Below, piece after piece: positions 1 through 58,845 of a stretch of 58,845 nucleotides of DNA. Where the stretch lies: assembly GCA_021792185.1 (NCBI GenBank), contig JAJYVD010000009.1:1-58845 (forward strand). Direction: 5' to 3'. Below the pieces are notes generated by a model. That model was not told where the DNA came from. It saw only the letters and a list, made by a program, of their open reading frames with translations, and did not search any database. The number at the start of each line of letters is the position of its first letter. The first letter of the stretch is position 1. Made by a program: the position numbers and the translations under genes. Origin of the DNA: Nitrospirota bacterium (GTDB lineage: Bacteria; Nitrospirota; Thermodesulfovibrionia; Thermodesulfovibrionales; Dissulfurispiraceae).

Positions 1-21
1 CTCAAAAGTACGGTCAAGCGA

Positions 22-191
22 GTAATGAGAAGATTGCAGAAAATGCCGCATATCGTTAAAAGTTTCTTTCATGCGCCTACTTGTTCATATGCAATATTAT
101 GAGGCTTTGTTAAGTTAGGTCTTAGTATGTAATCTCTGGATAGCACTGCTAACTACACTTAGTAAAGGCTTTTGAAGTATGCCTCACATCC
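22..191. repeat. Inverted-arm repeat element, copy A
   Basis: About 170 bp whose 3' arm (162-191) reads GTAAAGGCTTTTGAAG followed by a variable tail, and whose degenerate 5' arm (22-47) is partly complementary. It belongs with the elements at 11390, 52836 and 58476, which have the same length and the same AAAGGCTTT core in the 3' arm. It ends 20 bp before a Pho box. The 5' arm is weakly matched, so this copy is less certain than the others. It accounts for most of the gene-free 289 bp at the window start. Confidence 0.55.
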
Positions 192-210
192 TTATGATTA
201 CGAATCATGG

Positions 211-250
211 TTTAACACAACTTTTACACAGTTGTAATAATCCTGTAATA
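211..250 (+). promoter_or_regulatory. Pho box (four 11-bp-spaced 7-mers)
   Basis: TTTAACA at 211, TTTTACA at 222, TGTAATA at 233 and TGTAATA at 244 lie exactly 11 bp apart. A plausible -10 (TAGTCT, 261-266) starts 10 bp after the last repeat, giving a start site near 273 and a short leader with an AGGAGG site before the ATG at 290. The layout matches PhoB/PhoP-type tandem sites, in which the response regulator covers the -35 region. Confidence 0.8.
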
Positions 251-289
251 GGAAAACTGTTAGTCTAAAGAAAAAAAACAGGAGGGATT

Positions 290-550
290 ATGTTCAGGGC
301 AATTGTATTTAGATGTCCGCATTTAAAAGGAAGCAATGAGGGTGCAAAGTGCGATGCAGCATTATGCATTGCTGAAAACAATCTTATAAAAAATATGGCA
401 GATGTCGATATAAAGCTGTGCATTAACAAAAAAAGAAGATTTGAAGCATGTTATATTTATTTCACCAAATTAAGAAGATCAGCCATTAGCAAGCTGTCTG
501 TGGAGATCCCATTATCTGACAGCCGTCCCCATGCTTTTGGCAGTCTATGA
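290..550 (+). CDS. Small Cys-rich protein, CP(H/F) family, Pho-controlled
   Basis: An 86-aa protein of unknown function, placed just after a Pho-box promoter and an AGGAGG site, so it is probably expressed. Its first 57 residues hold cysteines in the order CPH, CDAALC, LC, AC-x-IYF. This resembles two other small proteins in the window (11870-12097 and 23500-23691), which share CP(H/F)...C-x-A...C...C-x-(I/F)-Y. Four of the cysteines could bind zinc or an Fe-S cluster, but no ligand can be assigned. The basic, cysteine-poor tail after residue 57 is not shared by the relatives. No signal peptide is seen, so it is probably cytoplasmic. Confidence 0.6.
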   Translation: MFRAIVFRCPHLKGSNEGAKCDAALCIAENNLIKNMADVDIKLCINKKRRFEACYIYFTKLRRSAISKLSVEIPLSDSRPHAFGSL

Positions 551-552
551 AA

Positions 553-592
553 TGTAACAAAAATTTAACAATGCCTTAATAAATATGTAACC
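553..592 (+). promoter_or_regulatory. Pho box with -10 TATAAT
   Basis: TGTAACA (553), TTTAACA (564), CTTAATA (575) and TGTAACC (586) are spaced by exactly 11 bp. A perfect TATAAT follows at 603-608, starting 10 bp after the last repeat. This is almost the same sequence and geometry as the pstS promoter at 12093-12132. The expected transcription start, near 615, falls on the start codon of the next gene. Confidence 0.88.
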
Positions 593-613
593 ATTATCTT
601 TTTATAATTGAGC

Positions 614-910
614 ATGATTACATTGCAAATACCAACCGAAACCTTGATTAAATGTCCTGTTTGCAATTCAGAAGCCATTTACAAATACGGAAAAACAAAG
701 ACCGGAAAACAGAGATTCCAGTGCCTTATATGCGGCAGACAATTCAGTCACGGTGCGAAAACACAGGAAATACAGGGCAAACCTTTTTGTCCCTCGTGCG
801 ATAGGCCGATGCATCTATATAAGATAGAAGGAGAGGTTATAAGATTCAGGTGTTCGGGTTATCCTGTGTGCAAGACATTCAGGAAATTCAGAATAAAGGA
901 GGAGGATTAA
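614..910 (+). CDS. Zinc-ribbon protein (InsA-like finger plus second ribbon)
   Basis: About 98 aa with two Cys4 zinc-ribbon halves. The first, CPVC...C-LIC-GRQF, strongly resembles the IS1 InsA DNA-binding finger (KYGKTKTGKQRFQC). The second is CPSC...RCSGYPVC. No transposase catalytic domain, InsB partner or terminal repeats are nearby, so it is more likely a small DNA- or RNA-binding protein than an active insertion sequence. ATG 614 would give a leaderless transcript because the -10 ends at 608; TTG at 608 lies inside the -10. It is followed after 2 bp by the HMA-like gene, so the two are probably cotranscribed in the Pho response. Confidence 0.6.
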   Translation: MITLQIPTETLIKCPVCNSEAIYKYGKTKTGKQRFQCLICGRQFSHGAKTQEIQGKPFCPSCDRPMHLYKIEGEVIRFRCSGYPVCKTFRKFRIKEED

Positions 911-912
911 TT

Positions 913-1284
913 ATGAGTTATTACATGCACAATGTCCCGGGAAGGTTGAGGATTAAAAGTCCTGTTATCAAAAACAACAAGAATGTAGCAGATGAACTGA
1001 AAAAGAGCCTCAGCACGCTACATGGGATTGCTACCGTTGATATAAACCTTACAACCGGCAGCCTCCTCGTAAATTATAATTCTAAGTCGGTAAAGCACAT
1101 GGATATCGTGGACATCCTGCAGAGAAAAGGCTACTTCGATGCATCAAAGGCTGCAACAAATGATGAGTATTTACACAGTGCTGCATCAAAGGCAGGCGCT
1201 TTAATCGGCAAATCCATCTTCGGCACCTTTGCAGGAATGGCATTGGAAGGAACACCGCTGGCGTTTCTGGCTATCTTGATATAG
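913..1284 (+). CDS. HMA-like small membrane protein (H-x-VPGRLR motif)
   Basis: A 123-aa protein starting at an ATG with an AGGAGGA site just upstream. Residues 1-75 look like an HMA-type ferredoxin fold (beta strand VPGRLRIK, then helix, then a VDINLTTGSLLVNY strand) but lack the CxxC metal site of classical HMA domains. The C-terminal 35 residues are hydrophobic (GKSIFGTFAGMALEGTPLAF) and could form a membrane segment. The motif recurs at 11650, at 10477-10962 and at the N-terminus of the P-type ATPase, suggesting a shared docking or targeting role. It is in the Pho-controlled unit with the zinc-ribbon gene. Confidence 0.65.
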   Translation: MSYYMHNVPGRLRIKSPVIKNNKNVADELKKSLSTLHGIATVDINLTTGSLLVNYNSKSVKHMDIVDILQRKGYFDASKAATNDEYLHSAASKAGALIGKSIFGTFAGMALEGTPLAFLAILI

Positions 1285-1303
1285 TTTTTCATCCCCCAGC
1301 TTC

Positions 1304-1332
1304 AAGCCCATGAAAATGGGCTTTCTTTTTTT
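1304..1332 (+). terminator. Intrinsic terminator
   Basis: Stem AAGCCCAT / ATGGGCTT with a 4-nt loop, followed by a T-rich run (TTCTTTTTTT). It sits 20 bp after the HMA-like gene and ends the rightward unit, facing the convergent GalT-like gene. Confidence 0.85.
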
Positions 1333-1380
1333 GAATTTCAGCATCTAAATATTTTTCAAAAGTGTGAGAACATTAAATAG

Positions 1381-2403
1381 TCATACTTCTTGCATGGCAC
1401 TTTTCAGAATATCAACCTTCGCACTGCGCATAAATTCGGCGACCTCTTCCGGAATAGAATGGTTTACATATATACCCGAACCCAGCTCTATGTCGGATGT
1501 CTGAATGATGCGCGGCACAATGCTTATATACCAGTGAAAGTGGTTAAAGAGAAGCCCGTTGGGCCCTTCGGAACGGAGGACGTAGTTAAAATCAGGGTTT
1601 CCCATCCCCTTATGGAGCTTAAGGAGCGTGATTTTCAGGTTCATTGCAAGGTCTTTTATCTCTTCATCGGTTATAGCGCCAAATGAGGGAGAATGTCTCT
1701 TAGGGAAGATCCACATATGAAACGGCGATAGAGCTGCGTAGGGTACAAATGTGATGAAGTGCTCGGTTTCCAGTATTATCCTTTCCCTATCCTTTTTCTC
1801 ATCCCTTATGATTGCGCACATGAGACATTCACCCGTGTTGTCGAAATATCGTAGTGCCTCCTCGACCCTCATCCTCACCTGAAAAGGCTTTACTGGAAAA
1901 GCGATAAGCTGGGAGTGGGAATGCTGGATAGTGGTTCCTGAAGCTGGTCCGTGGTTTTTGAAGATAATCACATGCTCAACCGTCTTATCCCTGTATGCAT
2001 CAATGAAGCGCTCCCGGTAGACATTGAGAATGTCCGTCAATTCCGCAAGCTCCAGAAATGCAGTCAAAATATCGTGGTGTGGCGTCTCTATAATCACCTC
2101 ATGCCTTCCTGCACCACCAACCGAATGTTTGAGACCGTCATTCACCCTTGCTATTTCCCCTTCAGGAGAAACAACAGGGAATTTATTGGGGATGACCCTG
2201 ATTTTCCATCCTCCGTCCGATGGCAATCTCATGATTTCGGCAGGGCTCATGTGTTCGTTGCCTGGACAAAACGGACACGGCCCGTGGTTATTGAGGTGAT
2301 GTTGATGTGCTTTTAAATTACGAAATTCTTCCGGCCTTTTCGCCTTCTCACGGGCTATCACCACCCATGTGTTTGTAATAAGATTAAGTCTGAGTTCTGT
2401 CAT
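1381..2403 (-). CDS. galT: GalT-family hexose-1-phosphate nucleotidylyltransferase
   Basis: A 340-aa HIT-superfamily enzyme. The family transfers a nucleotidyl group between a hexose-1-phosphate and a nucleotide sugar through a nucleotidyl-histidine. The first zinc pair (CPFCPGNE, about residues 42-49) and the active-site triad region (HSHSQ) are present. Classical GalT has HPHGQ; HSHSQ is closer to the broader group that includes ADP-glucose phosphorylases, so the substrate is open. The N-terminus (LRLNLITNTWVVIA) fits the family. Its start overlaps the upstream 74-aa gene by 20 bp, and the unit is headed by the Pho box at 2898. It is likely cytoplasmic and may act in glycogen or sugar-nucleotide turnover under phosphate stress (inference). 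Confidence 0.75.
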   Translation of the reverse strand: MTELRLNLITNTWVVIAREKAKRPEEFRNLKAHQHHLNNHGPCPFCPGNEHMSPAEIMRLPSDGGWKIRVIPNKFPVVSPEGEIARVNDGLKHSVGGAGRHEVIIETPHHDILTAFLELAELTDILNVYRERFIDAYRDKTVEHVIIFKNHGPASGTTIQHSHSQLIAFPVKPFQVRMRVEEALRYFDNTGECLMCAIIRDEKKDRERIILETEHFITFVPYAALSPFHMWIFPKRHSPSFGAITDEEIKDLAMNLKITLLKLHKGMGNPDFNYVLRSEGPNGLLFNHFHWYISIVPRIIQTSDIELGSGIYVNHSIPEEVAEFMRSAKVDILKSAMQEV

Positions 2404-2608
2404 ATTGAGCTTCCAATTTCATTTTGCAAGTGTCCATCTTCCCGCAATATTCACAGTCCATAATATTCCGAATCCTCTTTGCCATTTCATCGACGAGGGC
2501 ATCCATGGATTGAGAAACATAATTAAGTGAGAGGGCATCCACGCATGGATTATGCTTTACCCTGATGATTATCTCGAACTTTTCGTCACGGAAGCTATAC
2601 TCCCACAT
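2384..2608 (-). CDS. Small hypothetical protein with C-x2-C-x5-C
   Basis: A 74-aa protein overlapping the start of the GalT-like gene by 20 bp, which suggests translational coupling. The first half predicts beta strands (FRDEKFEIIIRVKHNP) and the C-terminal part carries CEYCGKMDTC, a possible metal site. I do not recognise the family. It lies in the Pho-headed unit 2878-1381. Confidence 0.5.
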   Translation of the reverse strand: MWEYSFRDEKFEIIIRVKHNPCVDALSLNYVSQSMDALVDEMAKRIRNIMDCEYCGKMDTCKMKLEAQYDRTQT

Positions 2609-2623
2609 AGACTCTCCCTTCCT

Positions 2624-2878
2624 TTAGTCGCTTTTTACAGATTTTAATCTCGTCCCACTGCCTTTAGAATTTTCTTGTTTTGATCTTCTCCTTACTGTTC
2701 TCTTTGAAGCCTTATCAGCAAACTCTTCTTCCGTATTAGATTTGTACCGTCCCATTACAATCCTTTCAGCCTCATGCCAGTTTTCGAAGTCCCTGCCCTC
2801 AATCCTTCCGCTTTTCTCGTAAAGCTCCTGTGCTGCTTTTGAAATCTCTTCATGTAAATCCATATCAACCCTCCGCAA
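2624..2878 (-). CDS. DUF2934-like small protein
   Basis: An 84-aa protein. Residues 8-42 fit the DUF2934 pattern (hydrophobic-A-x-x-LYE-x-SGR-x-EG-x-D-x-x-NW-x-EAE), a short helical domain common in bacteria and of unknown role. The rest is Lys/Arg/Ser-rich and probably disordered, so nucleic-acid contact is possible. It is the first gene after the Pho box at 2898-2937. Confidence 0.65.
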   Translation of the reverse strand: MRRVDMDLHEEISKAAQELYEKSGRIEGRDFENWHEAERIVMGRYKSNTEEEFADKASKRTVRRRSKQENSKGSGTRLKSVKSD

Positions 2879-2897
2879 ATTATCTATAGGTAATTAA

Positions 2898-2937
2898 TAT
2901 CATAACTCTGTTACAGGAGTATGACATTTTGTATTGA
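2898..2937 (-). promoter_or_regulatory. Pho box, leftward
   Basis: Read on the minus strand: TCAATAC (weak), TGTCATA, TGTAACA and TATGATA at 11-bp steps (plus-strand starts 2931, 2920, 2909, 2898), then a -10 TATAGA near 2882-2888. Three of the four repeats are good and the spacing matches the other Pho promoters here. It drives the DUF2934, 74-aa and GalT-like genes. Confidence 0.68.
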
Positions 2938-2989
2938 TGCGCAATGAAGTTCATTACTTCCCTCTTATCACCTTAAATTACCGTATCCA

Positions 2990-3124
2990 TCACTTCTTTA
3001 TTCCAGCAATCACTTCCTTGATTACATCTGTTACCGCCCTTACTGTTGTATTGCCGATTTTACTCAATGCCTCAATCGCACCGTTGTAAATCGATTTCTC
3101 GGCTTCATTAATATTTCCACCCAT
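2990..3124 (-). CDS. 44-aa amphipathic 11-mer repeat protein
   Basis: A short gene with ATG at 3124, a clear AAGGAG site 7 nt upstream and a stop at 2990. Its 44 residues include NGAIEALSKIG, NTTVRAVTDVI and KEVIAGIKK, three consecutive 11-residue amphipathic units. They closely match the last repeat of the 231-aa protein at 9672-10367 (GAIETAGTIGNTAVKAVKDM). This looks like a single-repeat version that would lie as a helix on a membrane surface. It is the last gene of the long leftward Pho-headed unit, 21 bp after the tail-anchored protein. Confidence 0.75.
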   Translation of the reverse strand: MGGNINEAEKSIYNGAIEALSKIGNTTVRAVTDVIKEVIAGIKK

Positions 3125-3145
3125 GATAAACTCCTTTTTACCTGA

Positions 3146-3682
3146 TTATTTTTTCTCTTTCTTCGAAAGATACCATATGGCTGCTGCGCCTGCCAGCGCA
3201 GTTGCACCGGCGCCTATCCCGAATTTCCACAGCTTCTTCCTGTTTTCGATCTTCCGCTCTCTCATTCTTCTATACCTTTCCGCAACTGTCTCACATCCTT
3301 TAATGTCCTTTTCGCAAAAATCAAATATGTCCTTAAAGAGTTCCAATCTCTCTTCTATAATGGATCGCAATCCGCTCCAGTATTTGTACTTATCCGTCTT
3401 ATCCTTCTCCTCTCTTAATGCCTTTTCTTCTTTTATACTTTTTATAAAGCGGTTTAGGAGCGCCCTGTCAGCATCCTTGTAAATCGGAAGCCCCGGGTCG
3501 TCAATTTTCTGAAGTATAGGCCATTGACACTTATCTTCCAGCTTAAACAACTCCGGCAGGGACCTTTTACCAAAGTGTTGAAGGATTATGGATTTTTTAA
3601 TCGAGCGGTAAAAGACCTTTAATTCTTCTTCCTTAAAATCCGTGCCTTTAAGGGTCTTTAAGAACTCCTTAAGGTGAATCAT
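3146..3682 (-). CDS. Hypothetical tail-anchored protein
   Basis: A 178-aa highly charged, helical protein ending in one hydrophobic segment ([18 protein letters not shown], about residues 155-172) followed by a Lys/Glu tail. This is the layout of a tail-anchored membrane protein with a cytoplasmic coiled or helical domain. It has no signal peptide and I do not recognise the family. Its start overlaps the end of arsC by 4 bp, and it precedes the 44-aa amphipathic gene, suggesting a shared membrane role. Confidence 0.6.
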
Positions 3683-4107
3683 TTACTCTCCTGAAACCAT
3701 TCCTCTATTTTCATTTTAATTTTATCCCTGACCTCCCTCGTCTTTGCCAGTCTTTCTTCATAATCGCCTGTAAATGAAGATGGGTCTTCAAAAGTCCAAT
3801 CCACTTTTTTTGTAACCCCGGGGAATACAGGACACTTCTCGGCGTTTGCCCTGTTACAAACAGTAATCACATAATGGAATAATTTTCCTTTTTTAAAAAG
3901 TTCAAAGACACCCTTTGTTTTATTTTTTGATATATCGATTCCGGCTTCCTTCATTACCTCAATTGCCAGAGGATTCAAAATGCCCGGCTCCAAACCTGCA
4001 CTTTCCGCCTCGAATCTATCACCTCCAAGGATGTTTAAAAAGGCTTCTGCCATCTGACTCCGCGCACTGTTATGCACGCACACAAACAGAACTTTTTTCT
4101 TATCCAT
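3679..4107 (-). CDS. arsC: Arsenate reductase, thioredoxin-type (LMW-PTP fold)
   Basis: A 142-aa cytoplasmic enzyme reducing arsenate to arsenite. The phosphatase-like P-loop CVHNSARS (Cys10 to Arg16) and the redox pair Cys84 and Cys92 (CNRANAEKC) match the thioredoxin-coupled ArsC class. It is buried in the Pho-headed operon, overlapping the genes on both sides, and no arsenite pump or ArsR is next to it. Induced high-affinity phosphate uptake also imports arsenate, so co-induction would be protective (inference). Confidence 0.88.
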
Positions 4108-4360
4108 TGGGTATCCTCCTGTTTCTTCTCACATTCAGTAGATATTCGACCCTCCTGCTCACAAGTACGGGAAGGAAGTCCTTAACCTTAGCCAATTTCT
4201 TAAACCGCCTCAGCACTATCTCATAGACTTTTTCCACATCCTCAACAGAAGCTCCGGCACGCAATGCAATCATTTCAACGGCATTCAGATGCAGTTTTCT
4301 CTCAGTCTCGTCATCGTACAACGCAGCAGTTTCACCGGCGTTCTCCTTTGAATTTTCCAC
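4100..4360 (-). CDS. DUF3562-like protein
   Basis: An 86-aa protein. The GTG at 4360 overlaps the corA stop (TAGTG) and has AGAGG upstream, which favours this start over in-frame codons lying inside corA. The middle ([20 protein letters not shown]) followed by a conserved [19 protein letters not shown] tail fits DUF3562, a helical domain of unknown function. It overlaps arsC by 8 bp. Confidence 0.6.
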
Positions 4361-5328
4361 TACAGCCACCGCAACCTCTTGAATACGATGTACATCAAAA
4401 ATACAGGTGCAATTGAGGCAATAAGAACGATTATTAATGTCGTATAGGGCCCCCAGAAGGTCCATGGGTTGTTTATAGTGCCGGGCATATTTATATTCAT
4501 ACTGAAAAATGTTCCGACGATGGTAACAGGAATGGAAAAGGTAAACATGATTGTCAAAAGGGCGAGGATTTTGTTTGTCCGGTCGGAGCTAATAATAAAG
4601 TCCGTATCCTTATAAATTTCTATTGTCTCCTTGCACTCATCGAGGAGCACCCATGCCCTGTCAATATAGTCAGATAGGTCGCTGAAATACACACCAATGT
4701 CATCATTCGAAAATTTCTGAATCCTTTTCTCAAGGTCATGAATAACGCCCTTCAGAGAGAAGACCACCCTTCTCATGTTTGCTATATTGTGCCTCAGTTC
4801 TGTAACTTCCCTGACGGCATCCACCTTTTCATCAAAGACCTTATCCTCTATGCCTTCAATCTCGGAGATTACTCTGCGGAGCATGAGCATGATGTTTTCA
4901 ATGAGGTCACGGATTATCCCGTAAAGCAAAAATGTGGGTGAACCTCTCATATATTCCTCATATGTCTCCTCGTCCTCTTTGCATTTTTGAAAAATTCTAT
5001 TTATCGGCTTTAATTCCCCTGAATGAACGGTGACGAGGAAATCTCTGCCTAAAAATATTCCTACCTGTGAAGGTATGGAAAACCTTTTTTCCTTCAGGTA
5101 TCGCGGGGAATGGAGGATTATAAATAGATAGTCTCTATATTTGTCTATCTTTGGAAGCTGGGTCTTTGATATGCAATCCTCCACATCCAGGTGGTGAAAG
5201 GGATATAAACTCAGCAGGGAATTCAGCAATGCCGGCGTCGGGGTATCAATGTTTATCCATACAAAGTTCTTCCCTTTTATACTGTTTAATTGCAGTCCTT
5301 CCACTCCGGCTGCATGATAATCGGTCAT
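4360..5328 (-). CDS. corA: CorA-family divalent cation channel
   Basis: A 322-aa inner-membrane Mg2+ (or Co2+/Ni2+) channel: a large N-terminal cytoplasmic funnel, a long stalk helix, then two C-terminal membrane helices (IMFTFSIPVTIVGTFF and LIIVLIASIAPVFLMYIVF). The signature GMN before the loop reads SMN (FFSMNINMP), a variant at a residue normally needed for Mg2+ selectivity. It starts at once after the metK stop (TAAATG) and is in the Pho-headed operon. Together with the P-type ATPase this suggests cation balance during phosphate stress. Confidence 0.85.
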   Translation of the reverse strand: MTDYHAAGVEGLQLNSIKGKNFVWINIDTPTPALLNSLLSLYPFHHLDVEDCISKTQLPKIDKYRDYLFIILHSPRYLKEKRFSIPSQVGIFLGRDFLVTVHSGELKPINRIFQKCKEDEETYEEYMRGSPTFLLYGIIRDLIENIMLMLRRVISEIEGIEDKVFDEKVDAVREVTELRHNIANMRRVVFSLKGVIHDLEKRIQKFSNDDIGVYFSDLSDYIDRAWVLLDECKETIEIYKDTDFIISSDRTNKILALLTIMFTFSIPVTIVGTFFSMNINMPGTINNPWTFWGPYTTLIIVLIASIAPVFLMYIVFKRLRWL

Positions 5329-6537
5329 TTACACCGCCTCTTGCCTCAGTATTTCAGCCCTATCCGTTAATTCCCACGGCAGTCCTATGTCCATCCTGCC
5401 CACATGGCCGTAGGCTGCAAGCTTTCTGTAAAATCCGCCCTTGATTATTGAGGGTAGGTGTCTAAGATTAAACTGCTTAATTATTCCGGCAAGACGGAAA
5501 TCAAAATATTTCTCTATCCTTGCGGCAATCTCTTCATCAGAAACCCTTCCTGTACCAAAGGTCTCCACCTGTATGCTCACAGGCCGTGAAAGGCCTATGG
5601 AATAGCTGAGCTGAACCTCGCATTCATCGGCAATGCCTGCTGCAACCACATTCTTTGCTGCACAGCGGGCTGCATAGGCGCCTATCCTGTCAATTCTCAA
5701 AGGATCTTTGCCGCTCAGCGCAGCTCCGCTGTGCCTTGAATACTCACCATATGTATCAACCGCATTCTTCCTGCCGGTAAGTCCGGAATGGACCGACGGA
5801 CCGCCTGTGATAACCGGACCTTCGGGATTAACGAATATCTTCGTTCTGCTGTCGGGCTTTATCTCTTCGTCATGAAATGCCGGTTCGATCACATGCCCCA
5901 GCATGTCATCGTGAAGTCTCTTTAAATCAGGGCCTCCATTAACTGCGGTCTTATCCTGACTGGCAATTATAGTTATGGTATGTATGCGATGGGGTCTTCC
6001 GTTTTTATACTCCACCCCTACCTGTGTCTTTCCGTCAGGCTCAAGATAAGGCAGCATGTGCTGGAATCTGACAGATGCAAGACGCCTTGCCAGCTTGTGG
6101 GCAAGCCATACAGGCATAGGCATGTATGAGGCGGTTTGATTGCATGCAAATCCGAAGACCGTTGCCTGGTCTTGAACAGGTATCCTTTCGATCTCCTCTT
6201 CAGAGAGGTTTCTCTCATCAAAAGAGCATGCGCTGTCATGCCGTGATTCCTTGAGTCCTGTGAGAATACTGCATGTCTTTGCATTAAAGGTATTCCCTCC
6301 ATAACCGATCTGGCTTATCACCTGCCTGGCTATGTTCGGAAAATCCACAGTAGCTCCGGATTCAAATCTCGCTGCTATAAAGACGATGTTTGTAAAAACC
6401 GCACACTCTGCCCTAATCCTCGAATAAGGGTCCTGCTGAAGAAAGTGGTCAACTATGGCATCGCTTATCTGGTCGCAGAGCTTGTCGGGATGTCCCTCTG
6501 TCACAGACTCGGATGTGAACATGAAGTCCTTTTTCAT
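5329..6537 (-). CDS. metK: S-adenosylmethionine synthetase, divergent
   Basis: A 402-aa enzyme making SAM from methionine and ATP. The N-terminal TSESVTEGHPDKLCDQISDA and GPVITGGPSVHSGLTGRK are clearly MetK. The usual GDQGLMFGYA is replaced by VQDQATVFGFA and the active-site loop (VDTYGEYSRHSGAALSGKDP) is also shifted, so this is a divergent paralogue or a lineage variant. It sits 8 bp after the P-type ATPase in the Pho-headed operon. A link to SAM-dependent, phosphorus-free lipid synthesis is possible but unsupported by neighbours. Confidence 0.85.
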   Translation of the reverse strand: MKKDFMFTSESVTEGHPDKLCDQISDAIVDHFLQQDPYSRIRAECAVFTNIVFIAARFESGATVDFPNIARQVISQIGYGGNTFNAKTCSILTGLKESRHDSACSFDERNLSEEEIERIPVQDQATVFGFACNQTASYMPMPVWLAHKLARRLASVRFQHMLPYLEPDGKTQVGVEYKNGRPHRIHTITIIASQDKTAVNGGPDLKRLHDDMLGHVIEPAFHDEEIKPDSRTKIFVNPEGPVITGGPSVHSGLTGRKNAVDTYGEYSRHSGAALSGKDPLRIDRIGAYAARCAAKNVVAAGIADECEVQLSYSIGLSRPVSIQVETFGTGRVSDEEIAARIEKYFDFRLAGIIKQFNLRHLPSIIKGGFYRKLAAYGHVGRMDIGLPWELTDRAEILRQEAV

Positions 6538-6545
6538 TCTTCACC

Positions 6546-9500
6546 TCATTTTTTCGTACTTTCGTTCACTAACAATGGCACTACCGCACTGCCTCCAATC
6601 ACAATACCGTCAATTATATTTATGGGAGCGATTCCCAGAAGACTTCTCAATCCCGGCACTGCCATAGACAACACCTGTAAAGCAAAGGAGCCTCCGAGGG
6701 CGACATCGAGATATTTGTTGGGCGGTAATTTCTCCTTATCAAATATAGAATGCTTTTCCGAGCGGCAGCTTATGGCATGAAGGACTTGACCCGTGGTCAA
6801 GCTCATAAAGGCCATAGTGCTTGCCCTCTGTCCCATACCATGTCTCATGATTCCATAGCCATAGGCTCCTAATGCACCGGCAGACAGCATTGTAGACTCA
6901 AAGGTTATTCTCTTAAAATCCGAGGACTTTATAATGGGATCATCGGGGTTCCTCGGAGGACGGCTTAATACATCGGGTTCAGGAGGCTCAAGGGCAAGGG
7001 CAAGTCCCGGGGCTATATCCGACATAAGATTAATCCATAAAAGCTGCATAGCACTGAGCGGCTGACCAAGACCACCTGCAATGGCTGTAAACATGACCAT
7101 TATCTCGCTCAGATTCGTGGAAAGAAGGAAATGGACGGATTTTCTGATATTGTTATAAATAGTCCTGCCCTGGCTTATGGCGATAATCATTGTTTCCATG
7201 TTGTCGTCTTCCAGCACCACATCTGCAACCTCACGGGCAACATCGGTCCCCGTGTGTCCCATGGCAACACCTATATCCGCAGCCTTAAGAGCAGGGCCGT
7301 CATTAATGCCATCGCCTGTCATTGCAACTATCTTTCCTGCACTCTGGAGTGCCTGAACTATCTGGAGCTTGTGGGCAGGGCTGACCCTCGAAAATACATG
7401 CACCCTTTCGCACAGCGCCTTCATGACATCAGGATTTACATCTGCAAGGTGAGTGGAGTCAAGGATTTGTAATTGCTCACCTTTAGATAGATTTAATTCA
7501 TTTCCTATGGCAAAGGCTGTTGGGCTCTGGTCGCCGGTTATCATGACAGTGTCTATACCGGCGCCATGAAATGCGCCTATTAATTCCTTCACACCATCCC
7601 TTATGGGATCTGCCATGCCAACAAGCCCGAGCCAGATGAGTTCAGAGTTCAGAGTTAAGAGTTCAGAGTTAATTTTAGAGTTTAGAGTTTGGAGTTTAGA
7701 GGACTCTATTCCCTCGTCTATAAACGCATAAGCCACTCCCAATACTCGCAGTGCATCGCCTGCCATGCGCTCATTTTCTATTTCTATATTCAGGCGGTCA
7801 TCCTCTGTGAGGGGCGCCTTTTTTCCGTCCTTCAGATGAAAGCCGCACATGGACAGGACTTCGTTAGGACTGCCCTTTACGGCAATGACTTTTCCGTGAT
7901 GGTTTTCACTGCCGTGAACTTTAATGCCATGGATGGTGGCCATGAAATTACGGTTTTCTGAACGATGCTGGATTTTTAAGAGAGGAAATTTTTCTCTGAG
8001 CGTGGAAATGTCAACACCAGAACTTATTGCCGCATGAATAAGGGCATTCTCTGTTGGAGAACCATTGACAACATGCCTGTCGTTCTGCCTTGTCACCTCG
8101 CTCTCATTGCAGAGCACCGATACATGGATGAGCCTTAAAAGCTCATCACACTGATACGGGTTAACACAACTTTTTCTATCATGAAGCAACTGTCTTCTGT
8201 CATCTTTATTTTCCAATGAAAAATTTCCACCAGACACCATTATTCTTCTCATGCCCGTGTATATGAAAACCACTGACATCCTGTTCATTGTAATCGTCCC
8301 TGTCTTATCAAGACATATGGTCTGAACAGAGCCAAGGGTTTCCACTGCGTCCAGATGCCTTATAAGCACATTATGCCTGCGCATCTTTCTTATGCCCAGA
8401 GCAAGGGTTGTGGTTGCAACAGTTGGAAGACCTTCAGGAACAGCAGCAACAGCAAGGGATATGGATGTCTTGAGCATCTGCAAAAGACCGTAACCACGAA
8501 GAAGTCCGATGACGAATACAACTCCGCATACAGCGCCGCCTATTATCACCAGTTGGGTTCCCATTCTGCTCAGTTGGCGTTCCATGGGTGTTTCCGGAGG
8601 TTTTGCCTCCCCTATGAGTGTCTGAATTTTTCCTATTTCGGTAAATCTCCCGGTTGCAACGACTACTGCAAGTCCCTGTCCGCCTGTAACGAGAGTTCCC
8701 ATATAAACCATGTTTATCCTGTCGGCAAGAGGAATATCATTTAGCTCGGAAGTTCGGAGGTTCGGAAGTCTTTCATTCTGATCTTCTGCGCTTCCGCACT
8801 TCAGCGCTTCAGCACTTTTTACCACCGGCATACTTTCGCCTGTAAGTGTCGACTCATCAATACTTAAGTGGTTTGCCTCTATAAGCCTTGCATCTGCTGC
8901 CACATAGCTCCCCGGCCTGAGGACAAGAATGTCACCGGGCACCACTTGCTCTGCACCAATTTCCTTTATGTTGCCGTCCCTTATGACAAGGGCAGACGGC
9001 CTCACAAGGCTCTTCAATGAATGGATGGTTTTCTCTGCATGGCTCTCTGTGGTGTAGCCGATGGCTGCATTAATGGCAACCACACCCATTATAACAACAG
9101 CATCCGCCAATCCCCCTGTTAAGACAGAAACGCCGGCAGCAACGCCCAGAAGAGCAACGGGAAGGGACATGAACTGTCCCATGAGGATGCTCAATCCTGA
9201 GCGAGGAACGGATTCAGGCAGGACATTGGGCCCAAATTTTTTCAGTCTTTCCTTTGCTGATTCATACGACAATCCATGACTTTTATCTACACCAGAGAGA
9301 TCAAGAACACCCTGAGCTTCCATAAAATGCCATGTTTTAACGGTTTGATCTTCAGCGTGTATAACCGACTTTCTTAATTTCCTTCTGCTGATAATGGATT
9401 TTTTAGCGCTGTCATTGCGAGTGGTTTTCTCATTACTATACTTGATAGCAATGCCCTCGATAAGTGAAGCTATAGTGTGAGGAGTGCTGTGCGTATTAAA

Positions 9501-9665
9501 GCATACAAGGACATTCCCTGTTAATGTGTTTACGAAAAAATAATTTATACCTTCTCTTCCTGAAAGGTTTAACTCGAGATGTCTTCTAAGGGACTCCGAG
9601 CGGCGGAGTCCCTTGACCTTGTACCTGGCCCTGCCATTTACAGCAGCATGTATTGTCTGAACCAA
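6546..9665 (-). CDS. P2-like cation-transporting P-type ATPase with HMA-like N-terminus
   Basis: A 1039-aa ion pump. Residues 1-75 are an HMA-like domain with the window-wide motif HAAVNGRARYKVKGLRR and no CxxC. After a linker come TGES (275-278), PEGLP (410-414), the phosphorylation site DKTGT (Asp453), GDGINDGPALKAAD and a C-terminal cation-ATPase domain (LLWINLMSDIAPGLALALEPPE). PEGLP rather than CPx marks it as P2-like (Ca2+/cation type), not a P1B heavy-metal pump. Start: TTG 9665, about 10 nt after GGGGAG. It is 6 bp after the amphipathic-repeat gene. Two short-tandem-repeat arrays are inserted in frame (8745-8815, 7638-7702). The transported ion is unknown. Confidence 0.88.
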   Translation of the reverse strand: MVQTIHAAVNGRARYKVKGLRRSESLRRHLELNLSGREGINYFFVNTLTGNVLVCFNTHSTPHTIASLIEGIAIKYSNEKTTRNDSAKKSIISRRKLRKSVIHAEDQTVKTWHFMEAQGVLDLSGVDKSHGLSYESAKERLKKFGPNVLPESVPRSGLSILMGQFMSLPVALLGVAAGVSVLTGGLADAVVIMGVVAINAAIGYTTESHAEKTIHSLKSLVRPSALVIRDGNIKEIGAEQVVPGDILVLRPGSYVAADARLIEANHLSIDESTLTGESMPVVKSAEALKCGSAEDQNERLPNLRTSELNDIPLADRINMVYMGTLVTGGQGLAVVVATGRFTEIGKIQTLIGEAKPPETPMERQLSRMGTQLVIIGGAVCGVVFVIGLLRGYGLLQMLKTSISLAVAAVPEGLPTVATTTLALGIRKMRRHNVLIRHLDAVETLGSVQTICLDKTGTITMNRMSVVFIYTGMRRIMVSGGNFSLENKDDRRQLLHDRKSCVNPYQCDELLRLIHVSVLCNESEVTRQNDRHVVNGSPTENALIHAAISSGVDISTLREKFPLLKIQHRSENRNFMATIHGIKVHGSENHHGKVIAVKGSPNEVLSMCGFHLKDGKKAPLTEDDRLNIEIENERMAGDALRVLGVAYAFIDEGIESSKLQTLNSKINSELLTLNSELIWLGLVGMADPIRDGVKELIGAFHGAGIDTVMITGDQSPTAFAIGNELNLSKGEQLQILDSTHLADVNPDVMKALCERVHVFSRVSPAHKLQIVQALQSAGKIVAMTGDGINDGPALKAADIGVAMGHTGTDVAREVADVVLEDDNMETMIIAISQGRTIYNNIRKSVHFLLSTNLSEIMVMFTAIAGGLGQPLSAMQLLWINLMSDIAPGLALALEPPEPDVLSRPPRNPDDPIIKSSDFKRITFESTMLSAGALGAYGYGIMRHGMGQRASTMAFMSLTTGQVLHAISCRSEKHSIFDKEKLPPNKYLDVALGGSFALQVLSMAVPGLRSLLGIAPINIIDGIVIGGSAVVPLLVNESTKK
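7638..7702. repeat. In-frame heptamer array in P-type ATPase
   Basis: Degenerate 7-bp units (GAGTTCA, GAGTTAA, TTTAGA-like) run for about nine copies inside the ATPase gene. They encode a Leu/Asn/Ser stretch between an otherwise conserved nucleotide-domain segment and LVGMADPIRDGVKE, so the reading frame is kept. Confidence 0.8.
8745..8815. repeat. In-frame short tandem array in P-type ATPase
   Basis: Two repeat types, TTCGGAAG-like then CGCTTC(A/C)GCACTTC-like, inside the actuator-domain region of the ATPase. They encode a charged insertion (about residues 284-308) just after TGESMPVVKS, a region that is usually a short loop. Confidence 0.65.
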
Positions 9666-9671
9666 ACCTCG

Positions 9672-10367
9672 CTATTCTCCCCTTCTTCCCCTTGTTTTTT
9701 GGGCAGCCTCTGGTGACCCGGTTACCCATGGAGCAGGTGACGGGATAACTTCCGGGGCTGCTGCTGGCCTCGGCTTTGGAAGAGCAGCACCTGCGACCTC
9801 CTTCACACCTTCAACAACTCCTACGAGCATGTCTTTAACAGCCTTAACAGCAGTATTTCCTATTGTGCCTGCCGTCTCTATTGCGCCGCCGACAGCAACC
9901 TTTGCCACTTCCTCCACATTGCCTCCTATCTCCTTTGTGGCTTCGATAACTCCATCCACAGCCCTTCTGGCCACAAGGGCAACATCCGCTCCTATTTCTG
10001 CCGCTCCTTTTACAGCGCCCTTTACTGTCTGACCGGATGCGGAAACAACATCGCCTCCCACATCCGCCACGCCCATTACAATGCCCTTTGCCACGCTCTT
10101 TGTGCTGAGGATAAGCCCTGTGCCGACCTCTTCTGTGGCCTGAATCGCTCCCTTTACCACATCCTTTGTCACATCAATAGTTTCGACTGCCACCGAGCCT
10201 GCTGTCCTGAGGGTATTGGAGACCGTGTTTTTCACGAGGCTCACAATCTCTGCCTCTATTTCATTGATACCCTTCAGGCTGCTCACCACACCCTCTTTGA
10301 CGGCTGTTCCAGCCCTTCCTATGCCTTCGCTCATTCCCGTGCCTGCAACTTCTTGTTCGTTAGACAT
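9672..10367 (-). CDS. Amphipathic 11/22-residue repeat protein
   Basis: A 231-aa protein of no family I can name. Residues about 70-190 are successive 22-residue repeats, each two 11-mers (for example KGAIQATEEVG + TGLILSTKSVA, KGAVKGAAEIG + ADVALVARRAV). Such 11-mer periodicity is known from surface-lying amphipathic helices of synuclein, perilipin and LEA proteins. The C-terminus is Pro/Ala-rich and ends basic (TRGRRGE). It has no signal peptide. A strong AGGGAGG site precedes ATG 10367, and the Pho box at 10437 heads the gene. It is followed 6 bp later by the P-type ATPase. A membrane- or granule-coating role is inferred. Confidence 0.7.
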   Translation of the reverse strand: MSNEQEVAGTGMSEGIGRAGTAVKEGVVSSLKGINEIEAEIVSLVKNTVSNTLRTAGSVAVETIDVTKDVVKGAIQATEEVGTGLILSTKSVAKGIVMGVADVGGDVVSASGQTVKGAVKGAAEIGADVALVARRAVDGVIEATKEIGGNVEEVAKVAVGGAIETAGTIGNTAVKAVKDMLVGVVEGVKEVAGAALPKPRPAAAPEVIPSPAPWVTGSPEAAQKTRGRRGE

Positions 10368-10436
10368 GTTAGACCTCCCTTTTTAATGGTTCTTGGTTTA
10401 TAAGTTATGGACAATGGAGCAATTTTAACCAATCCT

Positions 10437-10476
10437 TGTTACAGCATTGTGAATACAATGTTACAATTCGATTAAG
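10437..10476 (-). promoter_or_regulatory. Pho box, leftward, heading the ATPase operon
   Basis: On the minus strand: CTTAATC, TGTAACA, ATTCACA, TGTAACA at 11-bp steps (plus starts 10470, 10459, 10448, 10437), then -10 TAAAAT at 10422-10427. It abuts the stop codon of the upstream HMA-like gene and should drive the run of genes from 10367 to 2990. Confidence 0.82.
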
Positions 10477-10962
10477 CTATTCAGCTCCTTTATCGGGCCT
10501 TGATTTTAGGAATATATTCATGGCATACCAGAAGGCGGTATACCATGCCGGCGCTGCAAAGCTCCCCCTGCTTATCTGGTATATACCGGCACCCAATAGG
10601 GACAGAAAGGCCAGCGCCCCCATGTCCAGCCCCCCTCCTGTAGAGCTTTTGATGCGATTATTAATGCCTTTGAATGTAGCCGATACCGTCCGGTGTAAAT
10701 CCGTTGAATTAACCTCAAACTCCTTAAGCCTAAAAATGTTGTTTGCCTCTGCATGCCCTGCAACTGCCTTAAAATCTCCCCTGTGGATGAAAAGTGCGCT
10801 TCCTGTGAGAGGATTGGCCTCTATTTTCTCGATACAACTGCATTTGGACAATTCATCCCTTAAGGCCATGAAATAGGCTGCGTCTCCCTTCTTTGACGGT
10901 ATCTTCAACCTCGTCCTTCCCGAAGATTTATGGCTGCACAAGGCATCGGGAATATCAGGCAC
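10477..10962 (-). CDS. HMA-like membrane protein
   Basis: A 161-aa protein. GTG 10962 is chosen because GGAAGGGGAAG lies just upstream and it overlaps the end of the DUF5132-like gene by 8 bp. Residues 1-85 carry SHKSSGRTRLKIP, an HMA-like fold with NPLTGSALFIHRG as the last strand and no CxxC. The C-terminal 55 residues contain two hydrophobic segments (LAFLSLLGAGIYQI and AWYTAFWYAMNIFL). It resembles the fusion of a small GR-motif domain to a membrane anchor and is probably a partner of the ATPase. Confidence 0.65.
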   Translation of the reverse strand: MPDIPDALCSHKSSGRTRLKIPSKKGDAAYFMALRDELSKCSCIEKIEANPLTGSALFIHRGDFKAVAGHAEANNIFRLKEFEVNSTDLHRTVSATFKGINNRIKSSTGGGLDMGALAFLSLLGAGIYQISRGSFAAPAWYTAFWYAMNIFLKSRPDKGAE

Positions 10963-11242
10963 CAGCTTCCCCTTCCGGGCTGGCAGTCTCTTTATGCGCC
11001 TCTGCCATCTCTGCCTTTGCCTCGGCCACGATATCCTCAACCATCTCTCCTGCCTCTGCTACCGTCTCTTTGCCCTTTTCATACAGTATCATTCCGCCTT
11101 TTATGGCTGCCTTTGCTAAAGGCTTCACAACACTTGCCACAACAGGCATTACTGCAGGTGCAAGGACTGCCGCACCAATGCCTATGGCAAGGCCGCTTAA
11201 AATATTTCCCTTCAATCCATTGTCAAAAAGTGCCATTGCCAA
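10955..11242 (-). CDS. DUF5132-like small membrane protein
   Basis: A 95-aa protein: a short N-terminus, a glycine/alanine-rich hydrophobic segment (ILSGLAIGIGAAVLAPAVMP), then an amphipathic Glu/Ala/Lys helix (KETVAEAGEMVEDIVAEAK). This matches the DUF5132 layout, which as I recall is often found near HMA-like genes and P-type ATPases. AGGAGG precedes the ATG. I found no convincing Pho box directly upstream, so it may have another promoter between 11243 and 11389, where nothing else is recognisable. Confidence 0.65.
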   Translation of the reverse strand: MAMALFDNGLKGNILSGLAIGIGAAVLAPAVMPVVASVVKPLAKAAIKGGMILYEKGKETVAEAGEMVEDIVAEAKAEMAEAHKETASPEGEAGA

Positions 11243-11389
11243 CCTCCTATTTTTACTGCCTATTTCTAATCAAATATTACTTCATGAAAATGAATGTGTC
11301 CATTGTTTTTTTCATTACTTACCTAAAACAACGCCTTATAGGGCTTGATTTAACCCGTAATCCGTAGCCAAATATCTCGAAATGGAAAT

Positions 11390-11554
11390 GGATGTCGGGT
11401 GTGCTGAAAAAGACTTTACACTCAGAATGTTGAGTTGCATTGTCTTGAACCCGTCATTTACAACATTGCTCACTTGTTGAGTGATGCGTTAGTTATCTCT
11501 GGCATGAATAAAGATTAAGCCTTTGTAAAGGCTTTTGAAGCATGCTCGACATCC
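11390..11554. repeat. Inverted-arm repeat element, copy B
   Basis: 165 bp. The 5' arm GGATGTCGGGTGTGCTGAAA pairs with the 3' arm ending GCATGCTCGACATCC. The interior shares CCCGTCAT and a small hairpin (TCACT-TGTTG-AGTGA) with copy D, which has TTACT-TATTG-GGTAA; the stem change C-G to T-A is compensatory. It ends 12 bp before a Pho box and fills most of the gap 11243-11649. Confidence 0.8.
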
Positions 11555-11565
11555 ATAGACTTTGA

Positions 11566-11605
11566 TTTAACCGAAATGTAACCTTGCATTAATAATGCTG
11601 TAATA
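11566..11605 (+). promoter_or_regulatory. Pho box
   Basis: TTTAACC (11566), TGTAACC (11577), ATTAATA (11588) and TGTAATA (11599) in exact 11-bp register, with a TTAAAT -10 at 11615-11620. It precedes the HMA-like gene at 11650. Confidence 0.82.
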
Positions 11606-11649
11606 ATAATTTGCTTAAATTTAATAAAAACTTATTGAGGGGATTTCCG

Positions 11650-11919
11650 ATGATTTCTTACAGGATACTCCACCATGTTCCGGGACGCATAAGGATTGAG
11701 GTGCCGTTTATTAAAAATCTCTCCATATCGGGACTATTACAAATGTCAAAACAACTCTCTACTATTCCCATCCCTGAAGGAATAAAAGACATCCGTCCCA
11801 ATCCGCTATCAGGAAGCGTAGTTATAACATACGAGCATGGAAAGATAGACATTATCGAATACATCAAGGATGTGTCATCCAGCATGGAGATACAAAAATT
11901 CGCGGGAGGAAGAGATTAA
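11650..11919 (+). CDS. HMA-like protein (H-x-VPGRIR motif), soluble
   Basis: An 89-aa protein from ATG 11650, with TTGAGGGG upstream. It is almost only an HMA-like domain: HHVPGRIRIEVP first strand, two helices, NPLSGSVVITYE strand, no CxxC. Unlike the relatives at 913 and 10477 it has no hydrophobic tail. The paralogy and Pho box suggest it works with the ATPase module, perhaps as a mobile partner. Confidence 0.65.
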   Translation: MISYRILHHVPGRIRIEVPFIKNLSISGLLQMSKQLSTIPIPEGIKDIRPNPLSGSVVITYEHGKIDIIEYIKDVSSSMEIQKFAGGRD

Positions 11920-12097
11920 AAAGAACAGCATAAAATGTCCCCACCTGATAAAGTGGCTGACAGCAACCTGTAAGGCAGGAGATAAGCCGTATACACCGAG
12001 CCACTTTCAGCTTAATCAATATTGCAAGAGCAAAGAGCACAAAAAATGCCCTTTCTACCTGAACATTTTCCTCCGATATGAAGCGATAAATCTGTAA
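11870..12097 (+). CDS. Small Cys-rich protein, CP(H/F) family
   Basis: The conserved part is KCPHLIKWLTATCKAG, then a P-x-Y-TPS stretch, NQYC and CPFY, the same Cys order as the proteins at 290 and 23500. The start is unclear. ATG 11870 lies far inside the preceding gene with almost no spacer to an AAGG. An ATT at 11915, overlapping the TAA of the HMA-like gene and preceded by GGGAGGAAGAG, would give a 60-residue protein matching the family better. Its stop codon lies inside the first repeat of the pstS Pho box. Confidence 0.55.
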   Translation: MCHPAWRYKNSREEEIKKNSIKCPHLIKWLTATCKAGDKPYTPSHFQLNQYCKSKEHKKCPFYLNIFLRYEAINL

Positions 12098-12132
12098 CAT
12101 AAATTTAACATTCCCTTAATATAGATTTAACC
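12093..12132 (+). promoter_or_regulatory. Pho box of pstS
   Basis: TGTAACA (12093), TTTAACA (12104), CTTAATA (12115) and TTTAACC (12126) at exact 11-bp steps, -10 TATAGT at 12143-12148. This anchors the motif, because pstS is the archetypal PhoB target. The transcript would start near 12155, leaving a leader of about 150 nt. Confidence 0.92.
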
Positions 12133-12156
12133 ATTCTTTTTGTATAGTATTTGAAC

Positions 12157-12288
12157 ATGAGTTCAGCAAAATTCAAATCACAGGCCTGCAGAGTCAATCC
12201 GGAAACAAAAGGAGGTGATAAAACAAAGTCAGCAGAGGATTACTATAGTCTTAAGGTAGTCTTAATATCAACAATGAAAAGTCTTTAA
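12157..12288 (+). other. Possible leader ORF before pstS
   Basis: A 43-codon frame opens with ATG 12157, 2 bp after the predicted transcription start, and closes at 12288 just before the pstS Shine-Dalgarno. It contains a strong GGAGGTGAT (12211-12219) with no start codon at the right distance. It may be a leaderless peptide or chance. Confidence 0.25.
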
Positions 12289-12303
12289 AAAGGAGGATCG
12301 AAG

Positions 12304-13302
12304 ATGTTTAAGAAAGTTATTATGGGTTTAATTGCCCTAATGGTCATGTCAATGGCCTTTACAGTACCGTCAATGGCAGAGGATAAGATTATAAAAATAG
12401 ACGGCTCGAGCACGGTTTATCCCGTAACAGAGGCCGTTGCGGAGGAATTCCAGAAGGCAAAGAAAGGCTCCATTAAGGTAACGGTCGGCATCTCCGGCAC
12501 AGGCGGAGGCTTCAAGAAATTCTGCAGGGGCGAAACGGACATATCCGACGCATCGAGGCCTATACTTAATAAAGAAATGGATCTGTGCAAGCAGAACGGC
12601 ATCGAGTATATCGAGATCCCTGTTGCTTACGACGGCATCGCGGTTATGATAAACCCGAAAAACACATGGGTAAAATCGATGACGGTTGCTGATCTTAAGA
12701 AAATATGGGAGCCTGCGGCGCAGGGCAAAATAACGAAGTGGAATCAGGTAAGGCCGGAATGGCCGGACAAAAAGTTAAACTTATACGGCGCCGGTGCCGA
12801 CTCCGGAACCTTTGACTACTTCACCGAGGCAATTACAGGCAAATCCAAATCGAGCCGCGGAGACTTCACTGCAAGCGAAGACGACAATGTGCTCGTTCAG
12901 GGCATTTCCGGCGACCTCGGAGCCCTCGGGTTCTTCGGTCTTGCTTATTATGAAGAAAACAGGGACAAACTGAAAATCGTTCCTATCGACGACGGCAAAG
13001 GCCCTGTTACTCCTTCCGAAAAGACCGTTAAGGGCGGAACCTACCAGCCGCTTTCAAGGCCTATCTTCATCTATGTGAACGCAAAGTCCGAAGATAAGCC
13101 TGAAGTAAAAGAGTTTGTCGAATTTTACATGAAACATGCGGCTAAACTCGTAAAGCAGGTAAAGTATATAGCGCTTCCGGACGGTATCTACAAAAAGGGA
13201 CTCGACAGGTTCCATAAAAAAGATAAAGGCACAGTATTCCACGGCGAAGCCAAAATAGGCGCGACCATAGAAGATCTTTTCAAGTCAAAGCCGAAAATGT
13301 AA
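12304..13302 (+). CDS. pstS: Phosphate ABC transporter, periplasmic binding protein
   Basis: A 332-aa periplasmic protein that delivers phosphate to PstCA. The signal peptide spans about residues 1-25 ([19 protein letters not shown]..., cleavage after SMA). Phosphate-contact motifs are present: [12 protein letters not shown] near the mature N-terminus, [12 protein letters not shown] with SRPI, and [16 protein letters not shown] precedes the ATG. It is closed by a terminator and separated from pstC by a second Pho promoter, so the binding protein can be made in excess. Confidence 0.95.
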
Positions 13303-13312
13303 CTTCCCCTGT

Positions 13313-13346
13313 AAAAAAGAGGGCGTCTTAGGGCGCCCTCTTTTTT
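13313..13346 (+). terminator. Intrinsic terminator after pstS
   Basis: Stem GAGGGCG (13319-13325) / CGCCCTC (13334-13340), flanked by six A and six T that extend the stem and give the U tract. It separates pstS from pstCAB-phoU. Confidence 0.9.
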
Positions 13347-13366
13347 ACCTGATGCGGACCCCCTTT

Positions 13367-13406
13367 TGTAACATAGCTGTAACATGGTTGTAATATTGGT
13401 GTAACA
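13367..13406 (+). promoter_or_regulatory. Pho box of pstCAB-phoU
   Basis: TGTAACA (13367), TGTAACA (13378), TGTAATA (13389) and TGTAACA (13400): the most regular array in the window, exactly 11-bp spaced, with -10 TATCAT at 13416-13421. Confidence 0.92.
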
Positions 13407-13440
13407 ATATATAATTATCATATTTCGAACACTGAATTTT

Positions 13441-14337
13441 ATGAAAAAGAATATTTTCAGCCGAAGGCATATCAAAGAAACCCTTATCGAAGGCAGCCTC
13501 ATGATGGCAGCCGTATTTTCAATATTTATTACTGCCGGCATTGTCTTTGTCTTAAGCTACGAATCTTATGGATTTTTCAAGGCCATCCCTTTAAAAGAAT
13601 TTTTAACCGAAACGCAGTGGACGCCTCTTTTCGCGATACCTAAATTCGGCATAATGCCCCTCGTTGCCGGAACCCTTCTTACCACCGGAGTCGCCGTTAT
13701 CGTAGCGCTTCCGCTCGGACTTATCGTAGCCATATATTTGAGCGAATACGCACCGCATAAAGTGCGGGAGACCGTAAAGCCGGTTCTTGAACTGCTTGCC
13801 GCGGTTCCTACCGTGGTATACGGATATTTCGCCCTTCTATTCCTTACGCCTTTATTGCAAAAATTCCTGCCGGACCTTTCCGGATTCAACGCGCTAAGCC
13901 CCGGCCTGATAATGGGAATAATGATTACGCCTTATGTCGGCTCGGTCAGTGAAGATTCGATAAAGGCCGTTCCCATGCACATCCGCGAAGGCTCATACGC
14001 TATGGGAGCTACAAAACTCCAGACGGCATTCAACGTGCTGATACCTGCGGCCTTTTCCGGAATAGCAGCCGCATTCATAATGGGTATATCGAGGGCTATC
14101 GGAGAGACTATGGTTGTAGCCATAGCTGCGGGGATGATGCCGAACCTCACGGCCAATCCTATGGAACCGGCTCAGACCCTGACTTCGTATATAGTTCAGG
14201 TAAGCCTGGGTGATCTTCCTCACGGAACGATCGAATATAAGACGATCTTCGCCGCAGGCATTGTGCTGTTTTTAATGACCCTTTTCTTCAATATTATAGG
14301 GTTCTGGCTCAGGAAAAAAATCAGGGAGGCATATTAG
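13441..14337 (+). CDS. pstC: Phosphate ABC transporter permease PstC
   Basis: A 298-aa inner-membrane permease. Six hydrophobic segments start with AVFSIFITAGIVFVLSY, and the ABC-permease EAA loop is EGSYAMGATKLQTAFNVLIPAA. It forms the channel with PstA. It starts a second Pho transcript after the pstS terminator. No good Shine-Dalgarno precedes ATG 13441, but the N-terminus (KKNIFSRRHIKE) fits the family. Confidence 0.93.
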   Translation: MKKNIFSRRHIKETLIEGSLMMAAVFSIFITAGIVFVLSYESYGFFKAIPLKEFLTETQWTPLFAIPKFGIMPLVAGTLLTTGVAVIVALPLGLIVAIYLSEYAPHKVRETVKPVLELLAAVPTVVYGYFALLFLTPLLQKFLPDLSGFNALSPGLIMGIMITPYVGSVSEDSIKAVPMHIREGSYAMGATKLQTAFNVLIPAAFSGIAAAFIMGISRAIGETMVVAIAAGMMPNLTANPMEPAQTLTSYIVQVSLGDLPHGTIEYKTIFAAGIVLFLMTLFFNIIGFWLRKKIREAY

Positions 14338-14360
14338 CCGCTCGACGGACATCGAGATAT

Positions 14361-15278
14361 ATGGAAAACATCGAAGATATAAAAAGAAAAATAGCAAAAA
14401 GAAAATTTTACAATAAACTATTCGCGATAATCGGATTGATGTCCACAATGGTAGGGCTGGCTCTGCTCGTTACGTTATTCGCAGATCTTGCTATAGACGG
14501 GACACCGAGATTAAGCTTTAAGTTTTTCACGTCATTCCCGTCCCGTTTCCCGGACGAAGCCGGAATTCTCTCGGCATGGGTAGGCACATGCCTTGTAATG
14601 TTCGTAACGGCCTCAGCCGCAATACCCCTCGGCATAGGGGCCGGAATCTATCTCGAAGAATACGCGAGGAAAAATTGGCTTACCCATATCATCGAGATAA
14701 ATATCAACAACCTTGCCGGAGTGCCTTCGATTATTTACGGTCTCCTGGCTCTCAGTCTTTTTGTCTATTTCTTTAAATTCGGAGAGAGCGTCCTTACAGC
14801 AGGACTCGCGCTGGCGCTTCTTATACTCCCAATGATAATAATGGCAACGAGAGAGGCGATAAGGGCGATACCCAACTCTATAAGAGAGGCTTCATACGCG
14901 CTCGGCGCTACAAAATGGCAGACGGTCATAAACCATATTATCCCCTATTCCACCGGAGGCATCCTTACAGGCATAATCATAGGGCTTTCGAGGGCTATTG
15001 GAGAAACCGCCCCGATCATCACTGTAGGCGCTTTGACGTTTATCGCATTCCTGCCCCCATCTCCGGTCGGAGGGGATTTTCCTTTCATCAACTTCAAATG
15101 GCTTCTTGCCCCGTTTACGGTAATGCCCATTCAGATGTTCAACTGGGTGTCGAGGCCGCAGCAGGCATTTCATCTCAACGCCGCGGCTGCAGGCATGATA
15201 TTACTCGTAATGACCATGGTAATGAACGCGATCGCGATATACATAAGATACAAATTCAGAAAAAAGATAAAGTGGTAA
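14361..15278 (+). CDS. pstA: Phosphate ABC transporter permease PstA
   Basis: A 305-aa permease partner of PstC, 23 bp downstream. An N-terminal cytoplasmic stretch is followed by about six membrane segments. The EAA motif is REASYALGATKWQTVINHIIP, and IGETAPIITVGA is typical of PstA. Confidence 0.93.
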   Translation: MENIEDIKRKIAKRKFYNKLFAIIGLMSTMVGLALLVTLFADLAIDGTPRLSFKFFTSFPSRFPDEAGILSAWVGTCLVMFVTASAAIPLGIGAGIYLEEYARKNWLTHIIEININNLAGVPSIIYGLLALSLFVYFFKFGESVLTAGLALALLILPMIIMATREAIRAIPNSIREASYALGATKWQTVINHIIPYSTGGILTGIIIGLSRAIGETAPIITVGALTFIAFLPPSPVGGDFPFINFKWLLAPFTVMPIQMFNWVSRPQQAFHLNAAAAGMILLVMTMVMNAIAIYIRYKFRKKIKW

Positions 15279-15287
15279 GGAGCGCAA

Positions 15288-16067
15288 ATGTCCATAAATA
15301 TTTCTGAGAATTTAAAGGCCGAGGTTAAAAACTTAAACTTCCATTACGGCGATGTGCATGCCCTGAAAAACATAAACCTGCCTGTCTCGGAAAAAAAGAT
15401 TACCGCGCTTATAGGCCCTTCGGGCTGCGGCAAGACAACCCTTCTCAGGTGCTTCAACCGCATGCACGACCTTTACCCTCACAACAGGTATGAAGGAGAG
15501 ATTATCCTTCATCCGGAGAATATAAACATAACAGGCGAGGAGATAGACCCCATCGAGGTAAGAATGCGTATAAGCATGGTCTTTCAAAAACCGAACCCCT
15601 TTCCTAAATCCATATACGAGAATGTGGCTTACGGTCTAAGGGTGAGAGGCGTCAATAAAAAGAGCATTCTCGATGAAAAGGTGGAGACGTCGTTAAGAAG
15701 ATCGGCCTTATGGGAAGAGGCGAAAGACAGGCTCTATGAGTCTGCGTTCGATATGTCGGGAGGGCAGCAGCAGAGGCTGTGCATAGCGCGGGCGCTCGCC
15801 ACGGATCCCGAAATACTGCTTTTCGACGAACCGACATCGGCCCTCGACCCCATCTCCACTGCAAAAATAGAAGAGCTTATGTTAAGCTTGAAAAAGCAAA
15901 TCACGATACTTATCGTTACGCACAACATGCAGCAGGCTGCGCGGATATCGGATTATACAGGGTTCATGATGCTCGGGGAATTGATAGAGTTCGACAAGAC
16001 GGATAAAATGTTTACTTCTCCTTCTGAAAAGCTGACTGAAGATTATATAACAGGGAGGTTCGGATAA
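15288..16067 (+). CDS. pstB: Phosphate ABC transporter ATPase PstB
   Basis: A 259-aa cytoplasmic ATPase. Walker [10 protein letters not shown] (about 42-50), Q-loop [13 protein letters not shown] signature MSGGQQQRL, Walker [13 protein letters not shown] and the H-loop THNM are all present. FQKPNPFP and NRMHDLYP are PstB hallmarks. The stop overlaps the phoU start (TAATG). Confidence 0.96.
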
Positions 16068-16732
16068 TGGCTATTCTCGATGCGGAACTGATGCATCTTA
16101 AGGAACTGGTTCTCAAAATGGGCGCGATGGTTGAAGGCTCGATCAGGGATTCGGTAAACGCCCTTGTGGAAAGGAACGACGAACTGGCCAACGCGGTCAT
16201 AGAAAAAGATCATCAGGTAAACGCGTTTGACGTTCAAATAGACGAGGAGTGCATCAGGCTGCTCGCTTTAATGCAGCCCATGGCCGGGGATTTGAGATTC
16301 ATTACTACTACCATGAAGATAACCACAGACCTCGAAAGAATGGGCGACCAGGCGGTCAATATTGCCGAGAGGGCGCTGGAACTGAATAAAGAGCCTATCT
16401 TGAAACCTTATATCGATATCCCACATATGAGCAGAATAGCACAGGGAATGACGAGAGACGCCCTCGACGCATTCGTAAGACGGGATAAAAAACTCGCGAC
16501 CGATGTGATAATGAGGGATGATGAGGTCGATGACCTGAAGTTCGGCATTTTCGAAGAACTCATCTCTTATATGGTGAAAGATCCAAACACCGTATCGCGG
16601 GCAATGAGAATAAGTTTCGTCGCACAGTATTTGGAAAGAATTGCTGACCACGCGACCAATATCGCGGAAATGGTAATTTACCTTGTTGCGGGCAAGATCA
16701 TACGGCACATGGCGCCGCCGATGGAACAATAA
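16067..16732 (+). CDS. phoU: Phosphate signalling protein PhoU
   Basis: A 221-aa protein of two three-helix PhoU repeats. Metal-binding E/D motifs occur in each half (DLERMGDQAVNIAERA and YLERIADHATNIAEMV). It links PstB activity to the PhoR kinase and dampens the Pho response. PhoR/PhoB themselves are not in the window. Confidence 0.95.
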   Translation: MAILDAELMHLKELVLKMGAMVEGSIRDSVNALVERNDELANAVIEKDHQVNAFDVQIDEECIRLLALMQPMAGDLRFITTTMKITTDLERMGDQAVNIAERALELNKEPILKPYIDIPHMSRIAQGMTRDALDAFVRRDKKLATDVIMRDDEVDDLKFGIFEELISYMVKDPNTVSRAMRISFVAQYLERIADHATNIAEMVIYLVAGKIIRHMAPPMEQ

Positions 16733-16778
16733 AGCAACTGTTATCTATCCAGCACTTCTCTTGCCTTTCCGAGAAGCT

Positions 16779-17228
16779 TCATTGCAATTGCTTTACGAAC
16801 GCCTTTCCCGTTGCGCTGTAAAATACTACCTTAATGCCGTAATCTGGATGAGTAAACTCCCTTACGATAGGAATGCCGTAACCGCCCAGTATCTCCTTCG
16901 CTATCCTTATGTTCTCCCTGCCGACGTCGAGGTGATCTCCGAGACCTTTAATCACACGCCCTCCCCCAAATAACTTTGCTTTGATGTTACGGACATCGAT
17001 GCCGGCTTTTATAAATCCCGAGACAAGACTTTCTACGGACTCGGAGCCGCAGTATAAGGGATTTTTTATGCCGTCCGTAATATCCGGAAGCATAAAATGG
17101 TTCATCCCGCCTATCCCGAGTTCCCCGTCCCATAAACAGACGGCCACGCAGGAACCGAGCACGGTCTCAAGTACTGCCGGTTTGTCGGATACTACTATGT
17201 CTCCAATATTTAAAATTATGCGCTTCAT
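16779..17228 (-). CDS. cheD: Chemoreceptor glutamine deamidase CheD
   Basis: A 149-aa enzyme that deamidates receptor glutamines. The catalytic Cys27 in LGSCVAV and His44 in GGMNHFMLP are present, with KLFGGG further on. It is the last gene of the leftward chemotaxis operon, overlapping cheR by 4 bp (ATGA). No cheC or cheB is seen. Confidence 0.9.
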   Translation of the reverse strand: MKRIILNIGDIVVSDKPAVLETVLGSCVAVCLWDGELGIGGMNHFMLPDITDGIKNPLYCGSESVESLVSGFIKAGIDVRNIKAKLFGGGRVIKGLGDHLDVGRENIRIAKEILGGYGIPIVREFTHPDYGIKVVFYSATGKAFVKQLQ

Positions 17229-18163
17229 TGTTTCTTATACACGGTTATATATGCCGGTTTAAATTTACCGTTGCCGAGCATTGTCTCCGAATGCCCGAGG
17301 AAAAGATATCCGTTATCCGACAGGTGGCGGTGAAACATCGACAGCACATGCCGTTTCATATGCTCGTCGAAATATATCATCACGTTCCTGCAGAATATAA
17401 CGTCAAACTCCCTGCTGAACGGGTACGTCTCATCTTTGAGATTCAATCTCCTGAACCGTATCATATCCCTCACAAAATCCTTCACCTTAATCATCCCTGC
17501 ATGCTCTCCGGTGCCTCGAAGAAAATATCCTCCCAATAAAGGGAGCGGGGTATCGTCAGGAAGCTCCTCATATTCGTATATGCCGGTCTGGCCGGTCTCG
17601 AGCGCCTTTGTGGATATATCAGTGGCAAGCACCTTTATGTTCCAGCCCGATATGCCGCTCATAGCCTCGGACACGGCTATGGCTATGGAATAAGGCTCCT
17701 CTCCAGTGGAGCATCCCGCGCTCCATATCCTAATAGCCTTTTCAAGCGACTTAGTTCCGGCCACATCAGGGATCACTTTGTTTTTCAGATATTCGAAATG
17801 ATACTGCTCCCTGAAAAATTTGGTAGTGTTTGTGGATATGCAATTAAGCATTTCGACCAGTTCTTGATTATCGCTCTTAACCTTCTTGTAATATTCGGAA
17901 AAGCACTGCATGCCGAATTTTTTGAGTCTCTTTGCGAGACGCGAAGCCAGCAGACCCTTTTTCCGCTCATCCAGTTTTATTCCTGATGTTGTGTTGATGA
18001 GGTCCGAAAAGAGATGAAATATTTCGTCGCTGACGGACAATTCAGGGGGGACAAAGGATGGGGAGAGAGGGTCAGGGGAGAACTGACCCGAAACCTTTGT
18101 CCCGCGCCTTTCTTCATTAGTATAAAAAACTCCATCTAAATCAGAACTCCTCGAATCCGCCAT
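17225..18163 (-). CDS. cheR: Chemotaxis protein methyltransferase CheR
   Basis: A 312-aa SAM-dependent methyltransferase for receptor glutamates. ATG 18163, preceded by GGAGAAAAG and overlapping the receptor stop by 23 bp, is preferred to the longer frame. After a Pro/Ser-rich linker the CheR N-domain begins at [19 protein letters not shown]. The SAM site is [16 protein letters not shown], and NVMIYFD is also typical. Confidence 0.92.
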
Positions 18164-19847
18164 TCGTCTTTTCTCCGGACGCAAGGGCTGTCCTGGATTT
18201 CTCAATTCCGTAAGCAGGGGCATGAGGTGAAGTCTTTGCCGTCTCCCGTGAACCCAAAGCCCGCGCAATCTTTTTTACGGCAGGCGCATACAGCCTCGTC
18301 TCTCTTTTAATCCCTCTCTCAACATAAACTTCTTCATCAACCTTGAAAAACGATATTAAGTTAAGCAGCTCTTTCGCCTGCGCTGCAAGTTCTTCAGCCG
18401 ATGCGGATGTCTCTTCAACAAGGGATGCGTTTTGCTGTGTTGCCTGATCTATCTGCGTTACCGCGCTGTTCACCTGATTGATGCCGGATGCCTGCTCTCC
18501 TGCAGCCGCTGCCACTTCATCCATTAAGTCTGCCACTTTCTTTACGCTTACCCCTATGTCGTCGAGTTTCTTGCTCAATTCCTGCGCAAGCTGCACTCCC
18601 CTTCCGGTCTTCTCTACGCTGTCCTCTATCAATCCGGTTATCTCTTTTGCAGACTGAGATGCCCTCTGCGCGAGGTTCCTTATTTCGGATGCCACTACGG
18701 CAAATCCCTTGCCGTGCTCTCCTGCCCTCGCCGCTTCTACTGCGGCGTTCAATGCAAGCAGGTTCGTCTGGAATGCTATCTCTTCTATTACGTTGGATAT
18801 GTTGGCTATCTTGCTCGATGATTTGTTTATTTCGTCCATTGCGTTTATGGTGTCGCCCATGACTATGCTTCCGGATTCGGCTATGCCTTTTGTATTCTGG
18901 GCAAGTTTGTTCGCTTCCCTGGCGTTCTCGGCCGTCTGTTTTATGGACGCCGACATCTCTTCCATTGTGGCGGATGTCTCTTCTATGGACGCGGCCTGCT
19001 CGGTTATCCTCTGTGAAAAGTTCTGGTTCGCTTCCGCTATCTGATCCGCTGCCGTTGACACCTGTCCAGATGCCTCCTTTGTCTGGGTGATTATGCTTTT
19101 GACTTTGCCGACCATTGCCTTAAAGCTGGATGCCATATCGCTTATTTCGTCATTTGTATGAATGTCCACGCCTTTTGTCAGATCGCCTGTTGCCGTTGTG
19201 TCTACCCAGCCGGAGATATTGTCGAGGTTCTTCTTAATCGGCCTTGCCAGAAACAGAACAGAGCCTGAAATCAGGGAGCCGAGTATGAGGGCATAAACGA
19301 GCAAAGATGTCGTGCCCATGCTGTCCTGCATCGCCTTCATGCTTGTTATATCCCTGTCTATAAGCTTCTTGACGCCGAGTCTCATATCGGTCAATGCCTC
19401 TTGAGTCGTTATTAAGTTGGGCTTTGTCTCTTCTTCGTAAACCTTCCTCGCAACGTCCGCCTTGTTTTCTTTCATTAAGGCGATTATCTTAGGGGCTGTC
19501 GCATGGAACTTCTTATGAGGTTCTTCTATTCTCCTGAACGCGTCTTCCAGTTCCTTGGGCGGTTTATAACCGTAATACCACTTGCCGAGATTGCACTGAG
19601 TGTGATCTATCTGTCCTTTAAATTCCTTATTGAGCATCATAGTGCCTACGGCAAGGCCCTCCGCCCATTTAAAGTGGTCTATGGTTACTGAGCCTAAAAG
19701 GGCCTGAAGTTCGGGATACTCCTGAACCGCGTTAAGCTGCGCCTTTGTGCTTTTAATGCTCGCCTGGAAAAATATCGCGAGGCCTATGAGCACCGCGGTC
19801 AATACCCCTATGCCGATATACAATTTTTTTGAAATAGTCATTCTCAT
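18141..19847 (-). CDS. Methyl-accepting chemotaxis protein with CZB-like sensor
   Basis: A 568-aa receptor. ATG 19847 has AAGGAGG at good spacing. TM1 is about residues 8-28, the periplasmic sensor 29-190, TM2 is [20 protein letters not shown], then HAMP and the cytoplasmic hairpin with its tip [22 protein letters not shown]. The sensor carries His58 (HFKW), Cys85 in [10 protein letters not shown], and His111/His115, the 3His-1Cys pattern of chemoreceptor zinc-binding (CZB) domains. CZB is usually cytoplasmic, so the external location is notable. The signal may be zinc or an oxidant (inference). Confidence 0.9.
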
Positions 19848-19863
19848 GATAAACCTCCTTATC

Positions 19864-19975
19864 AATCGTTATAGCGTTATAGTGTTGAGCGTTATTGCGT
19901 TTAGAAATTCTATTTTTATTTTCTTTCACGCTATAACCCTCTACGCTTTACGCTATAACGCTTCCGTTAATTGTT
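19864..19975. repeat. Short tandem array, inverted pair (GCGTTATA type)
   Basis: Units like AGCGTTATA run one way (19868-19900) and their complements (CGCTATAAC, CTTTACGC) the other way (19928-19967), forming a possible hairpin between the receptor and cheW genes. The same family recurs at 20466-20555 and 24843-24932. Confidence 0.75.
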
Positions 19976-20453
19976 CGTTTACTATCGACGCTTCTTCTTC
20001 CGTGAGAACTTTATTTATGTCGAGTATAAGCACCAGCCTGTCGCTGACCTTACCCATGCCTTGAATGAAGTCGGTTCTAATCTGCGAACCGAATGACGGG
20101 GTTGCCGAAACCGATTCTTTAGGCATGTGCATCACATCCGAAACCGAATCCACTATAATGCCCATAACGCCCCCTGAAAATTCCGTAACAATAACGCATG
20201 TATGTTTTCTATATCCCTCCGACGCCATCCCGAACTTCAGTTTTAAATCCACGACCGGTATGATGGTGCCCCTAAGGTTTATCACGCCCTTAAAGAATTC
20301 CGGCAGATGCGGCACATGCGTAATGCTTGCCATCTCTATAATCTCCTGCACATTAAGGGCATCGACCGCGTATTCTTCGTTGTTCAGGCCGAACGTAACA
20401 TACTGCCGTCCTTCTACAACCTCTCCCAAACTTGTTGCCGCCAAAGCATCCAT
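19953..20453 (-). CDS. cheW: Chemotaxis adaptor CheW
   Basis: A 166-aa SH3-like coupling protein joining receptors to CheA. Core: FGLNNEEYAVDALNVQEI, then INLRGTIIPVVDLKLKFGM and VDSVSDV. The last residues are encoded by the edge of a repeat array. It lies between cheA and the receptor gene, within the same operon. Confidence 0.93.
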   Translation of the reverse strand: MDALAATSLGEVVEGRQYVTFGLNNEEYAVDALNVQEIIEMASITHVPHLPEFFKGVINLRGTIIPVVDLKLKFGMASEGYRKHTCVIVTEFSGGVMGIIVDSVSDVMHMPKESVSATPSFGSQIRTDFIQGMGKVSDRLVLILDINKVLTEEEASIVNEQLTEAL

Positions 20454-20465
20454 AAAGACCTCCTC

Positions 20466-20555
20466 TTGCGTAATGCGTTATAGCGTTGTGCGTTATAGCG
20501 CAAGGGTTTTCTCCATAATCTCTATAACCCTATAACGCTTTACGCTATAACGTTT
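20466..20555. repeat. Short tandem array, inverted pair, overlapping the cheA 3' end
   Basis: GCGTTATAG-type units and their reverse complements flank a short spacer. The right half encodes the last ~20 residues of CheA (RYSVKRYRVIE...), so the array has extended the protein. Confidence 0.72.
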
Positions 20556-22703
20556 TTTCGCCATTTCTACGATGCCCGGCACATCGAGAACCAGCGCCAC
20601 CTTGCCGTCGCCTAAAATGGTTCCGCCCGCTACATCGCATATTTGCGGCATAGCCTTGCCTAAGTTTTTTAAAACCACCTGCTGTTCCCCCAGAAGCTCG
20701 TCAGCAAGGAGGCTGTATTTTATGCCGTCATGCACTGTAACCACTACAATCGCCTCCCATGGGTCTTTTTTCCACGGGGTTATGCCTAAAATCTCATAAA
20801 GCCTGAGAAGTGGAATATATTCGCCCCTCACATTTACCACCTCTCCTTTTTCGCCGAGCGTCTTTACGTCATCGCGGCGCGGCCTGAGGGACTCCACAAC
20901 CGATGTTATAGGTATCACAAAAACCTCTTCGCCTACGATCACCGTAAGGCCGTCTATAATTGCGAGCGTGAGCGGAAGTTTAATAGACATCGTAGTTCCC
21001 TCATTCTCCTTAGTTTTGATGTAAACCTTACCGTTGAGGAACTCTATATTTCTCTTCACAACATCCATTCCGACCCCTCTGCCGGATACGTCCGTTACGG
21101 CGTCGGCAGTTGAAAAGCCGGGCATGAATATGAGGTTGTAAATCTGTTCGTCGGCAAGGCTGTGCGCATTCGTTATAATCCCCTTTGAGACGGCTTTTTC
21201 GACTATCTTTTCCTTATTAAGCCCCCTGCCGTTGTCCTCTACGTCTATGTAAACGGAGTCTCCCATCTGATAGGCGCTGAGGTGGATCGTCCCTTTTTCG
21301 GACTTTCCTTTTTTCATCCTTTCTTCAGGGGTTTCGATCCCGTGGTCTATGGCGTTGCGGATAAGATGCACCAGCGGATCGGCTATCTTCTCGATCACGC
21401 CTTTGTCGAGCTCCGTGTCTTCACCGGTGATGATCAGCTCTATATTCTTGTTCTTGCTCTCGGAAAGCTCCCGCACGAGCCTCATGAAACGCTGAAATAC
21501 CTCTCCTACCGGCAGCATACGCAGAGACATGGCGCTTTCCTGAATATCCTTCCCTATCCGCTGGAGCTGGGAAAAGAGCGCCTCCATATTTTGCGCTGAA
21601 TTATGCGTCATGAGAGATCCGTTTTTACCGTTGCCGCCATTATCCGTTACCGACAACCAATTGCCGCCTTGAAGGGCCTGCTGGAACATAGAGTGTATTA
21701 TTACCATCTCTCCAACGATGTTTATAAGGTGATCGAGCTTGCCGAGATCGACCCTGATGGTGGACGAAACAGATTTTTTAAAAGAATCCGTCTTGATGTT
21801 TCTCTGTTTCTCCAGCGCCTTCTCCACATCGACAGGAGAAACTTTGCCCTGTTCTGCAAGTATCTCGCCCAATCTTTTTTGGCTTTTCAAGGCATCCTCC
21901 ACATCTTCTGCCTTTACAACGCCTTCATCTATAAGCATCTTGCCTATAAAAGGCACGTCCTTTCCCGGGGTTGCTACAGGGAATATCTTTATCTCGCTTC
22001 CTTCTTCCACAAACTCGAAAACCTTTCTTATATCGGCTTCATCCCTGTTTGTTTTAAGAAGAATATCCCATCTCAAGTAAAGGTTTTCGGGGTCCAGTTC
22101 CGACAGCCCCGGAACCGTATCCGTATTGGCGGTTATATGCACGATCTCCCCTATATCCTTAAGGTCTTCTATTATCATCGAGGGGTCTATTCCCCTCTTG
22201 AAAAGGTCGGGGTTGGGAATGAAGATGACCTTAAATGTTTTGAGTCCGGAGCTTTGACTTCGGGGTTCCGCTGTTTTGTCCTTTTCTGTCCGTGAACTCT
22301 TAACTCTTAACTCTAAACTCCGGCCTTTTATCTCTTCCATCCGTTTCAACAGACCCTCGCACCTGCCGAAGTCAAATTCCATTTCGGACGCCACGGCCTC
22401 TACCATCTCTTTTATCAGGTCGGTCGCTCCTAGGAGCACGTTTATTAACGCCTTTTCCGGAGTAATTTTATTCTCCCGCACCATATCGAGAATCTCTTCC
22501 AATCCGTGCGTGAATTTTGAAATGTCCGTCAGCCCTATAGAGCCGCTGGAGCCTTTGATTGTGTGGGCTGCCCTGAAAATGGTATCGATAAGCTCTTTGT
22601 CTCCGGGAGATTTTTCGATCCGCAGAAGCCCGTCCTCGAGCTCCGCGATCCTCTCCGTCGCCTCATCCACGAAAATGCCGTACAGTTTTTTAAAATCTAC
22701 CAT
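20493..22703 (-). CDS. cheA: Chemotaxis histidine kinase CheA
   Basis: A 736-aa kinase: HPt domain with His47 in AAHTIKGSSGS, a linker, dimerisation domain, HATPase (HLIRNAIDHGIETPEER, DNGRGL, GRGVGMDVVK) and C-terminal CheW-like domain. The linker contains a duplicated helical unit (about residues 255-295: GVVKAEDVEDALKSQKRLGE then GKVSPVDVEKALEKQ) resembling the type II secretion ATPase N-domain, which is unusual in CheA. An in-frame heptamer array encodes about residues 130-140 (22293-22320), and another array extends the C-terminus. Confidence 0.93.
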   Translation of the reverse strand: MVDFKKLYGIFVDEATERIAELEDGLLRIEKSPGDKELIDTIFRAAHTIKGSSGSIGLTDISKFTHGLEEILDMVRENKITPEKALINVLLGATDLIKEMVEAVASEMEFDFGRCEGLLKRMEEIKGRSLELRVKSSRTEKDKTAEPRSQSSGLKTFKVIFIPNPDLFKRGIDPSMIIEDLKDIGEIVHITANTDTVPGLSELDPENLYLRWDILLKTNRDEADIRKVFEFVEEGSEIKIFPVATPGKDVPFIGKMLIDEGVVKAEDVEDALKSQKRLGEILAEQGKVSPVDVEKALEKQRNIKTDSFKKSVSSTIRVDLGKLDHLINIVGEMVIIHSMFQQALQGGNWLSVTDNGGNGKNGSLMTHNSAQNMEALFSQLQRIGKDIQESAMSLRMLPVGEVFQRFMRLVRELSESKNKNIELIITGEDTELDKGVIEKIADPLVHLIRNAIDHGIETPEERMKKGKSEKGTIHLSAYQMGDSVYIDVEDNGRGLNKEKIVEKAVSKGIITNAHSLADEQIYNLIFMPGFSTADAVTDVSGRGVGMDVVKRNIEFLNGKVYIKTKENEGTTMSIKLPLTLAIIDGLTVIVGEEVFVIPITSVVESLRPRRDDVKTLGEKGEVVNVRGEYIPLLRLYEILGITPWKKDPWEAIVVVTVHDGIKYSLLADELLGEQQVVLKNLGKAMPQICDVAGGTILGDGKVALVLDVPGIVEMAKKRYSVKRYRVIEIMEKTLAL
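22293..22320. repeat. In-frame heptamer array in cheA
   Basis: Four units of AACTCTT/AACTCTA encode LELRVKS-like residues in the linker after the HPt domain. This is the same family as the array at 7638-7702 in the ATPase gene. Confidence 0.75.
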
Positions 22704-22734
22704 CCTCGTCCCCCGCTATGTTTCAAGCACAGAT

Positions 22735-23103
22735 CTACACCGTTGCGCCGGCCTCGACCGCTCTAAACGAGTCATCGACCGCAACGTCTCTTTTGCCGTT
22801 CACAAACTTAATAAAATTATTGGCTTCGATTAATTCCGTCGTCTTTTTAAATATCTCAGGGCAGGCCCCCGTCAATGTCAGGCATTTTTTCAACCTGGCC
22901 AGCCTGCCGCATGTCGTGGAAAAAAGCTGAAGACAATCCTCGTCTATCTCCGTTACTTTCTCGAAATCAACCACCACATGTTCCGCGTTGTCGAGGGATA
23001 CCATTAACGCCTCTTTAAGCCCTCCTGCATGTTCGGCGGTCAGTTCGCCGTCAAAGGTCAAGACGCCGAAATCGCCCGATTTTTCAAACCTGAAATTCAA
23101 CAT
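22735..23103 (-). CDS. STAS-domain protein (chemotaxis-associated)
   Basis: A 122-aa anti-sigma-antagonist-like fold (LTFDGELTAEHAGGLKEAL, VVVDFEKVTEIDEDCLQLF). The usual phosphorylatable DSxG serine is replaced (DEDC), so classical kinase control is unlikely. STAS proteins next to cheA and cheY are common, and a role in array signalling is inferred. Confidence 0.8.
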   Translation of the reverse strand: MLNFRFEKSGDFGVLTFDGELTAEHAGGLKEALMVSLDNAEHVVVDFEKVTEIDEDCLQLFSTTCGRLARLKKCLTLTGACPEIFKKTTELIEANNFIKFVNGKRDVAVDDSFRAVEAGATV

Positions 23104-23116
23104 TTTTCGACTCCTT

Positions 23117-23482
23117 TCATTTCGCGAATTTTTTGACTACGTCTATAAGCTGTTCCGGCGTAAAAGGCTTTACGATCCATCCGCTCGCGCCGGCCTGTTT
23201 GCCTTCCTGTTTCTTGGATTCCTGAGACTCAGTGGTCAGCATAACTATGGGCGTAAACCTGTATCCGGATGAACTACGGAACTGCTTTATGAATTCGATC
23301 CCGTCCATCTCCGGCATATTAAGGTCGGTCAACACCATCTCTATCTTCGTTCCGTTCAACTTGTTCAGAGCGTCCTTGCCGTTAACGGCGTCTATGACAT
23401 CGTAGCCCGCATCCTTGAGGGCAAAGGAAACCAACTGCCTCATGGACGCCGAATCATCGACTATAAGCACGGTCTTTGACAT
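23117..23482 (-). CDS. cheY: Chemotaxis response regulator CheY
   Basis: A 121-aa single receiver domain. ATG 23482 has GAGGAGGTGG upstream. Acidic pair in VDDSAS, phosphoacceptor Asp in LTDLNMPEMDG, Thr in VMLTTES and Lys in VKPF are present. It transmits CheA phosphorylation to the flagellar or pilus motor. Confidence 0.94.
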   Translation of the reverse strand: MSKTVLIVDDSASMRQLVSFALKDAGYDVIDAVNGKDALNKLNGTKIEMVLTDLNMPEMDGIEFIKQFRSSSGYRFTPIVMLTTESQESKKQEGKQAGASGWIVKPFTPEQLIDVVKKFAK

Positions 23483-23499
23483 TGCCTCCACCTCCTCTT

Positions 23500-23691
23500 T
23501 CATTGCTCCATCGGCGCGCTGCTCCCGCATTCCGGGCCCATCGCCTTTCTGAATATGGTTTCATATATCGGGCACACCTTGAAATCTTTTTTCGAACAAT
23601 AGTTCTCTCTTTCCTTTATGCTCGGGACATAAGGCGTTTCGTATGCCGTACATACGCCTACATAAACGTCATTATGAAACGGACAGCCCAT
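23500..23691 (-). CDS. Small Cys-rich protein, CP(H/F) family, in chemotaxis operon
   Basis: A 63-aa protein with GCPFHND, VCTAYETPYVPS, NYC and VCPIYE, the same spacing as the Pho-island proteins at 290 and 11870. GGGGG precedes the start. Four conserved cysteines could bind Fe-S or zinc. It sits between the split MCP and cheY, so it may modulate receptor signalling; this is inference only. Confidence 0.65.
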   Translation of the reverse strand: MGCPFHNDVYVGVCTAYETPYVPSIKERENYCSKKDFKVCPIYETIFRKAMGPECGSSAPMEQ

Positions 23692-23701
23692 CAATCCCCC
23701 G

Positions 23702-24406
23702 CTATTTAAAAATCATGACATTGCCTGTTTCGGCGGCGTCCGAAAAATCCCTATTTGCGCCGTAACCGAGAGCGTCCCGCATAACCTTTCTTTCCGACTC
23801 CATCGTATACATCCTTTCAAGCCACTCTCTATTACCGTCGCCTTCCCATGCGTGAATTTTTTCGCTCATATTTTTCGCCTTCTGTATCAACTCTTCCAGT
23901 TCCCCCTTAAATGCCGCAAGCGGCTCTATCACATGCTCTATGCGCTGGCGCGTTATGTCCTGAAACTGCATGGAAACGACTATGCCGCTTATGTCCTTCG
24001 CGAGGGACACTGTCTCGGCGCCGAGTTCGTCGAGCTGCTTTTTCAGGTCGGTTACGGTATCGTCTATCTTCTTCAGGGTATGATCGACAACCTTTTCTGC
24101 CTCTAAAGACATGGAACTGCTTTCCGCCGAGCTTTTTTCTGTCTTCGCGTAAATGCCCTTGATGTCGACGCCTACTTTTGTGATCAGTTTTTTTATCTCA
24201 TCCGCCGCCGTGTTTGACCTTTCCGACAGTTTCCTTACCTCATCCGCCACTATGGAAAAGCCCCTTCCGTGTTCTCCGGCCCTTGCCGCTTCGATGGCCG
24301 CGTTGAGCGCAAGCAGGTTGGTCTGGTCCGCTATATACTCTATCTCGGTCACTATCTTTTTTATGTTCTCTGCATCGTCCATTATAGTTTCCATTTCCTT
24401 AAGCAT
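23702..24406 (-). CDS. Cytoplasmic MCP signalling domain
   Basis: A 234-aa protein starting just before the receptor hairpin tip ([27 protein letters not shown]) and continuing into a long coiled coil. It lacks any sensor or membrane segment of its own. Its ATG overlaps the end of the preceding two-TM gene by 25 bp in another frame. It may assemble with that protein or be produced as a frameshift fusion. Confidence 0.85.
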
Positions 24407-24576
24407 ATTATATGACGGATTCTCTTTCTCGCAACCGATAGAACGACAACTGCAACGCCTGTGTTAAGCGCAATGGCCGACGCAATCCTCACAGCCCGGT
24501 CGTTTATGAGAGAAGTCGCCGTAACAAGCGTTAAAACTAAAATTATATACCCTGTCTTTACCGCTCCGGAGGTCAT
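24382..24576 (-). CDS. Two-TM small membrane protein before MCP domain
   Basis: A 64-aa protein from ATG 24576, overlapping the STAS stop (ATGA). Two hydrophobic helices ([17 protein letters not shown] and [13 protein letters not shown]) are separated by a short loop, with a basic end (ARKRIRH). This is what the membrane part of a minimal chemoreceptor would look like, and the signalling domain follows in a different frame. Confidence 0.65.
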
Positions 24577-24827
24577 AGCTGAAGACCTATGAACGACATT
24601 ATTTCGTTTATCTTCCCGGAACTCCTGATAATAAGGTTCTTGCCGTTCGCCTCGCACTCTTTTTTTGTCGCGATAAGCATCTGGATCGCCGCGACATCCA
24701 TCTTTTTGACGCCGCTGATATCCACCGTCAGTTCGTCGCATCTCATAAGCTCGCCCCAAAGGCTGCGGGCATTGTTCAAAAGGCCGTCAATGGTCAATTC
24801 ATCTTTAAATGTTACGCATCCGGACAT
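24573..24827 (-). CDS. STAS-domain protein
   Basis: An 84-aa STAS domain (LWGELMRCDELTVDISGVKKMDVAAIQMLIATKKEC). The expected DS(T/S)G reads MDVAA, so there is no phosphorylatable serine. It begins the receptor-related part of the operon; a short repeat array precedes it. Confidence 0.8.
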   Translation of the reverse strand: MSGCVTFKDELTIDGLLNNARSLWGELMRCDELTVDISGVKKMDVAAIQMLIATKKECEANGKNLIIRSSGKINEIMSFIGLQL

Positions 24828-24842
24828 AATAGACCTCCTAAT

Positions 24843-24932
24843 TAGTTACAGTGTAATGCGTTATAGCGTTGAACGTTCAGTGTCACATCTCAAAGGATTT
24901 TCTCCATAAGCTCTATAACCCTATAACGCTCC
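24843..24932. repeat. Short tandem array, inverted pair (GCGTTATAG type)
   Basis: GCGTTATAGCGTTGAACGTT on one side and CTATAACCCTATAACGCTCC on the other. It overlaps the last codons of the hypothetical gene at 24913-25215. Confidence 0.72.
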
Positions 24933-25215
24933 ACTCTCTACTCTTATTATGGGTTGAGTGAAGGTATTTGCCGCTCTTTTGATGCGTCCGCCTGGCGTTA
25001 GTAACCGCTGTCTTTTGCCTTTTTGTCGCGCATACTATGCTGTTTACTATGTTCAGCAGCGTGATCTGATCCGGCAAATCCATGCCCGCCCTTTCAGCGC
25101 ATATCCTAAAGCCCTCACCCTTAAAAAACCTTGTGGAATCGTTCCTCTCGGCGTCATCGGACAAATCATCCATAGCCTGAGCTATTACCGCTTCTGCAAG
25201 ATGTTTAATACTCAT
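24913..25215 (-). CDS. Hypothetical protein in chemotaxis operon
   Basis: A 100-aa protein with an acidic helical N-terminus (AEAVIAQAMDDLSDDAER), then RFFKGEGFRICAERAGMD and a helix ending TNARRTHQKSGKY. I do not recognise the family. The final ~12 residues lie in a repeat array and are probably not conserved. It is second in the sigma-54-headed operon. Confidence 0.55.
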   Translation of the reverse strand: MSIKHLAEAVIAQAMDDLSDDAERNDSTRFFKGEGFRICAERAGMDLPDQITLLNIVNSIVCATKRQKTAVTNARRTHQKSGKYLHSTHNKSREWSVIGL

Positions 25216-25239
25216 GATATAGCCCTCCCATTTAAATTT

Positions 25240-25428
25240 TTATACGGCTATCATGCAGTCCTTTCTCCACAGGCAGCCCGACTGATCACACCGCGCCGGG
25301 TCCATCCTCCCGAAACAGTCTGTATTGCCTTCAGCCCTCTGAATAGCCCTGATTAGCTCCATCTTTTTCAGATTCAACGCCTTTATGCCCATCGACATTG
25401 CCATGGACTTAATCTCCTGCATTTTCAT
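25240..25428 (-). CDS. SAP/Rho-N-like small Cys protein
   Basis: A 62-aa protein from ATG 25428, with GGAGGCG upstream. Residues 1-35 form a SAP/Rho-N-like helical motif (IKSMAMSMGIKALNLKKMEL-IRAIQ). The tail GNTDCFG...CDQSGCLWRKDC has four cysteines, a possible metal site. It is the first gene after the sigma-54 promoter. Function unknown. Confidence 0.7.
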   Translation of the reverse strand: MKMQEIKSMAMSMGIKALNLKKMELIRAIQRAEGNTDCFGRMDPARCDQSGCLWRKDCMIAV

Positions 25429-25500
25429 AACATCGCCTCCGGAAAGCACAAATTGTGAATAAAGCGTAAACAACCGGTGAACAAATTATGAATAAAAGAA

Positions 25501-25517
25501 AAGCAAGAGATATGCCT
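25501..25517 (-). promoter_or_regulatory. Sigma-54 promoter of the chemotaxis operon
   Basis: Minus strand AGGCATATCTCTTGCTT: GG and GC separated by exactly 10 nt, matching the -24/-12 consensus TGGCAY-N5-TTGCW except for A instead of T at the first position. A start near 25491 leaves about 60 nt of leader to the SAP-like gene. Confidence 0.75.
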
Positions 25518-25560
25518 AAAGGTTATCGCATTGATTTATAAAAAATTAATCGAATGGTAC

Positions 25561-25596
25561 AGCAAAAACTCTGGAATTCATTCCATAGTTTTTGCT
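25561..25596. promoter_or_regulatory. Inverted repeat, candidate enhancer site 1
   Basis: AGCAAAAACT.TGGAAT-TC-ATTCCA.AGTTTTTGCT, nearly perfect over 36 bp and centred about 75 bp upstream of the -12 element. The core TGGAAT...ATTCCA is shared with site 2. It could also act as a terminator-like hairpin for the regulator gene at 25773. Confidence 0.65.
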
Positions 25597-25661
25597 GCGA
25601 TTATATCGGTAAAAAACTCGAAAATGCCGAATATGTAAGCAGTTAAAGACATTTCCTCTCG

Positions 25662-25683
25662 ACTATGGAAATCATTCCATAGT
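25662..25683. promoter_or_regulatory. Inverted repeat, candidate enhancer site 2
   Basis: ACTATGGAA-ATCA-TTCCATAGT, centred about 170 bp upstream of the -12. Same core as site 1. Two dyads at this distance are typical of NtrC-family activator sites. Confidence 0.65.
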
Positions 25684-25772
25684 TTGACCTGAAAAATGCA
25701 TTCAGCCTAATTTGGGCGATTTTAAAGTAGTAATAGATGGCAGGTATGATGAAAGAATCGGTCAACTTGGAT

Positions 25773-27131
25773 TTAGGAAATCGCGTATTCTTTTATCTTT
25801 GTAAGGAGGGTCTTGTAGTCTATCTGGAGCATCGCGGCAGCCTTTGTCTTATTGCCCTTTGTCATGTCAAGCGCCTGCTTTATAGCCTTCCTTTCAACGT
25901 CCCTTACAGCAATAGCAGACACCTCCTTCAGCGGCATGAAAGCAAGGTTATCCGTATCGCTGCCGCATTTATCGCCTATTAAAAACTCCACATGTTCGGG
26001 CATTATCATATCGCCGCTGGAAAGCAGCACCGCCTTCCTGATCATGTTCTTCAGTTCCCGCACATTGCCGGGCCACGGATACTTCACTAAGAGTTCCAGC
26101 ACATCGTCGGAGATACCGCGAATCTGTTTATTCATTTCGCTGGCGGCCTCCCGTAAAAACCTCCTGGAAAAGAACGGTATATCGTCAATGCGCTCCCGTA
26201 ATGGAGGGAGTGTGATCATAAACTCTCCGAGCCTGAAGAAAAGGTCTTCCCTGAATTTTTTTTGTGCTACAGCCTCTTTTATATCTATGTTGGTTGCCGC
26301 AATTACGCGTATATCTATATTTAGAGTCTCGGTGCTTCCGAGAGGGGATATCTTTTTTTCCTCGACGACCCTCAGCAGCTTGCCCTGAATATGCGGGGGA
26401 ATATTCTGAACCTCATCGATGAGTATTGTGCCCCCGTCGGCGCACTCGAAAAATCCTTTCTTTTTCCTTTCGGCGCCTGTAAAAGCCCCTTTTTCATAGC
26501 CGAAAAGTTCGCTTTCCACAAGGGTTTCCGGCATGGTTCCCATATCGACATTAATAAAGGGCCCCTTTGCCCTTTTACTGAGATTATGTATCGCACGGGC
26601 AACGGTAGTCTTTCCGGTTCCGGTCTCTCCTTGTATAATCAATGAAAAATCGCTCCACGCGACCTGATGAATCTGCTTAATGATCTTCTTAATAATATCG
26701 CTGCTGCCCAAAAGCCATTCGAGGGACGTCTCAAAGGCGATGTTTAAATTTTCCACCTTCCGTTTTAATTCCAGCTTTTCTATGGCCCTTTTCAGCGTCA
26801 ACATCAGCCGGTCGAATTTCGGAGGCTTGACTATAAAATCATACGCGCCCATTTTTATCGCCTCCACCGCGGTTTCTATGTCTCCATGCGCGGTTACCAG
26901 TATTACAGGCACATCAGCGTCTATTTTTTTCAACTCCTGCATTGTCTCTATCCCGTCCATATCCGGCATCTTGAGGTCCAGCAGTACTGCCGAGGGTCTT
27001 TCATTTTTAAAGACTTCTATTGCCTTTCTGCCGCCGGCAACAGCCGTTACGGAAAAGCCCGATTCTTCAAGTATCTCGGTAAGAGTAATCCTCAATATCT
27101 GCTGGTCGTCTACCACAAGCACCTTATTCAT
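25773..27131 (-). CDS. NtrC-family sigma-54 response regulator
   Basis: A 452-aa protein: receiver (VVDDQ, LLDLKMPDMDG), AAA+ domain with Walker A GETGTGKTT, the sigma-54 contact GAFTGA (EKGAFTGAERKK), DEVQNIPP in the Walker B region and RVIAATN, then a Fis-type helix-turn-helix (GNKTKAAAMLQIDYKTLLTKI). It overlaps the kinase gene by 8 bp. It probably activates the adjacent sigma-54 promoter via the two dyads at 25561-25683. Confidence 0.92.
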   Translation of the reverse strand: MNKVLVVDDQQILRITLTEILEESGFSVTAVAGGRKAIEVFKNERPSAVLLDLKMPDMDGIETMQELKKIDADVPVILVTAHGDIETAVEAIKMGAYDFIVKPPKFDRLMLTLKRAIEKLELKRKVENLNIAFETSLEWLLGSSDIIKKIIKQIHQVAWSDFSLIIQGETGTGKTTVARAIHNLSKRAKGPFINVDMGTMPETLVESELFGYEKGAFTGAERKKKGFFECADGGTILIDEVQNIPPHIQGKLLRVVEEKKISPLGSTETLNIDIRVIAATNIDIKEAVAQKKFREDLFFRLGEFMITLPPLRERIDDIPFFSRRFLREAASEMNKQIRGISDDVLELLVKYPWPGNVRELKNMIRKAVLLSSGDMIMPEHVEFLIGDKCGSDTDNLAFMPLKEVSAIAVRDVERKAIKQALDMTKGNKTKAAAMLQIDYKTLLTKIKEYAIS

Positions 27132-29460
27132 TTTTCTTTTCCCGTCCTTCTATTATATTGCGGAGTTCCTTGTTCAGGTCTTCAACCTTATAAGGCTTAA
27201 CAAACGCACCGCAAAACCCGTATTGCCTGAAATCGGCCAGCACCGGATCGTTAAAATACGCGCTGACGACAATCGCTTTAACGGACGGGTCAAGCCTCAT
27301 AAGTTCCTGAATAGCTTCTTTCCCGCCCATTCCGCCCGCAACGGTCAGATCTATTACAACAGCGTCAAACGGCTGCCCTGCCCGCATAGCGCTTTCATAA
27401 ATTTCTATCATCTCTCCGCCGTCCCTCGCAAGCTCTACGCTGTATCCCAAATGCCTCAGAATGTCACCGGTGAATTCGAGGATATTCTTGTCATCATCCA
27501 TTACAAGTATGTTGCCCCTGCCGCCGTATACCGTGCCTCCGCCTTTCGGCATTACAACCGCTTTCTCCGAGGCGGGCAGATATACATGGAAGGTTGTACC
27601 GGACCCCACTTCGGATTCTAAAGCGATATGGCCGTTATGTTTCTTCACAATGGAATAGGCCACTGCCAGACCGAGACCGCAACCGCCGCGCTTTGTCGTG
27701 AAAAATGGGTCGAAAATTTTTTGCAGGTGATCTTCAGGAATGCCGACACCGCTGTCCTGTATAGACAGCTTCACATATCTGCCGTTTTTCAAAGGGATAG
27801 AGGCCTCGGGTTTTATATCGATATTTTCAGCGAAAATCCTTACCGTGCCTCCATCAGGCATGGCGTGGTTTGCGTTAATAAGTAAATTGGTGAGAACCTG
27901 AATAATCTGTCCTTCATCGGCTTCGACAGGCCGAAGGTCGTCTGGAAGGGAAATTTCGCATCCTGCATCCGAACCGCTCATAACAAGATTGATACTGGTG
28001 TCGATCAGATCCCTTACAAAAATACTCTCCTTTATAGGGAGCCCTCCTTTTGCGAATGTAAGGAGTTGCTGGGGCAGGAACTTAGCCGTGAATATGATAT
28101 GCTCCGCTTCGTTCAGTTTTTTAAAGACCTTATCCTCCGGGTCTGCGTATATCCGCGCGGCAGCGATCTTAAGCGAGATTGCTGCAAGCATGTTATTGAA
28201 ATCATGTGCGATGCCCCCTGCGAGCATACCGAGGGAATCGAGCTTATCGGTCTTTATCATTTCCTCTTCTATCCGTCTTTTTTCGGTGATATCCCTCGAA
28301 ACTATTATTACATTTTTTACTGTTCCGTCATCTTCTTTAAGGGGAAATGCGCTCACGTCCCATATCCTGCCGTCAGGCGTTATAACCTCGGAGGCTTCCA
28401 CATTCCCTGTTTTGAAGCTCTTTATCGCATAGCAGTCAGCGCAGGGCATGGAACGTTCGAACCATAATTCATGGCAATGCCTTTCTATAAGGTCGGAGAC
28501 CTCTTTGCCCAGGCTACGGGCAGCGCCTTTGTTCGCCCATGTCACCTTCAAGTCGGATGAAAGAAGAAGCAAGGTATCGGGTATGGCGTCCAGAAGGGCA
28601 TTAAACTCCTCTGAAAGTTTCTTGTATCTGCCCTCGCTTTCCAGCAAACCCTTCTCAACCTCTCTTCTCGCCGATACTTCTTTATATAATTCCGCGGTGC
28701 GTTCTATGACCCGCTGTTCCAGCCTTTCGTTAGCTTCGGCAACTTCCCTTTCCGCCTGCTCGCGCGTATTTATGGCGTTCCGCGCCTTATACGAAATTAT
28801 GCCTACTGCCGCAAGAAAGACCAGACCGGCAAGGGACAGGCAGACGGAAGAACCGGCTATTACCTTAGTAAGCCGCCCTTTCTCTGCCGTAATATCCTTG
28901 TATATTTCAAATGCGCCGAGGAAGACTCCTTCCGCCGTTATGGGAACATATGTTTCAACAACATCTGCTGCGGCAATCTGCCCTTCAAGTGTTTTATCGC
29001 CTTTGTTTATAACTTTTTTGTAGGGATTTCCCTTCGCCACACTTTCTTGAAAGTACCTCTCTTCGTTTATTTTTCCGATATCCTCCGGGTCGCTGGAATA
29101 TATGACCTCCCCCGATGCCGAGAAGACCTTTACCTTCATCAGTCTAAAGTCCTTTTTGAAACGCAGGGCTTCGCTTTTAACGCCGGAGGGTAGAGAGTCC
29201 CCGTTAAGCCCTGTAACTCTTGAAAAGTATATGGTTCTCAGATGCGCCGCAATGGAAACGGCCTCATTTTCTATCTGTTCAGTCAACACACGATTAAATT
29301 CAGGCATCATCACGAATATGTTAAAGAGGGGCAATACCACCGTCATTGCTGTCGTTATAACCACGAGGAGTTTGATAATTCTCTTTTCCTTTGTAAATAA
29401 GCGGGCTATAAGTTGAAGTGGTTTTATATTCTGCACTGCGGATTTAAGGTCTTCGTTCAT
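27124..29460 (-). CDS. Hybrid sensor histidine kinase
   Basis: A 778-aa kinase: N-terminal TM, a periplasmic Cache-like sensor (about 60-210), second TM (SSVCLSLAGLVFLAAVGII), coiled coil, a PAS domain containing CHELWFERSMPCADC, HisKA (GGIAHDFNNMLAA), HATPase (DSGVGIPEDHLQKIFDPFFT) and a C-terminal receiver (VVIDLTVAGGMGG). The Cys-rich PAS resembles those proposed to bind a ligand or Fe-S cluster. It is the partner of the downstream NtrC-type regulator. Confidence 0.92.
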   Translation of the reverse strand: MNEDLKSAVQNIKPLQLIARLFTKEKRIIKLLVVITTAMTVVLPLFNIFVMMPEFNRVLTEQIENEAVSIAAHLRTIYFSRVTGLNGDSLPSGVKSEALRFKKDFRLMKVKVFSASGEVIYSSDPEDIGKINEERYFQESVAKGNPYKKVINKGDKTLEGQIAAADVVETYVPITAEGVFLGAFEIYKDITAEKGRLTKVIAGSSVCLSLAGLVFLAAVGIISYKARNAINTREQAEREVAEANERLEQRVIERTAELYKEVSARREVEKGLLESEGRYKKLSEEFNALLDAIPDTLLLLSSDLKVTWANKGAARSLGKEVSDLIERHCHELWFERSMPCADCYAIKSFKTGNVEASEVITPDGRIWDVSAFPLKEDDGTVKNVIIVSRDITEKRRIEEEMIKTDKLDSLGMLAGGIAHDFNNMLAAISLKIAAARIYADPEDKVFKKLNEAEHIIFTAKFLPQQLLTFAKGGLPIKESIFVRDLIDTSINLVMSGSDAGCEISLPDDLRPVEADEGQIIQVLTNLLINANHAMPDGGTVRIFAENIDIKPEASIPLKNGRYVKLSIQDSGVGIPEDHLQKIFDPFFTTKRGGCGLGLAVAYSIVKKHNGHIALESEVGSGTTFHVYLPASEKAVVMPKGGGTVYGGRGNILVMDDDKNILEFTGDILRHLGYSVELARDGGEMIEIYESAMRAGQPFDAVVIDLTVAGGMGGKEAIQELMRLDPSVKAIVVSAYFNDPVLADFRQYGFCGAFVKPYKVEDLNKELRNIIEGREKKNE

Positions 29461-29472
29461 GGCATGGTTACT

Positions 29473-29922
29473 TCATTTCTTTGTCTTCTTTGTAAAATCT
29501 ACCTCTATAACATTCTTTTTAGCCGCCGGTTTAGTTCCGCCGCCTCCATGTTTTTGGGATTTCGTTTTAAGAGTGCCGACCGCTGACTGCTGCCCTCCAA
29601 CCGCCTTCGGCTGCAGAGATACTGTAAATTGAGCGTTCAATTCAGGAGAATATACCGCTGTTATGGCATCCGCAGGAACAAAACACTTTTGAGGCGATGT
29701 CCCGAAAACAAGGGTGGCGGTAATGCCGTAATCGTCCCAGATAAAATTCATCTTAGAGTTAAACACGAGGATAATGCCGTTTTCCTTCTCCTCTGCCGTA
29801 AATCCCCTGTTGCCGAGAATAACGTCGTCCGAATATCCGACAAGGACAAATGCCCTTCCCGCCATATTCAGGAGTTCGAAAAATACGTGCTTCTTAAGGT
29901 TGTTTAAACCGGCATCCATCAC
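29473..29922 (-). CDS. SspB-like ClpXP adaptor
   Basis: A 149-aa protein. The middle (GIILVFNSKMNFIWDDYGIT...LVFGTSPQKCFVPADAITAVYSPE) fits SspB, which binds ssrA-tagged proteins and feeds them to ClpXP. A flexible linker and a short C-terminal tail (VIEVDFTKK) would serve as the ClpX-binding end. The linker includes Gln/Ser/Gly repeats from a small tandem array (about 29560-29605). Confidence 0.62.
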   Translation of the reverse strand: MMDAGLNNLKKHVFFELLNMAGRAFVLVGYSDDVILGNRGFTAEEKENGIILVFNSKMNFIWDDYGITATLVFGTSPQKCFVPADAITAVYSPELNAQFTVSLQPKAVGGQQSAVGTLKTKSQKHGGGGTKPAAKKNVIEVDFTKKTKK

Positions 29923-30079
29923 AGTTCCCTTTACCCCGTTAGAAGTTAAAACTTTCCACCGGGGTTGACAAAAAAGACATACTAATCAAAGTATATCATA
30001 TGACGGACTATCGGAGACAAAAAATCCTGCCCCGCAGCGAGCGGCAAAACAGATATTGGAGATTTTATGAAAATCAAAC

Positions 30080-30226
30080 CCATGCATCAGAGCGGACAAG
30101 GCATTTCCGCTCATTCTCGCCGGACATCCATATCCGGCTCCGAGGTACCAGCTCGGTTTCGCCATCACGGCGAAACTTAGAGCTGCTAAAGCCGCTTCAA
30201 TACCTTATCCGCTCTGATAAAGTAAA
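30080..30226. repeat. Structured inverted-repeat element E
   Basis: Outer arms ATCAGAGCGGACAAGGCATT and AATACCTTATCCGCTCTGAT are complementary with G-T tolerated changes. Inside is a strong hairpin: AGCTC-GGTTTCGCC-ATCA-CGGCGAAAC-TTA-GAGCT. It is not the same family as elements A-D. It fills the gap 29923-30238 with no credible gene, and could be a structured RNA, a double terminator or a small mobile element. Confidence 0.6.
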
Positions 30227-30238
30227 ATTTTCTACTTG

Positions 30239-30844
30239 CTATTTAACAGTCTCGCATCTCAGATTCATAAATAAAAGAGGGACTGCGATTAATATCAAAA
30301 CCCCGCCGAGTGAAAGTATCAGCGTCTTAACCCCCGCGACCGCGATCAAATAAAATGAAGTAAGAAGCGTCCCTATAATGCTCCCGAATGTCGAAAGCGC
30401 GTAAAGCCTGCCTATGGTGCTTCCTGATGTGTGGAGGCTGCAAATTACAAGCCTTGCAGTATAAGGGCTCACCGCCCCTAAAAAGACCGAAGGAAGGAAA
30501 AAGAGAACCGTAGACGCCATAAGCGGGCCTGTCCTTACGCCTAAGTCCTTCATAAATATCCAGTCGGATACTGCCGCGCCGTAAAGCGGAAAAGTTAAAA
30601 ACAGCAGGCCGGGGATAACGATAACAAGGGCAAGCTTCTTGGCGGATGGATTTATGTCCGCGAATTTTCCGCCGAGGTAATATCCCGCCGAAAGCCCGGC
30701 AAGGAATACGCTTATCAGGCTTCCCCATACAAAAATCGAATTCCCGAAATTAGGCGCAAGAACCCTGCTGCCTAATATCTCAAACGACATTACAACGGCG
30801 CCGCAGATGAATACGATAAAGTTTATAAGAGCCGGCATTGTCAT
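30239..30844 (-). CDS. Membrane domain of spermidine-synthase-like transporter family
   Basis: A 201-aa protein with about six hydrophobic helices (FIVFICGAVVMSFEILGSR; GSLISVFLAGLSAGYYLGG; GLLFLTFPLYGAAV; SIIGTLLTSFYLIAVAGV). SFEILGSR...G-x-x-LAGLSAGYYLGG is the N-terminal membrane part of fused spermidine-synthase-like proteins. Here it is a separate gene overlapping the synthase-like gene by 4 bp and downstream of it, the reverse of the usual domain order. Confidence 0.72.
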   Translation of the reverse strand: MTMPALINFIVFICGAVVMSFEILGSRVLAPNFGNSIFVWGSLISVFLAGLSAGYYLGGKFADINPSAKKLALVIVIPGLLFLTFPLYGAAVSDWIFMKDLGVRTGPLMASTVLFFLPSVFLGAVSPYTARLVICSLHTSGSTIGRLYALSTFGSIIGTLLTSFYLIAVAGVKTLILSLGGVLILIAVPLLFMNLRCETVK

Positions 30845-31755
30845 GATCTGCTCCTTTTGTGCCTGAGTATATCCACAGGCGCGAAATCGTCGGTGAGCAT
30901 ATCGGCCTTTATATCCCGCAATATGCTTCCGTAAGTATAATCTTCGGCTATCGTGGGAAGGTTTACATCAAGACGCTTTTCGGTTGTGATCCTTCTTGAT
31001 TTTTCGAGCGCCTCTTTCTGCCTTTTGACCTTCTTCTGATCGGTCGCCACAAAGACGTGATTCTCGGATTGCTTGCCTGAAAAGATATAAAGATGTTCAA
31101 ACGCGTCCTGATATGTCACTATCATCGAATCGTGAAACTGATTGGCACTCTCCGAAAGGATATTGGATGTAACCACTCCGCCGGGCTTTAAAATCCTTTT
31201 CGTTTCCGCGAGAAACTCCCTGGTGGTCAGATGAAAAGGTATAGTGCCGTGCCTGTAAGCGTCCAAAAAAATCAGGTCGTATTTCTTCTTTGTCCTTTTG
31301 ATGAACATGCGTCCGTCGTTGATGTGCACCTTCATTTTGTCGTTCTCTTTGAACTGGAAATATTTCTGGGCCACCGTCAAGACTTCGGGATCTATCTCCA
31401 CCACGTCTATCGTTGCATCGGGATAATACCTATTGAGATATTTGGGAACCGCCCCGGCGCCGAGACCTACTACGAGAATCTCTTTCGGCTCGTCATCGAG
31501 GAATGCGAGGGAGATCATGGACGTACGGTAATATTCGAATACCAGCTTATTGGGATTGCGGATGTCCATCCCGCCCTGCCTGATATGCTTTTCGTTATTA
31601 TGGAGGTACCGTTTACCTTCCATAACGTCTTCGCTGACAACTATGTATTGATAAAGCGAGTTCTTTTCGTAAAGGATCCTGTCCGCCGCCGAAGCGCTTT
31701 GCAAAAACAGCACCGATAAGAAAAATAATAATAAAGCTGTTGTTTTTTTCATCAT
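30841..31755 (-). CDS. Secreted spermidine-synthase-like protein
   Basis: A 304-aa protein: a signal peptide of about 23 residues (KKTTALLLFFLSVLFLQSASA) followed by a polyamine-synthase/methyltransferase fold with VVGLGAGAVPKYL (nucleotide loop), VEIDPEVL and IFLDAYRHGTIPFHLTT. A spermidine synthase fold outside the cytoplasm is unusual; substrate and activity are unknown. It overlaps lgt by 4 bp and the membrane gene by 4 bp, so the three form a tight unit. Confidence 0.78.
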   Translation of the reverse strand: MMKKTTALLLFFLSVLFLQSASAADRILYEKNSLYQYIVVSEDVMEGKRYLHNNEKHIRQGGMDIRNPNKLVFEYYRTSMISLAFLDDEPKEILVVGLGAGAVPKYLNRYYPDATIDVVEIDPEVLTVAQKYFQFKENDKMKVHINDGRMFIKRTKKKYDLIFLDAYRHGTIPFHLTTREFLAETKRILKPGGVVTSNILSESANQFHDSMIVTYQDAFEHLYIFSGKQSENHVFVATDQKKVKRQKEALEKSRRITTEKRLDVNLPTIAEDYTYGSILRDIKADMLTDDFAPVDILRHKRSRS

Positions 31756-32531
31756 TCCACAGGTCTCCTTCTATAAAAAAGAATCGCGAATCCGAAGAGC
31801 ATCATCATGCCGCTCAATATCTGTCCCATCGTGAATACGCCTAAGATATAACCGATCTGGACATCGGGCTCCCTGAAAAATTCCACAAAAAACCTGAACG
31901 CGCCGTAAAGGATAAGAAAAATAGAGGAGGGCATGCCTGTTCTTAATCCTTTCTCCTTCAATGCCCAGAGCACTGTGAAAAGGACGACGCCCTCTAAAAA
32001 AAATTCGTAAAGCTGAGACGGATGACGCGGGAACGGTCCGCCTCCGGGGAATATCATAGCCCACGGAGCGTCCGTAACCCTCCCGTAAAGTTCTCCGTTT
32101 ATGAAGTTTCCGAGCCTGCCGAGGCCGATGCCTATAGGCGCAGTAACAATAACCATATCCGATACCTGCCATGCGTCTATTTTCAGCCTTTTGCAAAATA
32201 AAACACCGGCAATAACGCTTCCGATCAGACCTCCATGAAACGACATGCCTCCCTGCCATACCGCAAAGACTTCGAGCGGATGCCGGATATAATATGGAAG
32301 ATTATAAAAAATCACATACCCGAGCCGCGCGCCGAGCAGAAGGCCGAGGATCAGATATGAATAAAGGGACTCGACGAAATCCTTGCTGAAGTTAAGTCCT
32401 TTTTTCTTTATCTGATACCTGACCAGAAGATATGATGCCGCAAAGCCGATAAGATACATCATGCCGTACCACCTTACGGCAACAGGGCCTATACGTATAA
32501 TCTCAGGGCTTATATTGGGATAAGGAATCAT
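31752..32531 (-). CDS. lgt: Prolipoprotein diacylglyceryl transferase
   Basis: A 259-aa inner-membrane enzyme that attaches diacylglycerol to the lipobox cysteine of prolipoproteins. Seven or so TM helices. Signature RLGNFINGELYGR is present, with HPSQLYE and the early YGMMYLIGF. Confidence 0.95.
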   Translation of the reverse strand: MIPYPNISPEIIRIGPVAVRWYGMMYLIGFAASYLLVRYQIKKKGLNFSKDFVESLYSYLILGLLLGARLGYVIFYNLPYYIRHPLEVFAVWQGGMSFHGGLIGSVIAGVLFCKRLKIDAWQVSDMVIVTAPIGIGLGRLGNFINGELYGRVTDAPWAMIFPGGGPFPRHPSQLYEFFLEGVVLFTVLWALKEKGLRTGMPSSIFLILYGAFRFFVEFFREPDVQIGYILGVFTMGQILSGMMMLFGFAILFYRRRPVE

Positions 32532-32541
32532 CTACGCCTCT

Positions 32542-32850
32542 CTAACACCCAATTACTTTTTTAATTTTAATAATAACATTCTTTCCATCTTCCTGTTTAT
32601 ATTTGATAAACACAAAATCCCTTTCAACAATCTCTTGCTTTTCAATCAGCTTAATTGTCTCTTCATTAAAAACCAGCGTCTTCTCCCTCTCATCGCTTAC
32701 ATTGATAACCATGATATGATTTGGTTTATCCAGCTTTACTATCCTGCCGTGCAACTTCATCGTTTCGGCCTCTGCAAAGACATTGATAGAGGCAAGGCTG
32801 AAAAGTGTCACGATGAACATATATACAATAAATCTCTTTTTGTTTCTCAT
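32542..32850 (-). CDS. Small secreted protein
   Basis: A 102-aa protein with a signal peptide (about residues 1-26, ...SLASINVFA) and a mature beta-rich domain (LHGRIVKLDKPNHIMVINVS) ending in Cys. It resembles small OB-like periplasmic proteins, but I cannot name the family. Confidence 0.55.
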   Translation of the reverse strand: MRNKKRFIVYMFIVTLFSLASINVFAEAETMKLHGRIVKLDKPNHIMVINVSDEREKTLVFNEETIKLIEKQEIVERDFVFIKYKQEDGKNVIIKIKKVIGC

Positions 32851-32877
32851 TTATGTTCCTCTTGTTTTGCCCATCAT

Positions 32878-32911
32878 TATGAGAAGTCTGCCTTAAGGCA
32901 GACTTCTCATA
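32878..32911. repeat. 34-bp perfect palindrome
   Basis: ATGAGAAGTCTGCCTT followed at once by its reverse complement, with one further pair outside. It lies between the ccdA stop and the small secreted gene. No T tract follows on either strand, so it is not a classical terminator; it could be an RNA-stabilising hairpin or a protein site. Confidence 0.85.
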
Positions 32912-32933
32912 TCAGACTGGTAAAATTGTAAAT

Positions 32934-33650
32934 CTAAATTGAAATCATGGTCATATACTGGCTTAACACATTAAACGTCCCTGTAAAAAGAAGGATACCC
33001 ACAACCACGAGAAACAACCCGCTCACAACAGATACCACCCTCATATAGCGGTTTATCTTTTTGAAATAGGAAAGGGCTGTGTTTATGGTAAGGGATGTGA
33101 TGAGAAAGGGTATCCCAAGACCCAGTGCATAGGCTGTTAACAGCTCTATACCACCTGCAACAGAATTTGAGGTGCTCGCATAAAGCAGTATTGAGCCTAA
33201 AACAGGACCTATGCATGGTGTCCAGCCGGCAGCAAAGGCTGTTCCAACGAGGAAAGAGCCTAAAAGTCCGGCAGGCTTGTTCTGCAGATGCAGCCTTTTA
33301 TCCTGCATCAGGAACCCAATCTTCAAAATGCCTGCTATATAAAGCCCCATGACTACAATCAGTACCCCTCCGATTTTCCTGACGGTGTCCTGATAGTCGG
33401 AAAGTATACTGCCCAGAAAGCTTGAGGACGCGCCGAGAAGGATGAATATTAATGAGAACCCGGCTATAAAGGATAAGGAGTTTTTAAGGGTTACTTTTCT
33501 TATTCTTCCTTTGTCCTGCTCACCTGTCAGGTCTTCAAACGATATGCCTGTGATATACGAGACATAGGATGGGATGACGGGCAAAACACACGGTGAAAAA
33601 AAGGACAGGAGACCTCCGCCAAATGCCATTAACAATGATACATTTTCCAT
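32934..33650 (-). CDS. ccdA: Cytochrome c biogenesis protein CcdA
   Basis: A 238-aa membrane protein with six TM helices. SFFSPCVLPVIPSYVSYI holds the first redox Cys, and AFAAGWTPCIGPVLG the second. It passes reducing power from cytoplasmic thioredoxin to periplasmic thiol proteins. It is followed upstream by a TlpA-like thioredoxin, its natural acceptor. Confidence 0.93.
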   Translation of the reverse strand: MENVSLLMAFGGGLLSFFSPCVLPVIPSYVSYITGISFEDLTGEQDKGRIRKVTLKNSLSFIAGFSLIFILLGASSSFLGSILSDYQDTVRKIGGVLIVVMGLYIAGILKIGFLMQDKRLHLQNKPAGLLGSFLVGTAFAAGWTPCIGPVLGSILLYASTSNSVAGGIELLTAYALGLGIPFLITSLTINTALSYFKKINRYMRVVSVVSGLFLVVVGILLFTGTFNVLSQYMTMISI

Positions 33651-33660
33651 TCCTGCCCTC

Positions 33661-34182
33661 CTATCTCTTGTTTTTTAAAGCATTTTCCAGATCGCTTTTG
33701 AGGCTGCCTTCAAAATACATCCCCATAACTTTTTTTATTATCCTGCCGTCCTTTCCCACTAAAAATGATGTCGGGATTCCCGAAATGTTTCCGTAGCCAC
33801 TGATAACCTTATCATCAGCCATAACCACAGGATATGTCATACCCATATCTTTGATGAAGGATTGTGGCACATCGTCGGTCGAAATGCCGATAATCGCAAA
33901 TCCCTTGTTTTTATAAGCTGCATAAGTTTTCTGAAAGCCCGGTATTTCCATCTTGCATGGAGGACACCAGCTTGCCCAGAAATTAATAAGGACAACCTTA
34001 CCTTTGAAGTCTGAGAGGCGCACATTTTTTCCGTTTAGATCCTTTAGGGAAAATTCAGGCGCCGTCTCATTTAGTGATGGTTTGCCTCCGGCAAAGGCCA
34101 CCCTGTTTTTAATAGCCGGGAATAGATAAATCCCAACCATTAAAATGGCAATAATCCGGATAATATTTCCTTTTGACTTCAT
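33661..34182 (-). CDS. TlpA/ResA-like thiol-disulfide protein
   Basis: A 173-aa protein, membrane-anchored or secreted through its N-terminal hydrophobic segment (IIRIIAILMVGIYLFP). A thioredoxin fold carries WCPPC (NFWASWCPPCKMEIPGF) and the cis-Pro loop ISGIPTSFLV. It likely reduces apocytochrome c or other exported thiols with CcdA, which fits the multiheme cytochrome in the window. Confidence 0.9.
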   Translation of the reverse strand: MKSKGNIIRIIAILMVGIYLFPAIKNRVAFAGGKPSLNETAPEFSLKDLNGKNVRLSDFKGKVVLINFWASWCPPCKMEIPGFQKTYAAYKNKGFAIIGISTDDVPQSFIKDMGMTYPVVMADDKVISGYGNISGIPTSFLVGKDGRIIKKVMGMYFEGSLKSDLENALKNKR

Positions 34183-34229
34183 ACGAAACCTCCTGAATGA
34201 GTTAAATTATGATTTGGATAATTAAAAGA

Positions 34230-34490
34230 TCAGGAGACGACTTTTGGCGGATGGAATATGGAAGATGCCAGTTCCTGGCGATGCATTATATCTGAACTGG
34301 CATGAAATTTTGTATAACTTCTATCAGGTGCTATAATTGCCGAATCGTTATTTACATTGAATACAAATGTAAAGGCACTGCATATAAAAGACCTGTCCTT
34401 TGTGCAGAGGCTCGCTGAAGATGAAACTCCTGTCAGCAAAACCGCGAGGCAAAGCGCGAGAATAATATAAGAAAAGAGTCCTTTTTTCAT
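34230..34490 (-). CDS. Small exported hypothetical protein
   Basis: An 86-aa protein from ATG 34490, with AAGG upstream. A hydrophobic N-terminal segment (LFSYIILALCLAVLLTGV) is followed by a short polar region with two Cys (SLCTKDRSFIC). Not recognised. It may belong with the ccdA-tlpA unit. Confidence 0.45.
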   Translation of the reverse strand: MKKGLFSYIILALCLAVLLTGVSSSASLCTKDRSFICSAFTFVFNVNNDSAIIAPDRSYTKFHASSDIMHRQELASSIFHPPKVVS

Positions 34491-34578
34491 GACGACCTTA
34501 ATATAATTTAACCCTAAAAACCGTCCCGATGTCAATTCTGAGACTTAGCTTATACATGAAGCCCACCCGAATAGCTGT

Positions 34579-35454
34579 TTAGTTTGCGCATGAATCCGTC
34601 AATATCCGGACAAAGTGTAGCGGTAAGCTGTCAGGCAAAAGGGCGTTATTCCAGACTGCAAAAAGGTTTTTTTTCAGGGGTTGGCCTTCAATCGGGATTG
34701 CACGCAAAGCTCCAGTCTTATGTTCCTGTGCTACTGTTCCGGCCAATACCAACGATACACCCAATCCGGCCTTTACCCCTTGCTTGACGGCTTCGGTGCT
34801 ACCCAACTGCATAGATATATGTAGGTTTTTTGCGTGCTCTCCGAAATGCTGCTTGAGCAGACGACCGGTTCCGGTGCCCGGCTCACCACCGAGCAGTTTA
34901 CTCCCATTAAGCAGGCGCTTGGGTATGCAAGGCAGCTTGTGCCACGGGTGGTGCGGCGGCACGATGACCACCAATTCCTCACTACGCCATAGTTGTGCGG
35001 TGAAGCCAGGCCGGTTGTCCCACCATTCCATCACAGCCACATCGATTTCCCCGCGTTGCAATTTATCCGCAATCACTGGATTACGATCAATCACCAGGTC
35101 TACGTCATGGGAATGACTGTGATGATCCAGATATGTCTTCACGTAAGGTTGCAGCAGGTAGATACCGATGTTGGAGCTGGCGCCGATAACAATGCCGGGT
35201 CGCTGCAGTACGCTCATTGTGCGCTCTGCCAGTTTCAACAGGCTTTTGGCATATGGAATCAATGCATTAGCTTCCTGAGTCGGCTGACACCCGGCATTGC
35301 TTCTTTCGATCAGCCTGACCTTAAATATCTGTTCCAGCTTCCTGATATGTTGCGATACCGCAGGCTGTGAAAGGCCGCACTGTTTTGCTGCCTCTCTGAA
35401 GCTCCCGGTGTGAACCACCGCAAGAAGTGTTGCTATATGTTGCAGATTCACCAT
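34579..35454 (-). CDS. ptxE: LysR-family regulator of the phosphite operon
   Basis: A 291-aa LysR-type regulator: winged helix-turn-helix at the N-terminus (FREAAKQCGLSQPAVSQHIRKLE) and a periplasmic-binding-like effector domain. It starts 3 bp after ptxD, the same position as ptxE in the Pseudomonas stutzeri ptxABCDE cluster. A T-N11-A palindrome before ptxA (39098-39114) is a candidate target. Confidence 0.82.
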   Translation of the reverse strand: MVNLQHIATLLAVVHTGSFREAAKQCGLSQPAVSQHIRKLEQIFKVRLIERSNAGCQPTQEANALIPYAKSLLKLAERTMSVLQRPGIVIGASSNIGIYLLQPYVKTYLDHHSHSHDVDLVIDRNPVIADKLQRGEIDVAVMEWWDNRPGFTAQLWRSEELVVIVPPHHPWHKLPCIPKRLLNGSKLLGGEPGTGTGRLLKQHFGEHAKNLHISMQLGSTEAVKQGVKAGLGVSLVLAGTVAQEHKTGALRAIPIEGQPLKKNLFAVWNNALLPDSLPLHFVRILTDSCAN

Positions 35455-35457
35455 AGC

Positions 35458-36468
35458 TTAAGCGATGCTCAGATGGTCCGGCTTGTTAACGGCGCCCTGC
35501 GGTGTCCTGTTGTCAAGCGCTTGTAAAATGTTGCGAGCTGCTTCCATGGCAATTTCACGGCGCACATTGTCCACAGCAGAACCGAGATGGGGGGTAAAGA
35601 AAGTTTGCGAGACATTGTCAAGCAGCGCCTGCGGGATGCTGCGCGGGCGGTTCGGACGGGCCCAATCTTCCATTTCGAAGACATCCGCGGCATAGCCTGC
35701 GAGATGACCGGACGCTAATGCGTCAACCACAGCCTGTTCATCTACCACGGAGCCGCGACATATATTAATAAGGAAACTGCAAGGTTTCATCCGGGCTATG
35801 GTTGTTGCATTTATCAAATGCATGGTTTTCGGCTTCAACGGTACCATGGGCACAACAAAATCGCTGCATGCCAGAAGATCCTCGAAGGAAACGCGGGTTA
35901 ATCCATAGGCTTCCTCTTTTTCCTTTGCTATGGGAACCGGATCGCTGTAGACCACATTCATCTCATAGCCTGTCAGACGCCTTGCGACCGCCTGGCCAAC
36001 AGCACCCATACCGATTATACCAAGGGTATGCCCGGCCAGACCGGTGCCATATAATTCCGGACGCCATCCCTTGAACTTACCGCTGCGGATAAAACAGTCG
36101 CTTTCCAGAATGCGGCGCGTGAGGCCAATCAGAAGGCCGATCGTGAGCTCTGCTGTGGGAATGGTGAGCAGGTCCGGCACGATGGTAAGCAAAACCCCAT
36201 GACGCGTGCAGGCGCCGACATCGAAATTGTCATAACCCTTCAGAGCACAGGCAACGATTTTCAGCTCCGGGCATCTGGATAAAAAATCCTCATCCACCGT
36301 GTCAGGCATAAATGCCATGATTGCATGGGCATCCCTGGCTCGCTTCAGGATTTCTTCACGCGGCAGTGTGTCCCGCGTCGTATTGGGAATGACCTCGCAG
36401 CTTTGGCTTAAAAATTCAATGACTTCAGGATGAACCCAGTGGGTAATTACTACACGATACTTTATCAA
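35458..36468 (-). CDS. ptxD: Phosphite dehydrogenase (NAD-dependent)
   Basis: A 336-aa D-hydroxyacid-dehydrogenase-family enzyme oxidising phosphite to phosphate with NAD+. It has the PtxD-specific features: AFMPD (Met54), [10 protein letters not shown] (Lys77), [11 protein letters not shown], the dinucleotide loop GMGAVG (153-158) followed by an acidic Asp176 that favours [11 protein letters not shown] (Arg238), [12 protein letters not shown] (Glu267) and TPHLGSAV (His294). FEMEDWA is, in my recollection, shared with the P. stutzeri enzyme and not with ordinary 2-hydroxyacid dehydrogenases. Cytoplasmic; it turns imported phosphite into a usable P source. Confidence 0.92.
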
Positions 36469-36489
36469 TTCTCTTCCTCCTCTTAAAAT

Positions 36490-37287
36490 TCATTTAAAAC
36501 GCTTGCGCAGATAACCGCTCAGACTGTCAACCATGGTAACCATCACCAGGATTACCAGCAGTATAGCGAAGACGTCCTGATACTGCATGATGCGCAGCGA
36601 GCCCATCAACTCAAATCCGATGCCGCCTGCGCCTACCATGCCCATCACGGTAGAAGCGCGGAAGTTGTATTCCCAGCGGTAAATCGAGACATCCGCCATT
36701 TGCGGCAATACCTGAGGCAGTATGCCGTGCATTATGACCTGCAAGGAGGTGGCGCCTGCGGCACGGGCTGCCTCGACGGGGTTATTGTCAGCGTGTTCGA
36801 TCGCCTCTGCAAAAAATTTTCCGACCATGCCGATCGAATGCAGGCCAAGCGCTAATACCCCTGGTAATGCACCGAATCCAACGGCTGCCACAAAGATAAT
36901 TCCCATGATCAACTCAGGAATAGCACGCAAGCCGTTCAATATTCCGCGTGCCATCTGATAAACTATAGGATGCGGCGATGTATTAGGCGCGGCCAGCAAA
37001 GCGAGGGGCAGAGAAAAAGCCACTGCCAGAGCTGTGCCTGCGACGCTCATGGCGAATGTATCCACGAGCGGTTTAATCCAGTCTTGTGCATCGCTGAAAT
37101 TCGGCGGAAGCATTTCACCAAGCATGCTGAACAGACTGGGGATTCCTTCGGACAGCCGTTTCATATCGAAGAGGCCGACATAAAAGGAACAGACTGCGAT
37201 AATCACCAGAATTACCGCAACCTGCATGGCAGTACGGTTCCATGTGCGTTGCTGCTGCAGCAATAGATGGTCGAAAGCGTTTCCCAT
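36490..37287 (-). CDS. ptxC: Phosphite ABC transporter permease
   Basis: A 265-aa permease of the PhnE/PtxC type with about six TM helices. The EAA loop is EAARAAGATSLQVIMHGILPQ. It is 20 bp before ptxB and is part of the ptxABC uptake system. Confidence 0.87.
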   Translation of the reverse strand: MGNAFDHLLLQQQRTWNRTAMQVAVILVIIAVCSFYVGLFDMKRLSEGIPSLFSMLGEMLPPNFSDAQDWIKPLVDTFAMSVAGTALAVAFSLPLALLAAPNTSPHPIVYQMARGILNGLRAIPELIMGIIFVAAVGFGALPGVLALGLHSIGMVGKFFAEAIEHADNNPVEAARAAGATSLQVIMHGILPQVLPQMADVSIYRWEYNFRASTVMGMVGAGGIGFELMGSLRIMQYQDVFAILLVILVMVTMVDSLSGYLRKRFK

Positions 37288-37307
37288 GAATGACTCCTTT
37301 CCTCTTA

Positions 37308-38189
<882 letters not shown>

Positions 38190-39068
38190 TTATTGCTTTT
38201 TTATTGCTTCTCCGGCTCTGACCCCCTTCTTATCACCCCCTTTCCTTTTCCGTTGTTGCTGCTCCATGGTCACAAGCTTGCGGAGAATGTTTGATGACAT
38301 GGCTGCCGGTGAACCGGCAGACTTTCTGGACTGCGGCTTGTGATTGTGGTAAATATCATCCAGAATCTCCGCTGTCAGATATGCCGGACTGCCATCGAAT
38401 ACGATTCTGCCATCGGACAGACCTATTAAGCGGTCGGCATAGGTTTGGGCGAGGTCCACCTGGTGCAGGCTGACTACGACGGGGATGCCATCCTCTTTGC
38501 AGATTGTGTGTAACAGCGACAGCACATTGTGTGACGTAGCGGGATCCAGGCTTGCTACCGGTTCGTCGGCCAGCATGAGTCGCGGTTTTTGCGCCAGAGC
38601 ACGGGCAATGCCCACGCGTTGCTGCTGGCCGCCGCTCAGGCTGTCCACCCGTTCCATAACCTTATCTATCAATCCGACACGCTCTATGCTCTCCATCGCA
38701 ATCAGTTGTTCTTTCTTCGGCAGGGGGAACAGGCTGCGTAATGTGGTATGGTAACCCAGGCGGCCCATCAATACATTTTGGAGCACGGAATGCCGGCGGA
38801 TCAGTTGATGCTGCTGAAAGATCATGCCAGTGCGTCTTCTGTGCTCGTGCAGCAACTTGCGGTTATGCAGTTCGCCCAGACCATCAACTGATATCCGGCC
38901 TGTAGTGGGCTTATTAAGAAAATTTAAACATCTTAGCAGGGTAGATTTGCCCGCGCCCGATGCTCCCAGCAGAACAGTAAACCGGCCACGTAAAAAACTT
39001 ACGGATGTGGGATGTAAGGCGGTGACCCCGCCTGGAAAGGTCATACTTACATCGTCTAAGCAAATCAT
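38190..39068 (-). CDS. ptxA: Phosphite ABC transporter ATPase
   Basis: A 292-aa ATPase: Walker A GASGAGKST, signature LSGGQQQRV, Walker B LMLADEPVASLDP and H-loop SLHQVD. The last ~45 residues (after YHNHKPQ) are a Lys/Arg/Gln-rich extension not usual in PhnC/PtxA proteins. It is the first gene of the operon. Confidence 0.88.
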   Translation of the reverse strand: MICLDDVSMTFPGGVTALHPTSVSFLRGRFTVLLGASGAGKSTLLRCLNFLNKPTTGRISVDGLGELHNRKLLHEHRRRTGMIFQQHQLIRRHSVLQNVLMGRLGYHTTLRSLFPLPKKEQLIAMESIERVGLIDKVMERVDSLSGGQQQRVGIARALAQKPRLMLADEPVASLDPATSHNVLSLLHTICKEDGIPVVVSLHQVDLAQTYADRLIGLSDGRIVFDGSPAYLTAEILDDIYHNHKPQSRKSAGSPAAMSSNILRKLVTMEQQQRKRKGGDKKGVRAGEAIKKQ

Positions 39069-39097
39069 ATAATGCTCCTCCTGTGAGTGGAATTAAT

Positions 39098-39114
39098 GAT
39101 TACATTATGTAATC
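39098..39114. promoter_or_regulatory. Palindrome, candidate PtxE operator
   Basis: GATTACAT-T-ATGTAATC, an 8+1+8 perfect dyad 30 bp before the ptxA start. The inner 13 bp fit the LysR-type T-N11-A pattern. It lies downstream of the Pho box and predicted -10, so it would act within the leader or initial transcribed region. Confidence 0.6.
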
Positions 39115-39166
39115 AAAATCTAAAATTGATTATGTTTTATGAACATGTCCAATTTTACTTCCTGCT

Positions 39167-39206
39167 TGTTACAAGAATATGACGTCCTTGTTAAGGTTTG
39201 ATGAAA
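39167..39206 (-). promoter_or_regulatory. Pho box of the ptx operon
   Basis: On the minus strand TTTCATC, CTTAACA, CGTCATA and TGTAACA at exact 11-bp steps (plus starts 39200, 39189, 39178, 39167), then -10 TAAAAT at 39152-39157. This is the same -10 and geometry as the ATPase-operon Pho promoter. It places phosphite use under the phosphate-starvation response. Confidence 0.87.
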
Positions 39207-39377
39207 TTGGGTTCGCGCTGAGGTTATATCCTGCTTACCTTGCCTCACATTTCGTTGTTGACAATGTACTCGGATTCAGAGGAGTACCGTAAGGCAATGC
39301 ATTCATCAATTTTTAGATTGCTTTGGATTGCGCTGGTGGGCAGAGGGGGGCTGACATTTTTGCCGGTCCCCATTTCC

Positions 39378-39419
39378 CTCCCTGAGAAAATTCTACAAAA
39401 ATTTTCTCAGGGAGTTTTT
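39378..39419 (+). terminator. Terminator-like hairpin
   Basis: Stem CTCCCTGAGAAAAT / ATTTTCTCAGGGAG with a 9-nt loop and TTTTT after it on the plus strand. The cytochrome gene ends from the other side at 39446, so the T tract faces away from it. It may act in both directions or mark an old insertion. The stretch 39207-39377 holds nothing else I can support. Confidence 0.7.
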
Positions 39420-39445
39420 CTAAAACTTATCGGTTACCAAAATTT

Positions 39446-41239
39446 TTACTTATGATAAGCATCTCCTGCCTTCGCTGTATTGTCATACCTATCCTGCTCT
39501 TTTTCGTATAGACCCTTTTTCTTCGCAGCCGGAATAGAGAAATTGCCCTTTACCTGCCACTTATCCTTCAGGTAATACCACGGGGCAAAGTCCTCGATCT
39601 TCCAGCCTTCCTTAACCTTTATCTCCGTCGTGGCCTGCATACCCTTTATGAACAATCCATTCTTATCGGCAATCACAGAATGTTTGCCTTCAAAGGGATC
39701 TGCGCCGGCATCCGCATACTTCCACGAAACATCCTGTTTCTGCTCTCCGTCCTTTGTGTGACAGCTTTCGCACTTCCTCGACTTGCCGTATTTGTGGGAG
39801 AGTTTGTCCATCTGTATCCATGCGAGGGCGTTGTCATTGGAAGGCAGTCCGCTCAGGAGTCCTACGAAGGCATAAGCATCATCGGTTCTTTTCAAGTCCG
39901 GAAGATTTTTGGGGAACCTCCATGCGAGACCGGGTTTAAGGCCGCTGTCGGTCTTTTGATTCATTACAGCCATTGCATAAGGTTTTACGGGAATCCATCT
40001 GCCATTCTGATCCTTTATCAGGATCGGCTCTTTCATAACACCGTAGTACTCTTTATATTTAAAAAACGGCGTTTTTATGCCTGCCATCTTTCCGGGCCCC
40101 CAGAATGTTCCGGTGTATGCGCCGACATCCTGTACATGACATGCCTCGCATGAAACCTTTCTATGAACGGACTTTGCAACAGATTTCACCGCATTATCGT
40201 GACATTTCGAACAGATTGCCTGCCTCTTTACCTCTCCATGCATGAGTTTGGCGTCCTTGGCAGTCGTATCATGGCAGTCGGTACATAAAAGCCCCTTTGT
40301 ATAATGGATATCCGCCGTGGCTCCAACAGGATTGGAATACAGACCTCCGATGTATCCTCCTCCCCTTCTCCTGTCCTCAGGGCCTGCATGGCAGATAGAA
40401 CCCCTGCCTCCGCCATAGCAGGTCTGGGATGATATGTTCTTTGTAAATGTGTGGGAACCTATAGTCTGGTTGTTCGGGTCTTTCTTCTTAGGACTGTAAT
40501 GGCAATCGAGGCATCCGACATGGCAGATATTGCATGCCTTCTGATTAATAGCCGACATCTCCTTTGTAAAAGGCACCTTCGTATTCTTTGATATCTCCTC
40601 ATACCCTTCCACAAACCAGACACCGCAGTTATGGGGGCCCATCTTCTTGTCCGCCCATGTCTTGTAGAGCATCTGTTTTGTATTGTGTCCCATGGCTGTT
40701 TGCTTTAATTCCTTTACCTGTTTGGGATGGCATACTCCGCAGGTCTTTTCCCGCACAGGATAGTTGAAGGAAAGGTCTTCAGGATTTTTGTCATGGAAAA
40801 GGATTGTTGCGACTTCCGGGTCTTTTATGAGTTTTCCGTCTTTCTCGACCTTTGGGAGCAGTTCGACCAATGGGTTTTTGCCTTTAGGTTCCAGCGATTC
40901 GGGTTTATATTTATCAAGCTTATCCCTTGTTACAGCCTGAAGCCCCTTTGACTTCACATAATAAAGCCTGAGCAATCCCTTGTGCGCTCCTTCTTTGGTT
41001 GAATCGGAAGGATTGCCGAGATGACAGCCGGTACAGGATGCAGGCATTTTTGTCTGCTTTTCCACCTCCTGCTGTGTAACTGCAAATTGGGGAAAACCCA
41101 TCTCCTTCATCTTTGCAGCATTGCCGTGGCATTCAATACAGCTATTGACATCCTGCGGCTTTTGCTGGGCGCTTAGTTTATTGCCAAAAAACAATACGAC
41201 AATACACAGCGCCAGAGCCGGTAATACTTGCTTTTTCAT
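39446..41239 (-). CDS. Multiheme cytochrome c
   Basis: A 597-aa periplasmic protein with a signal peptide (about 1-24, ...GNKLSA). Nine CXXCH heme sites are visible: CIECH, CTGCH, CGVCH, CNICH, CLDCH, CTDCH, CSKCH, CEACH, CESCH. A further C-YGGGRGSI-CH (CX8CH) may bind a tenth heme. Many spare His can act as distal ligands. I cannot match it to NrfA, OTR or HAO, so its electron partner is unknown. It has its own sigma-54 promoter and lies beside a kinase/NtrC pair. Confidence 0.85.
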   Translation of the reverse strand: MKKQVLPALALCIVVLFFGNKLSAQQKPQDVNSCIECHGNAAKMKEMGFPQFAVTQQEVEKQTKMPASCTGCHLGNPSDSTKEGAHKGLLRLYYVKSKGLQAVTRDKLDKYKPESLEPKGKNPLVELLPKVEKDGKLIKDPEVATILFHDKNPEDLSFNYPVREKTCGVCHPKQVKELKQTAMGHNTKQMLYKTWADKKMGPHNCGVWFVEGYEEISKNTKVPFTKEMSAINQKACNICHVGCLDCHYSPKKKDPNNQTIGSHTFTKNISSQTCYGGGRGSICHAGPEDRRRGGGYIGGLYSNPVGATADIHYTKGLLCTDCHDTTAKDAKLMHGEVKRQAICSKCHDNAVKSVAKSVHRKVSCEACHVQDVGAYTGTFWGPGKMAGIKTPFFKYKEYYGVMKEPILIKDQNGRWIPVKPYAMAVMNQKTDSGLKPGLAWRFPKNLPDLKRTDDAYAFVGLLSGLPSNDNALAWIQMDKLSHKYGKSRKCESCHTKDGEQKQDVSWKYADAGADPFEGKHSVIADKNGLFIKGMQATTEIKVKEGWKIEDFAPWYYLKDKWQVKGNFSIPAAKKKGLYEKEQDRYDNTAKAGDAYHK

Positions 41240-41317
41240 CTTTCTACCCCCTCATGTCCATTATTAATGCCCATATAGACTATCTATTACGAAGATCAAT
41301 TTCAGGCTTTAAATTGG

Positions 41318-41335
41318 TAGCAATTAAAATGCCAG
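41318..41335 (-). promoter_or_regulatory. Sigma-54 promoter of the cytochrome gene
   Basis: Minus strand CTGGCATTTTAATTGCTA: TGGCA and TTGCT with GG and GC exactly 10 nt apart, a very good -24/-12 match. The start would be near 41308, about 70 nt before the gene. Confidence 0.82.
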
Positions 41336-41428
41336 CTTAAAAATGCAGTATTTCCAGCAGGTTAAAAAATCAGGCAGGTGCAAAATGCAATGCGTGATTG
41401 CGAAAAACATTGATTTTAAAGGATTGCG

Positions 41429-41450
41429 GATTGCAATTTAAATTGCAATC
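41429..41450. promoter_or_regulatory. 22-bp palindrome, candidate enhancer site
   Basis: GATTGCAATTT-AAATTGCAATC, perfect over 22 bp and about 120 bp upstream of the -12 element. It may bind the adjacent NtrC-type regulator. However, GATTGC-like units continue on both sides (41421-41460), so it could instead be one of the short tandem arrays of this genome. Confidence 0.5.
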
Positions 41451-41465
41451 TGCAATTTGCTTTTA

Positions 41466-42812
41466 CTATATGCCGTATCTCCTCGTTTTTCTCCAGAGGG
41501 TTGTCTTGTCGATTCCGAGGATTTCTGCTGCCTTTGCCCTGTCACCGGCCGTTTCCTTAAGAACATTAAGGATGTGCGTCTTTTCCATCTCTCTCAAGGT
41601 CGGTGTCTTTCCTTTTATCCCCTTTGTCTCATATCTTCCTGAAATATGGTCAGGGAGATTGGCGATTGTTATCATATTCCCTTCCATCAGGTTTATAGCC
41701 CTCTCGATTACATTCTCCAGTTCCCTAACATTCCCTTTCCAGTCGTATTGCACGAGTGAATTAAGGGCATCCTCTGTTATCCCTTTCACCGACCTTCCAT
41801 AATAGGCATTAAACTTTTTTATGAAATGCTCGACTAAAAGGGGGATATCCTCCCTTCTTTCCTTTAATGAAGGCACTGTTATTGTAACGACATTGAGCCT
41901 GTGATAAAGGTCTTCCCTGAATTTCCCTTCCTCAACCAGCATCTCAATGTCTTTATTTGTCGCAGAGATAAACCTTACATCCACTGATATCTCCTGTGTG
42001 CCTCCAACCCTATAGAAGCTCCGCTCCTGAATCACCCTCAAAAGTCTTATCTGCATTGCCTCGCTTATGCTTCCAATCTCATCGAGAAATAAGGTTCCGC
42101 CGTTTGCCGCTTCTATAAGTCCGCTTTTTTGTGTAAGCGCTCCTGTAAATGCGCCCTTTTCATGGCCGAAAAGTTCATTTTCAAGAAGCGTGTCCGCTAT
42201 TGCTCCGCAGTTCACCGCAATGAATCTGTTCCTCCTTCTCGGTCCGTTGAAATGGATAGCCCTTGCTATCAGTTCCTTACCTGTTCCGCTCTCGCCGAGT
42301 ATTATCACATTCGACCTGGACTGCGCCACCCTTTTAACGAGATCGAAGACCTGCATCATCTTGGGATGATGTCCAACTATGCTTTCGAAACCGAACCTTT
42401 CCGACAGCTCTTCTTTAAGCATCCTGTTTTCATCGATAAGCCTCTTATTGTCGAGGGATCTATCTATTATGAGAAGCAGCTCTTCGGGGTCAATGGGTTT
42501 TCGCACATAGTCGTAGGCGCCTGATTTCATAGCCTCTACAGCGCTTTCAACAGTAGAAAAGCCTGTAATCATAATAACGGGTGTTTCAGGGAATATCCTT
42601 TTGCTTTCCTTCAATATGGTCATGCCGTCAATATCTGGCATCTTCAAATCCGTAATCAGAAGGTCGTATTTACCATCCCTGATTTTATGCATCGCCTCTA
42701 AACCGCTCTTTATAATTTCGTATTCACAGCCGTATCTTGCAAATATCCTTGTGAGGATGGAGCAGGCGACAGGGTCGTCGTCTATGGCGATTATCTTTAA
42801 ATCCTCATGCAT
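41466..42812 (-). CDS. NtrC-family sigma-54 response regulator
   Basis: A 448-aa protein: receiver (IDDDPVA, LITDLKMPDIDG), AAA+ (GESGTGKE, GAFTGA in EKGAFTGALTQK, FISATN) and a Fis-type DNA-binding end (GDRAKAAEILGIDKTTLWRKT). It overlaps the kinase gene by 8 bp. The sigma-54 promoter 130 bp downstream of its stop makes the cytochrome a likely target. Confidence 0.92.
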   Translation of the reverse strand: MHEDLKIIAIDDDPVACSILTRIFARYGCEYEIIKSGLEAMHKIRDGKYDLLITDLKMPDIDGMTILKESKRIFPETPVIMITGFSTVESAVEAMKSGAYDYVRKPIDPEELLLIIDRSLDNKRLIDENRMLKEELSERFGFESIVGHHPKMMQVFDLVKRVAQSRSNVIILGESGTGKELIARAIHFNGPRRRNRFIAVNCGAIADTLLENELFGHEKGAFTGALTQKSGLIEAANGGTLFLDEIGSISEAMQIRLLRVIQERSFYRVGGTQEISVDVRFISATNKDIEMLVEEGKFREDLYHRLNVVTITVPSLKERREDIPLLVEHFIKKFNAYYGRSVKGITEDALNSLVQYDWKGNVRELENVIERAINLMEGNMITIANLPDHISGRYETKGIKGKTPTLREMEKTHILNVLKETAGDRAKAAEILGIDKTTLWRKTRRYGI

Positions 42813-44739
42813 GACTTATTCCATTCGACGGAAGGGTTATAATACACCTTGTGCCTTTACCTTCTGCGTTTTCGAGGTTTATTTCACCGCCGTGCTTTTT
42901 AATTATCCCGTAGCTTATGGCAAGGCCGAGCCCTGTCCCCTCGCCCACTTCCTTTGTCGTAAAAAACGGGTTAAATACCTTTTTCAAATTCTCCGCCGTG
43001 ATGCCGACCCCTGAATCTGAAATCTCGACTTCTACATCATCGCCCCTCATCCTCGTCTCAATCCTTATATTTCCACCCTCTCCTGTGGCATGGATGGAAT
43101 TGAGGATTATATTGGAGAATACCTGCTGTATCTGTGCCCTGTCTAAATAAATTTCCGGAATATCCTCGTATTCCCTGAGTATCTTAATCCTTTTGTCCTG
43201 AATTTTATTGTCAAGGCTGATTATCACCTCGTCAATGAGCACAGCCAGGTCTTCGGGTGTTTTGTGCAGCGGTATCTCTCTTGAAAAATTAAGAAGTCCT
43301 GCAACTATATTTTCGCACTTCCTGCCTTCTCTTATAATGGTATCGATGTCTTTTTTAATAGCCTTTATATCGCAGCCGTTACTGCCGATATCCTCATTTA
43401 AAAGCCTTGCTATAGAGACGATATTGCCGAGAGGATTATTTATTTCATGGGAAACCCCTGCTGCAAGCTCCCCGATAGATGCTAATTTCTCAGACTGACA
43501 TGCCCGCGATTCAGCCTCTATCCGTTTATTGATATTGTCTTTAAGCGCCTCCGACATGGAATTAAATCCCCTTGCGAGGTCTCCTATCTCATCCCCCGAA
43601 GAAACATCGATCCTATAGTCAAGATTACCGGAACCTATCTCCTTTGCACCCCCGGAAAGAAGGCTTATGGGCTTTGTGAGTGTCTTTGAAAGTAACACAG
43701 CGCTGACGGCTGCTGCTATCATTGTGATGAGGCCAACCGCAAGCATAACCTTTTTCTGTTGAATCACAGGGGCGAGGACTTTATCCCTGTCAGCAACGGT
43801 TGCCATAAGCCATCCCCTTTCATGCGAGGCATATGGAGAATAATATACAAGTGCAATCAGGTCTCTGGATGAAGATGGATTATGGATAGCGCCTTCGTCT
43901 TTATTCATCAATTTTAGTGTCTCCGGATAATCCTTAAAGAAATTGCTTCCCCTGCCTGTTTGATTTAGAAAACATATGTCGGTATCAGGATGATAAAGAT
44001 ATATCCCGTGACGCTCAGGGTCGAGGAGGTTCTTCTCCACAAGAAAGGAATAACCGTAGTTTTTCCCTATGGTGTTGTTTACTATCTCTCCAATCCTCTG
44101 CCCCCAGATATTTATGAGCAATATCCCCGATAACACATTGTCAAGATAAATAGGCGCGGCAATCCTTATCATTGGCGGGCAGAATTGATCGTTGTCAATA
44201 CCCAGTTCAAAGCTGGACATCCAGACCTCTCCCTTTTTCAGTCCCATCATCCCGGCAAAAAAATGCTTTTCAAAAAGGGAACCGACAGATATAACCGGCA
44301 ATTCCGGATGCGCTCTGGTTTTATCCATGATTTTCAGTTCCTTCACCTTAACAAGCACCTGCCCCTTTGTATCCACCACCCTTATGGCCTGAACCGCCTT
44401 CCTGTTTTTCTGGTATTGGAGGAAAAAGTGTTCTATTAATTTTCGATTCTTTTCAAAATCACCATAGTTTCCGTTTTTTAGAGAACTGAATAGATCCCTT
44501 AACAACGGCAATTCGGCAACGGCTCTAACTTCATCCTTCTGGTCCTGCAGGAAGTTGTTCACGTCTTCCGAGGAACGTTTGAGGGACAGCCTCAGCTCTT
44601 CTTCAACCTTACCGGCGAGGGCTCGGCTGCTTACTATATAACCAAAAGTGAATACCGTGGCAGTCGATAAAGTGGTTAAACTTAAAAATAATATAAGGAG
44701 TTTCTGCCTGATCTTCAACCGCATAAAATTAACATACAT
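42805..44739 (-). CDS. Sensor histidine kinase (Cache-like, HAMP)
   Basis: A 644-aa kinase from ATG 44739 (ACAGG upstream); ATG 44724 is also possible. TM1 (QKLLILFLSLTTLSTATVFT), a large periplasmic double-Cache-like sensor, TM2 (KVMLAVGLITMIAAAVSAVLL), HAMP, HisKA (GELAAGVSHEINNPLGN) and HATPase (DSGVGITAENLKKVFNPFFT). The 77 bp to the divergent rhomboid gene hold both promoters. Confidence 0.9.
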   Translation of the reverse strand: MYVNFMRLKIRQKLLILFLSLTTLSTATVFTFGYIVSSRALAGKVEEELRLSLKRSSEDVNNFLQDQKDEVRAVAELPLLRDLFSSLKNGNYGDFEKNRKLIEHFFLQYQKNRKAVQAIRVVDTKGQVLVKVKELKIMDKTRAHPELPVISVGSLFEKHFFAGMMGLKKGEVWMSSFELGIDNDQFCPPMIRIAAPIYLDNVLSGILLINIWGQRIGEIVNNTIGKNYGYSFLVEKNLLDPERHGIYLYHPDTDICFLNQTGRGSNFFKDYPETLKLMNKDEGAIHNPSSSRDLIALVYYSPYASHERGWLMATVADRDKVLAPVIQQKKVMLAVGLITMIAAAVSAVLLSKTLTKPISLLSGGAKEIGSGNLDYRIDVSSGDEIGDLARGFNSMSEALKDNINKRIEAESRACQSEKLASIGELAAGVSHEINNPLGNIVSIARLLNEDIGSNGCDIKAIKKDIDTIIREGRKCENIVAGLLNFSREIPLHKTPEDLAVLIDEVIISLDNKIQDKRIKILREYEDIPEIYLDRAQIQQVFSNIILNSIHATGEGGNIRIETRMRGDDVEVEISDSGVGITAENLKKVFNPFFTTKEVGEGTGLGLAISYGIIKKHGGEINLENAEGKGTRCIITLPSNGISHA

Positions 44740-44815
44740 CAGCCTGTCAGCAATTTGCAATTTAGCCTTTAAAAATTTTTGAAGAAAAATTCTTTCAAAC
44801 AGACTAAAATAAGAC

Positions 44816-45496
44816 ATGATCCCTTTTAAAGACGATAATCCCACACAGACGTTTCCCTTTGTAACAATCTCATTGATTGTTATAAACTGCATTGTATTCA
44901 TATGGGAACTCTCATCGCCGGCAGGCATTCAGAAGATAGCCTATTTTTACGGAGCAATACCTCACAGCCTGATCTCATTTGAAAGCGTCCAGCCTGTTCC
45001 GGTTGCGGCAAGCATATTTACATCGATATTTTTGCACGGCGGCTTTTTCCACCTCGCCGGCAATATGCTCTATCTCTGGATATTCGGCAACAATATCGAA
45101 GATTCGGTCGGACATTTTAAATTTTTTATATTCTACCTATTATCGGGCATCATAGCAGCCTACAGCCACGCTCTTACAGACGCTCATTCCACCATACCCA
45201 TGATAGGCGCGAGCGGCGCGGTGTCGGGAATCTTAGGGGCGTATATTCTTTTATTCCCCCATGCCCGGGTTTCTACGCTCCTATTTTTCGGATTCTTCTG
45301 GCAGATCGTCAGGATTCCGGCCGTATTTGTAATCGGCTTCTGGATAGTGATACAGGTCATCAACGGCCTCCTCAGCAAAGGCATGCTGAATCAGGGCGGA
45401 GTAGCGTGGTTCGCCCACATAGGCGGATTTCTTGCAGGGCTTATAACCATTAAACTATGGCTTCCGCGCAAAAGGCACGAAAAAATTTATCATTAA
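44816..45496 (+). CDS. Rhomboid family intramembrane serine protease
   Basis: A 226-aa membrane protein with six or seven TM helices. Catalytic Ser in GASGAVSGILGAY and His in AHIGGFLAGL; HGGFFHLAGNMLYLWIFG is the L1/TM2 signature. It cleaves membrane proteins within the bilayer; the substrate is unknown. Confidence 0.92.
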   Translation: MIPFKDDNPTQTFPFVTISLIVINCIVFIWELSSPAGIQKIAYFYGAIPHSLISFESVQPVPVAASIFTSIFLHGGFFHLAGNMLYLWIFGNNIEDSVGHFKFFIFYLLSGIIAAYSHALTDAHSTIPMIGASGAVSGILGAYILLFPHARVSTLLFFGFFWQIVRIPAVFVIGFWIVIQVINGLLSKGMLNQGGVAWFAHIGGFLAGLITIKLWLPRKRHEKIYH

Positions 45497-45570
45497 TCTG
45501 AAAATAGTCGAAAATCGATAAAAAAACGTAAAAATCTAAGATAATAGCTATTATTCCCCATTAATCCCCC

Positions 45571-45600
45571 TTGCTACAATACGCCATTACCGGATATATT
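45571..45600 (+). promoter_or_regulatory. groES promoter
   Basis: TTGCTA (-35) and TATATT (-10) separated by 18 bp, the -10 running into the CIRCE element. The start would fall in CIRCE, as expected for HrcA repression. Confidence 0.78.
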
Positions 45601-45625
45601 AGCACTCGTCTGATGAGAGTGCTAA
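45599..45625. promoter_or_regulatory. CIRCE operator
   Basis: TTAGCACTC-N9-GAGTGCTAA, a perfect match to the HrcA operator. It puts groESL under heat-shock control by HrcA, which is not in the window. Confidence 0.97.
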
Positions 45626-45713
45626 CAAAATTAGACCGGTGATTTCGGATTTATGTTTTAAATCTGAAATCGAAAAACCAAAAATCATAAACCAAATTAA
45701 AGGAGGTATCTGT

Positions 45714-45977
45714 ATGAAGATCAGACCGCTCAAGGACAGGGTAGTAGTGACGTATTCCGAAGAAGCTATGGAAAAGACCGCAGGCGGCATCTACGTGCCT
45801 GACGTGGCAAAGGAGAAGCCGCAGAAGGGAACCGTGGAAGCAGTAGGCTCGGAGGTCAAAGAGGTGAAGAAGGGCAACACAGTGCTCTTCGACAAGTATT
45901 CGGGTTCCAAGATCAAACTCGACGACACCGAATACCTGATAGTCAAAGAAGAAGACCTACTCGGAATAATCGAATAA
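45714..45977 (+). CDS. groES: Co-chaperonin GroES
   Basis: An 87-aa protein, short for the family (usually 94-100 aa). The start ATG 45714 has AAAGGAGG at good spacing; frames further upstream cover the CIRCE leader. MKIRPLKDRVVV, the mobile loop EEAMEKTAGGIYVPD and VLFDKYSGSKIKLDDTEYLI are typical. It caps GroEL. Confidence 0.96.
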   Translation: MKIRPLKDRVVVTYSEEAMEKTAGGIYVPDVAKEKPQKGTVEAVGSEVKEVKKGNTVLFDKYSGSKIKLDDTEYLIVKEEDLLGIIE

Positions 45978-46001
45978 GGAAAAAGAAAAGGAGGAAAACA
46001 T

Positions 46002-47636
46002 ATGGCAGCAAAACAACTTTTGTTTGATGAGGCGGCACGGCAGGCGATTTTAAGGGGCGTAAATATTTTAACGGATGCGGTTAAGGCAACCCTCGGCCCC
46101 AGGGGCAGAAACGTAATAATAGACAGAAAGTTCGGCGCGCCGAACATCACAAAGGACGGCGTAACCGTCGCAAAGGAGATAGAGTTAAAAGACCCTTATG
46201 AGAATATGGGCGCCCAGCTTCTGAGAGAGGTAGCGTCAAAGACCTCCGACGTGGCGGGAGACGGAACAACAACCGCGACAGTCCTCGCATACTCTATTTA
46301 TAAAGAAGGCATGAAGCATGTTACCGCAGGCGCCAATGCCATCGACCTCAAAAGGGGAATCGACAAGGCGGTTGAAGCAGTAATAGAAGAATTGAAGAAA
46401 ATGTCCAAGCCTGTGGCTGAGAAGAAGGAAATAGCGCAGGTCGGAACCATATCCGCAAACAATGACCCGTCGGTCGGAGAACTCATCGCAGAGGCGATGG
46501 ACAAGGTCGGCAAAGACGGCGTAATCACCGTTGAAGAGGCAAAGAGCATGGCCACAACCCTCGATGTGGTTGAGGGCATGCAGTTCGACAGGGGCTATGT
46601 TTCGCCGTATTTCATAACTGACCCGGACAGGATGGAGTGCGTGCTCGACAACGCGTTCATTCTCATCCATGACAAGAAAATATCGAGCATGAAAGACATG
46701 CTACCCATCCTCGAACAGATAGCAAAGATGGGCAAACCGCTTGTAATCGTAGCAGAGGAAGTGGAAGGCGAGGCCCTCGCAACGCTGGTCGTCAACAAGC
46801 TTCGTGGAACGCTTCAGGTCTGCGCGGTTAAGGCGCCCGGCTTCGGCGACAGGAGAAAAGCTATGATGGAGGATATCGCAATCCTCACCGGCGGCACCGT
46901 AATATCGGAAGACATCGGGCTCAAACTCGAAAACGTGAAGATCAACGACCTCGGAAGGGCGAGAAAGATAACGGTGGACAAAGAGAACACCACCATAGTC
47001 GAGGGCGCAGGAGATCACGCACAGATTCAGGGCAGGGTAAAACAGATAAAGACACAGGTCGAGGAGACCACTTCCGATTATGACAGGGAGAAACTTCAGG
47101 AAAGGCTCGCAAAGCTCGTCGGCGGAGTCGCCGTAATAAACGTAGGCGCTGCAACCGAGTCGGAGATGAAGGAGAAAAAGGCGAGAGTAGAAGACGCCCT
47201 CCATGCAACAAGGGCTGCTGTCGAAGAAGGCATAGTCACGGGCGGAGGAGTTGCACTCATCAGGTGCATCAAGTCTCTCGACAAGGTAAAATTAGACCAC
47301 GACCAGCAGATCGGTGTGAGCATAGTCAGGAGAGCGCTCGAAGAGCCTATAAGACAGATTGTGGCGAACGCCGGCATGGAAGGCTCGATAGTAGTCGAGA
47401 AAGTAAAGGAGTCAAAAGATGCCGGATTTGGCTATGATGCATATAAGGAAGAATACACCGACATGCTCAAGGCCGGTATCATCGATCCAACAAAGGTCAC
47501 AAGGACGGCGCTTCAAAACGCATCGTCAGTTGCAGGCCTCATGCTCACCACAGAGGTTATGATTACCGAACTGCCTGAGGAAGATAAGAAGATGATGCCT
47601 CCGATGCCCGGCGGCGGAATGGAAGGAATGTATTAA
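46002..47636 (+). CDS. groEL: Chaperonin GroEL
   Basis: A 544-aa chaperonin with ATP site [32 protein letters not shown] and [11 protein letters not shown]. The C-terminus [13 protein letters not shown] has only a short GGM-like tail. A strong AGGAGG lies upstream, 24 bp after groES. Confidence 0.98.
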
Positions 47637-47640
47637 GAAA

Positions 47641-47725
47641 TCAGGTTAAGGTCAAGGTCAAGGTTAAGGCAGGGGAGATCAAAAGTCTGTATTTCTCAAC
47701 CTCAGCCTTAACCTTAACCTATTTT
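47641..47725. repeat. Short tandem array, inverted pair (AAGGTT/AAGGTC)
   Basis: AAGGTCAAGGTCAAGGTTAAGG followed 40 bp later by complementary CCTTAACCTTAACCT units. It can form a long hairpin after groEL and may serve as its terminator. A sister array is at 57741-57803. Confidence 0.78.
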
Positions 47726-47771
47726 TTCTTAGCCCCAACCTCTCCAGAAATTTCCTGAGAGAAACTTCACT

Positions 47772-48863
47772 ATGTCAATCCAAAATGGTATCCTAAATAT
47801 TATGAGGTTCATGAAACCCAATTTAAAAATAATCGCGGTTGCGATATCTTTTCTTATCGTGGCTTACATAGGCATACAACTCTTTGTGCCGGCAAATATC
47901 GGCAGCACTCAGGTGGAGGTGGAAATACCCGAAGGGTCGAGCTATAAGCAGGCTATAGGCATCCTCGTAAAGAATAATTTGATACGCGACAAAAACATGT
48001 TCATAGTCCTCGGAAAAATAACCGGGCTTCAGAAAAAGATAAGGGCAGGCTATTATGTGTTCTGGGGTAATATGAGCCCGCTTCAGGTATTCAAAAGGCT
48101 CGGCAGCGGCAAGATAATCGAATACGAAATAACCGTGGTCGAAGGGGACAGCCTTATCGAAATAGGCAAAAAATTGGCTTCAAACAAGATAATGTCTTCA
48201 GAAGACTTCAAGGCGCTCGCTACGAGCAGGGTATTTCTCGACTCTTTCAATATCGACGGGCCGAGCCTCGAAGGTTATCTTTATCCCCAGACTTATAAGT
48301 TCCCTAAAGGCGCAAAGCCCGCTTCGGTATTAAAACTGATGGTCAATAAGCTGAGAGAGGAATTCAACAGCGAATTGCAGGACAGGGCAGAAAAGATAGG
48401 CTGGAGCGAAAATCAGGTTTTGGCGCTTGCGTCAATTATAGAACGGGAGGCGAAAACGGACGAGGAGAGGCCGCTTATATCGGCGGTTTATCATAACAGG
48501 CTGAAGAAAGGGATGCCCCTTCAGGCCGATCCGACCGCTATCTACGGCGTAAAAAGCTATAAGAATAAGATCACAAGGGACGACCTGAGAAAGAAAACTT
48601 CCTACAACACTTATGTAATAAGAGGTCTGCCGCCCGGCCCCATAGCTTCGCCGAACATAAAATCCATAAAAGCGGCTCTGTATCCGGCAAACGTGCCTTA
48701 TCTTTATTTCGTCTCAAAGAACGACGGCACGCACTATTTTTCCAAAACATTATCCGAACATAATGCGGCTGTAAAGAGGCTCAGGGCTTTGCAGCAGGCC
48801 GCGAGATTAAAGATTAATGACGAGCTTTCTTCAAACACTGTTTCAGAGGACAGAGAAGGATAA
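47772..48863 (+). CDS. mltG: Endolytic murein transglycosylase MltG
   Basis: A 363-aa inner-membrane protein with one N-terminal TM (IIAVAISFLIVAYIGIQLF), a LysM-like part (VEIPEGSSYKQAIGILV) and the YceG domain with catalytic Glu in ALASIIEREAK and NTYVIRGLPPGPIASP. It cuts nascent peptidoglycan to end glycan strands. An alternative start is ATG 47802. Confidence 0.93.
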   Translation: MSIQNGILNIMRFMKPNLKIIAVAISFLIVAYIGIQLFVPANIGSTQVEVEIPEGSSYKQAIGILVKNNLIRDKNMFIVLGKITGLQKKIRAGYYVFWGNMSPLQVFKRLGSGKIIEYEITVVEGDSLIEIGKKLASNKIMSSEDFKALATSRVFLDSFNIDGPSLEGYLYPQTYKFPKGAKPASVLKLMVNKLREEFNSELQDRAEKIGWSENQVLALASIIEREAKTDEERPLISAVYHNRLKKGMPLQADPTAIYGVKSYKNKITRDDLRKKTSYNTYVIRGLPPGPIASPNIKSIKAALYPANVPYLYFVSKNDGTHYFSKTLSEHNAAVKRLRALQQAARLKINDELSSNTVSEDREG

Positions 48864-48868
48864 AGCCG

Positions 48869-49936
48869 ATGATTGAAAGAAAAAGAACAAGGCAGATCCA
48901 TGTTGGAAACGTTGCCGTAGGCGGCGAAAATCCTATATCCGTCCAGTCGATGACAAAGACCGACACAAGGAATGTAGAAGCAACCGTGAATCAGATACTC
49001 GCCCTCGAATCCGCGGGCTGCGAGATAATAAGGCTCGCGGTTCCGGACATGGATGCGGCACAGGCAATTGGAAAGATTAAATCTCAAATCTCAAATCTCA
49101 AATCTCAAATTCCTCTAATTGCCGACATACATTTCGACTGGCGTCTTGCCCTCGAAGCCATAAAACAGGGAGTTGACGGCTTAAGGCTGAATCCCGGCAA
49201 CATAGGCGCGGAATGGAAGGTAAAGGAAGTGGTCGCCGCAGCGAAAGAAAAGAATATTCCGATAAGGATAGGCGTAAACGCCGGCTCTTTAGAAAAAGAA
49301 CTCCTCGAGAAATATAGCCACCCTACGCCCGAAGCCCTCGTTGAAAGCGCGGAAGGTCACATAAAAATACTCGAAGATCTCGATTTCCATAACATCAAGG
49401 TTTCGCTTAAGGCATCCAATGTGATGAGGACAGTTGAAGCTTACAGGCTGTTTTCCAAAAAATATGATTATCCTCTACATATCGGCATTTCAGAGGCAGG
49501 GCCACCGTTCACCGGAATGATAAAAAGCGCGGTCGGGCTTGGGATGCTGCTCTCCGAGGGCATAGGCGACACTATGAGGGTTTCGCTCACCGCAGAGCCC
49601 GAAGAAGAGATAAGGGTCGCTTACGAAATACTTAAGTCCCTTGGAATAAGGCGGCGCGGGCCTGAACTGATATCCTGCCCCACATGCGGAAGGTGTCAGG
49701 TTGACCTAAGACCCCTCGCGCAGAAGGTAGAGGATATCCTTAAAAATGTGAGCAAGCCTATCAGCGTTGCCGTGATGGGATGCGTTGTAAACGGCCCCGG
49801 AGAGGCGCGCGAGGCAGACTTCGGAATTGCGGGCGGCAAAGGAATGGGGCTCGTTTTCAAAAAGGGTGAAGTGGTAAAGAAGGTAAAGGAAGAGGAATTG
49901 TTAGAGGCATTGATTGAACTGATCAATGAGGAGTAA
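48869..49936 (+). CDS. ispG: 4-hydroxy-3-methylbut-2-enyl diphosphate synthase
   Basis: A 355-aa 4Fe-4S enzyme of the non-mevalonate isoprenoid pathway. The TIM-barrel N-half has VQSMTKTDTR and the [4Fe-4S] ligands are CPTCGRC and GCVVNGPGEA. A heptamer array (49079-49111, TCAAATC units) encodes KSQISNLKSQI in frame within the barrel. Confidence 0.95.
   Translation: MIERKRTRQIHVGNVAVGGENPISVQSMTKTDTRNVEATVNQILALESAGCEIIRLAVPDMDAAQAIGKIKSQISNLKSQIPLIADIHFDWRLALEAIKQGVDGLRLNPGNIGAEWKVKEVVAAAKEKNIPIRIGVNAGSLEKELLEKYSHPTPEALVESAEGHIKILEDLDFHNIKVSLKASNVMRTVEAYRLFSKKYDYPLHIGISEAGPPFTGMIKSAVGLGMLLSEGIGDTMRVSLTAEPEEEIRVAYEILKSLGIRRRGPELISCPTCGRCQVDLRPLAQKVEDILKNVSKPISVAVMGCVVNGPGEAREADFGIAGGKGMGLVFKKGEVVKKVKEEELLEALIELINEE
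49079..49111. repeat. In-frame heptamer array in ispG
   Basis: AAATCTC x4 (TCAAATC register) between VPDMDAAQAIGKI and IPLIADIHFDWRLAL. It adds about 9 residues at a surface loop while keeping the frame. Confidence 0.82.
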
Positions 49937-49953
49937 GTTGTAAACGATAAAAC

Positions 49954-50310
49954 TCAGCGAGAGCGGCTGATAAGCCGTGATCCTGTCGTGCGCTTTGATG
50001 CGCCAGCCTTAGTTATTTTTTGGCGTCTTGTAATATCCAGTATAGCCTCAGGATGTTGGGCAGCAACCCTTAACAGCACGCGCGACGGCCCTTCAGGGCT
50101 GCGTCTTCCCTGCTCCCAGTTGCGAAGAGTAGCAACGCTTATCCCCATAAGAGAGGCGAATTTGTCTTGAGACAGACCGTATTGTTCGCGTATTTTTTTC
50201 ACTTCCGATTCGGGAAAATCAATGCTGCGAGAGGGCTTCTTTTTGCCCTTCATAATAGCAGCGCCCTGCTTAACGCTTTCAAGCAACTCTTCAAACAATT
50301 CTTTCTTCAT
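49954..50310 (-). CDS. Antitoxin, HTH-XRE type (HigA/NadS-like)
   Basis: A 118-aa protein from ATG 50310, overlapping the toxin gene by 4 bp. XRE helix-turn-helix: IREQYGLSQDKFASLMGISVATLRNWEQG. It binds the toxin and the operon promoter. Confidence 0.85.
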   Translation of the reverse strand: MKKELFEELLESVKQGAAIMKGKKKPSRSIDFPESEVKKIREQYGLSQDKFASLMGISVATLRNWEQGRRSPEGPSRVLLRVAAQHPEAILDITRRQKITKAGASKRTTGSRLISRSR

Positions 50311-50624
50311 AGATACTCCTTTTCTATAATTTTCTTCAATTGTCTTAGTTGATCTGGTGTCAAATCGTCCTGCTCGCTCTTTGGATAAGCAAAAAGCAGA
50401 AGAACAATTTCTTGCGATACGAACCAATAATAAATTACCCTTATGCCGCCTCTCTTACCATGCCCGCTGGCAGACCACCTGAGTTTTCTAAGCCCGCCGC
50501 TTCCATGTATTATTTTTCCTGCGTCCGGCCTATTGACCAAATGGCTTTGCAAAAGCCGATACTCTTCATTGGATATCAATTCCTGAATTCTTTTTGTGAA
50601 TATCGGGGTCTCGATAATGACCAT
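50307..50624 (-). CDS. RelE/HigB-type toxin
   Basis: A 105-aa predicted ribosome-dependent mRNA interferase: FTKRIQELISNEEYRLLQ, GGLRKLRWSASGHGKRGGIRVIYYW, LLLFAYPKSEQDDLTPDQ. With the downstream HTH gene it forms a toxin-first type II module, as in higBA. Confidence 0.87.
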   Translation of the reverse strand: MVIIETPIFTKRIQELISNEEYRLLQSHLVNRPDAGKIIHGSGGLRKLRWSASGHGKRGGIRVIYYWFVSQEIVLLLFAYPKSEQDDLTPDQLRQLKKIIEKEYL

Positions 50625-50774
50625 GATTCATTATACGCCAATGGCGTAGAGAAGGCAAGTAAGAAATGGGGGATGTGCCCCAAATTCAAAAATTCAATGT
50701 ATAACAAGACTATTAACAAATCATGAATTGTCACTCAATATAAAAGGGGCTTCCATATTCAATCTAACAAGTAG

Positions 50775-51596
50775 TTATGACATTTGTTCGATTTCAATTC
50801 GTTCTTTTGTTTTTGGCAAATTATGCCTTATGCAATTCTGCAGGATATCTGCTTCACTATTTATTATCTTAATGAAATCTTCTAATCCTTGTTCAGTAAC
50901 AATCTCAACGAATGATAAATTATCGCCTATTGATGGATTCCGAAATATTACAGTGCCTTTTGAAACATTGTTAAGAATAATATCATTGTCATTCCCAAGA
51001 TTGCAGTCATAAAGTTGACCATCTACAATTACTAATGGAAAAATAAATTCTATTTTAGATGTCGTTTTATTATTCCACAACTTATCGATTTCGATGGCTC
51101 GTGAATTAGCGGCTTTGCAAACAGAAAATAACGCTTTATATGGCATGTCGCTATGATTTTCAAAAGCTCTTGTTACACCATAGCTTAAACGATTATCGAA
51201 TGTAAATATCTTATTATTTCTGGCATCATTATCAAGTGATAGTTCAAGTAATGCTAACTTACCCATCGTTGTAGCAATGCGTTTATCTATGTCATGACTA
51301 ATCCCTGAGTCATTATCAGCCATGCTTTGCAACAGAATCCAAGGCTTGTCTGGCGAATACTTACATTCTATGACATAAGTAAGGTCAATAAAAAGCAAGG
51401 GGGATTGTTGAAAATACAGATTCCTTGAAACGATAATATCGATTTCCCTATATTTATTTTCGTCTGAATCCTTATAATAACTTGAAAGTGTAACAATAAA
51501 TTTATGCGTCTGAAACGCCATAGCTACTCTCATTTCAAGAGGATAGCCCTGCTCTGAGAACCATTTTCTTATTTTATCATCGAAGGAATTCATCAT
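50775..51596 (-). CDS. PD-(D/E)XK nuclease-like protein
   Basis: A 273-aa AT-rich gene unlike its neighbours. Residues about 15-80 hold GYPLEMRVAMAF, then YREIDIIVSR and VIECKYSPD, the E...D...ExK pattern of restriction-type nucleases. The C-terminal half is not recognised. No methyltransferase is nearby, so if defensive it would act alone (Mrr-like) or be a remnant. It was probably transferred in with the toxin-antitoxin genes. Confidence 0.55.
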   Translation of the reverse strand: MMNSFDDKIRKWFSEQGYPLEMRVAMAFQTHKFIVTLSSYYKDSDENKYREIDIIVSRNLYFQQSPLLFIDLTYVIECKYSPDKPWILLQSMADNDSGISHDIDKRIATTMGKLALLELSLDNDARNNKIFTFDNRLSYGVTRAFENHSDMPYKALFSVCKAANSRAIEIDKLWNNKTTSKIEFIFPLVIVDGQLYDCNLGNDNDIILNNVSKGTVIFRNPSIGDNLSFVEIVTEQGLEDFIKIINSEADILQNCIRHNLPKTKERIEIEQMS

Positions 51597-51683
51597 CCTA
51601 TTTCAAAGACATACTGTTTATTTCTACATATATTCTATAATTGATAGTATTATATCAGGCATTGCGTTGATAGGTTATATTCA

Positions 51684-51914
51684 TCAGCCTTTCCGCTGCT
51701 CTATTTTTTCAAACACTTCCTTTGCTGGGATCGCGCTGATTTCACCGCGCTCATAGGCGTCTATGCGGCTTTCAGCCTCTTGCGCCCACAGTTCATCAAT
51801 AGTTTTTCTCTCGGAAAATTCAAAACTGGTAAGAAGTTTTTCTACAATCTCTGCGCGCTCAATCGGCGGCAAATCAAGAGCTTCGGCAAGCACCTGTTCA
51901 CTTTGACGAGACAT
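51684..51914 (-). CDS. Orphan addiction-module antitoxin
   Basis: A 76-aa protein from ATG 51914 (GGAGGAGG upstream). VLAEALDLPPIERAEIVEKLL...DELWAQEAESRIDAYERGE matches the small 'addiction module component' antitoxins. No RelE/ParE toxin follows; the next gene is the nuclease-like protein 88 bp on. Confidence 0.78.
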   Translation of the reverse strand: MSRQSEQVLAEALDLPPIERAEIVEKLLTSFEFSERKTIDELWAQEAESRIDAYERGEISAIPAKEVFEKIEQRKG

Positions 51915-52021
51915 ATGCACCTCCTCCTTAAAGCATTATTCATAGGATAGCATATTTAAACGTTGCTTTAAAATCATTGCAAGTTGACAGCCGGCAAATC
52001 AATGCTATACCTTTAAACTAA

Positions 52022-52783
52022 ATGCTTACCCTCGATTACATAAGAGACGTTCAGGTCTATCAGAACAAAAACGGCTATCGCTTTTCGGTTGACGCCCTTC
52101 TGCTGTATTCTTTCGTAAATCTTAAGAGAGTATCCATGATAGCAGATCTCGGCGCTGGTTCTGGCATTATCGGCCTGCTGCTCGCAAAGAAATATCCTTC
52201 GGCATCGGTAATGCTCATAGAGCTTCAGAAAAGCCTCGCGGTTCTGGCTGAAAAAAACATAACGCTTAATAATCTTAAAGACAGGGTGAGCATAGCAAAC
52301 ACCGATATAAAGCACTTGAATGCCAAATTATCCGAAAGCTATGTCAGCCGTTCACAGGCAGGCAAATATAAATCCGGGCTTCTGCCCGAGAGTTTCGACC
52401 TTGTAGTATCAAACCCTCCTTTTAGAAAACCTAAGACCGGACTGCTCAGCGAGGGAGATGAGAGGGCGATAGCCAGGCATGAATTGAAGCTTCCCCTGCA
52501 GGATTTGATAAAGGCAGGCTCCTTACTCCTAAAACATCACGGAAGGCTCTGCATTATCCACCTTCCTGAGAGGCTTTCCGAAATAATAGATGTGATGCGG
52601 CAGCACGGCATGGAGCCGAAGCGCCTGCGGTTCGTGCATTCAAACATTTCCTCTGAGGCGAAGATGGCGCTGATAGAGGCGGTAAAAGGCGGCAGAACAG
52701 GGCTGAAAACAGAAAGGCCGCTTTTTATCTATAACGAAGACGGCAGTTATACCGAGGAAATGGAAAAACTTTATGCATGTTAA
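52022..52783 (+). CDS. tRNA1(Val) A37 N6-methyltransferase-like
   Basis: A 253-aa class I methyltransferase: SAM loop IADLGAGSGIIGLLLA, acidic LIELQ, and NPPF catalytic motif (VVSNPPFRKP). The N-terminus DVQVYQNKNGYRFSVDALLL is TrmN6/YfiC-like. It probably modifies tRNA. Confidence 0.82.
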   Translation: MLTLDYIRDVQVYQNKNGYRFSVDALLLYSFVNLKRVSMIADLGAGSGIIGLLLAKKYPSASVMLIELQKSLAVLAEKNITLNNLKDRVSIANTDIKHLNAKLSESYVSRSQAGKYKSGLLPESFDLVVSNPPFRKPKTGLLSEGDERAIARHELKLPLQDLIKAGSLLLKHHGRLCIIHLPERLSEIIDVMRQHGMEPKRLRFVHSNISSEAKMALIEAVKGGRTGLKTERPLFIYNEDGSYTEEMEKLYAC

Positions 52784-52835
52784 CCGATAGGATCAGTCTG
52801 GAGTTGACCTAACGTTGCATAAAAATACGATTTAA

Positions 52836-52999
52836 GGTTAGGCGAATATGCTGAAAAGCCTTTAGTAGCGATACCTTGAAGGCGAACCCTCCAGCCATTT
52901 AAAGGCAATTTCAGTATCACCTATACATTCAACAAAATAAACAGCCATTTAATAAATGTTATCGCATTACTAAAGGCTTTGAGGCATGTTTGCCTAACC
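52836..52999. repeat. Inverted-arm repeat element, copy C
   Basis: 164 bp. 5' arm GGTTAGGCGAATATGCTGAA and 3' arm GAGGCATGTTTGCCTAACC; AAAGCCTTTAG pairs with CTAAAGGCTTT. Its interior differs from B and D. It lies 54 bp before the dppB-type permease gene and accounts for most of the gap 52784-53053. Confidence 0.78.
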
Positions 53000-53053
53000 T
53001 ATTTATACAAGTGTAAGGTTGACTTTAATCACTCCATCCATTAATTTACTTGT

Positions 53054-54028
53054 ATGCTTTCATACGCCCTTAAACGCCTCTTATTAATGATTCCGCTTAC
53101 CTTCGGGATCACCCTTATCACATTCACCGTCATCCACCTTGCGCCGGGCGGGCCTGTGGAAGTAGAAACGGAGATGTCATTGAAGGCATCGGCCCAGGCG
53201 CGTGAAAATCTCAAAAAGCTTTACGGCCTCGACAAACCCCTGCATGTCCAATATTTCGACTGGCTTAAAAGATTCGTAAAACTGGATTTCGGAATATCCT
53301 TTGTAGACGGCAAAAAGGTGTTCGATAAAATAAAAGAGCGGATACCCGTAACGCTTACAATCAATCTGCTTTCGCTGATACTCATAATGGCGATAGCAAT
53401 ACCAATCGGTGTGCTGTCCGCCACAAAACAATACTCTATCTTCGATAAGCTCACAACGGTCTTTGTCTTTCTCGGTTTTTCGACGCCCACGTTCTGGCTT
53501 GCGCTCATATTGATGATCATCTTCGGAGTAAGCCTCGGCCTTCTGCCCATATCGGGCATTCAGAGCATAGACGTATCGGGCATGGGGTTTATCGACAGAT
53601 TGGCGGATTGGATAAAACATCTAATACTGCCCGTGGGATTGAGCGCGTTCGGAGGCATTGCAGGATTGAGCAGATACAGCCGTTCGAGCATGCTTGAGGT
53701 CATAAGGCAGGATTACGTAAGAACGGCGCGGGCAAAGGGATTGAAAGAATCCGATGTGATTATTCGCCATGCCTTGAGAAACGCCTTAATGCCCGTAGTT
53801 ACGATTTTAGGCCTATCCGTTCCCGGACTCATCGGCGGCAGCGTAATATTCGAGACCATATTCGCAATACCCGGCATGGGACAATTGTTTTACGCATCGG
53901 CAATGTCGAGGGATTATCCGACAATAATGGGAATACTCGTCATCGGCGCAGTTCTGACATTAATCGGCAATCTCATAGCGGATATGTCTTATGCACTCGT
54001 CGATCCGAGGATAAGGGTAAGGAAATAA
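53054..54028 (+). CDS. DppB-family ABC permease
   Basis: A 324-aa peptide/nickel-type permease: [22 protein letters not shown]-terminus, about six TM, EAA loop [26 protein letters not shown]. It pairs with the next gene. No binding protein or ATPase gene is in the window, so the substrate is unknown. Confidence 0.92.
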
Positions 54029-54871
54029 ATGTTTAGAATAATCTGGCATAGGTTTAAGAAAAATCCGTTGTCGGTCGCGGGGCTGGCAATTATTCTTTCG
54101 CTTGCGGCCATCGCACTATTTGCGCCCGTGCTTTCTCCGCATGAGCCGACAAAAATTGACGTTTATAATGTCCTCTCTCCCCCAAGCTCAAACCATCCTT
54201 TTGGCACTGACGAACTTGGAAGGGATCTGCTTTCGAGGATGATATGGGGAAGCAGGGCATCTCTCAAGGTCGGGTTTATCGCCGTAGGCATCGCGATAAG
54301 CATAGGGACAATGCTGGGCGCAATTGCAGGATATTACGGAGGCAAGATAGACGCCCTGCTGATGAGGTTCGTTGACATCATGCTGGCATTCCCTACCTTC
54401 TTTCTGATACTCGCGGTCATAGCAATCGTAGAGCCGAGCATATCGACGATTATGATCATCATCGGGCTTACCGGCTGGATGGATGTTTCGAGGCTTGTAA
54501 GGGCCGAATTCCTGACCTTAAAGGAACGGGATTTCATAGCAGCGGCGCAGGCTCTCGGCGCAAGCGACCCGCGTTTGATATTCAGGCATATAATTCCGAA
54601 TGCGTTATCTCCGGTATTTGTCGCGGCTACATTCGGCATTGCAGGCGCTATTCTGACTGAATCGGGGCTGTCGTTTCTCGGCCTCGGAGTTCAGCCGCCC
54701 GAGCCGAGCTGGGGCAATATCCTTACTTCCGGAAAAGACAATATTACCGTGGCATGGTGGCTTTCCCTTTTCCCCGGAATCGCTATATTGATTACCGTTC
54801 TCAGTTATAACCTTGTAGGCGAAGGATTAAGGGACGCCCTCGATCCGAGATTATGGACGAGCGAGAAATAA
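54029..54871 (+). CDS. DppC-family ABC permease
   Basis: A 280-aa permease starting at once after dppB. HPFGTDELGRDLLSRMIWGSR and EAA-type AAQALGASDPRLIFRHIIPN are family hallmarks. It overlaps glnE by 19 bp. Confidence 0.92.
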   Translation: MFRIIWHRFKKNPLSVAGLAIILSLAAIALFAPVLSPHEPTKIDVYNVLSPPSSNHPFGTDELGRDLLSRMIWGSRASLKVGFIAVGIAISIGTMLGAIAGYYGGKIDALLMRFVDIMLAFPTFFLILAVIAIVEPSISTIMIIIGLTGWMDVSRLVRAEFLTLKERDFIAAAQALGASDPRLIFRHIIPNALSPVFVAATFGIAGAILTESGLSFLGLGVQPPEPSWGNILTSGKDNITVAWWLSLFPGIAILITVLSYNLVGEGLRDALDPRLWTSEK

Positions 54872-57684
54872 CTCTCTCACATCTGCCTGATCCCGAAAGG
54901 GCTTCAAAAAATATCGATTCGTTCCTCTCGGAAAATCCCAATTATGCCGAAAGATTGAACGGCTGTATAACAGAAGCCTCTGCTCTCTTTTCATACAGCC
55001 AGTTCCTCGCTAATTACTGCGTAAAAAATCCCGATGCGCTGTTCGATGCGATAAACAATCTGCATATTTCCTTCGACTCTGAGGAACTCGGATATGAACT
55101 GCGGGCGCTGCTTTCGGCGTGCAGTTCGATGGATGAAGGAATGAAGGCGGTCCGCATTTTCAGAAAGAACAAGCTGCTCATAATCACGCTTAAAGACATT
55201 CTCAAACAGGCCGAACTTCAGGAGATAATGCTCGACATGAGCATGCTCGCGGACGCTGTGCTGCGGGAATCTCTCGACTTTGTGGAGTCTTTCGTCAGTC
55301 AGCGTTATGGAAGCCCGGAAAATAATTCCATTGCAATAATAGCCCTCGGAAAGCTCGGCGCTCAGGAGCTTAATTACAGCTCGGATGTGGATATAATCTT
55401 CGTTTACAGAGAAGAAGGGGAGACTACCGGCGTATCCGCGATTCAGGGCGCTGTCATGAACAGGGTATCGACATTCGAATATTACACAAAACTTGTCGAG
55501 GAACTCTCAAGATTCCTTTCCGCGAATACGGAAGACGGCTTCACTTATAGGGTCGATTTAAGATTGCGGCCTCAGGGACAGCGCGGCAATCTCGCCTTAT
55601 CTCTTAGAAGCTACGAGGAGTATTACGAATCATGGGGACAGTTATGGGAAAGGGCCGCACTCTTGAGGGCAAGGCCTGTGGCTGGAGATATGCGATTGGG
55701 AGAAGAATTTTTAACTTTGATAAAACCGTTTGTCTACAGAAAATATCTCGATTTCGAGGCCATCAACGAGATAGGGCGGATGAAATCACAGGTGGAACAG
55801 ATAAAGGCGGGGACCTTGAGCAGGGACATAAAACGCGGCTACGGGGGCATACGCGAGATAGAATTTTTCATCCAGATATTTCAACTGATATACGGAGGCA
55901 AGGAACACCTCTTAAGGGAAAGGAGCACGTTTAAGTCCCTGCATAGGCTCCTCCAGAAGGGGCTCATAGGTTACGAGGATCTGGGTCAACTCTCCGATAA
56001 TTACGTGTTTCTGAGAACGCTCGAACACAGGCTTCAGCAGTTAAACGATATTCAGACTCATACTCTTCCGTCCGGTGATGCCGAACTGGAGATTCTCGGC
56101 AAAAAAATGGGCTTTCATGCAGGACAGGTTTTTTTATCGGAGCTTGGAGGGAGAAGACGCAAGGTAAGAGAAATATACGACTCTCTAATGGAATCCGGAA
56201 AGCCGCCTTCACAGGGCCATGCATACGGTTTATTAAGTAGTGTTTTCTGGGATATGGAAACGCCGATCGAACATCTCCTTTCAAAAGAGCTTGAATCTAA
56301 GAAGGTCAAGGATGCAAGCAAGGCTATACACTGTCTTACGAAGATACGAAATAACATTTACTCTTTCCAGACAATCAAGGGAAGACGGCTCCTCGAAGAT
56401 ATAATCCCGAAATTTGCAGATGAGGCGCTGAAAGGAACAAACCCCGACCTTGCCCTCCTGCATCTTGTAGATTTCTCTGCTATTCTGGCGGCAAAAGAAT
56501 CGTATCTCGAAGTCATATCTCAACGGCCCGAGATAATATCCGTTCTTAACTTCATCTTCTCGCAGAGCGAATATCTGTCTAAGATACTCATGGGCAACCC
56601 GGAATATATCGAATCCCTCGCGGAAGGCGAAACAGCGAAAAAATCTTTACCGTCATTCATGAATGAATTGCAATTGCTCACCGAAAGGCGCGGCATGTCG
56701 ACAGCAGTCAGATTGTTCAGGAGGCTTGAAGAGATCAGGCTCGGCATAATGTTCTTGGACAGGAAAATAAACGCAACGGAACTCATGAAGTCTTTGAGCA
56801 AGACGGCAGAGGCTATCTTATCAACTCTTTTGCAAAGCCCGAAAGCAACCCTCCCCTATAGCCTATTGCCTATTGCCTATTGCCCTTCTTTAATTATCAT
56901 AGGTTTCGGTAAACTGGGAGGCAGGGAGATTATTTTCAATTCAGACCTCGATATAATCTTTGCGACACTCAACGAGCCGACAGAAAACGACATAAAGGCG
57001 GCAGAAGGGTTGCTGAGAGGCTGCATGTCTTATACAAAGGACGGCATAGCCTACAAAGTCGATACGCGCCTCAGGCCTGAAGGCAGCAAAGGGCCGCTCG
57101 TAAGTTCTATCGAGACTTTGAGGAATTATTACTCAAGGCATGCTCAGACGTGGGAGTTGCAGGCGCTTTTAAAGGCAAGGCCGATTTGTGATTTCAAATT
57201 TCAAATTTCAAATTTCAAATTCATGGAAATGAGAAAAGAGATATTGATAAAAAGGGGAACTGAAATTACTCTCGATGACATAAAAAAGATGCGGGGGAGG
57301 ATTCAAAAAGAACTCTCAAAGGAGATATCAGGCTCTTACGACATAAAGCTTGGAAGCGGCGGGCTTGAGGAACTGGAGTTTATCGTGCAATATCTCCAGC
57401 TAAAAAATTGCAAAGACAATCCTCAACTACTTGTGCAGGGGACTATGGATGCGATCAGGCGTCTTGGCAGAAGCGGCATATTGAAAAATGACGATGCCGC
57501 TGTTATAAAAGAGACTTATCTGTTTTATCGGAATATAGAGACGATTATGAGATTAAGAAACGAATCCTTGCTGAAAGAGGGCAGCGATACCATGCGAAGC
57601 GCCGCCGGCTTTATGAATATGAACGAAGACGAATTTTTGATCACGCTGAATCGAAAAAGAGAATGGATCAATAGCTTTTTTTAA
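54853..57684 (+). CDS. glnE: Glutamine synthetase adenylyltransferase/deadenylase
   Basis: A 943-aa bifunctional regulator of GlnA. Two nucleotidyltransferase domains: N-terminal removase with GKLGAQELNYSSDVDIIFVY and C-terminal adenylylase with GFGKLGGREIIFNSDLDIIFA, each followed by RLRPQG or RLRPEGSKG. Two heptamer arrays (56855-56885, 57191-57222) lie in frame just before the second domain's core and within it. Translation is probably coupled to the permease gene. Confidence 0.94.
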   Translation: MDEREITLSHLPDPERASKNIDSFLSENPNYAERLNGCITEASALFSYSQFLANYCVKNPDALFDAINNLHISFDSEELGYELRALLSACSSMDEGMKAVRIFRKNKLLIITLKDILKQAELQEIMLDMSMLADAVLRESLDFVESFVSQRYGSPENNSIAIIALGKLGAQELNYSSDVDIIFVYREEGETTGVSAIQGAVMNRVSTFEYYTKLVEELSRFLSANTEDGFTYRVDLRLRPQGQRGNLALSLRSYEEYYESWGQLWERAALLRARPVAGDMRLGEEFLTLIKPFVYRKYLDFEAINEIGRMKSQVEQIKAGTLSRDIKRGYGGIREIEFFIQIFQLIYGGKEHLLRERSTFKSLHRLLQKGLIGYEDLGQLSDNYVFLRTLEHRLQQLNDIQTHTLPSGDAELEILGKKMGFHAGQVFLSELGGRRRKVREIYDSLMESGKPPSQGHAYGLLSSVFWDMETPIEHLLSKELESKKVKDASKAIHCLTKIRNNIYSFQTIKGRRLLEDIIPKFADEALKGTNPDLALLHLVDFSAILAAKESYLEVISQRPEIISVLNFIFSQSEYLSKILMGNPEYIESLAEGETAKKSLPSFMNELQLLTERRGMSTAVRLFRRLEEIRLGIMFLDRKINATELMKSLSKTAEAILSTLLQSPKATLPYSLLPIAYCPSLIIIGFGKLGGREIIFNSDLDIIFATLNEPTENDIKAAEGLLRGCMSYTKDGIAYKVDTRLRPEGSKGPLVSSIETLRNYYSRHAQTWELQALLKARPICDFKFQISNFKFMEMRKEILIKRGTEITLDDIKKMRGRIQKELSKEISGSYDIKLGSGGLEELEFIVQYLQLKNCKDNPQLLVQGTMDAIRRLGRSGILKNDDAAVIKETYLFYRNIETIMRLRNESLLKEGSDTMRSAAGFMNMNEDEFLITLNRKREWINSFF
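56855..56885. repeat. In-frame heptamer array in glnE (1)
   Basis: CCTATTG x3 with a CCTATAG, encoding YSLLPIAYC immediately before LIIIGFGKLGG. Confidence 0.78.
57191..57222. repeat. In-frame heptamer array in glnE (2)
   Basis: ATTTCAA x4, encoding FKFQISNFKF between LLKARPICD and MEMRKEIL. Confidence 0.82.
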
Positions 57685-57740
57685 GAATTTAAGCAGGAAG
57701 GGCATTGTATTTGAGCGGACTTCGGCAGCCCAAGCGTAAC

Positions 57741-57803
57741 GCAGGTTAAGGTTGAGGTTAAGGTTAAGAAAGAAAAACTCAGCCTCAACCTTAGCCTTAA
57801 CCT
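57741..57803. repeat. Short tandem array, inverted pair (AAGGTT type)
   Basis: AGGTTAAGGTTGAGGTTAAGG and, after a short loop, CTCAACCTTAGCCTTAACCT. It can fold into a hairpin between the convergent glnE and HPP genes and may act as terminator. Same family as 47641-47725. Confidence 0.78.
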
Positions 57804-57860
57804 GTCGTTGAAAGGCGGGATGCCTTTCGAGAATGAGCGAAAATATCATGTCCTTCCTGC

Positions 57861-58406
57861 TTATATCCAATATTCGGGATATTTTCTGTTCCTTGAAAGA
57901 TTGTTTACCAGAAGCGCTACAAGCAAAAGTATCGCCGCCCCTGCCCCGGCCGGTATAAAGGCATATAGAAATCCGAGGTCGTGTATTTTTTGGCCTCCTA
58001 TGACGGCAATCAATGCGGTTGCACCGCCGGGCGGATGCAGCGTCCTGGTGGCAAGCATAGCCGCAATGGCAAAAGATACTCCGAGGGCGGCTGCCATCCA
58101 GATAGTCTGTCCGAATATCTGATAACACGCGACACCTACAAGTCCGGATATTATATGTCCTCCAATCAAATTTCTCGGCTGGGCGAGCGGACTTTTGATC
58201 GCGCCGTAAACAAGCACTGCCGAAGCGCCGAAAGAACCTATGATAAGCGTCAAATCCTTCGGCTCAAAATACTTTGACGAAATATAGCCGCATATGCCGA
58301 TGCCGACAGCGCCGCCGAGCCATGACCAGACAATCTCCGACAGTCCGACCCCCGGAGGACAATTTGAGCAGCCTCTCATTTTCGCGATATATTCCTTTAT
58401 CCCCAT
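57861..58406 (-). CDS. HPP-family membrane protein
   Basis: A 181-aa protein with four or five TM helices and the name motif HPPGGATALIAV (about residue 123 on); QPRNLIGGHIISGLVGV is also typical. The chloroplast relative transports nitrite; the bacterial role is not settled. CSNCPP near the N-terminus is a possible metal site. Confidence 0.87.
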   Translation of the reverse strand: MGIKEYIAKMRGCSNCPPGVGLSEIVWSWLGGAVGIGICGYISSKYFEPKDLTLIIGSFGASAVLVYGAIKSPLAQPRNLIGGHIISGLVGVACYQIFGQTIWMAAALGVSFAIAAMLATRTLHPPGGATALIAVIGGQKIHDLGFLYAFIPAGAGAAILLLVALLVNNLSRNRKYPEYWI

Positions 58407-58475
58407 AATTCATCTTATCTTTTCATCATATCCCACGCTATGATTTAAATCATATCCTGCTTTTTATCGCCCATC

Positions 58476-58643
58476 AAACATGGAAGACATGGCGGAAAAG
58501 CCTTTGCCAGAGAAATTTTTAACTATCATACGCTTTCCCGTCATCCGCATCGGTGCTTACTTATTGGGTAACTTCGCTTAATATCTATGCTCTGAACGCA
58601 AACCGACGCTTGTAAAGGCTTTGAAGCTGTGCCTTCCATGTTT
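58476..58643. repeat. Inverted-arm repeat element, copy D
   Basis: 168 bp. 5' arm AAACATGGAAGACATGGCGG and 3' arm GCTGTGCCTTCCATGTTT; AAAAGCCTTTGC pairs with the TGTAAAGGCTTT side. The interior is alignable with copy B, including the small hairpin TTACT-TATTG-GGTAA. After it, 58644-58845 contains no feature I can support. Confidence 0.8.
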
Positions 58644-58845
58644 CTATTGCGACTTGCGGTATGACGCAAATCATTGTTTCATTCAGGCGGGCATGGTAAA
58701 GTTTTATTATGAACAATGCAGGTAATGTCAAAAGTTTCATGAAAAAAGAGACGGATTTATGAAAACAGTATGAGATAGGGTTCCGCTGGCGTAAGGGATG
58801 CCAGTTTAGAAGTCAGAAGTGGTGGACGCCGACGGCTCTGAGAGA

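Follow-up and report, generated by a model that had tools for sequence, protein, structure and literature searches.

A predicted sigma-54 enhancer switch with paired activator dyads upstream of a chemosensory operon in Nitrospirota

Chemosensory operons and NtrC-type regulators

Sigma-54 promoters require an activator of the NtrC-type class, and activation of this kind with the assistance of IHF is textbook knowledge. Chemosensory clusters have been connected to such control before. In Myxococcus xanthus, the NtrC-type sigma-54 regulator CrdA is tied to the chemosensory system Che3 and to a dedicated histidine kinase, CrdS, and CheA3 acts on CrdA (PMC3510030). Sigma-54 promoters have been predicted for the che clusters of Geobacter (PMC2577667), and that paper cites Martin et al. 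2006 for a che sigma-54 promoter in Rhodobacter. The operon described below resembles the latter two in having a sigma-54 promoter, predicted or shown there, and resembles CrdA/CrdS-Che3 in that an NtrC-type regulator is encoded with the che cluster. However, CrdA is described as controlling developmental genes (PMC3510030), whereas here the putative regulator sites precede the che operon itself, and unlike CrdS, a dedicated kinase, the adjacent kinase is not conserved. The Geobacter analysis predicted a promoter; the present one connects an activator gene, dyads, an IHF-like element and a regulon shared across families. With NtrC, AtoC and ZraR-type systems the locus shares the domain order, the GAFTGA loop, paired palindromic upstream sites and, between enhancer and promoter, an IHF-like site, with the geometry seen in PMC7962754. 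Unlike them, it has a different dyad sequence, and its regulator stays under the curated NCBIfam equivalog cut-offs (AtoC 442.6 of 714, NtrC 382 of 558.6, ZraR 360.5 of 760). Our literature search returned no paper on an NtrC-family activator of a che operon in Nitrospirota, nor any description of this activator, dyad or regulon. To our knowledge, the dyad sequence is undescribed. Che-linked sigma-54 promoters are already known or predicted and IHF-assisted NtrC-type activation is known, and the activator, the dyad and the regulon appear to be new and well supported in silico.

The window, i.e., the whole stretch of DNA analyzed (58,845 nucleotides), corresponds to contig 62 in a 2.65-Mb genome of Thermodesulfovibrionales (Nitrospirota), whose closest named relatives are Nitrospirae MAGs such as GWB2_47_37. 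The minus strand carries, in order, a hybrid kinase gene (29460-27124), the regulator gene (27131-25773), 344 bp of intergenic DNA and the chemosensory operon (25428 to 16779). The start of the regulator gene shares 8 bp with the kinase gene. The regulator (25773-27131) has the domains of an NtrC-type enhancer-binding protein, with a REC domain, a sigma-54 interaction AAA+ domain with GAFTGA at residue 215 and a Fis-type HTH with the recognition helix IDYKTLLTKIK. The operon, all on the minus strand, starts with genes for a 62-aa Cys-containing protein (25243-25428), a 100-aa protein of unassigned function (24913-25215) and an 84-aa STAS-type protein, named by resemblance (24573-24827). These are followed by a broken gene for a membrane MCP-type receptor (23702-24759), a CheY-type response regulator conserved in relatives (23117-23530), a STAS (anti-sigma-factor-antagonist-like) protein under the curated cut-off (22735-23103), CheA (20493-22703), CheW (19953-20453), a methyl-accepting chemotaxis receptor recognized from its sequence and its relatives (18141-19865), CheR (17225-18268) and, as the final gene, CheD (16779-17228).

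The broken MCP-type gene consists of two ORFs (24759-24382 and 24406-23702). Compared with the sister species G012 (locus L135), about 345 nt are missing, a net deletion of roughly 334 nt with a frameshift, so that the TM and signalling halves are separate; the gene is intact, at about 400 aa, in G012, G013, G006 and G007. The break may be a true deletion or an assembly error. A stand-alone HPt-like gene (about 139 aa) is found between STAS and CheA in G012, G013 and G006 and is absent in the window (22703-22735). In G013, the promoter and the che operon are separated by about 3.3 kb that include two foreign ORFs (L136 3681-6886), and the start of the 62-aa gene is duplicated, with the second copy after the insert. 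Flagellins (contigs C86, C30 and C78) and several PilT-type ATPases (C40, C11 and C44) are encoded in the window genome, which makes both flagella and type IV pili possible targets of the che operon.

Promoter and dyads in the window

A sigma-54 -24/-12 element, AGGCAT-ATCTC-TTGC, lies on the minus strand at 25517-25503, with GG at 25516-25515 and GC at 25504-25503; the predicted start is near 25491. It has the GG-N10-GC, within TGGCAC-N5-TTGC, of a sigma-54-dependent promoter and carries two changes relative to TGGCAC (T to A and C to T). An IUPAC scan with three mismatches gave chance-level counts (396 matches versus 397 expected) and was uninformative, so a weighted matrix, our own approximation of the published consensus, was used instead. 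With this matrix the box scored 14.3 bits; only three sites on the two strands of the window, this one included, had 11.5 bits or more. When the 360 nt that follow the regulator gene were dinucleotide-shuffled 200 times, no shuffle equalled it. No sigma-70-like site was found on the minus (coding) strand of 25380-25800 by a simple scan, which a weak second promoter could escape. The window genome has one rpoN gene (Sigma54_DBD match, 206 bits). The top sigma-54-like score of the window, 15.5 bits, belongs to a minus-strand site at 33231-33247 within an ORF (32934-33650) and is possibly a chance match. A second regulator/kinase pair with the same layout (41466-42812 and 42805-44928) has a 15.2-bit box at 41335-41319, before the gene 39446-41239.

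Two similar dyads lie between this box and the regulator gene, centered about 75 and 170 bp away from the GC of the box. The proximal one, D1 (25560-25597), has the minus-strand core TATGGAAT-GA-ATTCCAGA at 25570-25587 within an inverted repeat with 18-nt arms, and the distal one, D2 (25662-25685), a predicted activator site, has the core TATGGAAT-GA-TTTCCATA at 25664-25681. Over 24 nt (25568-25591 versus 25662-25685) they are 92% alike, at a spacing of 94 bp. A search of the whole 2.65-Mb genome for TATGGAATNNATTCCA with at most one mismatch retrieved only D1, D2 and one asymmetric match on contig C80, and the full TATGGAATNNATTCCATA pattern matched D1 and D2 alone. Since the dyads occur at a single locus in this genome, we rejected an origin in a mobile element or dispersed repeat. 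The G012 counterpart of D1 (L135 about 6387-6425) is likewise part of a long inverted repeat; the outer arms of that repeat have another sequence and remain complementary.

The sequence-only reading of this DNA had placed a GG-N10-GC element at 25501-25517, two inverted repeats at about 75 and 170 bp from it and, further upstream, genes for an NtrC-type activator and its kinase, and had proposed that the promoter and the two activator dyads drive the chemotaxis operon. The box score, together with the likeness of the dyads and their uniqueness in the genome, confirms what had been observed, at the distances given, and both genes are indeed there (25773-27131 and 27124-29460). The proposal itself is strongly supported by the comparative genomics described below.

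One element was absent from that reading, an IHF-like site, AATCAATGCGATA, on the minus strand at 25524-25536, which matches WATCAANNNNTTR at 8 of 9 positions and lies 5 nt upstream of the 17-nt sigma-54 motif. The window site by itself does not reach significance (p=0.155); what speaks for it is recurrence at two preferred positions, with related elements (9/9 in several cases) located in many relatives either at this place or shifted by about one helical turn. Genes in the genome match best to HU, to IHF beta (slightly below the cut-off) and to IHF alpha (above the NF001401 cut-off).

Conservation across families and the regulon

Regulator orthologues were gathered by whole-genome searches of the family and the phylum, plus a scan of 84,980 species genomes. 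After the regulator stop there is a recurrent order of two TATGGAA-N4-TTCCATA dyads, a sigma-54 box of 12-16 bits (similar to that of the window in about 20 orthologous loci) and, mostly, a che operon. Many of these loci have an AATCAA-type IHF-like element between the dyads and the box. The layout was found in the GTDB families f1, f4, f8, f12, f14 and f18 and in Syntrophorhabdus, which belongs to another phylum, and in most loci the paired-dyad score was reached by none of 200 shuffles. Its recurrence in about twenty related genomes makes the switch very probably real. The dyads of a pair are 20 bp apart in most lineages, so the 91-94 bp of the window genus are unusual. The distances from the proximal dyad to the promoter cluster at 48-49, 59-63, 72 and 83 bp, i.e., in steps of about 12 bp, and a 10-12.5-bp periodicity as strong was matched by none of 20,000 random sets, with related loci collapsed by hand, so that some relatedness remains. 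In G008 the regulator is broken, there is no adjoining che operon and the sigma-54 box has decayed. In G028 and G219 the orthologues precede kinase genes and not che genes.

Dyad variation also seems to follow the recognition helix. Nearly all regulators with TATGGAA-N4-TTCCATA dyads have the helix IDYKTLLTKIK (LLT). An LLR variant (L149/L198) goes with TATGGCAT-TATGCCATA and a second similar copy, in which the half-sites have changed symmetrically, and another (L030) with a related dyad, TTGGCATTTTGCCA. The LLS variants (L142 and L033) have dyads shorter by one base. A clear TGGCA dyad was not seen for the LLR regulators L139 and L162, and distant regulators without such dyads carry different recognition helices. 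On a tree of 36 regulators the dyad label changed 3 times, versus 12 in shuffles, many deep branches being weakly supported. This pattern would tie the dyads to the regulator, with small counts for the variants (two LLR and two LLS loci).

The tandem-dyad pattern was present in 13 of the 395 phylum genomes; the regulator is encoded in 44 of these, of which 10 had the pattern, versus 3 of the 351 without it, and the reversed control pattern had no match in the same 395 genomes. Among the three genomes without the regulator, G022 retains a remnant of a deleted regulator gene and the match in G057 looks like chance. Dyad pairs in trans, away from the regulator gene, precede CheY-CheR-kinase genes (G007), MCP-STAS-CheY genes and a receiver-kinase gene (G024), MCP genes (G027 and G028) and a STAS gene (G022). 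They have sigma-54-like boxes at similar distances, weak (8-9.5 bits) in G027 and G028. In the window genome the che promoter is the sole dyad-bearing promoter found. A dyad pair with a 14.3-bit sigma-54 box was also seen at L240 (G214:C4 22599-22631), in a genome in which no close regulator orthologue was found.

Mechanism, rival readings and the phosphate donor

What is computed directly from the genomes comprises the sites and their genomic uniqueness, how they are conserved and spaced, how they covary with the helix, and the presence of the RpoN and IHF genes. Very probably the sites belong to a conserved sigma-54 enhancer switch, in which the regulator (25773-27131) would act on D1 and D2 and, with a probable IHF bend, open the promoter of the che operon. 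The phosphorylated regulator would bind the two TATGGAAT/ATTCCATA dyads as dimers and assemble there into an AAA+ ring; IHF would probably bend the DNA between the dyads and the promoter, allowing the regulator to contact sigma-54 RNA polymerase at 25517-25503 and open the operon promoter (25428 down to 16779). The overlapping upstream hybrid kinase would be the likeliest phosphate donor in the window genome. We infer that the regulator binds, that it activates and does not repress, where the transcript starts and that kinase and regulator are a pair.

The position of the dyads directly 3' of the regulator gene is also what would be expected if the regulator transcript folded into hairpins there, as terminators or 3' ends, and the resemblance of the box to a promoter were incidental. 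D1, in its 18-nt-arm repeat, gives an RNA fold of -23 kcal/mol (z -6), and the outer arms of G012, different in sequence yet complementary, fit as well. However, a T-run terminator was not found, most orthologues carry only short dyads paired 20 bp apart, the spacing to the promoter is periodic and equal dyad pairs precede che-type genes far from any regulator gene. Such pairs in trans led us to reject a purely terminator role, and we consider the hairpin explanation as a whole highly improbable. It is also improbable, on balance, that the regulator binds these sites as a repressor, or that the che operon also or mainly uses another promoter. The AT-rich intergenic region speaks for such a reading. 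Against it, the simple scan of the coding strand detected no sigma-70-like site, different families have kept the sigma-54 box at regular, stepped distances, and a sigma-54 promoter needs an activator of the NtrC class.

The source of the phosphate is a different matter, and here a rival compatible with the promoter part of the preferred explanation has more weight. The kinase (27124-29460, minus strand) is a membrane hybrid histidine kinase with a PAS domain, HATPase and a C-terminal REC domain, and two TM-like stretches seen by eye. The sequence-only reading had called its PAS Cys-rich; cysteines are present (Cys329, Cys340 and Cys343), but three are not unusually many. The only orthologue of the kinase is in G012 (79%), the next best match being partial, at 46%. 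In the third member of the genus and at the other che-linked loci the regulator is kept beside che genes without an adjacent kinase. We therefore rejected the kinase as part of the conserved switch, and it is a local and probably late addition. The earlier claim that through it one signal governs the whole chemotaxis set lacks support as a general rule, with orthologues only in the window genome (G000) and G012. The same distribution would fit a main or ancestral phosphodonor other than the adjacent kinase, i.e., CheA, another kinase or a small phosphodonor, with the promoter as described; were CheA or another donor to phosphorylate the regulator, the chemosensory array may control its own transcription. 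There is a precedent in Myxococcus, where CheA3 and CrdS jointly set CrdA~P (PMC3510030). On the other hand, some regulator orthologues stand before kinase genes at loci where CheA is not close by. Overlapping kinase and regulator genes are typical of cognate pairs, so the overlap in the window genome suggests that the two may well be cognate there. We regard a different main donor as possible and rather unlikely. A more specific version is doubtful: the regulator would be the transcriptional output of its own array, with CheA, or the array acting through CheA, setting its phosphorylation and the adjacent kinase serving as a late second input in two species. If true, the array would adjust its own abundance and, via the trans dyads of some species, that of other receptors.

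As for the conserved sigma-54 switch itself, the comparative evidence would mean that, in several families, a chemosensory system has an activator dedicated to it. The variants of helix and dyad that occur in nature would form a ready set for reading the specificity of Fis-type HTH domains. An uncultured lineage of Nitrospirota would gain a concrete and testable chemosensory regulon whose binding site can be predicted.
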